A stretch of 35,290 nucleotides of DNA. Source: Erysipelotrichaceae bacterium. GTDB lineage: Bacteria > Bacillota_I > Bacilli_A > Erysipelotrichales > Erysipelotrichaceae. Numbering within the stretch: the first letter of the stretch is position 1; each line of letters starts with the position of its first letter. Shown one piece after another: positions 1 through 35,290 of this stretch. The notes below the pieces were generated by a model. The model did no database searches, was not told the DNA's origin, and worked only from the letters and a program-made list of their open reading frames with translations. The DNA is taken from contig JAQXQU010000168.1 of assembly GCA_029101345.1 (NCBI GenBank), positions 1-35,290 of the forward strand, in the 5' to 3' direction. A program made the position numbers and the translations under genes.

Positions 1-113
1 CCTTGCAGAACATGATAGAAGGTCATTTCCAGATGGGGATCGGTATTGATGATTTCGCCATAATTGCCATCCTTGGACATGCCGGGATTCAAATCGATTA
101 GTTTACAAATCAT
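1..113 (-). CDS. Unidentified protein, N-terminal fragment
   Basis: The minus strand is open from an ATG at 113 to the left edge, giving 37 residues that begin MICKLIDLNPGMSKDGNYGE. I do not recognise the family and assign no function. There is no Shine-Dalgarno sequence before this ATG. Instead an extended -10 element (TGC TATATT) lies 8 bases upstream, the same arrangement seen at several other genes in this window, which supports this ATG as the start of a leaderless transcript. The rest of the gene lies outside the window. It follows the HAD phosphatase gene on the same strand, with a 99-base gap. Confidence 0.5.
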   Translation of the reverse strand, partial: MICKLIDLNPGMSKDGNYGEIINTDPHLEMTFYHVLQ

Positions 114-121
114 ATATCAAA

Positions 122-130
122 AATATAGCA
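122..130 (-). promoter_or_regulatory. Extended -10 promoter, leaderless type
   Basis: On the minus strand TGC TATATT is followed by 8 bases and then the ATG of the left-edge gene. The expected transcription start falls on or just before the start codon. No convincing -35 element was found, which is tolerated by extended -10 promoters. Confidence 0.45.
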
Positions 131-139
131 TAAATTAAA

Positions 140-162
140 ACACATATCATTACGACATGTGT
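140..162 (-). terminator. Weak terminator-like hairpin after the HAD gene
   Basis: Read on the minus strand, ACACAT and ATGTGT form a 6-bp inverted repeat around an 11-base loop, followed by TTTAATTT. It sits about 50 bases beyond the HAD stop codon. The stem is short and AT-rich, so this is a weak call. Confidence 0.3.
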
Positions 163-212
163 CCTAATATCTACCCTCTTTTTTATCTGTCTTAGGATAT
201 GATGAAGATGGT

Positions 213-983
213 CTAAATCAGGCCATAATGCTCAAGGGCCTTGGCCAAGCCATCATCATCGACATCAGCCGTAACATAATCAGCAATTTCCTTGATTGGA
301 TCAATGCTGTTGCCCATAGCGACTTTGATTCCGCAGGCTTTGAACATTTCCAGATCATTATCATTATCGCCGATGCATAAGGTCTCGGACTTATCGATAT
401 TGAGATAATCAAGGATATCCCTGATGCCCTTGCCTTTGCCATCCTTGATAGTCAGAATATCAACACCATAGTCATTCCATCTGGTGAAATCACAGGACGG
501 CAGCAGTTCTTTGAATTTGTCTTCATGACCAATTGGCCCATAGATGACAGCCTGGAAGACATTGCCACCAGCATATTTGCCTATTTTTGGAATAGGGCTA
601 TTGACCATTTGCTGACCAATCGTCAAGTAGTCATTGATGATATTGGTATAATGTTTCTTCATCTCATAGATGACTATTGGATATTCCTTGTTATTGGCAA
701 AGGCAGCTAGCAGTTCTTCCTTTTGCTTGCCTACTATTGGATAAGTGGAAACAATCTGGCCCTGGTATTCATTATATTGGCCATTCATATAGACATAGCC
801 ATCATAGCCAGAGATATCAATAGGAAGTAGGGCAAGTTCAATTGGATGACGGCCAGTTGAGATAAAAGCCAGCACACCATTCTCTCTTAAACGAGCAATG
901 GCTTTGGTGGCTGATTCAGGAACAGATTTGCTACGATGGGACAGAAGTGTACCATCAACATCAATAAATACAGCTTTAATCAT
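213..983 (-). CDS. Cof-type HAD-IIB family phosphatase
   Basis: This 256-residue protein is a haloacid-dehalogenase hydrolase of the Cof/YidA type, a cytoplasmic Mg-dependent phosphatase acting on sugar phosphates, flavin phosphates or similar small substrates. Visible motifs are the nucleophile loop DVDGTLL (residues 8-14, nucleophile D8), STGRHP near residue 42 (motif II), the KDGKGKGI lysine region, and GDNDNDLEM (motif III/IV acidic residues). The large cap domain between motifs II and III fits subclass IIB. Length is normal for the family. The substrate cannot be inferred. The start codon has no ribosome-binding site but has an extended -10 element six bases upstream. It is divergent from addB across 86 bases. 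Confidence 0.9.
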   Translation of the reverse strand: MIKAVFIDVDGTLLSHRSKSVPESATKAIARLRENGVLAFISTGRHPIELALLPIDISGYDGYVYMNGQYNEYQGQIVSTYPIVGKQKEELLAAFANNKEYPIVIYEMKKHYTNIINDYLTIGQQMVNSPIPKIGKYAGGNVFQAVIYGPIGHEDKFKELLPSCDFTRWNDYGVDILTIKDGKGKGIRDILDYLNIDKSETLCIGDNDNDLEMFKACGIKVAMGNSIDPIKEIADYVTADVDDDGLAKALEHYGLI

Positions 984-989
984 ATCTAT

Positions 990-998
990 AGAATAACA
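990..998 (-). promoter_or_regulatory. Extended -10 promoter, leaderless type
   Basis: On the minus strand TG T TATTCT is followed by ATAGAT and then the ATG of the HAD gene. The 6-base spacing puts the predicted transcription start at the start codon, and no Shine-Dalgarno sequence is present. Confidence 0.45.
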
Positions 999-1014
999 TA
1001 GTGCATTAGCCAGA

Positions 1015-1023
1015 TGGTAAAAT
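1015..1023 (+). promoter_or_regulatory. Candidate addBA promoter, extended -10
   Basis: TGG TAAAAT lies about 45 bases before the addB start, leaving room for a normal leader containing AAGGAG. The -35 region is poor, as expected for an extended -10 promoter. Confidence 0.4.
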
Positions 1024-1069
1024 TAAGGAGACTAAGCTAAGCTCTTCAATAATGAAATAAGGAGATGTC

Positions 1070-3631
1070 ATGAAAGAAAAGATCATTATATTAAACAAAA
1101 GAAATGAACTCTTGGCTGCATTGGCTTATCGTGGTCTTGGATCAATCAATACAAGAGTCCTCTCATCCTTGGAATTGGCACAGCATGCCTTATTAAGGCA
1201 GGGGATGCTAATGGAAAAAGAAGTGATAGGAAATGATGAACAGATCATCTATTTAGCAAATGCCATCAAAGATATTCCTTATTTCAATAAGGTCAAAGCC
1301 AAGGATATTGGTAAGCTGCTAACATCCATCAATTCATTGAGGCAGCTGATTACAAGCAATAATGAAGAAGAAGCTTTTGCATGTAATATCCAAAAAGGAT
1401 CATTTGCCTTAAAGAATGAAGCAATCTTGCAAGCCTATCGTAATTATCTATCATTGCTTAAGAGCAATGACCGGATCGATATGATCATGGCCTTAAGGCA
1501 GGCGATTGCTAGAGCTAAAAAAAGTGATCTGGAGATAACAATCATCAAGGAAATGCCTTTGACAGCATTGGAATATGAATTAGCTGCCCATTTAGGTGAA
1601 ATCAAGGAAGAAAGCATCTTTGATCTTTTTGATACCAAGAAGACATCTTTGCAGATAGCTGACTATCGCAATTACTATGGCAATAAGAATGAAGCTGAAG
1701 GCATTCTTTCCAAGATTATTGCAAAAGGCAAGCCCCTTGATGAAAATGTTGTTGCTTTGGCTGATCCATCAGAAAACCAGCTCTTCTATGATCTGGCAAT
1801 GCATCTGAATATCAAGATGAGTTTTGGCATGGGCATTCCGATTGCCAACTCCTATCCAGCCAAACTGCTAAAGCTCTATTCTTCCTGGAGCAATGAAGGG
1901 TCATTTGGTTCAAAGCCTTTGCTTCAAATGCTGTCGAGTGTCTATTTTAATCAGGAAATATTCAAATCAAAGCTCAGATCCTTTTCTAATGGCAAGGAAG
2001 AAGCTCTTTTCTATCAGACTCTTGGAAATCTTAGACTGACAAATAACCAGGAAGTCAATAATGAACGCCTCGCCAATTATGAAAAGGCCATCAGGAATTC
2101 TGCTTCCTATCAGGATGGCAGTGCGCAATTGCTGGGATTTATTGATAATCTTAAAACAGTCAGTTCAATCCTCTGTCTTGGTGTGGAGGGATTCATCGAG
2201 GAATATGGCATTATCAGAAATGATAATGAAACAGTCAGAAATCTTGATATCTCCGCCAAGAAAACCATTGCCAAGGAAATAAGAATGTATCAGAAAATGG
2301 GCTTGGCAGCCGCCAAAGAGACAATCGAATACATTCTTAAAAAGAACATCTGCCAAGGAACAAGCAAGCCAGGCTATCTATATATCACCTCTATTGAAAA
2401 TGCCCTGACAGCCCTGAAGCAGGAATTATATATTGCTGGACTGGCAGCTGCCAGCTATCCAGGAGCACCTAAGGAAGATCCATTGGTTCTTGATGAAGAT
2501 TACGAAAACTTCAATGGTGAAGACCTTACTTCAACTGCCAGAATCAGGAAGAAGTGGGAACAGCTGCACAATCTAGTTGAGCTAGCCAATTGCCTTGGAA
2601 ATAGCATTTATCTGTCCTATCCGGGCATTAATGTCTCAGAAATCAAGATTAACAATGCTTCCTCAATGCTATTTGATATCTATAAGGAAGAATTTGGCAC
2701 CAACAAGTCGCTTGATGATATGACAAGACACATTAGGGAAGAAGGCTATTTTGAACCTCATCTATTTAAGACAGCGGGAATTGGTGAAGCCTATAATGAT
2801 GATTTGGAAATAAAGCCAGAGCGAAAGACAGTCAATAATAAGCAGTTAAATATCAGGAAGAATTACTTCTCACCATCAGCCTTGGGCAATTTCTTCTCCT
2901 GTCCAATGTCCTTCTTATTTAATAACATCATGGGCATTTCTCAGCCTGATGATTATCTGCCTTATGAAGTATTAGGTGCTAATGAAATGGGAACACTTGT
3001 TCATTCCATGATGGAATATTTGGGCAAACATCAGGATCTGAGCCTGGAAGCATTTCTTGAGCTAGGCAGAAAAGCCTTTGATGATTTTACAGAGGTCAAG
3101 GTACCTTTGATTGAAGATGATATCCAAAAGAACAGGGATGACTTTTTGGAAATGCTGGCCAATGGCTATCGGATGGATAAGAGCCATGAATATGAACTGG
3201 CATTAGCTGAAGAAGATATCAAAATCGAACATGAGTCAGGCCTTGTCATTCATGGTTTCCCTGACCGGGTGGAAAAGATAAATGGCCAATATGTCGTTGT
3301 AGACTTCAAGACAGGCAATCGTGAAACCCATATTGATGATGATGTCGACAGCTGTTTGCAAGCTCTTCTTTACGCCTTGATTCTAGAAAAGAAATACGGC
3401 TATCAGATCAGCCATGTCGAATACCGCTATTTAAGAACCGATACTATCATCAAATGCCGCTATGATTCCGAAATCAAAAAGCAGGTTGATGAAAGGCTCT
3501 TTATGGTAAAGAAGGCTATTGATGAAGGCAATCTCAAACCAGTTGTCATGACCGAAGATGATGAAAAGCAGCTCTGCAGATATTGCAAATATGGACCAAT
3601 ATGTGGCAAGGAGGTTAGCAATGATTATTAA
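1070..3631 (+). CDS. addB: AddB-like ATP-dependent nuclease subunit, short form
   Basis: This is the B subunit of the AddAB helicase-nuclease, which resects double-strand DNA breaks to a Chi site for RecA loading. The C-terminal PD-(D/E)XK nuclease domain is clear: GFPDRVE (D732), VVDFKTG (D745, K747), then a conserved Q/Y helix. Four cysteines that would hold the iron-sulfur cluster are visible: C611 in FSCPMSF, and C836, C839 and C845 in CRYCKYGPIC. The start is supported by AAGGAG upstream. At 853 residues it is well below the roughly 1,150 usual for Bacillus AddB, and I see no Walker A motif near the N-terminus. It overlaps addA by 11 bases, indicating translational coupling. Confidence 0.9.
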   Translation: MKEKIIILNKRNELLAALAYRGLGSINTRVLSSLELAQHALLRQGMLMEKEVIGNDEQIIYLANAIKDIPYFNKVKAKDIGKLLTSINSLRQLITSNNEEEAFACNIQKGSFALKNEAILQAYRNYLSLLKSNDRIDMIMALRQAIARAKKSDLEITIIKEMPLTALEYELAAHLGEIKEESIFDLFDTKKTSLQIADYRNYYGNKNEAEGILSKIIAKGKPLDENVVALADPSENQLFYDLAMHLNIKMSFGMGIPIANSYPAKLLKLYSSWSNEGSFGSKPLLQMLSSVYFNQEIFKSKLRSFSNGKEEALFYQTLGNLRLTNNQEVNNERLANYEKAIRNSASYQDGSAQLLGFIDNLKTVSSILCLGVEGFIEEYGIIRNDNETVRNLDISAKKTIAKEIRMYQKMGLAAAKETIEYILKKNICQGTSKPGYLYITSIENALTALKQELYIAGLAAASYPGAPKEDPLVLDEDYENFNGEDLTSTARIRKKWEQLHNLVELANCLGNSIYLSYPGINVSEIKINNASSMLFDIYKEEFGTNKSLDDMTRHIREEGYFEPHLFKTAGIGEAYNDDLEIKPERKTVNNKQLNIRKNYFSPSALGNFFSCPMSFLFNNIMGISQPDDYLPYEVLGANEMGTLVHSMMEYLGKHQDLSLEAFLELGRKAFDDFTEVKVPLIEDDIQKNRDDFLEMLANGYRMDKSHEYELALAEEDIKIEHESGLVIHGFPDRVEKINGQYVVVDFKTGNRETHIDDDVDSCLQALLYALILEKKYGYQISHVEYRYLRTDTIIKCRYDSEIKKQVDERLFMVKKAIDEGNLKPVVMTEDDEKQLCRYCKYGPICGKEVSNDY

Positions 3632-6600
3632 AGATGATGCCAAATCAAGAAACAGCATTATATCTGATATTCAGAAGAACCTTTTTGTTGAAGCCGGCGC
3701 AGGATCGGGCAAGACGACAATGCTGGTCAATCGCATGGTGGCCATGGTTGAAGCTGGCATTCCTGTTGAAAAGATCTGTGCCATCACCTTTACCAAGAAT
3801 GCCGCTTTGGAATTCTATAAGAGATTCCAAAGTCTGCTGATTGATCGTAGCAATCCTTCCTTCCAATACCAAAGCAAAGGCTTTGCGGGTGAACTTCCTG
3901 CCCCAGATGACAAGAGCCGTGAACTCTGTGCCAATGCTTTAAAGAATATTGATTTATGCTTTATGGGGACAATCGATGCCTTCTGCAAGATGGTATTGAC
4001 TGAGCATCCGGCTGAAGCCAATATCCCTTTTGATGGTGATCTGATTGGCTCAAAGGAGGAGCTTGACTATTATCGGAGCTTTTATGCCGATAGCCGACTA
4101 GGAAGATATGGCCAAAGGCTCAAGGACCTGGCAACAAGCTTTGCCATCGTGCAAAAGGAGCCACAGGAGGCCTTTGCAATATGCATGAAGGAAGTCATGG
4201 ATCGTCGCAATATCCATTTCAATTTCCAGATTGAAAGTGAACTTGATCCCGCCAAGGTCTTTGCAAAGGAAGAGAAGGACTTGCGAAAAGTTCTTGGAGT
4301 TTTTGCAAGACATTATGATAGTCTTTTGGTTAAACTTGATGAAAAATACAATGAAACCAAGAATCGGAAGTTCTTTGGCATTAAAAGGGCTGTAGATCGT
4401 GGCATTAATGCCGGTTATGACAACTACCTAAGAGCCTTGAAGGATTGTGCATCATTAAGCCTTGCTGGAACAAAGGAAGACTATGGCTTTAGCAATGAAT
4501 GTGTCATCAGGGAAAGAGCAGGCAACATTGTTTTAAATGTCTCGTCCGATGACAAAAAAGAAGCTGAAGACTACCAGCTTCTCATCAATCGCATGAAGAC
4601 CTACCGCTATAATGTCACTATGATGTTCTTGACGGAATCGCTGCTTCCGCTATCAGAACTAATGAACAGGCAAGGCAAATTCACTTTCTTTGACTATATC
4701 TACTATCTGCGCAATATGCTGAGGGATGATATTGATCAGGGTTCAAAGCTCATCAACTATATCTATAAGCGCCATTCCTATTTCCTGATTGATGAATTCC
4801 AGGATACCAATCCAATCCAATCGGAAATCTTCTTTTATCTATCTTCTGAAAAACCGGAAAAGGATTTTGCCAAGTGCCAGCCACGTCCTGGTTCCTTATT
4901 CATTGTTGGTGATCCCAAGCAGTCCATCTATCGTTTCCGCAATGCCGATGTAACATCCTACCTCAAGATCAAGGGCATTTTCAATGATGGAGTTGGTGAT
5001 GTTCTCTATCTCACTAACAACTTCCGTTCACGAAACATCTTGAAGAATTACTTCAACGATGTCTTTACCGAAACCATCAAGGAAGATGAAGAGCATAACC
5101 AAAGTGATTATCTGGAAATTGCCAACACCACATCGGATGAACCGCAACTGTTTGAAGGGCTCTTCACTTATGAGTCCTATACCGAAAAACTGGTACCAGC
5201 TTATCCAGAAATGAGCGATGCCAAAAGAATAGCAGATATTATCGAAGGCCTAGTCGATAATCATTCCTTCTATATTGAGGAAAAGGGTGACATGCGTCGG
5301 CATATCAGCTATAGCGATTTCATGGTTATTGCCATCAAGAAAAAGATGGATGGCATTATTGAAGAATTCAAGGAAAGAGGCATTCCTGTCAGGGTGGAAG
5401 GTAAGGTTCTTTTTGATCGCTGCGAGGGTCTAAGGACAATTGTCGCTATCATCAAAGCCATTTATGATACTTCAGATATCATCAGTCTGGTTGAAGCATT
5501 GAAGTCACCGCTCTTTGCCTTTAGCTATGCTGATCTGCTGGAATATCAGAACAAGGGTGGCAAATTAAGAATTGACAGCTGTCCTCTTGAAGATGATACA
5601 GGCATTTCGAAGGCAATCAATAGCCTAAGCAGGCTTCTTGAATATCGGGAGGAAAGTGCTGCTGGCTTATTTGAAAGAATCATGGATGATTTTGAAATCT
5701 TCAAATATCTCTCAAGTGAAGGCCTTGAAATCATCTACTACTCATTGGAATTATTGAAGAATGCGCAAAGCTCAAGTGAAGTAGTAACCCATGAAGATGC
5801 CATTGCCTTTCTTGATGAGCTAATTGCTGGTGAATCTGATCTGGAAAGATGCCTAAGTCTTAAGAAGAAGGCAGATGTTGTCCATATTGCCAACCTCCAT
5901 AAGGTCAAGGGTCTCGAAGCACCGATTGTCATTCTGGCACAATCCAACCCATCAAGTTTTCCAACTGACCCATCCATTAGGGTTGAACATGGAACAAACG
6001 GTTCAGAAGGCTGGATTATCAAGGTAAAGAAAGACAAGTTCACAAACTATATTGAAAACAAGGGCGAAGATGTTGAAGCCATCAAAGCAAAGGAAAAACT
6101 GGCTGGTGTTGCTGAAAATGCCCGCCTGGTCTATGTTGCGGCTACCAGAGCCCGCAATGTACTGATTACCAATTATTCAATGCAAAATGGCAAAGAAGGC
6201 AAATTACGTAAAGCAGCCAACTTTTATAAGCCATTAGTGGAAAAGACTGAGGGTGGTGATATTTTCGAGCTTATCAGCAATGATGGTCCAAAGAAAAAGC
6301 CACTAGTTGAAACAATAGAGGCTGCTTCTAGATATGAAGAAGTGCATATTGTAGCCAATGACCAGCCTTCCTATTGCAAGCAATCACCAAGTACACTAAA
6401 AGCATCATCCAAATATGCTGAAGAACAGATGCAGATGGAGGGTGTTGATGAATATCATGATAATGGTGAAAGCTATGCGACTATCATTGGTACCATGGTC
6501 CATCGGCTGATGGAGATGATCATCATATCCAATAATTCCCTTTCTGCTGGTGATCTGGCAGATAATATAATGGCTGAATATCTGACTGATGAATTCTCAG

Positions 6601-6959
6601 ACTATCAGGAAAAATTCAGATCAATACTATTAGCTGTGCATGAAAGGATGAATAATGGCGGTTATCAGCAGATCAATGGTGCTAAGGATGATTTGTTGCC
6701 AATCATCCTCAAGGCCAAGGAAGCAGTTCCAGAAATCCCATTTACTTATCTTGATAATGGCATTCTATGGAATGGCATTATTGACCTCTTATATCTTGAT
6801 GATGATGGTTATCACATCATTGACTGGAAGACTAACAAGTCTGGCGAAGGCTTGAAGGAGCATTATGAACCACAGCTTCAAAGCTATCAAAAGGCCATCA
6901 AGGAACTGATGGGTGTTGATGTCGTTGATGCACTGATTTATCATATTGCCATCAAATAA
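3621..6959 (+). CDS. addA: AddA helicase-nuclease subunit
   Basis: This 1,112-residue UvrD-family (SF1) helicase with a C-terminal nuclease is the motor subunit of AddAB. Motifs in order: Walker A AGAGSGKT (25-32), FTKNAA (motif Ia), FLIDEFQDTNP (Walker B, D391-E392), VGDPKQSIYRFR (motif III), LTNNFRS (motif IV), HKVKGLEAP (motif V), VAATRARN (motif VI), and the RecB-type nuclease with IIDLLYL (D1055) and IIDWKTN (D1068, K1070). I chose the ATG at 3621 because AAGGAGG sits just upstream. An ATG further upstream at 3558 is also in frame but lies deep inside addB and lacks a ribosome site. The gene ends just before a bidirectional terminator. Confidence 0.95.
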   Translation: MIIKDDAKSRNSIISDIQKNLFVEAGAGSGKTTMLVNRMVAMVEAGIPVEKICAITFTKNAALEFYKRFQSLLIDRSNPSFQYQSKGFAGELPAPDDKSRELCANALKNIDLCFMGTIDAFCKMVLTEHPAEANIPFDGDLIGSKEELDYYRSFYADSRLGRYGQRLKDLATSFAIVQKEPQEAFAICMKEVMDRRNIHFNFQIESELDPAKVFAKEEKDLRKVLGVFARHYDSLLVKLDEKYNETKNRKFFGIKRAVDRGINAGYDNYLRALKDCASLSLAGTKEDYGFSNECVIRERAGNIVLNVSSDDKKEAEDYQLLINRMKTYRYNVTMMFLTESLLPLSELMNRQGKFTFFDYIYYLRNMLRDDIDQGSKLINYIYKRHSYFLIDEFQDTNPIQSEIFFYLSSEKPEKDFAKCQPRPGSLFIVGDPKQSIYRFRNADVTSYLKIKGIFNDGVGDVLYLTNNFRSRNILKNYFNDVFTETIKEDEEHNQSDYLEIANTTSDEPQLFEGLFTYESYTEKLVPAYPEMSDAKRIADIIEGLVDNHSFYIEEKGDMRRHISYSDFMVIAIKKKMDGIIEEFKERGIPVRVEGKVLFDRCEGLRTIVAIIKAIYDTSDIISLVEALKSPLFAFSYADLLEYQNKGGKLRIDSCPLEDDTGISKAINSLSRLLEYREESAAGLFERIMDDFEIFKYLSSEGLEIIYYSLELLKNAQSSSEVVTHEDAIAFLDELIAGESDLERCLSLKKKADVVHIANLHKVKGLEAPIVILAQSNPSSFPTDPSIRVEHGTNGSEGWIIKVKKDKFTNYIENKGEDVEAIKAKEKLAGVAENARLVYVAATRARNVLITNYSMQNGKEGKLRKAANFYKPLVEKTEGGDIFELISNDGPKKKPLVETIEAASRYEEVHIVANDQPSYCKQSPSTLKASSKYAEEQMQMEGVDEYHDNGESYATIIGTMVHRLMEMIIISNNSLSAGDLADNIMAEYLTDEFSDYQEKFRSILLAVHERMNNGGYQQINGAKDDLLPIILKAKEAVPEIPFTYLDNGILWNGIIDLLYLDDDGYHIIDWKTNKSGEGLKEHYEPQLQSYQKAIKELMGVDVVDALIYHIAIK

Positions 6960-6974
6960 TAATGCATGCATTAA

Positions 6975-7004
6975 AAAGCCATAGCAATTATTAGCTATGG
7001 CTTT
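6975..7004. terminator. Bidirectional rho-independent terminator
   Basis: A perfect 11-bp stem, AAAGCCATAGC paired with GCTATGGCTTT, encloses an 8-base loop. A-rich sequence on the left and T-rich sequence on the right let it serve both addA (plus) and the GH5 lipoprotein gene (minus), which converge here. Confidence 0.85.
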
Positions 7005-7019
7005 ATTCATTGTGGAAGA

Positions 7020-8027
7020 TCAGTCTTGCTTATTTGAATATTTAGCTATTGTATCCATTAGCCAATGTCCAGTTTCAGTATATTCCTCAGCACTGAAAGA
7101 TGACTTTTTCAAAGTGCCATTTTTAATGGCAGCACATGGTTCAGTTGTCGTTGAGAAATTCCACATGACATAGCTGATGTTGTTTTCTTCAAGAAAAGCC
7201 GTCCAGATATTGGCTTCATCATAATCAACTGGATAGCCACCATTGGATGAGGTGACACCAAATTCACTGATAAAGACCGGAATCTTATTGTCTATTGCTT
7301 CCTTGATGCGATTGCGGTAGTCATCCTTATGGGAGGCGGCATAGAAATGGAAGGAATAGAGCAGATTGTCATATTCAAGTGGATCTTTGATGGCTGCACT
7401 TAGATTTGAAGACCAATCTGGAGTACCAACAATTATTAGTGAATCCGGATCATTTTCCCTGATAATCGGAATAATCACATCAGCATAATCCTTGATATCC
7501 TGCCATGAACAGTTATTAGGTTCATTGCAGATCTCATAGATGACATTGTCATAATCCTTGAGCTTTAAGGACAGCTCAGAAAAGAAATCCTTGGCATCAT
7601 CAAGATATTTGTTAGGATTTCGATCTTGCAGGATGTGCCAGTCAACCATGGCATACATATCAGCCTTCTTAGCACATTCAACGCCCTTGATGATATCCTC
7701 TTTGAGCAGATTCTTATTGCCGCCAGTACAATAGCCAGCCGCTCCAACACCCCATGTATATAATGCCAAGCGAATAACATTGCAACCCATGACTTTGGAA
7801 AGCTCTTCAAAAGTCTCATCGACTAGATAGCGCTCCTGGAAGGCGATTCCAGCAAAGGAAATGCCTCTTAGCATGACAGTCTCACCTTTGTTTGAGACAA
7901 GCTGGCCATTTTCAACTTTGAGAGCACCGGTACTTGATGGCCGATCCTTGCCATCAAAACTTTTGCCGGCAGTACAGCCTGACAATGCAAACAGCATTAT
8001 CATTAAACAAATAATTAGCTTTTTCAT
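7020..8027 (-). CDS. GH5 (subfamily 2-like) endoglucanase lipoprotein
   Basis: A 335-residue secreted glycoside hydrolase family 5 protein, most like the Bacillus-type endo-beta-1,4-glucanases (GH5_2). It begins with a lipoprotein signal peptide whose lipobox LSGC gives C18 as the lipid-attached residue, so it should be anchored to the outer face of the membrane. After this come the family hallmarks: a VENGQLVSNKGE start of the TIM barrel, VDWHILQD, the acid/base glutamate E169 in ICNEPNN, SFHFYAASH, and the nucleophile E255 in FISEFGV. There is no separate carbohydrate-binding module. It is the last gene of the minus-strand arm, three bases after cellodextrin phosphorylase, without a clear ribosome site, suggesting translational coupling. 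The likely job is cutting beta-glucan into importable oligosaccharides. Confidence 0.88.
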   Translation of the reverse strand: MKKLIICLMIMLFALSGCTAGKSFDGKDRPSSTGALKVENGQLVSNKGETVMLRGISFAGIAFQERYLVDETFEELSKVMGCNVIRLALYTWGVGAAGYCTGGNKNLLKEDIIKGVECAKKADMYAMVDWHILQDRNPNKYLDDAKDFFSELSLKLKDYDNVIYEICNEPNNCSWQDIKDYADVIIPIIRENDPDSLIIVGTPDWSSNLSAAIKDPLEYDNLLYSFHFYAASHKDDYRNRIKEAIDNKIPVFISEFGVTSSNGGYPVDYDEANIWTAFLEENNISYVMWNFSTTTEPCAAIKNGTLKKSSFSAEEYTETGHWLMDTIAKYSNKQD

Positions 8028-8030
8028 AGA

Positions 8031-10901
8031 TTAAAGAACGATTTCAATCAGATGATTCCGATCAGAGCTGATCTTGAAGCCATTTGTCACAGGTATCTTA
8101 TCAAACATGATGATTGAATTTTCGCTTAGGCGATAATTATGGCTAGCGTCAATTTTAACTGTAAGCTGACGATCGTGGTCCTTAAGCTGATAAGAGAATG
8201 AAGGCATATTGATAATTGGATCAATGGTAACGACATTATCATTAATGTTGAAACCGATAATCTCATAGATGGCCAGTGTCAGCCATGAAGCTGTTCCGGA
8301 AAGGATTGGTCCAATATTCTCACCGGTTTCGGAATTGTTATATTGCGTGCAGAAGCGTGGATTGCCCTTGAGGACATATGGATCATCCAAAGTCTTATAA
8401 GGCAGAGTCTTATCAATCATATAGAAGGCCATTTCCATGAGGCGACTTGCCAGTTTCTGGTCCTTGACTTTCTTAGCAGCTTTCAAAGATGCGACTGTTG
8501 CCATCATGGCCGCATGTTTGAAGACACCTCCATTTTCCCTGTCGCCCGGGAAATAGAATGATGAACCAGTTACAATTCCCAGCTTGTCATAATCAACGGC
8601 AGTAACCAGCTTGAGACCAGCATCAGTTCTAAGGTATTTGTCAATGATATCGAGCATTGAAGCCATCTCTTCTTCTGAGGCAATATCAGCCAGCAGTGTC
8701 CAGCTGAAGGAATTGAGATAGTAGGTTCCATTGATCTTTTCATCAAGTGATAAGCCATCACCGGTTGAACCTAAGTAATCATAACCACGCTGATCATTGA
8801 TAAGGCAACGCGCATAATAGCCGCCAATATAGGCATTATCCTTGACTGACTGCTTGGTCTTCTTGGCAATATCAGTTGCATCAGCAGCGATGTCTTTTTC
8901 ATCTAGGAGCAGTGCCATTTCAGCTATTTCATCAGCCGCAATCTTCAATAGGCAGGCATTCATGACAGATTCACTCTGGCTGTTTTCCAGGGCCACATCA
9001 TATTCCTGTTTCTTTTCTGCCAGCTGCTGATAGTAGAGCTTTTCCTTGGTTGGACCATCAATGACATTCTTATCAAGTCTTAGGCAGTCATTCCAGTCAG
9101 CAGTATCAAGGAGTGGCAGCTGATGCTTGCCAACAGAAATTCTGCCAGAATAGATGATTGTTGCATGCAAGGTCTCAATCAAACGGCGTTTTCTGGTACT
9201 GCCAGCTACTTTGATTTCTTCATTTAGGAAGTCTTTGTCACCTGTCAAGCTGATATAGCGATAGACAGCCTGGGCAAGCCAAAGCTGATCATCGGAGCAC
9301 ATGCCTGGCTCCTTGCCTCTTTTTGTGAAGTTATGGTAGGCATAACCCATTTCAAAGACATTTTCCGCCCAGGAAGCAATCAATCTCTTAATCAATCCAT
9401 CCTGCTTATTGGCATGCATATAGTACATGGAGGCGAAGATGTCCTGGATTTCCCTAAAGCCAGTTTCCCGATATGATTTCTGGGTCCAGGCAAAGGAACG
9501 GGAGACATAGGTCTGATAGAGGACCTGGAAAGGCAGATTGCGATTGATATAAGAATCAAATTGTTCAACATCAGTCTTAACTTGCAAGTAGGAACTGTAT
9601 TTATCAAAGGCCCTAATGCTGGAGTGATAGACTGTATCAAGTTTCTTTGGATCACGATAAGCCTGATAGAGCCTGAACAATTGATTATCAAAGTCTGCTC
9701 TGACATCATCATCATTCTCAGACATGCCAACCAGTTCATCAACAATGATTTCATCATTTAATGCAAAGGACTTGCCCATGGCAAAGAAGGCAGCCTGTCT
9801 TCTGCTGAAGCAGTTATTGAGTCTGCTTATCATTTCTGGCTTGTCCAAAGAACCACAGCCAATGAAGTCTGGCAGTGAGCTTGTATATTCATCCATGGTT
9901 TCACCGTTGACCAGCAGCATGGCGAAACGCTTTTCCTTATCGCATTCCTTTGGCTTGTGGTGAGGAGTAATGGCAATTGGCTTGCCATCCAAATAGTACA
10001 TTTCGCTTTCAACAACAACATTGGCATAGATGATATCACCAGCGAGAGTGGCTGGATCAGTGATGCCAAACATGCCAGTCATGACAATTCTGAGATTGCG
10101 AGGCTTATCCTTCAGATTTCTGATGATGACACGTTGTGCTTCAATAGCACTTGGCATGCCATCTTCCTGAGGAATAATGAAAATGATGCGCTTGATTTCC
10201 AGACCACACTTGGTGACATAGGTGATTTCTGTACGGTTTTGGCTATGAGTACAAGAGGCGCTTTCAACATTGTTGTTAACATCAAGGGAGTAGAAGATCT
10301 GCCTGCCATTTTCTGTCAGATAGAACTGACGATTGGCAGTCTCACCATTATATTCAGGAGATAGTTCATATCTGGTAGCTAAGACCTGCTTTTCCTGCTT
10401 TCCTCTAAAGGAGCCGCGGCCAAAGTGGTCAAGGACCGACTTTGGTGTTGATTGCAGGCAATCAGCATAAGCGCTTCTTTCGCCAAGAAGCAGATTGACA
10501 TTATAATGGGTTCCAATATTGACGCCTTTCAGGTTGATAATTGCCTCACCTTTGTCATTGATGATGCCAGCACTTGCCATTACCATTTTGCTTATCTGTT
10601 CAATTGAAGTGATGATATTGACAGGCAGATTAAGGTCCTTTTCATTGGTGCAGGCTTTGATGCCATTTGAAAAGTCAATCAAGACATTTTCATTGATAAC
10701 AAGATATGCACTTATTTCACGATTTGCTAAAAGATGAGTAATGATTGGTGCCTTATAGGCTAAGCCACTAGCTGCTATTACCTTGTCTCTTCGACAGTCG
10801 AGAAATAGGGCATCACTGATATCATCACGCTTGAAAATGTTTGATGCAAAACTGATTGGTTCCATTGATTGGCTACGAGCATTTTCAACTTTAAAATTCA
10901 T
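8031..10901 (-). CDS. Cellodextrin phosphorylase (GH94)
   Basis: A 956-residue cytoplasmic GH94 inverting phosphorylase. It removes one glucose from the non-reducing end of cellodextrins using phosphate, yielding glucose-1-phosphate. Several stretches match what I remember of Clostridium thermocellum cellodextrin phosphorylase: a TPKSV-DHFGRGSFR segment, QVLATR, ANRQFYL, FREIQDLFASMYY-like text, and GENIGP near the end. The GH94 general-acid region is ADWNDCL (D602-D605). Length fits this enzyme (about 980) better than cellobiose phosphorylase (about 810). The start at 10901 is chosen because AAGGAG lies directly upstream; an in-frame ATG nine codons earlier lies in the hairpin region. A laminaribiose phosphorylase role is less likely. 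Confidence 0.88.
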   Translation of the reverse strand: MNFKVENARSQSMEPISFASNIFKRDDISDALFLDCRRDKVIAASGLAYKAPIITHLLANREISAYLVINENVLIDFSNGIKACTNEKDLNLPVNIITSIEQISKMVMASAGIINDKGEAIINLKGVNIGTHYNVNLLLGERSAYADCLQSTPKSVLDHFGRGSFRGKQEKQVLATRYELSPEYNGETANRQFYLTENGRQIFYSLDVNNNVESASCTHSQNRTEITYVTKCGLEIKRIIFIIPQEDGMPSAIEAQRVIIRNLKDKPRNLRIVMTGMFGITDPATLAGDIIYANVVVESEMYYLDGKPIAITPHHKPKECDKEKRFAMLLVNGETMDEYTSSLPDFIGCGSLDKPEMISRLNNCFSRRQAAFFAMGKSFALNDEIIVDELVGMSENDDDVRADFDNQLFRLYQAYRDPKKLDTVYHSSIRAFDKYSSYLQVKTDVEQFDSYINRNLPFQVLYQTYVSRSFAWTQKSYRETGFREIQDIFASMYYMHANKQDGLIKRLIASWAENVFEMGYAYHNFTKRGKEPGMCSDDQLWLAQAVYRYISLTGDKDFLNEEIKVAGSTRKRRLIETLHATIIYSGRISVGKHQLPLLDTADWNDCLRLDKNVIDGPTKEKLYYQQLAEKKQEYDVALENSQSESVMNACLLKIAADEIAEMALLLDEKDIAADATDIAKKTKQSVKDNAYIGGYYARCLINDQRGYDYLGSTGDGLSLDEKINGTYYLNSFSWTLLADIASEEEMASMLDIIDKYLRTDAGLKLVTAVDYDKLGIVTGSSFYFPGDRENGGVFKHAAMMATVASLKAAKKVKDQKLASRLMEMAFYMIDKTLPYKTLDDPYVLKGNPRFCTQYNNSETGENIGPILSGTASWLTLAIYEIIGFNINDNVVTIDPIINMPSFSYQLKDHDRQLTVKIDASHNYRLSENSIIMFDKIPVTNGFKISSDRNHLIEIVL

Positions 10902-10919
10902 GGTCTTCTCCTTAAAAAT

Positions 10920-10939
10920 AAAGGGCATAAGAGCCCTTT
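10920..10939 (-). terminator. Intercistronic hairpin between the two phosphorylase genes
   Basis: On the minus strand AAAGGGC and GCCCTTT form a 7-bp stem with a 6-base loop, followed by ATTTTTA and then the ribosome site of the next gene. The stem includes the first bases of the upstream stop codon. It is more likely an attenuator or 3'-end stabiliser than a full stop, because the next gene has no other promoter that I can see. Confidence 0.5.
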
Positions 10940-13367
10940 ACATGATTATTTCGACATTGACTTCACTCTTTGTGGATTGTGGGATGACGCCGACCGGAAT
11001 CTCTTTGCCATCAACAAAGATCTTTTCAACGCCACTTTCCTTGCCCTTATCATTCTTGATTGTGATGTGGTACATAGTGCCACGATATAGCCTATTTACC
11101 TTATATTCCTTGATTGAAGAAGGAATGCATGGATTGACTTTGAGACCATCGTAATCAGGCTGAATGCCAAGGATACCCTGAGTCAAGACAGTGAAAGTCC
11201 AAGCTGCTGTACCTGTTAGCCATGAGTTCTTGCCTTCGCCATGGGTAGGGGCATCAGCACCAGCTACCATTTGGCAATAGACATATGGTTCAGTACGATG
11301 AATTTCAGATATTTCTTCAAGGAAGACTGGGCAGGTCTTCTTATAGAGTTCAAAAGCCCTGTTGCCATGGCCCAATACTGTTTCAGCAAAAATAACCCAT
11401 GGGTTGTTATGGCAGAAGATGCCGGCATTCTCCTTATAACCTGGTGGATAAGAAGAGATTTCACCTAGATTCAGATAGTATTTGGAATAAGCGGGCTGTT
11501 GCAGCATAATGCCAAATCTGGTTTCAAGCCTTTCTTCAACAGACTTCAGAGCCTTTGCAGCTTCACCGGTTTCAACACCAACACCAGCCATGACACACAT
11601 GCCCTGTGGTTCAATGAAGATCTTTCCTTCTTCGCATTCCTTGGAACCGACTTTCTGGCCATAAGCATCATAAGCTCTTAGGAACCAGTCACCATCCCAG
11701 CCATCGCTTAGGATTGCCTTCTTCATCTTTTCGACTTCAACCAGGGCATTTGCACTTTCTTCATCAAGACCTAAATGGCTTAAGAGAGCTGAATATGCCT
11801 TGCCATATTTGACAAACATGCCGGCAATGAAGACAGATTCAGCAACTGGGCCTTCACTTGGTCCAGAAATCTGGAAGGATTCACCTGGATGAGCAGAGAA
11901 GCAATTGAGATTCAAGCAGTCATTCCAATCCGCACGTCCAATTAATGGCAAATTGTGTGGACCGAGATTGTTGAGCGTGTAATTGAAGCTTCTCCTTAAG
12001 TGTTCTAAGAGCGTATCGGCATCATCTTTGTTGTTATCGAAGTCAACAACTTCCTTGAGAATATCCCAATCACCGGTTTCCTTGATATAGGCTTCAACAG
12101 CAGCAATGAGCCACAAAGGATCATCATTGAAGCCACCACCGATATCACTATTGCCTTTCTTGGTCAAAGGCTGGTATTGGTGATAAGCTCCGCCATCCTT
12201 TTTCTGAGTAGCAGCAATATCAAGAATCCTTTCTCTGGCACGATCTGGCATCATGTGGACAAAACCGAGTAGATCCTGGCAGGAATCACGGAAACCCATG
12301 CCACGGCCAATGCCTGATTCATAATAGGATGCTGAACGGGACATATTGAATGTAACAACGCATTGGTATGCATTCCAGATGTTAACCATGCGGTTGACTC
12401 TTGGATCAGGGGTAGATACTTCAAAACCAGCCAACATGTTGTTCCAGAAGCTCTTGAGTTCACTAAGACCCTTGTCAAATTTTTCATTGGTGTCATATTT
12501 GCCAATCAGTTCATGAGCGGGAACTTTATTGATAATGCCTGGGGCAATGAATTTCTCATCTTCATTTACTTCAACATATGCCAAACCGATAATGACATCA
12601 AAGCTTTCCTTTGGTTCTAGTGCCAGATGGAAGTGATGAGCACCAACTGGCTGCCAGCCATGGGCAATCGAATTGCCTAAGTGGCCTCTTCTTACACCTT
12701 CTGGCTTATCAGCTGCACTGTACTGGCCCATGAAACTGTCACGGCTAGTGTCAAAGGAATCGACATCCTTATTGGCAAAGAAGACAGCATAGTGGTTTCT
12801 TCTTTCACGATATTCCGTCTTGTGATAGATATAAGATCCTTCTACTTCAACTTCACCTGTTGAATAATTGCGCTGGAAGTTGGTGGAATCATCCTGGGCA
12901 TCCCATAAGCAGAATTCAATAAAGGAGAAGACATCAAGTTCACGCTTGATATCATCATGGTTCGTGATGGTTGCACGCATCAGGAGAATGTTGTCATTCT
13001 TCGGGATATAGAGTTCCTGCTTGGCTTCAATTCTGTTTCGAGTTGAAGTAATGAATGAATATCCTAGACCGTGGCGGCATTCATAGCTGTCAAGCTTGGT
13101 TCGAGCGGGCTGGAAGCCAGGATTCCAGATGGAGCGCTTATCCTTGATATAAAGATGGAAGCCATCCTGATCAAGAGGCAGATTGTTATATCTGAATCTT
13201 GTAAGTCTTCTAAGTCTGGCATCCTTATAAAAGGCATAGCCACCAGCAGTATTGGATAATAAGGCAAAGAAGTTATCACTGCCTAGATAATTGATCCAAG
13301 GAAGAGGTGTATTGTGCTTGGTAATGACATATTCCTTAGCAATGTCATCAAAATATCCAAATTTCAT
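10938..13367 (-). CDS. Cellobiose phosphorylase (GH94)
   Basis: An 809-residue cytoplasmic GH94 enzyme that converts cellobiose plus phosphate to glucose-1-phosphate and glucose. The N-terminus ([44 protein letters not shown]) is diagnostic for this family, as are [13 protein letters not shown] with the general-acid region at D480-D483, the GISGP-like phosphate/aglycone loop [13 protein letters not shown], and [16 protein letters not shown] near the C-terminus. Length equals the family norm of about 810. AAAGGAG lies 9-10 bases before the ATG. It is the first gene of the minus-strand operon and is transcribed from a promoter with a LacI-type operator at its start site. Confidence 0.95.
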
Positions 13368-13400
13368 ATTGTAATTCTCCTTTGCGCATATGAAAGGCTA

Positions 13401-13417
13401 CTTAAACGATTAAGTTA
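13401..13417. promoter_or_regulatory. LacI-type operator at the cellobiose phosphorylase start site
   Basis: CTTAAACGATTAAG is a near-perfect palindrome centred on CG, the usual form for LacI-family sites. It lies directly downstream of the -10 box of the minus-strand promoter, where bound repressor would block initiation. It shares the 13-mer AAACGATTAAGTT (13404-13416) with the site at 13557. The LacI gene at 19207 is the natural candidate regulator. Confidence 0.6.
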
Positions 13418-13446
13418 ATAATAATGCTAATCATAAGATTAATCAA
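13418..13446 (-). promoter_or_regulatory. Promoter of the phosphorylase operon
   Basis: On the minus strand -35 TTGATT (13441-13446) and -10 TATTAT (13418-13423) are separated by exactly 17 bases. The predicted start lies inside the adjacent operator, about 40-45 bases before the ATG. Confidence 0.6.
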
Positions 13447-13463
13447 GGGAGATTTTGGCAGAA

Positions 13464-13485
13464 TGTAAACGTTTTCCTAGGAAAA
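13464..13485. promoter_or_regulatory. Cre-like site overlapping a perfect palindrome
   Basis: TGTAAACGTTTTCC (13464-13477) resembles a LacI/CcpA-family box with central CG and one poor end. It overlaps TTTTCCTAGGAAAA (13472-13485), a perfect 14-bp palindrome that may be a second protein site. Both lie between the divergent promoters. Confidence 0.45.
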
Positions 13486-13494
13486 TATTGGAAT

Positions 13495-13508
13495 TGTAAA
13501 CGATTTCA
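13495..13508. promoter_or_regulatory. Cre-like / LacI-family box
   Basis: TGTAAACGATTTCA fits the general LacI/CcpA pattern TGNAANCGNNTNCA. It ends 9 bases before the -35 of the transporter promoter. It could bind CcpA for carbon catabolite control or the local LacI protein; sequence alone does not decide. Confidence 0.55.
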
Positions 13509-13517
13509 AAAAATATA

Positions 13518-13545
13518 TTGTAATTCAGAAAAAATGTGCTATAGT
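13518..13545 (+). promoter_or_regulatory. Promoter of the cellodextrin transporter operon
   Basis: -35 TTGTAA (13518-13523) and extended -10 TGC TATAGT (TATAGT at 13540-13545) are 16 bases apart. The predicted start near 13552 leaves a leader of about 75 bases that contains an inverted repeat and AAAGGA before the ATG. Confidence 0.65.
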
Positions 13546-13556
13546 GAAATTAACGA

Positions 13557-13580
13557 AAACGATTAAGTTTATTAATCGTT
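13557..13580. promoter_or_regulatory. Operator with 9-bp inverted repeat in the transporter leader
   Basis: AACGATTAA (13558-13566) and TTAATCGTT (13572-13580) are perfect inverted copies around GTTTA. The left part contains the 13-mer AAACGATTAAGTT (13557-13569), identical to that at the divergent promoter. Its position just after the predicted start suits a LacI-family operator acting on initiation or as a roadblock. Confidence 0.6.
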
Positions 13581-13627
13581 GTAATCAATAATGATTACAG
13601 GAAAGACTTAAAAAGAAAGGAAACAAA

Positions 13628-15013
13628 ATGAAAAAGCTTTTAAGTTTATTGCTTGCGTTACTAATGCTAGTAACATTGGCTGCTTGTGGAAAGGGTGATG
13701 ATCCAGCTCCTGCAGGCGGTGACGAAGTTGCTGAAGGAAAGGTCTTCAACGTCTATGCTTGGAATACAGAATTCCAGGGATTCTTCAACAAGTACTATTT
13801 AGGTACTGAACCATGTGTTGATACTGATGGTGATGGCGTACTTGATGGTTACTTCGAAAATGCACCTGGTAAGCACTGGGTTGACGAAGGTGTAACATTC
13901 AACTGGACAATCGTTCCATCTGACAATGGCCAGTATCAGGAAGCACTTGATGCTGCTCTATTAGCTCAAGGCGAAGCTGCTGCTGATGAAAAGGTCGATT
14001 TATTCCTTGCTGAAGCAGACTACATCTTAAAGTATGTCAATTCTGAAGTTACTCAGGACGTTAAGGCACTTGGCGTTAATGACATGTCACAGACTTATCC
14101 ATATACAGTTGAAGCTGCAACAGATACAAACGGCGTTACTAAGGGTGTTTCCTTCCAGTGCTGCCCATCTGCTCTGATTTACAGACGTTCAATTGCTAAG
14201 GATGTTCTAGGTACTGATGATCCAGCAGAAGTACAGGAATTATTGAATTCCTGGGAAAAGTTCGATGCTGTTGCTGAAACTGCAGCTGCTAAGGGCTATC
14301 TGATGACTCCTTCATTTGCTGAAACATACCGTGTATTCTCTAACAACACTACATCTCCATGGGTAGATGCTGATAAGAACTTATCATTTGACTCAGCAAT
14401 CACTACTTGGATGACTCAGGCAGAAAAATATATCGCTAACGGTTACACATTAACTGAAGGTATCTGGGATGCTGGTAAGAATGCTGAAATGGGCAAAGAT
14501 GGCAAGGCATTATGCTTCTTTGGTCCAGCTTGGTACTTCAACTTCTGCATGGGTCCAGCTCATGATGAAGCTATGGGTGACTGGGCAATCTGTGAAGGTC
14601 CACAGGCTCACTTCTGGGGTGGTACTTGGTTGCTAGCTCCTGCCGGCAGCGACAATCCAACTATTCTTGCTGAAATCATGAATACATTCATCAATAATGA
14701 AGAAGTATGTTCAGCATTAATAGCTAATGAATCACAGTTCACTAACAACCAGACTGTCAACAACAAGTTTGCTGCTGACCCTGACTATGGTTCAGAATTC
14801 TTAGGTGGTCAGAACGATGTTGCAGTATTTGCTGAATTAGCAAAGAACATCAAGTTCCAGAACAACACTATCTATGATCAGTACATGAACGAAGGCTTGC
14901 AGACTTACTTCGTTGAATATCTGAAGGGCACTGTTACTTTAGATGAAGCTATCCAGAACTTCTACAAGTATGTGAACGAAAAGTTCCCTGCTGTAAATGT
15001 TCCAGCTGAATAA
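13628..15013 (+). CDS. Cellodextrin-type ABC transporter substrate-binding lipoprotein
   Basis: A 461-residue extracellular solute-binding protein of a CUT1 sugar importer. The signal peptide ends in lipobox LAAC, giving C20 as the lipidated residue, followed by a flexible GKGDDPAPAGG linker. The remainder is an acidic, aromatic-rich binding protein. Substrate is inferred from the neighbouring cellobiose and cellodextrin phosphorylases, not from binding-site residues. Codon choice differs from neighbours (alanine mostly GCT/GCA rather than GCC), consistent with very high expression. AAAGGA precedes the ATG. A strong hairpin follows the stop, which would make this transcript more abundant than the permease mRNAs. 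Confidence 0.88.
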   Translation: MKKLLSLLLALLMLVTLAACGKGDDPAPAGGDEVAEGKVFNVYAWNTEFQGFFNKYYLGTEPCVDTDGDGVLDGYFENAPGKHWVDEGVTFNWTIVPSDNGQYQEALDAALLAQGEAAADEKVDLFLAEADYILKYVNSEVTQDVKALGVNDMSQTYPYTVEAATDTNGVTKGVSFQCCPSALIYRRSIAKDVLGTDDPAEVQELLNSWEKFDAVAETAAAKGYLMTPSFAETYRVFSNNTTSPWVDADKNLSFDSAITTWMTQAEKYIANGYTLTEGIWDAGKNAEMGKDGKALCFFGPAWYFNFCMGPAHDEAMGDWAICEGPQAHFWGGTWLLAPAGSDNPTILAEIMNTFINNEEVCSALIANESQFTNNQTVNNKFAADPDYGSEFLGGQNDVAVFAELAKNIKFQNNTIYDQYMNEGLQTYFVEYLKGTVTLDEAIQNFYKYVNEKFPAVNVPAE

Positions 15014-15037
15014 TAGAAAGTCTTACTGAAATCAATG

Positions 15038-15068
15038 ATCAGTGGCAGCGTCGCTGCCACTGATTTTT
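15038..15068 (+). terminator. Partial terminator / stabilising hairpin after the binding-protein gene
   Basis: ATCAGTGGCAGC (15038-15049) pairs perfectly with GCTGCCACTGAT (15053-15064) around GTC, followed by TTTTT. This 12-bp stem is a strong intrinsic terminator. Because the permeases lie directly downstream, it probably allows partial read-through. A TATAAT at 15081-15086 could be a secondary promoter, but no -35 fits well. Confidence 0.75.
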
Positions 15069-15151
15069 AAAAATCAGAGATATAATTAAGAAAAGAGACA
15101 AGTTAAAAATAATAATACCTTTGATTTTTGAAAAGAAGGGAGAGGTTGATA

Positions 15152-16075
15152 GTGAAAGAAAAGAAAAGATCGATTAGCTATGCAAAGTGGGGGTATATCT
15201 TTATCATTCCGTTCTTTGTAGTCTATGCAATATTTACTCTATATCCACAGCTGCTGACATTCTATAACAGCTTCTTTGAGAACTACCGTGAAGGTCTGAC
15301 TCAGATTGGCCCAAACTTTGTTGGTTTTGCTAATTATGTCAAACTTCTGACACCAACATCAGAAGGGACAATCGATATTCTCAAGTACTTTGGCAATACC
15401 ATGATCATGTGGATTATTGGTGCTATTCCACAGTTTGTTGTGGCTTTATTGCTGGCTTTGCTATTTACAAGCACAAGACTTAAGCTCAAAGGCCAGGGTT
15501 TTGCCAAAACAACAATCTACATGCCAAATCTCATCATGGCATCAGCCTTCTCAATGCTTTTCTTCTCACTGTTTTCAACTGTTGGCCCTATCAACCAGAT
15601 CTTGCAGGGTCTTGGTTGGCTTGATAAGCCATTTGATTTCATTTCCTTCAAGATATCCGCTCGGTCTTTGGTCGCTTTGATGAATTTCCTAATGTGGTTT
15701 GGCAATACGACCATTGTCCTGATGGCTGGCATTATGGGTATTGATGAAAGCCTATTTGAATCAGCTAGAATTGATGGTGCTTCAAGTACCCATGTCTTCT
15801 TCGATATTACTCTTCCACTATTAAGACCAATTTTGGTTTATACAATGATTACATCCCTGATTGGTGGCTTGCAGATGTTCGATGTTCCGCAAGTCCTATC
15901 TAAGGGTATCGGTATGCCAAACAGAACAACCTTCACTGTCATTATGCTATTGAACAACTATCTTGGCGGTTCAAAGAACTATGGTATGGCAGGAGCCATC
16001 TCTGTTATTCTCTTTATCATTACTGGCATACTCTCAATATTTGTCTTCAAGGCAATGAACAGGAAGGAGGCATAA
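15152..16075 (+). CDS. CUT1 sugar ABC transporter permease (MalF/UgpA type)
   Basis: A 307-residue inner-membrane permease with six predicted membrane segments, beginning after a basic N-terminus (KEKKRSISYAKWGYIFIIPFF). The EAA loop that contacts the ATPase is visible as ESARIDGASS followed by DITLPLLRP. I chose the GTG at 15152 because GGGAGAGG lies directly upstream; an in-frame TTG 24 bases earlier would include that ribosome site in the protein. It forms the translocation pore with the next gene, one base downstream. Confidence 0.88.
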   Translation: MKEKKRSISYAKWGYIFIIPFFVVYAIFTLYPQLLTFYNSFFENYREGLTQIGPNFVGFANYVKLLTPTSEGTIDILKYFGNTMIMWIIGAIPQFVVALLLALLFTSTRLKLKGQGFAKTTIYMPNLIMASAFSMLFFSLFSTVGPINQILQGLGWLDKPFDFISFKISARSLVALMNFLMWFGNTTIVLMAGIMGIDESLFESARIDGASSTHVFFDITLPLLRPILVYTMITSLIGGLQMFDVPQVLSKGIGMPNRTTFTVIMLLNNYLGGSKNYGMAGAISVILFIITGILSIFVFKAMNRKEA

Positions 16076-16076
16076 G

Positions 16077-16934
16077 ATGGATCAGAATAGGAAAGCTGCA
16101 ATTAAGCTGACAATTGCTCGTATTCTTGCATATCTCTTTGTCGCATTCTTCGTTATCCTCTGTCTTTTCTTCTTCTACTTGTTGCTAATAAGTGCATCAA
16201 AGACCAACTTCCAGTTGCAGGGCAAGTTCTCAATCCTTCCTGGCAGCAATCTTCTGGTCAACTTGAAGAATGCCTTGAACGATACAATGATCAACATCCC
16301 GGTTGGCATGATGAACAGCTTCATTGTTGCTGCAACATCAGCTGTCCTGACCACTTATTTCTCCGCCCTTACAGCCTATGCTACCCATGTTTACGACTTC
16401 AAATTCAAGAAGCTCGTTACAACATTCATCATCGCAGTCATGATGATTCCTCCACAGGTTTCAGCTGCCGGCTTTGTCCAATTGGCATATAAGTATGGCT
16501 TGACCAATAAGCTTTGGGTTCTCATCATTCCTTCGGTTGCGGCTCCATCAATCTACTTCTATATGAAGCAGTATCTGGAAGCAACACTCCCGATAGAAAT
16601 GGTTGAAGCATCACGTATTGATGGTTCAAGTGAATTTGGAACCTTCAATCGCATTGTCTTGCCAATTATGAAACCGGCACTGGCAGTTCAGATGATCTTC
16701 TCATTTGTCGCTTCCTGGAACAACTTCTTCATGCCAGGTCTCTTGCTTACAAAACCGGAAAAACGAACTGTCCCTATTATGATTTCGGCTTTACGAAGTG
16801 CAGATTTTGCAAAATTTGATTTAGGAAAGATGTATATGTTCATCTTCCTGGCAATTCTGCCAGTCGTTGTAGTTTATCTGTTATTGTCAAAGCTCATTAT
16901 CAAAGGTGTAACATCTGGTTCAGTCAAGGGTTAA
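16077..16934 (+). CDS. CUT1 sugar ABC transporter permease (MalG/UgpE type)
   Basis: A 285-residue membrane protein, the second permease of the importer. It has a long hydrophobic first segment (residues about 14-40) and the EAA loop EASRIDGSSEFGTF followed by IVLPIMKPAL, typical of MalG-like subunits. AGGAGG lies seven bases before the ATG, and the upstream stop is separated by a single base. It should pair with the 15152 permease and couple to the ATPase encoded next. Confidence 0.9.
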   Translation: MDQNRKAAIKLTIARILAYLFVAFFVILCLFFFYLLLISASKTNFQLQGKFSILPGSNLLVNLKNALNDTMINIPVGMMNSFIVAATSAVLTTYFSALTAYATHVYDFKFKKLVTTFIIAVMMIPPQVSAAGFVQLAYKYGLTNKLWVLIIPSVAAPSIYFYMKQYLEATLPIEMVEASRIDGSSEFGTFNRIVLPIMKPALAVQMIFSFVASWNNFFMPGLLLTKPEKRTVPIMISALRSADFAKFDLGKMYMFIFLAILPVVVVYLLLSKLIIKGVTSGSVKG

Positions 16935-16946
16935 AAGGAGGATATT

Positions 16947-18134
16947 ATGGCACAGTTAACATTAAGGAACATCAAAAAGATCTATCCATTAAGAGATGAT
17001 CAGAAAAAGGATAAGAAAAAGGATTATAAGAAACCTGATGATCCAACAGTCGAAAAAGCTAATCTGGAAGTAACAGCTCGAGGTGTTGTTGCTGTCCAGG
17101 ATTTCAGTATTGATATCAAAGACAAGGAATTCATTGTTTTAGTTGGACCTTCCGGCTGTGGCAAGTCAACAACATTGAGAATGATTGCTGGTCTAGAAGA
17201 AATTACAGAAGGTGAATTATATATTGGTGATCGTCTGGTCAACTCCGTTGAACCAAAGGATCGTGATATTGCCATGGTTTTCCAAAGCTATGCACTTTAT
17301 CCACACATGAGTGTCAGGGATAATATTGCCTACTCTTTAAAGCTCAAGCATTTGCCAAAGGAAGAAATCAATGCCAAGGTTTTGGAAGCAGCAAGAATTC
17401 TTGATATTGAACAGTATCTGGACCGCAAGCCAAAGAACCTCTCAGGTGGTCAAAGACAACGTGTTGCCATTGGTCGTGCAATTGTCAGAGATCCACAGGT
17501 ACTCCTGATGGATGAACCTCTTTCCAATCTTGATGCCAAGCTCCGTAATCAGATGCGTGCTGAAATCATCAAGTTAAGACAGAAGATCAATACTACATTC
17601 ATCTATGTCACTCACGACCAGGTTGAAGCTATGACTTTAGGTGACCGTATTGTTGTCATGAAAGATGGCTACATTCAGCAGATTGGTACACCGCAGGAGG
17701 TCTATTCACATCCAGCTAACCTCTTTGTTTCAGGCTTTATCGGTACACCGGCAATGAACTACTTCGAGGCCAAGCTGGTTATTGATGAAAATGGTGACTA
17801 CAAGGTCGTTACTCCTGAATATGAAACAGTCCTGTCAGAAGGCAAACAGAGAAGACTAAAGGCTTTGGGTGTCAAGGAACAGGATGTAACATTGGGTGTA
17901 CGTCCAGATCATATTGAATTGAGCGATCAGGGTGTTTCCGGCAGAGTTGAAGTATCGGAACTGATGGGTTCATCATATCACCTGCATATCAATTGTGCTG
18001 GCAAGGATGTCATCGCCATTGTTCCAACTGAAGGCAGGGAAATTGATTATGTTGGTCAAAATATCACCATGAAATTCCCTGGCTATGGTTGCCATATCTT
18101 CTCAAAGGAAGATACACATAATCTTGAATATTAG
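16947..18134 (+). CDS. CUT1 sugar transporter ATPase (MsmX/UgpC/MalK type)
   Basis: A 395-residue ABC ATPase energising the importer. Walker A is GPSGCGKS (67-74), the signature is LSGGQRQR (165-172), and Walker B is LLMDEP with D189-E190, followed by LDAKLR and the switch histidine in YVTHDQVEAM. The C-terminal OB-type (TOBE) regulatory domain is present from about residue 240. A lysine-rich insert, DDQKKDKKKDYKKPDD (about residues 17-32), sits between beta strands of the nucleotide-binding domain, much as I recall in other gut Bacillota relatives. AAGGAGG precedes the ATG. Encoding within the operon suggests a dedicated ATPase, although MsmX types may serve several importers. Confidence 0.93.
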   Translation: MAQLTLRNIKKIYPLRDDQKKDKKKDYKKPDDPTVEKANLEVTARGVVAVQDFSIDIKDKEFIVLVGPSGCGKSTTLRMIAGLEEITEGELYIGDRLVNSVEPKDRDIAMVFQSYALYPHMSVRDNIAYSLKLKHLPKEEINAKVLEAARILDIEQYLDRKPKNLSGGQRQRVAIGRAIVRDPQVLLMDEPLSNLDAKLRNQMRAEIIKLRQKINTTFIYVTHDQVEAMTLGDRIVVMKDGYIQQIGTPQEVYSHPANLFVSGFIGTPAMNYFEAKLVIDENGDYKVVTPEYETVLSEGKQRRLKALGVKEQDVTLGVRPDHIELSDQGVSGRVEVSELMGSSYHLHINCAGKDVIAIVPTEGREIDYVGQNITMKFPGYGCHIFSKEDTHNLEY

Positions 18135-18138
18135 CAGA

Positions 18139-18158
18139 TAGGTTCCTGATGGAACCTA
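18139..18158 (+). terminator. Intercistronic hairpin before the cytoplasmic GH5 gene
   Basis: TAGGTTCC and GGAACCTA form a perfect 8-bp stem with a TGAT loop, followed by CTTTTAGGAGG. The short T-run and the immediate ribosome site suggest an attenuating or RNA-stabilising element rather than a full terminator. Confidence 0.45.
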
Positions 18159-18174
18159 CTTTTAGGAGGATGAA

Positions 18175-19197
18175 GTGAAGGATTTCAAAGGGTATAAAAG
18201 AGGCATTAATTTTGGTGGCTGGTTTTCCCAATGTGACAATAGTGAAAAACGCTATGACTATTTCATTAAAAAGGAGGACTTCCGCCGAGTTGCAAGATGG
18301 GGCTTAGACCATGTGAGAATTCCTGTTGACTATAATCTGATTCTCAATGATGATTATAGCTTCAAGGAAAAAGGCTTAAAGCGCATTGATGATTGCATCA
18401 GCTATGCCAAGGAATATGGCCTGAATATGGTACTTGATCTTCATAAGACCATTGGTTTCTCATTTGATGATGGAGAAAATGAATGCGGTTTTTTTGATAA
18501 CGAAAAGTACCAGCAGATCTTCTATGATATCTGGGATGAATTTGCCAAGCGCTTTGGCCATTATGATAATCTGGCCTTTGAACTGTTGAATGAAGTAACT
18601 GATAAGAAGTATAAGGACAAGTGGAATGAAATCAGCAGAAAAGCGATTGAAACCATCAGAGTCCATGCCAAGGACATCAGGATTATAGTTGGCGGCTATC
18701 ACAACAACAGCGTTACAGCTATCAGGGATCTTGAACTCCCATATGATGAGAACATTGTCTATAATTTCCATTGTTACAGCCCATTGATCTTTACCCACCA
18801 GGGTGCCTATTGGATCAAGCAGATGGATACATCTTTCCGAATGGCTTTTGATGCCAGGAACGAAGAATATGAGAAGAATACCAGAAAGTATATTGGCATG
18901 GATTTCCTGGACAGCTTTGGCAAAGCAGATGAAGGCATTGATGCCTCCTATTTCGAAAATCTCTTTATGGATGCCATTCAGATTTCCAAAGAAAGGGATG
19001 TCCCGCTCTATTGTGGGGAATATGGAGTCATTGACTTGGCTGCCCCAATTGATACGGTCAAATGGTTTGCCTGCATTAATGCCATATTCAAAAAATATGA
19101 TATAGGACGAGCAGTCTGGTCCTATAAGGAAATGGATTTTGGGCTCATAGATGCTCATTACGATGATGTGCGCTCTGATATCATCGATTTATTGTAA
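18175..19197 (+). CDS. Cytoplasmic GH5 family glycoside hydrolase
   Basis: A 340-residue GH5 TIM-barrel enzyme without a signal peptide, so it should act in the cytoplasm. Visible hallmarks are GINFGGWFSQ at the start, WGLDHVRIPVDY, LDLHKTIG, the acid/base E140 in ELLNEV, NFHCYSPL, the nucleophile E282 in YCGEYGV, and WSYKEMDFG near the end. It is unlike the surface GH5 protein at 7020 and belongs to a different subfamily. By context it probably trims imported cellodextrins or branched or mixed-linkage beta-glucan oligosaccharides; true specificity is unknown. The GTG start is supported by AGGAGG five bases upstream. It lies between the transporter ATPase and the LacI gene in one operon. Confidence 0.85.
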   Translation: MKDFKGYKRGINFGGWFSQCDNSEKRYDYFIKKEDFRRVARWGLDHVRIPVDYNLILNDDYSFKEKGLKRIDDCISYAKEYGLNMVLDLHKTIGFSFDDGENECGFFDNEKYQQIFYDIWDEFAKRFGHYDNLAFELLNEVTDKKYKDKWNEISRKAIETIRVHAKDIRIIVGGYHNNSVTAIRDLELPYDENIVYNFHCYSPLIFTHQGAYWIKQMDTSFRMAFDARNEEYEKNTRKYIGMDFLDSFGKADEGIDASYFENLFMDAIQISKERDVPLYCGEYGVIDLAAPIDTVKWFACINAIFKKYDIGRAVWSYKEMDFGLIDAHYDDVRSDIIDLL

Positions 19198-19206
19198 GAT
19201 ATAGTT

Positions 19207-20211
19207 ATGATTTCCATTAAAGATATCGCAAAGGAATGCGGAGTCTCGGTTGCGACAGTCTCCAAAGCTCTCAATGACCAGAAGGATGTTTCCAAAACGA
19301 CAAAGGAAAAGGTCTTGGATGTTGCTAATCGTTTAGGTTATACAACCAACCAGGCAGCCAAGGCCTTAAGAACCAAAAAGACCGATAATATCGGAATCCT
19401 TTTTACCAATGTTGGTTCTGATATTTCGATGTCCCATGAATTTTTCTCTCAGATCCTTGACAGTTTTCGGAGCGCTTGTGCAAAAAGAGGCTATGACATC
19501 ACCTTCATAAACAATCGGGTAGGCACACATAAGACTACCTATCTTAATCATGCCCTTTATCGTAATTTTGATGGTGTAGCAATCATTGCGGCTGACTTCC
19601 TTGATACAAGAGTCAGGGAACTGGCAACATCTTCAATTCCAGTAGTAACAGTTGATTATATGTATGATAATTGTGCTGCTGTTTTGTCTGACAATAAGCG
19701 CGGCATTCGTTCAATTGTCGAAAATGCCTATGAAAAGGGCCATAGGAAAATTGCCTTCATTCATGGAGAAACCACTGAAGTTACAACCGAAAGACTTCTA
19801 GGCTTCTATGCAGCATGCGCTGAGTTAGGCATCAAAGTCAGAAATGACTATCTGATTGAATCCAAATATCATGATATCAATCGCTGTGCAGATTGCTTAT
19901 TGCAACTATTGGCGCTAGATGATCCGCCTACTTGCATCATTTTCTCGGACGACTATTCAATGATTGGCGCAATGGATGCTGCCAAAAGAAGAGGTATCAA
20001 TATTCCAGAAAATCTCTCATTTGCTGGTTATGATGGCATTCATATGGCCAAGAGCTTGAATATTACCACTTATGAGCAGGATGCCCATGGTCTTGGCAAG
20101 ACTGCAGCTATCAAGCTGATTGATCTGATCGAAGACAGCAATGCCAAACCAGAAGCAGTCATCATCCCCGGCAAATTCTTTGAAGGGGCTACAATCAAGA
20201 AGATCAATTAG
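19207..20211 (+). CDS. LacI-family transcriptional regulator
   Basis: A 334-residue LacI/GalR repressor. The N-terminal helix-turn-helix reads IKDIAKECGVSVATVSKALN (residues 4-23), followed by the hinge region with AAKALRTKKT and a periplasmic-binding-protein-like sensor domain (GILFTN, TVDY, GYDGIHMAKS). It is the last gene of the transporter operon and very likely controls both arms through the operators at 13401-13580, with a cellodextrin or cellobiose as inducer (inference). The gap to the GH5 gene is nine bases and there is no Shine-Dalgarno site; a weak TAAGAT lies six bases before the ATG. A short terminator follows. Confidence 0.92.
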   Translation: MISIKDIAKECGVSVATVSKALNDQKDVSKTTKEKVLDVANRLGYTTNQAAKALRTKKTDNIGILFTNVGSDISMSHEFFSQILDSFRSACAKRGYDITFINNRVGTHKTTYLNHALYRNFDGVAIIAADFLDTRVRELATSSIPVVTVDYMYDNCAAVLSDNKRGIRSIVENAYEKGHRKIAFIHGETTEVTTERLLGFYAACAELGIKVRNDYLIESKYHDINRCADCLLQLLALDDPPTCIIFSDDYSMIGAMDAAKRRGINIPENLSFAGYDGIHMAKSLNITTYEQDAHGLGKTAAIKLIDLIEDSNAKPEAVIIPGKFFEGATIKKIN

Positions 20212-20231
20212 GCACATCAAGTGCCTTTTTT
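20210..20231 (+). terminator. Rho-independent terminator after the LacI gene
   Basis: AGGCAC (20210-20215) and GTGCCT (20221-20226) form a 6-bp stem with a 5-base loop and a six-T tract. It overlaps the LacI stop codon and ends the transporter operon. Confidence 0.75.
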
Positions 20232-20287
20232 CATTGGTAATAATCCTAATAAGAAATATTATGCGAAATATAACCGTAGAGTATAAG

Positions 20288-20310
20288 AAAAGCCCTTAAA
20301 TAGGACTTTT
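20288..20310 (-). terminator. Terminator after the minus-strand glycosyltransferase
   Basis: On the minus strand AAAAGTCC pairs with GGGCTTTT (one T-G wobble) around a 7-base loop, followed by CTTATAC. It lies just past the stop codon of the gene at 20317, facing the LacI terminator. The T-tail is mainly within the stem. Confidence 0.5.
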
Positions 20311-20316
20311 GCGGTT

Positions 20317-21525
20317 TTATTTAGCTAGTATTTCGTCATATAGAGCGATATATTCCTGGAATTTATCACTCATGTTGAAATTCTTTGAACGTCTGATGCA
20401 GGCATCCCTTTCATAAGGGATATTTCTGATATCAGCAATGCCTTTGATCAAGGCATCGATATCATTTATTTTGACACTTTGACCACAGTATTCATCAATG
20501 ATTTCAACTGATCCACCAGTTTCAAAGGTTATAACTGGAAGGCCACAAGCCAAGGCTTCGATATTGACAGTTGGGAAGTTTTCTTCCCTGGTTGGATTGA
20601 CAAAGAGGTCGGCAGCAGTGTAGATTTCAGCTAATTCCTTTTGGTCATAGGTCTTGTGAATGGAGATGATATTGGCAGGAAGCTGCTTATCGACATTGTC
20701 ATTGGTACCAACCAAGACGATCTGATAGCTATCATCAAGTCTAGTGGCTAATTCGATGAAAACATCAAGGCCTTTTCTTTCGCCCCATTCATTGGCAACA
20801 CCTAAGAGAATATATTTGTCTTTTAGGTTATATCTTTCTCTGAAATCAGAATGAACTGGCTTAAAGACATCAAGGTTGATGCCATTGTTAATTACTTTAA
20901 TTGGATAGTTCTTGAAAAATGATTCTCTGGTCAAATCAGCTAGCCACCTGGAAGGTGTGACAATTGTCATCTGCTGGGGCAGATTGAATAGCTTTCTTTT
21001 CTTGTTCCACATGAATCTGGAGGTATCAAGGAAGAGGGATTTGGGTTCAACATGAATCTGAGGACAATGATGGCAGCCCTTCTTCCATTTATCACAGCCA
21101 ACGATATCAAAATATGGACATTGGCCAGTGAAAGCCCAGCAATCATGGAAGGTCCAGATAACAGGAATAGCATGCCTATTGATATAATCAAACAGCATGG
21201 ACAGATTAATGAAAGTATCGTGAAGGACATGAAGATGGATGAGATCAGGCTTGATTTCATCAACCTTCTTTAGAAATGCCCTGGTATTGAGAATATTGAA
21301 ATGCCCTCTTAAGCCAGTGACATAAGCCAGTTCCTGAGAGACAAGGCGATCATAGCGATTGCCAATATATAGCTGGTTTTCATAATTGAAACGCAATGAG
21401 ACCTTAGCTGTCTTGCAGGCAGTATAGACTTCGTAGCCTTTTTTTCGGGCCTCTTTGGCAATATTCAAGGTGATATGGCCAGTGCTTGAATAGTTCGTGG
21501 CATTAATTTCCAATATCGTTTTCAT
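20317..21525 (-). CDS. GT4 family glycosyltransferase (WcaC-like)
   Basis: A 402-residue GT-B fold glycosyltransferase, probably adding a sugar to a lipid-linked surface glycan precursor in the cytoplasm. The C-terminal half shows the retaining GT4 EX7E motif (E315 in REENFP to E323 in NIEALACGLP). The N-terminal half has TFHDCWAFTG and a cluster of five cysteines (129, 136, 144, 151, 154), a pattern known in WcaC-like GT4 enzymes and possibly metal-binding. It is the only glycan gene on the minus strand. Its start is six bases after a TACAAT box, so the transcript may be leaderless; GGAG is only two bases from the ATG, too close for a normal ribosome site. Confidence 0.88.
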   Translation of the reverse strand: MKTILEINATNYSSTGHITLNIAKEARKKGYEVYTACKTAKVSLRFNYENQLYIGNRYDRLVSQELAYVTGLRGHFNILNTRAFLKKVDEIKPDLIHLHVLHDTFINLSMLFDYINRHAIPVIWTFHDCWAFTGQCPYFDIVGCDKWKKGCHHCPQIHVEPKSLFLDTSRFMWNKKRKLFNLPQQMTIVTPSRWLADLTRESFFKNYPIKVINNGINLDVFKPVHSDFRERYNLKDKYILLGVANEWGERKGLDVFIELATRLDDSYQIVLVGTNDNVDKQLPANIISIHKTYDQKELAEIYTAADLFVNPTREENFPTVNIEALACGLPVITFETGGSVEIIDEYCGQSVKINDIDALIKGIADIRNIPYERDACIRRSKNFNMSDKFQEYIALYDEILAK

Positions 21526-21531
21526 ATCTCC

Positions 21532-21537
21532 ATTGTA
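21532..21537 (-). promoter_or_regulatory. -10 box, leaderless type, minus-strand glycosyltransferase
   Basis: TACAAT on the minus strand ends six bases before the ATG at 21525. A weak -35, TTTAAA, lies 17 bases further upstream and overlaps the divergent promoter at 21566. Confidence 0.45.
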
Positions 21538-21562
21538 GCTTATTCAATGAGCTATTTAAAAA

Positions 21563-21571
21563 TGATATCAT
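21563..21571 (+). promoter_or_regulatory. Extended -10 promoter, leaderless type
   Basis: TGA TATCAT is followed by TAACAC and then the GTG start at 21578, a 6-base spacing. A partial -35, TTCAAT at 21543-21548, is 17 bases upstream. The two divergent promoters share about 30 bases. Confidence 0.5.
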
Positions 21572-21577
21572 TAACAC

Positions 21578-22681
21578 GTGAAGAAACTTATTGTCATTAC
21601 CTCCAATATCGCTCCCTATCGTTTGCAATGGGAAGAAGAACTGGCCAAATACTATGATGTGACCATTGCCTATACCAAAGACAAGGAAAAGGAAAGGAAA
21701 GATGGCTTTCTGAAGCATTCATCAGACAAGTGCAGGATTATCAAGCTTAATAATCCTGATGATAGGGATGATCCAATCTGTCTGGATGTCATTAAGCTTC
21801 TAAGGGATAACAAGGATGCTTTTGTCCTTTTCGATGGCTATGGATTAAAGACCAATATGATTGGCATGCTTTACTATAAGCTCTTGGGCAAAAGACGCTA
21901 TGTCAATGTCGATGGCTATGCTTTGGGGGAAAAGAAAAACAAGCTCAAGGATTTATTGAAGAGGTGGATTATCTCTTCCTTATGTACGGATTTTTTCGCT
22001 TCATCAGAAATGACCAAACAGCACCTGATTGAAAATGGAGCCAAGGCTGAACGTATCTGTGTCCACAATTTCTCTTCTGTCAAAAAAGAACGCATAATTA
22101 AGAAACCTTTGGATAAAAGTGAAAAGCTAGCATTGAGAAAGAAGCTGGGAATCGAAAGTGAAAAACGCATTATTCTCGGGGTTGGCAACTTCATACCCCG
22201 TAAGCGTTTTGAAGATCTCATCATGGCATGCAAGAAGATCAAGACTGATCATGACCTCTATTTTCTTGGTGGCAAGCCAACAGAAGAATATCTGAAACTG
22301 ATTGATGGGGATCCATCTGTCCATTTCATTGATTTTGTACCACCTGAAGAAGTTGATAAGTATTATCTATCAGCCGATCTCTTTGTCCTTCCTTCCCAGA
22401 CTGACGTCTGGGGCTTAGTCATCAATGAGGCGATGGCCAATGGCTTGCCAGTCATTTCATCTGCCAACTGTGTTGCTGGTTTGGCAATGATCCATGGCAA
22501 TGGCAAGGTCTATAAGACAGGTGATATCAATGAATTGACTGAAGCTATTGACATATGCCTCAACGAAGATAACTATCAGAATATGGCATTAAGAAGTCTT
22601 GAGATATCGCAGGATTACAATATTGAAAAGATGGTCGAACTTCAAAAACCATTCATCGATTTCTACTTTGAGGGGAAATAA
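21578..22681 (+). CDS. GT4 family glycosyltransferase
   Basis: A 367-residue GT-B glycosyltransferase. It opens with KKLIVITSNIAPYRLQWEEEL, the usual first Rossmann strand and acceptor loop. It has a C-terminal donor domain with LGVGNFIPRKRFEDLI and a DVWGLVINEAMANGLPV segment, where aspartate replaces the first glutamate of the EX7E motif. The GTG start has no Shine-Dalgarno sequence but is preceded by an extended -10 element. It is the first gene of the plus-strand glycan cluster. Donor and acceptor sugars cannot be read from sequence. Confidence 0.88.
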   Translation: MKKLIVITSNIAPYRLQWEEELAKYYDVTIAYTKDKEKERKDGFLKHSSDKCRIIKLNNPDDRDDPICLDVIKLLRDNKDAFVLFDGYGLKTNMIGMLYYKLLGKRRYVNVDGYALGEKKNKLKDLLKRWIISSLCTDFFASSEMTKQHLIENGAKAERICVHNFSSVKKERIIKKPLDKSEKLALRKKLGIESEKRIILGVGNFIPRKRFEDLIMACKKIKTDHDLYFLGGKPTEEYLKLIDGDPSVHFIDFVPPEEVDKYYLSADLFVLPSQTDVWGLVINEAMANGLPVISSANCVAGLAMIHGNGKVYKTGDINELTEAIDICLNEDNYQNMALRSLEISQDYNIEKMVELQKPFIDFYFEGK

Positions 22682-22683
22682 TC

Positions 22684-22689
22684 TATAAT
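22684..22689 (+). promoter_or_regulatory. Consensus -10 box, leaderless type
   Basis: A perfect TATAAT lies three bases after the upstream stop codon, 4 bases before the first ATG and 7 before the second ATG (22697) of the next gene. No TG extension or good -35 is visible. Confidence 0.4.
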
Positions 22690-22693
22690 TGAT

Positions 22694-23362
22694 ATGATGA
22701 AGACCTTGGTGATTATTCCTGCCTATAATGAACAGGACAATATAGTAAAGCTGGTAGAAGAAATCAGGAAGTATGACTATGATTATCTGGTCATCAATGA
22801 CTGTTCAAAAGATGAGACAGCCAGGATTCTTGATGAACATCATTTCAGCCACTTTGATTTGCCAATCAACTTAGGTATTGCCGGTGTCACAAGAGTTGGT
22901 TTCCTTTATGCTCGGGATAATGGCTATGATTGTGTTATCTGCATAGATGGTGATGGCCAGCATCAGCCGAAATATATATCATTACTGGAAAATGAAATTG
23001 AAAATGGCATGGATTATTGTGTCGGTTCCCGTTTTGTAAATGAAAAGAAGCCGCGTAATATGCGCATGTTTGGTTCACGCATCCTCTGTGCTTTGATCAA
23101 ATTCAAGACTGGCAAGAAGGTCACTGATCCGACCAGTGGCATGCGGGCTTTAGGACGTCGTCTGATTGAGGATTTCAGCCAGTCCATGAATTTTTATGCC
23201 GAGCCTGATACCATCTGCTATCTCCTGCATCAAGGCTATAAGGTCAAGGAAGTTCAAGTCAAGATGAAGGAAAGGGAAGCTGGTGTTTCCTATTTCCATT
23301 CACCATTCAAGTCCATGTATTTCATGTTAGCGGAGATCATGACCATATTATTTGTCAGGTAA
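22694..23362 (+). CDS. GT2 family glycosyltransferase (dolichol-phosphate mannosyltransferase-like)
   Basis: A 222-residue GT-A glycosyltransferase like DPM1/polyprenyl-phosphate sugar synthases. Motifs are VIIPAYNEQDNI, the first acidic pair in INDCSKDET, the metal-binding DGDGQHQP, and DPTSGMR. It has only the catalytic domain and no C-terminal membrane helices. It probably makes a polyprenyl-phosphate-linked sugar. The following DUF2304 gene is a frequent partner of such stand-alone enzymes and may hold it at the membrane. Two tandem ATGs (22694 and 22697) are possible; the second is seven bases after TATAAT and may be the real leaderless start. Confidence 0.88.
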   Translation: MMKTLVIIPAYNEQDNIVKLVEEIRKYDYDYLVINDCSKDETARILDEHHFSHFDLPINLGIAGVTRVGFLYARDNGYDCVICIDGDGQHQPKYISLLENEIENGMDYCVGSRFVNEKKPRNMRMFGSRILCALIKFKTGKKVTDPTSGMRALGRRLIEDFSQSMNFYAEPDTICYLLHQGYKVKEVQVKMKEREAGVSYFHSPFKSMYFMLAEIMTILFVR

Positions 23363-23367
23363 TTATT

Positions 23368-23724
23368 ATGAGTACTAGTTTAAGAATTGGCTTATTATTG
23401 GCATCAATCGGTGTCTTTGCGATTATTGTCTTCTGTGTTGTCAAAAGAAAGGTCAACATCAAATATTCCATTGTCTGGATTCTTTGGGCTTTATTGTCAC
23501 TATTGATGGCTGTCTTCCCTGAGACCTTCTATTTTCTGGCTCATGTCTTAGGTATTGAAATGCCGGTCAATGCGGTCTTTTTGATCATGATTGCCCTCTT
23601 ATATGCCCTGACTTTCTATGTCTATATCACTATTACCAAGCATAATGAGGAAATCATCAAGCTTACCTATGAAATAGCAGCTCTTAAGAAAAGAGTTGAG
23701 GAACTAGAGCAGAATGAAAGATAG
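23368..23724 (+). CDS. DUF2304 membrane protein
   Basis: A 118-residue protein with three predicted membrane helices (about residues 6-25, 33-52 and 68-90) and a charged coiled-coil tail (about 92-117, EIIKLTYEIAALKKRVEEL). This layout and the WALLSLLMAVFPE segment fit DUF2304, a family commonly encoded next to DPM-like GT2 enzymes. Its role is not established; a membrane anchor or partner for the upstream glycosyltransferase is a reasonable inference. It starts five bases after that gene and overlaps the next gene by 11 bases, indicating a tightly coupled trio. Confidence 0.8.
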   Translation: MSTSLRIGLLLASIGVFAIIVFCVVKRKVNIKYSIVWILWALLSLLMAVFPETFYFLAHVLGIEMPVNAVFLIMIALLYALTFYVYITITKHNEEIIKLTYEIAALKKRVEELEQNER

Positions 23725-24943
23725 AATGCTCATAATACCGGGAGGCTTTGTCCCTTATAATGACACAGTCACCCTGCTGAACTACAAGCGCTTAAGGGAA
23801 CTTGATCTTGAAATGGATGTCTTTGCCCTAAGGGCCAAAGAGGATGAGGGATTGGCGCAAGAGCTGAAGAATGACGAATGCTTCAGCCATTTTCATATTA
23901 GCTACAGCTATGAACTGGAGAATGTCGTTCCAAGAAACCATCCATTAAGACTGCCTATCAGCTTCTTCTATATGAAGAGGTATATTGATGATTCCTTGAA
24001 AACATTTGAAAAGAAGGACTACAAATATCTCTTTACTTCCATTGTTCCAGGCATCAGCCATCTTTGTGGCAAGAAGATCAAGAAGAAACATACTGATGTC
24101 ATCTGGTATGCCTCCTTTTCTGATCCTTTCAAGAATTCACCATATAAGAAGGCAGATCTAAAAGGCAAGTCCTTATTATACAAATTCATCTATCAGGTTG
24201 GTGCCTTCTTTCTCTATAACAATGCCTATGAAGAAGCAGCGGTGCGCTATGCTGATAAGCTGATCTTCATCTGTGAGGAACAAAGGGACTATACCCTGGC
24301 CCAATATCCTGACCTTAATCATGAAGAGCTGATGGCTAAAAGCATTATCATGCCCTTGACTTACATTCCTGAATGGAAGATGTATCAGGACATTTTGACA
24401 GCACCTGAAGTTCACAATGAAGTCAGACAATGTGTCCATCTTGGAAGACTATATGGATTAAGAAAGATCGATAGCTTCCTATTGGCACTAAAGGAATTGA
24501 ATGAAGAAATCAAGCATCTGGAAGATCAGATTGTCTTTCATCAGTATTCAGAAATCCAGGACCATGATCTAAGGAAAATCAGGGAATATGGCTTGGATAA
24601 GCTTTTTGTTGTCCATGATAAGGTCAGCTATGACCGCTCAATTGAAATCATGAAGGAAGCTGATGTACTTTTGCTGTTTGACACTTTGATGCCAAATGAC
24701 AAGGTGCAGCCCTATTTGCCAAGCAAGATAGTTGAATATCTGCTCTACCAGAAGCCGATCATTGGCATCTGTGATGCCAACAGCCCATCTTATCGTATCC
24801 TTAAGGAATATGGGTATCAGACCATTGGTTCTGAAAAGGAAAAGATCAAGGAGAATATCAGGTTCATTTTGGAGGATAAAAGCTCCTACCGGCATGATCT
24901 TAGCAAACTGAATGCCCATAACTACAATATGCTAGAATTATAA
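23714..24943 (+). CDS. Predicted GT-B (GT4-like) glycosyltransferase
   Basis: A 409-residue protein that opens with MLIIPGGFVPYNDTVTLLNY, a Rossmann-like start with a substrate loop. It continues to a second domain with CVHLGRLYGLRK, DKVSYDRSIEIMKEADVLLLFD and LPSKIVEYLLYQKPIIG, where the SKIVEYL glutamate occupies the GT4 donor-binding position. It lacks a classic EX7E motif, so the assignment is to the superfamily only. The start overlaps the DUF2304 gene by 11 bases; an internal ATG at 23726 is an alternative. The last codons contain the extended -10 element of the next gene. Confidence 0.75.
   Translation: MKDRMLIIPGGFVPYNDTVTLLNYKRLRELDLEMDVFALRAKEDEGLAQELKNDECFSHFHISYSYELENVVPRNHPLRLPISFFYMKRYIDDSLKTFEKKDYKYLFTSIVPGISHLCGKKIKKKHTDVIWYASFSDPFKNSPYKKADLKGKSLLYKFIYQVGAFFLYNNAYEEAAVRYADKLIFICEEQRDYTLAQYPDLNHEELMAKSIIMPLTYIPEWKMYQDILTAPEVHNEVRQCVHLGRLYGLRKIDSFLLALKELNEEIKHLEDQIVFHQYSEIQDHDLRKIREYGLDKLFVVHDKVSYDRSIEIMKEADVLLLFDTLMPNDKVQPYLPSKIVEYLLYQKPIIGICDANSPSYRILKEYGYQTIGSEKEKIKENIRFILEDKSSYRHDLSKLNAHNYNMLEL
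24930..24938 (+). promoter_or_regulatory. Extended -10 promoter inside the upstream gene, leaderless type
   Basis: TGC TAGAAT is followed by TATAAAG and then the ATG at 24946, a 7-base spacing. The element overlaps the last codons of the upstream glycosyltransferase. No Shine-Dalgarno sequence precedes the ATG. Confidence 0.5.
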
Positions 24944-24945
24944 AG

Positions 24946-27018
24946 ATGAAATTTATCGAACTATTATTTGAAAGAATCAAGAAAAATTATCAGGGACTAG
25001 GCATAATTGCCATTGCTTTTATTGCTGTCATCTGTCTTGTCCTTAATAGCTATGGCCCTACTTTAGGAGTAGAGTCTTTTGGCAATGAATCCTATGTTCG
25101 AAGTGTCTATGAACTGGATAAAGAGACAACCATCAAGGCTATTGTTCCGGTTGAAGAAGACAGTGAAGCCCTTTCCCTTCTTTTTGCAACCTATGCTCGG
25201 AGCAACAGTGGCCAAGTCAGCATCAAGATCAGAGGCACGGTTACCAATACTCTATATGTGGAGCGAATTGTCAATGTCTCCGATATTGTTGATAATGCCT
25301 ATCTCACTTCTAAATTCAGTGAAAAGCTAAGGGAAGCAGATAAGCAGGTGGAGATTGAATTGTCCAGTAATAGTGAAAATGGTAAAGCAGTAGGCGTTTA
25401 CTATACAACCAACAGCTATTTTGACAATTCCTCTTTTACCATCAATGATGAAGTGATGGATGGTTATGACCTGTCAGTTCGAACACTGGCAATCGATTCT
25501 TCCTATCAGAACTTTGCCAATACTCTGATTGCCTTTACAATCATCTCCTTTGGGGTTTTGATGGCTTATGCTTTGCTGCTAGAGCCAAGAAAGGAAGTGC
25601 TCTTTGCAATATCCGCCTTTGTTCTGGGACTGATCTTCATGATAATCATTGTTCCAATGTCACCGCCAGATGAACAGACCCATTATGAACTTGCCCTGCA
25701 GATATCCAATAAGATGATGGGTGTCAAAGACAATCTGATTGACAGCATTTATCTGAAGTATGGTTCCATGTATGGCCATTATAATATCTCAGCTGGCTAT
25801 GGCCGCTTGATGAGAGAATTCCTGCAGCCATTAAAACTGACAGGCCAGATGATAAAACCGGCTGGTGACCTGGAAGGACGTTATCTGATTCCTTATCTGC
25901 CAATATCTTTGGGCATCAGCATTGGCAGAATGGTGGGCATGAATATGATTACCATGTTCTACTTTGCCCGTTTCTTTAATCTGCTTTTCTATGTTCTTTG
26001 CGTTTATCTTTCAGTCAAGACAATACCGGCCTATAAGTCATTGATTGGCATTTTGATGATCATGCCAATGATGCTTCAGACATCAATAGCCATTACCTAT
26101 GATGCCTTTGTCATCGGTCTTTCATATCTGTCCTTTGCCTATTTTTTGAAATGGTTCTTTGCTGGTGATGTTATTGAAATCAAGGAAATCATCATGGTCT
26201 TTTTGATCTGTGCAGGACTGGCGCCAGCCAAGGTTGTCTACTGTTTCCTGGCCTTTGCCTTCATTTTTGTGCCAACCAAGGCCTTTGGTTCCAGAAAAAG
26301 AAAGATCATAACCAATGTCATTCTATGCATTCCAGCCATCATTGCCTTATATGGCATCATGGCGGCTCCTTTGTCCTTTATGTTCAAAAAGCTCTTTGCT
26401 AGCAGCAATACCTTGAGCCTGACCTTGCAGGAAACAAAGGATCTGATTATTGCCAATGTCAATCAATATGATCTCAATGGTGTTGGTATCAGGGAAGGCG
26501 TGACTTTCAATACCATTCTCACCAATCCAGGTGCTGTTCTTGAGATTTTCATCAGGACTGTCCGCTATCGGATCAAGACCTGGTTCTATGGTTCCTTGGG
26601 CCGTTCATTATCAGGTGATACACTCATCATTCCTCTGAAAATGGTCCATATTATGGTCGGCATTGTCATAGCACAATTGCTTGTCAAGCAAGATCTCAGT
26701 GTTCCATGGTGGATCAGGACTCTTTCAGTCATCATGTGCATTGTCATTGGCCTCTATATTCTGATTGGTTTCTTCCTCTCCTGGACTGGTGTTGATGAAC
26801 TGCTCTTCAACAGCAATAATGCCGCTATCTTTGGTGGTCAGGTAGTTGAGGGCATCCAAGGCCGTTATTTCTCGCCAATCCTTCCATATTTTTTCATTCT
26901 TTTCCAACATAAGAAGTTCGGTTTAAGCGAAAAGTCTGAAAAATATATCTATTGTGCATATCTGATTCTGCTGTTTAGCATCATCATCTATATTCTTTCC
27001 TATACTTTTGTCAATTAA
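24946..27018 (+). CDS. DUF2142 polytopic membrane protein
   Basis: A 690-residue membrane protein. One N-terminal helix (about 17-36) is followed by an extracytoplasmic domain of about 145 residues (43-185) and then many membrane helices. The signature PPDEQTH (240-246) at the end of a helix is typical of DUF2142, a family found in surface-polysaccharide loci and thought to resemble GT-C type membrane glycosyltransferases. The family function is unproven. The soluble domain resembles the N-terminal domain of the ABC exporter permease at 29156. A GT-C transferase or a polymer-modifying enzyme using a polyprenyl-phosphate sugar made by the 22694 enzyme is plausible. Confidence 0.82.
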   Translation: MKFIELLFERIKKNYQGLGIIAIAFIAVICLVLNSYGPTLGVESFGNESYVRSVYELDKETTIKAIVPVEEDSEALSLLFATYARSNSGQVSIKIRGTVTNTLYVERIVNVSDIVDNAYLTSKFSEKLREADKQVEIELSSNSENGKAVGVYYTTNSYFDNSSFTINDEVMDGYDLSVRTLAIDSSYQNFANTLIAFTIISFGVLMAYALLLEPRKEVLFAISAFVLGLIFMIIIVPMSPPDEQTHYELALQISNKMMGVKDNLIDSIYLKYGSMYGHYNISAGYGRLMREFLQPLKLTGQMIKPAGDLEGRYLIPYLPISLGISIGRMVGMNMITMFYFARFFNLLFYVLCVYLSVKTIPAYKSLIGILMIMPMMLQTSIAITYDAFVIGLSYLSFAYFLKWFFAGDVIEIKEIIMVFLICAGLAPAKVVYCFLAFAFIFVPTKAFGSRKRKIITNVILCIPAIIALYGIMAAPLSFMFKKLFASSNTLSLTLQETKDLIIANVNQYDLNGVGIREGVTFNTILTNPGAVLEIFIRTVRYRIKTWFYGSLGRSLSGDTLIIPLKMVHIMVGIVIAQLLVKQDLSVPWWIRTLSVIMCIVIGLYILIGFFLSWTGVDELLFNSNNAAIFGGQVVEGIQGRYFSPILPYFFILFQHKKFGLSEKSEKYIYCAYLILLFSIIIYILSYTFVN

Positions 27019-27027
27019 GAATTAATA

Positions 27028-28125
27028 ATGCGTGCTGTTGTTGTTACCTGCTTTGAGTCAAATGAGAAAAGAGCCCACTTGGCCTATGAGACCTTAAAGG
27101 GCAAGGGCTATGAATTGCTAGCGCTAACTAGCAATTTTTCTCATGTCAAAAAGTCCTATCGTCAGGAAACAATAGCTGATTTTCAGGCAATAGAAACCAA
27201 GAGCTATCGGAAGAATCTCTCAATTGATCGGATGTTATCCCACCGAAGATTTGCCAAAGATGCCTTTAAGCAGATTGAAGAATATGATCCTGATCTCATC
27301 TATTGTCTGGCACCTGCCAATTCATTAATCAAGGAATGTGATGATTATAAGAAAAGACATCCTGCCTGCAAGATCATCATTGATATTATTGACATGTGGC
27401 CGGAATCCTTGCCTTTGTCCTTCTTAAGGAAGACACCGCCAGCCTATTTATGGCGCAAACTTAGGAAAGACCATCTGTCCTGTGCTGATCTGGTGATTGC
27501 TGAATGCGCCTATTATCTTGAAACACTAAAGAAAGAATACCAGGGTGCGATCAAGGTTATCTATTGGTGCAAGGATGAGGGCATCTATCAGACAAAGGCG
27601 ATTGAAGGAAATAAGCTAAGACTTTGTTACCTGGGCTCCATTAACAATATCATCGCTATTGATCTTATTAGAAAGACCATTGAAAACTGTCAAATGGATG
27701 TTGAAGTCCATATCATCGGTGATGGAGAAAAAAGAGAGGAAATGGTCAAAAGCCTTGGGGAAGTTGCGGATGTCAAATATCATGGTCTCGTCTATGATGC
27801 AAAGAAGAAGAAGGAAATCATGGGCAATTGCCATGCAGGCATCAATATCTATAAGGAAGGACTTTATATCGGCCTTACCAGCAAATGCATTGATTATTTC
27901 CAATATGGTTTGCCACTAATAAACAACATCAAGTCTGATACCTTTGATTTCATCAATAACTATGATGTTGGTTTCAATATAGATCAGGATTGCCGCTTTG
28001 ATGTTAAGAAGATCATTGCATTAAGAAACAACAACCAGCCAATCTATGAATTCTATCTGTCCCATTTTTCAAAGGAAGTCTTTATAAGGGATTTGGAAGC
28101 CATCATTGAAGAGGTACAAGGATGA
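27028..28125 (+). CDS. GT4-like glycosyltransferase
   Basis: A 365-residue GT-B protein. Visible features are MRAVVVTCFESNEKRA at the start, DLIYCLAPANSLI and IIIDIIDMWPESLPL in the acceptor domain, and LRLCYLGSINNIIAIDLI, VHIIGDGEKREEM and a LTSKCIDYFQYGLPLI donor segment. The diagnostic glutamate pair is not obvious, so I assign superfamily only. It begins nine bases after the DUF2142 stop without a ribosome site and overlaps the next gene by four bases (ATGA), so it is part of the same transcription unit. Confidence 0.8.
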   Translation: MRAVVVTCFESNEKRAHLAYETLKGKGYELLALTSNFSHVKKSYRQETIADFQAIETKSYRKNLSIDRMLSHRRFAKDAFKQIEEYDPDLIYCLAPANSLIKECDDYKKRHPACKIIIDIIDMWPESLPLSFLRKTPPAYLWRKLRKDHLSCADLVIAECAYYLETLKKEYQGAIKVIYWCKDEGIYQTKAIEGNKLRLCYLGSINNIIAIDLIRKTIENCQMDVEVHIIGDGEKREEMVKSLGEVADVKYHGLVYDAKKKKEIMGNCHAGINIYKEGLYIGLTSKCIDYFQYGLPLINNIKSDTFDFINNYDVGFNIDQDCRFDVKKIIALRNNNQPIYEFYLSHFSKEVFIRDLEAIIEEVQG

Positions 28126-29033
28126 AGATAGCAGTACTATTATCCAGTTATAATGGTGAAAAATATCTTGGTGAACAGCTGGATTCCCTGATCAATCAGA
28201 GCCTAAGACCAAGTCAGATCATCATTCGTGATGATGGCTCAACTGATGGGACTTTTGCAATACTGGATAAGTATTGCCAGGAATATGATTTCATCAGCTA
28301 TGAAAAAGGCGAAAATCTAAGACCAGCCCGGTCCTTTATGGAATTGATTAGGAAGGCACCGGATGCTGATTATTATGCCTTATGCGATCAGGATGATGTC
28401 TGGTTCAGGGATAAGCTCAAAAGAGCTGTATTAATGCTGCAAAAGGAAGATGAAAACCAAGCGCTTTTATATTGTGGCCGCTTTATCTTGACGGATGAGA
28501 AGCTCAATCCCTTAGAGTCAGAAGTCTCTTCCTTATATTCCTATACAGACTTTGCCCATAGTCTGCTTTATACTACAGCACCTGGCTGTACGATGGTCTT
28601 TAATGCAAGGGCACGTGATTATATCATTCGCTATGATATGAATAAGGAATATGTCATTATCCATGATTCCATCATCCATAAGGTTGTAGCGATGTTTGGC
28701 AAAGTCATCCTTGATGAAGAACCAATGATGTATTATCGCCAACATGGAAGTAATGAGATTGGTCTTGATGGCAATATCATCAAGGCCAATATCAAGCGTA
28801 TTTCAAGATTCCTTGGTGGCAAATCCCGGAAGATCCGTTCCAAGACAGCCCAGTCATTGATAAATGTCTATGGATCTGATTGTCCAAAGGATAAGCTGGA
28901 CTTGCTTGAATGCGTGGCCTTCTATGAAATTGACAGCAACTATCAAAGAAGGCTATTAAAGGATAAATGCTTTAAGGTTGCGGGCATCAATTATGTCCTG
29001 TTTAAAGTGCTTGTTTTATTGAGGTATATCTGA
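28122..29033 (+). CDS. GT2 family glycosyltransferase (rhamnosyltransferase-like)
   Basis: A 303-residue GT-A inverting glycosyltransferase. It shows AVLLSSYNGEKYLGEQLDSL, the first aspartates in IIRDDGSTDGT, and the acceptor-side CDQDDVWFRDKL, a signature shared with many rhamnosyltransferases of O-antigen and capsule loci. That donor is only a suggestion. The gene overlaps its upstream neighbour by ATGA, with AAGG nearby for reinitiation, and its own TGA overlaps the ATG of a 32-codon ORF. Confidence 0.88.
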   Translation: MKIAVLLSSYNGEKYLGEQLDSLINQSLRPSQIIIRDDGSTDGTFAILDKYCQEYDFISYEKGENLRPARSFMELIRKAPDADYYALCDQDDVWFRDKLKRAVLMLQKEDENQALLYCGRFILTDEKLNPLESEVSSLYSYTDFAHSLLYTTAPGCTMVFNARARDYIIRYDMNKEYVIIHDSIIHKVVAMFGKVILDEEPMMYYRQHGSNEIGLDGNIIKANIKRISRFLGGKSRKIRSKTAQSLINVYGSDCPKDKLDLLECVAFYEIDSNYQRRLLKDKCFKVAGINYVLFKVLVLLRYI

Positions 29034-29131
29034 TGGCTAATAATAAGAACCGGATGGCTGGACTTGATCTTTTGACCCTAATTCTCAAGAAGCTTCCAGT
29101 TCTTGGGGGGATTGGTTTCTTTCTAGAATGA
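29033..29131 (+). CDS. Small coupled ORF, 32 codons, unknown
   Basis: An ATG overlaps the upstream stop codon as TGATG and opens a 32-residue reading frame starting MANNKNRMAGLDLL and ending GGIGFFLE. I do not recognise it. The TGATG overlap is a classic translational-coupling junction, which argues that it could be made. It could instead be a remnant of a lost gene or a chance ORF ahead of the exporter operon. Its last bases abut the extended -10 element of the exporter gene. Confidence 0.35.
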   Translation: MANNKNRMAGLDLLTLILKKLPVLGGIGFFLE

Positions 29132-29139
29132 TAGGATGA

Positions 29140-29148
29140 TGTTATAAT
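29140..29148 (+). promoter_or_regulatory. Extended -10 promoter, leaderless type, of the exporter genes
   Basis: TGT TATAAT (perfect hexamer at 29143-29148) is followed by TGATTAG and then the ATG at 29156. The 7-base spacing places the predicted start on the A of ATG. No Shine-Dalgarno sequence is present. Confidence 0.6.
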
Positions 29149-29155
29149 TGATTAG

Positions 29156-30574
29156 ATGAATAGTAAAAGATTAGCTAAGATCTATAGAGGCATCTTTGCC
29201 GTCTTTCTGTCACTGCTGGTTCTGTTCTTCTTTTTAGCTGGTGAACAGCTCAAGTATCGTGATGGACAAAATGTCATTAATGTCACCGAGGCTACTGGTT
29301 CAACTGTTGAACTGACCTCAGGTGTTATAGTTGAACAGCTCTTTATCAGTGATATCGACAGACTTAAGTCTGTCTCTTTCCTATGTACAACCCACTATCG
29401 CGATAATACCGGTTATTTGAATGTTGTGCTTAAATGTGGGGAGGAAGTGCTGATTGAAGAGATCGTCAGTGTAGCAGATATCAAGGAAAATGTTCCGGTT
29501 GTTGCTGAAGCAGATGAATATCTTGAAGGTTATCGGGGCAAACAATTGACCCTGTTGATATCAGGCACCTCTAAAGAAGGGAAGGCCGTTTCAGTATTGC
29601 TTAATTCTGCTAGTACGGCTGGTATTTCCCTCTATGTTGGCCAGCACAAGCCAGGCTCCATCTGCTTTTCCACTACTGGCCAGGACTTTGTCTTTACTGG
29701 CCAGCACTATTGGCAAATGGTTGCTGGCTTATCAGCAGCTTTAGCCCTTGGCCTCTATGTTTCCTATAAGCATTATGAAAAGACTGGCAAGGACTATGCT
29801 GTCTCTGTCATTTTGGCAATGGAACGCTATGAGTTTTTGATTTCCCAACTTGTTTCCCGTGACTTCAAAACCAAATACAAGCGTTCAGTTCTTGGTGTTT
29901 TCTGGTCCTTCCTCAATCCATTATTGACGATGACTGTCCAATATATTGTCTTCTCGACTTTGTTTAGGAATGATATTGCCAATTATCCGGTCTATCTATT
30001 GACAGGTATCATCTGTTTCTCTTTCTTCAATGAAGTAACCAATATGTGCCTGTCATCCATTACTGGCAATGCCAACCTTGTCAAGAAGGTCTATATGCCA
30101 CGCTATATCTTCCCAATCTCCAGAACTATCTCTTCATCCATCAATCTTGCCATCTCCCTGATACCTTTATTACTGGTATCGCTAATAACAGGTGTGGCAT
30201 TGAGGAAGTCACTTGTGCTGATGCTGTTCTTCTTGATATGCCTTATCATCTTCTCTTTGGGTGTTGGCATGTTCTTATCCGCTACGATGGTCTTCTTCAG
30301 GGATATCCAATTCCTTTGGAGTGTTGTAGTGATGATGTGGCAATATGGAACACCAATCTTCTATTCACCATCCATCATTCCTCCTCGTTTCTCATTCATT
30401 CTCAAATTCAATCCTATCTATCATTTCATCAAGAATGTCAGAATGTGTCTGATTGATGGCATTTCACCAGAACCACGTGCTTACGCCATCTGTTTTGCCT
30501 TTGCATTATTGTCACTGCTGATTGGATCTGTTGTCTTCAAGAAGACCCAGGATTCCTTCACACTTTATTTATAA
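29156..30574 (+). CDS. ABC-2 polysaccharide exporter permease with extra N-terminal domain
   Basis: A 472-residue membrane protein whose last 250 residues form a typical Wzm/TagG/RfbA-type ABC-2 permease: the amphipathic RYEFLISQLVSRDFKTKYKR (about 224-243), SVLGVFWSFLNPLLTM, and six membrane helices ending near FNPIYHFIKNVR and the C-terminus. These permeases are normally about 260-270 residues. Here an additional N-terminal helix (about 10-29), a roughly 150-residue extracytoplasmic domain (35-185) and a second helix (about 185-205) precede the permease. The extra domain resembles the one in the DUF2142 protein. With the ATPase at 30587 it should export the lipid-linked glycan. The start is seven bases after an extended -10. 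Confidence 0.88.
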   Translation: MNSKRLAKIYRGIFAVFLSLLVLFFFLAGEQLKYRDGQNVINVTEATGSTVELTSGVIVEQLFISDIDRLKSVSFLCTTHYRDNTGYLNVVLKCGEEVLIEEIVSVADIKENVPVVAEADEYLEGYRGKQLTLLISGTSKEGKAVSVLLNSASTAGISLYVGQHKPGSICFSTTGQDFVFTGQHYWQMVAGLSAALALGLYVSYKHYEKTGKDYAVSVILAMERYEFLISQLVSRDFKTKYKRSVLGVFWSFLNPLLTMTVQYIVFSTLFRNDIANYPVYLLTGIICFSFFNEVTNMCLSSITGNANLVKKVYMPRYIFPISRTISSSINLAISLIPLLLVSLITGVALRKSLVLMLFFLICLIIFSLGVGMFLSATMVFFRDIQFLWSVVVMMWQYGTPIFYSPSIIPPRFSFILKFNPIYHFIKNVRMCLIDGISPEPRAYAICFAFALLSLLIGSVVFKKTQDSFTLYL

Positions 30575-30586
30575 GGGGATTAGCTT

Positions 30587-31330
30587 ATGCCTGAAAATAT
30601 GATTGAAGTACGTAATGTCACAATGAAATTCAGGATGGGCAACCAGCCTATCAATTCCCTTAAGGAATATGTGACAACAACCCTCAAGGGGACTTTGAAG
30701 TTCAATGAATTTGTAGCACTCAATGATCTTTCCTTTGATGTCAAAAGAGGAGAGACCCTGGGTTTTGTGGGAAGAAATGGTGCAGGCAAATCCACTACCT
30801 TGAAATGCATATCGGGTATCCTGAAACCAACAAGCGGATCAATAAAAGCCTATGGGAATATTGTTCCAATGCTTGAACTGGGTGCAGGTTTTGATTTGGA
30901 GTTGACTGGCCGGGAGAATATCTATTTAAATGGAGCAGTTCTTGGCTATTCCAAAGCCTATTTGGATGATAAATACAATGAAATTGTGGAATTCTCTGAA
31001 CTTGGCGATTTCATTGAAATGCCAATCAGAAGCTATTCCTCAGGAATGATGGCCCGACTAGCCTTTTCCATTGCGTCTATAGTCCAGCCGGAAATACTGA
31101 TTGTCGATGAAATCCTTTCAGTAGGTGATGCGGCATTCAAGGAAAAGTCCAGCCAACGTATGAAGGAACTGATGACGGGTGGTACGACGGTACTATTTGT
31201 TTCCCATGATATTGACAAGATTGAAGAATTATGTGATAAGGTCATCTGGTTGGAACATGGCAAGAAGATTGCCTATGGTGATGCCAAGGAGATCTGTGAT
31301 TTGTATCGCAACAAGGGGGTCAAGAAATGA
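30587..31330 (+). CDS. ABC polysaccharide exporter ATPase (Wzt/TagH type)
   Basis: A 247-residue ATPase that powers glycan export with the permease at 29156. Walker A is GRNGAGKST, the distinctive GAGFDLELTGRENIYLNG segment of Wzt/TagH proteins is present, the signature region is RSYSSGMMARLAFS, and Walker B is ILIVDEILSVGD with a VSHDIDKIE switch. It stops after the nucleotide-binding domain and lacks the C-terminal carbohydrate-binding domain found in O9a-type Wzt. AAGGGG precedes the ATG by about 10 bases. It overlaps the next gene by ATGA. Confidence 0.92.
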   Translation: MPENMIEVRNVTMKFRMGNQPINSLKEYVTTTLKGTLKFNEFVALNDLSFDVKRGETLGFVGRNGAGKSTTLKCISGILKPTSGSIKAYGNIVPMLELGAGFDLELTGRENIYLNGAVLGYSKAYLDDKYNEIVEFSELGDFIEMPIRSYSSGMMARLAFSIASIVQPEILIVDEILSVGDAAFKEKSSQRMKELMTGGTTVLFVSHDIDKIEELCDKVIWLEHGKKIAYGDAKEICDLYRNKGVKK

Positions 31331-32472
31331 TCAATGTGTTGATAGTATCCAATTCCCTGATTCCTTCAGTCCTGCTTTGTGGCCATAGCCAAATGGAATA
31401 TCTTGAGTCAATCAAGGAAGTGAAATACAGGTTTCTTGCGGCATCAAAGCTAAATGATGATATTTTGTCATGGGCTAATATCATCATTTTTCTAAGAAGT
31501 GAGAGCCTGATAGAACGTTATGCTTCTGATTTGGCCAAGAAAGCAGGCAAACATCTGGTCTATGTCCTTGATGATGATCTTTTGAATATCCCTGACTATC
31601 TATCATCAGTCGCCTATTACCAAAGAACAGATATCAAGGATAATATCAAGCATATCATGGCCAATTGTGACACATTCCTGACTCCCTCAAGAATCATGGT
31701 CAATACCTATGGCACGAGTTTCAATCATGCCTTTACAATAGATGAACCAGCCTTATATCCAATTGAGGAAAAGAAGGATAATGCCATTACCAGGATTGGT
31801 TTTGCTGGATCAATTGATCGAGCTCAGGATATCAATGATATCCTTTCAGCTGCCCTTTTGAAGATCAGCAGCAAATATGGCAATTCTGTCAGTATTGAAT
31901 TCATTGGGGCAAGACCGGCTATTGTTGATGAACTGGGCCTTAAGCATATCCCTTATCAGGATTCCTATGCCGTCTATGAAGAAAAGGTGAAGGAAGCCAA
32001 TTGGGATATTGGTCTGGCGCCAATGCCACAAACTGCTTTCCATTCCTGCAAGTACTTCAATAAATATGTCGAATATGCTTCTTTTGGCATTGTTGGCATC
32101 TATTCCAACTGTTCACCATATACCTTTGGCATCAAGGATGGCTATAATGGTCTCTTGGTTGAAAATGATACTGATGCCTGGGTTTCAGCTATTTCCAAAC
32201 TGATTGATGACAAAGCCTTAAGAGACAGCATGAAAGAAAACTGTCTAAAGGAAGCGCGGGATATCTATAACATTGAAGTTTTGGCCAGAGACTATTTCAA
32301 TAAGATCATGGAAGGCTATCAGCCAAATGATGCAAGAGTCAGTGGCATGTGGAGATACCACTTCAGATGCTTTGTCTTAAAAGTAATCTACAAGGTCAAG
32401 GAGCAGGGACTAAACCTTCCAGTCTGGGCCTTTAAGAAGATCATGAAGAAATTCAAGCATGAACGATGGTGA
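31327..32472 (+). CDS. GT-B (GT4-like) glycosyltransferase
   Basis: A 381-residue protein with a GT-B layout. An N-terminal domain (VLIVSNSLIPSVLLCGHSQMEYL, ANIIIFLRSES, YVLDDDLLNIP) is followed by a donor domain (ITRIGFAGSIDRAQDIND, WDIGLAPMPQT, KYFNKYVEYASFGIVGIYS, YNGLLVENDTDAW). The KYVEYAS glutamate is in the GT4 donor-binding position. It probably adds one sugar of the exported glycan. A basic C-terminal tail (IKKVK-like, ending KKFKHERW) may contact the membrane. ATGA overlap with the ATPase gene indicates coupling. Confidence 0.8.
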   Translation: MINVLIVSNSLIPSVLLCGHSQMEYLESIKEVKYRFLAASKLNDDILSWANIIIFLRSESLIERYASDLAKKAGKHLVYVLDDDLLNIPDYLSSVAYYQRTDIKDNIKHIMANCDTFLTPSRIMVNTYGTSFNHAFTIDEPALYPIEEKKDNAITRIGFAGSIDRAQDINDILSAALLKISSKYGNSVSIEFIGARPAIVDELGLKHIPYQDSYAVYEEKVKEANWDIGLAPMPQTAFHSCKYFNKYVEYASFGIVGIYSNCSPYTFGIKDGYNGLLVENDTDAWVSAISKLIDDKALRDSMKENCLKEARDIYNIEVLARDYFNKIMEGYQPNDARVSGMWRYHFRCFVLKVIYKVKEQGLNLPVWAFKKIMKKFKHERW

Positions 32473-32546
32473 ATTGATGAATCTTTGATATTGGAAGCAT
32501 TAATGATGAAGATGTTGATATCATCTATGGACTAACAATCGACCTT

Positions 32547-32909
32547 GTGGAAGAATATGAAGATCTGACAAGCATTGATTATCCCAAAGTCAGGAAATGG
32601 CTTAGAAATAAGATCATAAGCTGTCAGAATGAATATCGTGCTATCTATTGTCAAGATAGGAAAGTCGGATACTTTCATCTTTCCAGTAGTGAAGGCATGC
32701 AGGAACTTGATGATTTTCATATCCTGAAGAAATATCAAGGAAAAGGCATTGGAACAGCACTTATCAAAGATATCACTAGCAAATATCCTGCTGTTTTCCT
32801 TTATGTCTTCAAAAAAAATACAAGAGCAATCGCTCTTTACGAAAGGCTAGGCTTTCGGATAACAAGAGAATATCGGACGAGGCTGATTATGGAATATCAT
32901 GGCAAATAA
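32547..32909 (+). CDS. GNAT family N-acetyltransferase, uncertain start
   Basis: This reading frame encodes a 120-residue GNAT acetyltransferase with the acetyl-CoA loop YQGKGIGTALI and the YERLGFRI C-terminal motif. The substrate is unknown. The GTG start used here removes what looks like genuine N-terminal sequence: the frame stays open upstream to 32481 and encodes DIGSINDEDVDIIYGLTIDL, a normal first strand and helix, yet contains no ATG, GTG or TTG. An ATG at 32478 reads ATG AAT CTT TGA, and a +1 shift at CTT TGA would join it to that sequence. The gene may be frameshifted or use an unusual start. It follows the glycosyltransferase gene by 74 bases. Confidence 0.7.
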   Translation: MEEYEDLTSIDYPKVRKWLRNKIISCQNEYRAIYCQDRKVGYFHLSSSEGMQELDDFHILKKYQGKGIGTALIKDITSKYPAVFLYVFKKNTRAIALYERLGFRITREYRTRLIMEYHGK

Positions 32910-32911
32910 AA

Positions 32912-32939
32912 AAAGTACACTGCAAAGGCAGTGTACTTT
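32912..32939. terminator. Strong bidirectional terminator
   Basis: AAAGTACACTGC and GCAGTGTACTTT form a perfect 12-bp stem with an AAAG loop. A seven-A run on the left gives a good T-tract for the minus-strand dehydrogenase, and CTTTCAGTTTTA serves the plus-strand glycan operon. Confidence 0.88.
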
Positions 32940-32950
32940 CAGTTTTAGTC

Positions 32951-34096
32951 TTACATCAATGAACGGTAGAGGGCTTCAATATCCTCAACTGTGCATTCTC
33001 TTGGATTGCCAGGACGGCAAGCGTCATTGTAAGCATCAATTGACAACTGGTGCAGATCCTCTTCCTTGACAATACCCTTGAGTGAGCATTCAATGCCTAC
33101 ATCATTAGCCAATTGCTTGACAGCATCAATTGCAGCCTTGCGGTATTCTTCCTGACTCATTTCATCAACACCTTGAACACCCATGACTCTGGCGATTTCA
33201 CGATACTTTTCACCAGTTACTGGCGCATTGAATTCCATGGCTGTTGGCAGAAGTGTTGCACAAGCCTTGCCATGTGGCATGTCATAGTAAGCAGAAAGGG
33301 TATGGGCCATTGCATGGTCAACACCCAAGCCGACATTTGAGAAGCCCATGCCGGCAACATACTGGCCTAATGCCATATCTTCACGACCCTTAGGATCATT
33401 ATTGACAGCACCTCTTAAGCCACGGGCAATGATTTCAATAGCCTTGATGTGGAACATGTCTGACAGTTCCCAAGCACCAAGAGTAATGTAGCCTTCAATC
33501 GCATGAGTTAGAGCATCCATGCCAGTGGCGGCTGTTAAGCCTTTTGGCATTGAAGACATCATATCTGAGTCAACAACAGCGATAATTGGAATGTCATGTG
33601 GGTCAACACAGACAAACTTTCTCTTCTTTTCAACATCGGTAATGACATAGTTGATAGTTACTTCAGCAGCAGTGCCGGCAGTTGTTGGAACAGCTATGAT
33701 TGGCACACATGGGTTCTTGGTAGGCGCAACACCTTCCAATGAGCGGACATCTGCAAATTCCGGATTAGTGATGATAATGCCAATAGCTTTGGAAGTATCC
33801 ATTGATGAACCACCGCCAATAGCGATAATGCAATCAGCTGCTGATTCCTTGAAAGCCGCAACACCAGTCTGGACATTTTCAATTGTTGGATTTGGCTTGA
33901 TATTGGAATAAAGGACATATGGGATATTTGCTTTCTCCAAGAGGTCGGTGACCTTGCCAGTAACTCCGAACTTGACCAGATCAGGGTCAGATGCGACAAA
34001 AGCCTTCTTAAAGCCACGGTTCTTCATTTCTTCTGGAATGATGGAAATGCAACCAGCGCCATGATAAGAAGTCTCGTTTAAGACAAATCTGTTCAT
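32951..34096 (-). CDS. fucO: Iron-containing alcohol dehydrogenase, lactaldehyde reductase (FucO) type
   Basis: A 381-residue group III alcohol dehydrogenase, nearly the same length as E. coli FucO (382) and similar across its whole length. FucO reduces L-lactaldehyde, made from fucose or rhamnose, to 1,2-propanediol with NADH. Visible are the cofactor loop IGGGSSMDTSKAIG, PTTAGTAAEVTINYVI, and the metal ligands D194, H198, H261 and H275 in GMDALTHAIEGY and VDHAMAH...MPHG. AAGGAG lies about 10 bases before the ATG, with TGC TAAAAT upstream. It stands alone between two glycan genes on the opposite strand. Other small-alcohol or aldehyde substrates are possible. Confidence 0.88.
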   Translation of the reverse strand: MNRFVLNETSYHGAGCISIIPEEMKNRGFKKAFVASDPDLVKFGVTGKVTDLLEKANIPYVLYSNIKPNPTIENVQTGVAAFKESAADCIIAIGGGSSMDTSKAIGIIITNPEFADVRSLEGVAPTKNPCVPIIAVPTTAGTAAEVTINYVITDVEKKRKFVCVDPHDIPIIAVVDSDMMSSMPKGLTAATGMDALTHAIEGYITLGAWELSDMFHIKAIEIIARGLRGAVNNDPKGREDMALGQYVAGMGFSNVGLGVDHAMAHTLSAYYDMPHGKACATLLPTAMEFNAPVTGEKYREIARVMGVQGVDEMSQEEYRKAAIDAVKQLANDVGIECSLKGIVKEEDLHQLSIDAYNDACRPGNPRECTVEDIEALYRSLM

Positions 34097-34123
34097 ATTA
34101 TTTATTATCTCCTTGTTAAGGAT

Positions 34124-34132
34124 ATTTTAGCA
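34124..34132 (-). promoter_or_regulatory. Candidate fucO promoter, extended -10
   Basis: On the minus strand TGC TAAAAT lies 27 bases before the ATG, leaving a leader long enough for the AAGGAG ribosome site. The -35 region is not recognisable. Confidence 0.4.
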
Positions 34133-34187
34133 CAGTTTGCAAGAGTTGGTGCTTATGGATCGGACAATGGTCTATGGGTTTATAGTG

Positions 34188-34196
34188 TGCTAGAAT
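34188..34196 (+). promoter_or_regulatory. Extended -10 promoter, near-leaderless type
   Basis: TGC TAGAAT (34191-34196) is followed by 10 bases and the ATG at 34207, so any leader would be only a few bases. No Shine-Dalgarno sequence is present. Confidence 0.5.
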
Positions 34197-34206
34197 ATAG
34201 ATATCT

Positions 34207-35290
34207 ATGAAAACTCAAAGAAACCACAAGGAAAACCTGAAAACCTTCTATATTGTCATTGATATGCTGATCTGTGTGTCAATGTTTCTGATAATGCTAA
34301 TCAAGTTCTATGGTGTCATCAATTACTATTTCAATGGTTATGTCATCATTACTGCCATCTATCTAGGCCTATTGTCATTATTTGTTGAAATCTTTGAAGT
34401 CTTCCGCCTAGGCGAGACAAGAGTCAGGGATATGTTTCTGTCCTATTGCTTGGCAGCCTTTGCGACTAATTTCATCATCTACTTCATCATGTCATTGATT
34501 GCCTATCGGATGCTCATGGTTCTTCCGATCCTTATTCTGCTGATATTGCAGATTGTGGCAATGGCAACGCTCTTATATCTTGAAAACCGTCATTTGCGTG
34601 ATTGCTTTCCGATCCCAAAAGCAATTGCCATCTTTGGTGAGCCTAATTATGAAATCCTGGCCAAGATCTATCCATATCGGGATATCCTGGTTACAGTTGA
34701 TAAGAGCGTTGATGTTGAGGATATCAGCTTTGATAAGCTTGATGAACTATTAGCTGGCTATGAGCGTGTCATTACTGTTGATGTCGACCATAATGACAAG
34801 AAGCTGATTTTCAAGAAGTGTTATGAGGAACATATCACCGTCTATGATATTCCGAGCATTTCCGATACATTGATAGCTTCAAGCAGTGTAATGCATGTCA
34901 TTGATACCCCAATCCTCAAGATTGGACGTTTTGGTCCTAATGAACTGGAAGCCATTATCAAGCGTTTGATTGACATTCTTGGTTCCCTTGTCCTATTGAT
35001 CATTGCCTCACCAGTCATGCTTATTACAGCGCTGGCAATCAAGCTCAATGATGGCGGTGATATCCTCTTTAAGCAAAAGCGCTTAGGCCTCAATGGCAGG
35101 GAATTCATGGTCTACAAGTTCCGTTCAATGATCATGGATGCGGAAAAGAATACTGGTGCCATCCTGGCTAAGAACAATGATGATCGCATTACCAAGGTGG
35201 GAAAATTCATCCGTATGACGAGAATTGATGAACTCCCACAGCTGATCAATATCTTAAAAGGGGAAATGACTTTTGTGGGTCCTCGTCCTG
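34207..35290 (+). CDS. Polyprenyl-phosphate glycosyl-1-phosphate transferase, partial
   Basis: The first 361 residues of a bacterial sugar transferase (WbaP/CpsE-type initiating enzyme) that runs off the right edge. Four membrane helices (about residues 14-120) are followed by a CoA-binding-like soluble domain (AIAIFGEPNYEILAKIY) and a re-entrant helix (KRLIDILGSLVLLIIASPVM). The catalytic core then shows FKQKRLGLNGREFMVYKFRSM, ITKVGKFIRMTRIDELPQL and FVGPRP. The enzyme transfers a sugar-1-phosphate from a nucleotide sugar to undecaprenyl phosphate, the first step of glycan assembly, matching the upstream exporter and glycosyltransferases. The start follows an extended -10 with almost no leader. 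Confidence 0.92.
   Translation, partial: MKTQRNHKENLKTFYIVIDMLICVSMFLIMLIKFYGVINYYFNGYVIITAIYLGLLSLFVEIFEVFRLGETRVRDMFLSYCLAAFATNFIIYFIMSLIAYRMLMVLPILILLILQIVAMATLLYLENRHLRDCFPIPKAIAIFGEPNYEILAKIYPYRDILVTVDKSVDVEDISFDKLDELLAGYERVITVDVDHNDKKLIFKKCYEEHITVYDIPSISDTLIASSSVMHVIDTPILKIGRFGPNELEAIIKRLIDILGSLVLLIIASPVMLITALAIKLNDGGDILFKQKRLGLNGREFMVYKFRSMIMDAEKNTGAILAKNNDDRITKVGKFIRMTRIDELPQLINILKGEMTFVGPRP

Follow-up and report, generated by a model that had tools for sequence, protein, structure and literature searches.

The ABC exporter permease and the DUF2142 protein encoded in the window (the whole stretch of Erysipelotrichaceae DNA analysed here, 35,290 nucleotides) carry homologous extracytoplasmic domains, and this shared domain is real and wider in occurrence than the original prediction saw. 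In the reading that we favor, to which we assign a probability of about 0.5, a carbohydrate-module-like domain would hold a polymer where it leaves the channel (the permease copy) and next to the site of its decoration (the DUF2142 copy). The genes and domains of the locus are listed in Table 1.

Table 1. Features of the glycan locus, with positions in the window.
Feature	Position	Strand	Basis
GT2 glycosyltransferase, GacI/WpsA-like, probable lipid-phosphate-sugar synthase	22694..23362	+	Glycos_transf_2 E 2.4e-24; directly before DUF2304 gene
DUF2304 small membrane protein, GacJ/WpsB-like	23368..23724	+	PF10066 E 1.1e-21
Glycosyltransferase-like gene, no Pfam match	23714..24943	+	ORF; conserved in most Erysipelotrichaceae relatives
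DUF2142 protein, 690 aa, predicted GT-C-fold membrane enzyme	24946..27018	+	PF09913 E 7.3e-31; model vs PDB
DUF2142-protein extracytoplasmic beta-sandwich domain, predicted (residues 42-184)	25069..25497	+	Model, PDB neighbours Z 12.3-12.9, profile match
Glycosyltransferase, GT4-like	27028..28125	+	Glyco_trans_1_4 E 1.6e-4
Glycosyltransferase family 2	28122..29033	+	Glycos_transf_2 E 3.7e-20
Deletion scar, 3' end of Acyl_transf_3 gene	29067..29131	+	91% identity to acyltransferase gene end in G000:C192; reads LTLILKKLPVL
ABC-2 exporter permease (Wzm/TagG type), 472 aa, N-terminal TM1-domain-TM2 extension	29156..30574	+	ORF; ABC2_membrane
Permease extracytoplasmic beta-sandwich domain, predicted (about residues 35-178)	29258..29689	+	AlphaFold2 model, profile match, PDB neighbours
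Permease transport core (residues 216-472)	29801..30571	+	Pfam; median 76% identity among relatives
ATPase partner of the permease, 247 aa, lacking a C-terminal carbohydrate-binding domain	30587..31330	+	ABC_tran only (Pfam)
Glycosyltransferase, GT4-like	31327..32472	+	Glycos_transf_1 E 1.3e-6

The ABC-2 core of the permease (ABC2_membrane, PF01061, E 2.1e-21) begins only at residue 229 and extends to residue 430, so that about 215 N-terminal residues are extra, as the original prediction held; these comprise a soluble domain flanked by two membrane helices. The closest NCBIfam model is a galactan exporter permease, and the best models for the adjoining ATPase are teichoic acid and galactan exporter ATPases, all below their cut-offs. 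A C-terminal sugar-binding domain of the Wzt type is absent from the ATPase, as had also been noted, with Pfam giving only ABC_tran and overlapping AAA matches. By sequence the exporter is of the Wzm/TagG type, with lipid-linked polysaccharide as its putative substrate. In the permease and the DUF2142 protein alike, the domain lies between the first and second membrane helices, following a lysine/arginine-rich N-terminus, and in the permease the second helix continues into the transporter core, which starts in the cytoplasm; together with the known topology of Wzm, these features support the earlier placement of both domains and indicate that they probably face outside.

The membrane part of the DUF2142 protein is predicted to have a GT-C fold, as its model aligns with ALG12 (residues 214-687; Z 15.9, 298 residues), ArnT (residues 210-689; Z 12.1) and STT3 (Z 11.9). 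The residues P241-D242-E243 are invariant in 15 sequences and sit just past a membrane helix, where the predicted topology would make them the acidic motif of the first external loop. The model thus points to a GT-C-type enzyme with putative sugar transfer from a lipid-phosphate donor. The GT2, DUF2304 and GT-C genes (starting at 22694, 23368 and 24946) are in one gene run, with the glycosyltransferase-like gene (23714) between them, and resemble a GacI/GacJ or WpsA/WpsB/WpsJ-type set with a putative lipid-phosphate-GlcNAc product. A GT2 gene directly before a DUF2304 gene is the order described for GacI-GacJ and WpsA-WpsB, and DUF2304 is typical of GacJ-like proteins (PMC8327497). An ABC exporter in these Gram-positive sets moves the backbone, and GacI/GacJ (WpsA/WpsB) and a GT-C protein add the side group outside (PMC8327497, PMC10821137, PMC12599335).

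The soluble domains had been proposed to line up, and they do so in pairwise and profile comparisons alike. A single BLASTP comparison of the two window proteins aligns permease residues 71-153 with DUF2142 residues 74-157 (E 2e-7), phmmer searches of about 1,900 ORFs of relatives retrieve each family with the other (best E 8e-6 and 1.6e-7), and an iterated permease-domain profile gathers the DUF2142 domains (E 1e-26 to 3e-36). The permease and DUF2142 profiles align in hhalign with 99.6% probability (E 2.6e-24), and profiles trimmed to the domain with 99.5% probability and a score of 133, against a maximum of 19 in 100 column shuffles and 22 for a reversed profile. The shared motifs originally quoted (R.N.G, E.IV.V.DI..N and GKAV.V) are present; for R.N.G, conservation of the three named residues in order is 86, 64 and 91% in the permeases and 90, 100 and 100% in the DUF2142 proteins, and this motif and an acidic position are retained across the two families despite about 20% identity. 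The low pairwise identity (about 23–29%) could point to chance, or to the shared composition of two beta-rich domains, but the shuffled and reversed controls, the reciprocal searches and the matching folds contradict this, and we reject it as scarcely conceivable.

AlphaFold2 models were computed separately, each protein from its own family's alignment alone, with a mean pLDDT of 88 for permease residues 1-215 and 77 for the DUF2142 protein overall (76-94 per ten-residue block within the domain). Both predicted domains are jelly-roll beta-sandwiches of the kind found in carbohydrate-binding modules, with strands at permease residues 34-178 and DUF2142 residues 42-183 in identical order, and the best PDB chains are the same for both (Z 12-13), as expected if the original prediction of a common domain is correct. 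Both match a phi812 baseplate protein (Z 12.3-13.1), a PBCV-1 capsid protein (Z 12.3-12.5) and a Bxb1 tail protein (Z 10.0-10.9). The lectin-like domain in Cwp84 is another neighbour (Z 10.9 and 9.7), as are modules from carbohydrate esterases (Z 9.2 and 8.3); many CBMs, CBM27 and a porphyran-binding one among them, come in at Z 7-8, a range in which these and the BcsB matches may reflect a common arrangement only. Neither an LptF/G/C/A-type fold nor the Wzt domain is among the PDB matches listed for either domain. No Pfam, NCBIfam or PDB sequence family consistently covers the domain, and a PDB sequence search with it returns one match (E 0.5). The modelled fold is carbohydrate-module-like.

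In the window's genus the domain is present in 19 of 36 genomes and DUF2142 in 18, the same genomes except one (G148), whose contig starts just before the stand-alone gene and so excludes the DUF2142 position. Most domain-bearing loci of this genus encode a third copy immediately before the permease gene, a stand-alone, single-helix protein of 173-180 residues. The window itself lacks it. The DUF2142 copies group as a single clade in the domain tree (support 100/99), and the stand-alone copies are nested among the Erysipelotrichaceae permease domains. Across a sample of Bacilli, the domain is found in 4 of 296 genomes, all within the ten that have DUF2142 and on the same contig; without the query, the three domain-bearing genomes all fall within the nine DUF2142 genomes of 295 (p 2e-5). 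The domain is fused to DUF2142 in the window and in G012, and is encoded as a separate TM-domain-TM gene beside DUF2142 in G299 and G239.

Outside the window's genus, mainly in Clostridia, most domain-bearing genomes encode permease copies only, and 10 of the 15 with a domain-bearing permease have no DUF2142. The carriers of a domain-bearing permease include culturable commensals such as Agathobaculum and Anaerosporobacter. The co-occurrence with DUF2142 that had been suggested as a check is strict within the genus but fails in these 10 genomes outside it. In the order of Anaerosporobacter the domain is present in 13 of 196 genomes, on permeases, DUF2142 proteins, other GT-C-like proteins, an Acyl_transf_3 fusion and a sulfatase-like protein (the sulfatase assignment is by eye for L145; that for L120, which comes from the search outside the genus, is by Pfam, with a weak domain match). 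The TM-domain-TM unit recurs on ABC permeases, DUF2142 proteins, other GT-C enzymes, an acyltransferase fusion, sulfatase-type proteins and stand-alone proteins beside DUF2142, and because of these other carriers and the 10 genomes without DUF2142 the domain is not specific to the exporter/DUF2142 pair. We found no description of a permease domain of this kind in the open-access literature.

Some domain-bearing proteins have unusual architectures. L118 (718-1944) encodes a 409-aa protein with two tandem domain copies between its first and last helices, beside a DPM-like GT2 gene, and L144 (28-3147) a 1,040-aa protein in which the domain is joined to an Acyl_transf_3 unit and to another unit of several helices. 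A domain-bearing permease is also present at L060 (6801-8216) on a contig labelled Mucispirillum (Deferribacterota), reflecting either inter-phylum transfer or misbinning.

The permease domain has a median identity of 38% among relatives versus 76% for the transport core, a faster divergence that would be expected of a part that follows the glycan; in the DUF2142 protein the corresponding figures are 40% for the domain and 46% for the remainder. One relative (L051) has a permease of 326 residues that keeps both helices and lacks almost exactly the domain, the boundaries being read by eye where the automatic alignment places the gap imprecisely, and its DUF2142 protein retains its domain. Extra co-variation of the permease and DUF2142 domains was not found in a partial Mantel test, which had low power with its 12 loci (r -0.01, p 0.51), and a direct partnership of the two is accordingly unsupported by co-variation beyond that of the rest of the locus at this sample size.

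The exporter resembles the Wzm/Wzt O-antigen exporter in being an ABC-2 polysaccharide exporter that bears a jelly-roll domain, but in Wzm/Wzt the domain is on the ATPase, whereas in the window it is on the permease, predicted to be outside, and the ATPase has none (PMC9445017). The C-terminal carbohydrate-binding domain of Wzt is cytoplasmic, selects the chain before transport and also functions when supplied in trans (PMC9445017). Since the two domains would act on opposite sides of the membrane, we reject a relocated Wzt domain with the same gatekeeping role (PMC9445017); recognition at the exit, if true, would differ in kind from that by the known cytoplasmic domain. The wall polymer exporter TagGH of B. 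subtilis similarly has an extra extracytoplasmic domain, thought to bind wall polymer, but this is SH3b-like, unrelated, and joined to the ATPase through an extra helix (PMC11466899).

The DUF2142 protein has its closest analogues in EmbC and ORF12/GT136, GT-C enzymes acting outside the membrane whose beta-sandwich modules bind the acceptor glycan (PMC3044687, PMC11127046). The polymer decorated by ORF12 is one that an ABC transporter exports, as we propose for that of the DUF2142 protein, and the ORF12 module bound glycan yet was dispensable for activity (PMC11127046). Unlike in the window, the module is C-terminal in both, and the parts of these papers used here describe no exporter counterpart (PMC11127046, PMC3044687). 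The lactococcal and streptococcal WpsA-WpsB-WpsJ and GacI-GacJ systems likewise place GT2, DUF2304 and DUF2142/GT-C genes beside a backbone ABC exporter (PMC10821137, PMC8327497, PMC12599335). In contrast to the window, the portions of those accounts drawn on here, compared by description rather than by sequence, mention no domain shared by exporter and GT-C protein.

In LptFG-LptC a glycolipid is handed on by homologous jelly-rolls, one set on the transporter and one on a partner with a single helix. The likeness to the window is one of arrangement only, as no homology was found and there is no fold match among the PDB matches listed; the jelly-roll of LptFG has been described (PMC11466899).

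How such a locus might work can be outlined. The beta-sandwich copies would be held outside the membrane on a two-helix hairpin; the ABC exporter would move a lipid-linked polymer across the membrane, and the domains of the permease dimer would bind or orient the emerging chain at the exit. The GT2 and DUF2304 (GacI/GacJ-like) proteins would make a lipid-phosphate sugar, which the DUF2142 GT-C enzyme would add to the same polymer outside, its own domain copy holding the acceptor. The original prediction was that the domain recognises the glycan or a common partner and so links polymer modification to export. The homology, the shared predicted fold and the outward side are supported; specificity to the pair is not. 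Glycan recognition is the leading explanation, and a plausible one, because the fold is carbohydrate-module-like and the EmbC and ORF12/GT136 modules bind acceptor glycan; a specific link between the two copies, whether by hand-off or complex, is possible, the one co-variation test having given no support. Taken broadly, the data suggest that surface sugar chains may be gripped by related modules during export and decoration. We advance more tentatively, and as rather doubtful, the larger proposal of an unnamed glycan-handling module, a two-helix cassette grafted onto exporters and several unrelated decorating enzymes, whose copies here (in relatives also the stand-alone one) would hold one and the same chain and hand it on from exit to enzyme, and so couple export and decoration physically.

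Glycan holding draws on the homology and common predicted fold of the two copies, on the lectin-like, esterase and CBM structures among the PDB neighbours, on the recurrence of the unit on several glycan-processing machines and its association with DUF2142 in Bacilli, and on the divergence of the domain and its characterised analogues. Weighing against it, domains of a phage baseplate and a virus capsid give the strongest structural matches, those to CBMs and BcsB reach only Z 7-8, the ligand and binding site are putative, L051 keeps an exporter whose permease has no domain, the copies show no extra co-variation, and the ORF12 module is dispensable. An alternative, in which the permease, stand-alone and DUF2142 copies pair into an export-decoration complex and bind no sugar, would suit the adjacent genes for three paralogues in most Erysipelotrichaceae loci and the branching of the stand-alone copies within the permease domains; it is unlikely, given the many genomes with permease copies only, the 10 of 15 without DUF2142, the co-variation result and the window's want of a stand-alone copy.

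We also regard as unlikely a generic extracytoplasmic cap, a wall-contact or stability domain with no specific ligand on membrane proteins of glycan loci. Its presence on chemically different machines (transporters, GT-C enzymes, acyltransferase, sulfatase), its clean loss in L051 and the unrelated SH3b-like extracellular domain of TagGH (PMC11466899) would fit such a role, but every identified carrier handles surface glycans, and R.N.G and the acidic position are kept between families so dissimilar in sequence. Glycan holding bears on the recognition of ABC-exported polymers as they emerge and on the matching of outside decoration to export, a question made testable by a module that exporter and decorating enzymes have in common and that nature has gained, split off and lost in different relatives. 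The unnamed family could also aid annotation of GT-C, acyltransferase and exporter genes in gut Bacillota.

Several other features of these loci are of note. Contig C192, from the same bin, has the whole Acyl_transf_3 gene (L125, 2003-2960), of which the window retains only the 3' end, within the interval between the GT2 and permease genes (29034-29155); a short repeat (ATCTNTTGA) suggests a deletion there. This slot holds the stand-alone domain gene in most relatives, and GT2 and YdjC genes in L051. The contig (G000:C192) is a second version of window positions 27074-35290, 85-89% identical and binned in the same genome, from either strain mixture or contamination. In L055 (9525-11300) the ATPase continues, by fusion or read-through, into a polysaccharide pyruvyl transferase domain. 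A 395-aa ABC ATPase at 16947 was considered as a second Wzt and rejected, being a MalK-type sugar importer ATPase; it lies within a likely cellodextrin-use cluster (7020-20211), apparently unrelated to the glycan locus, which includes two GH94-type proteins, two GH5 cellulases, a sugar importer with the MalK-type ATPase and a LacI regulator.
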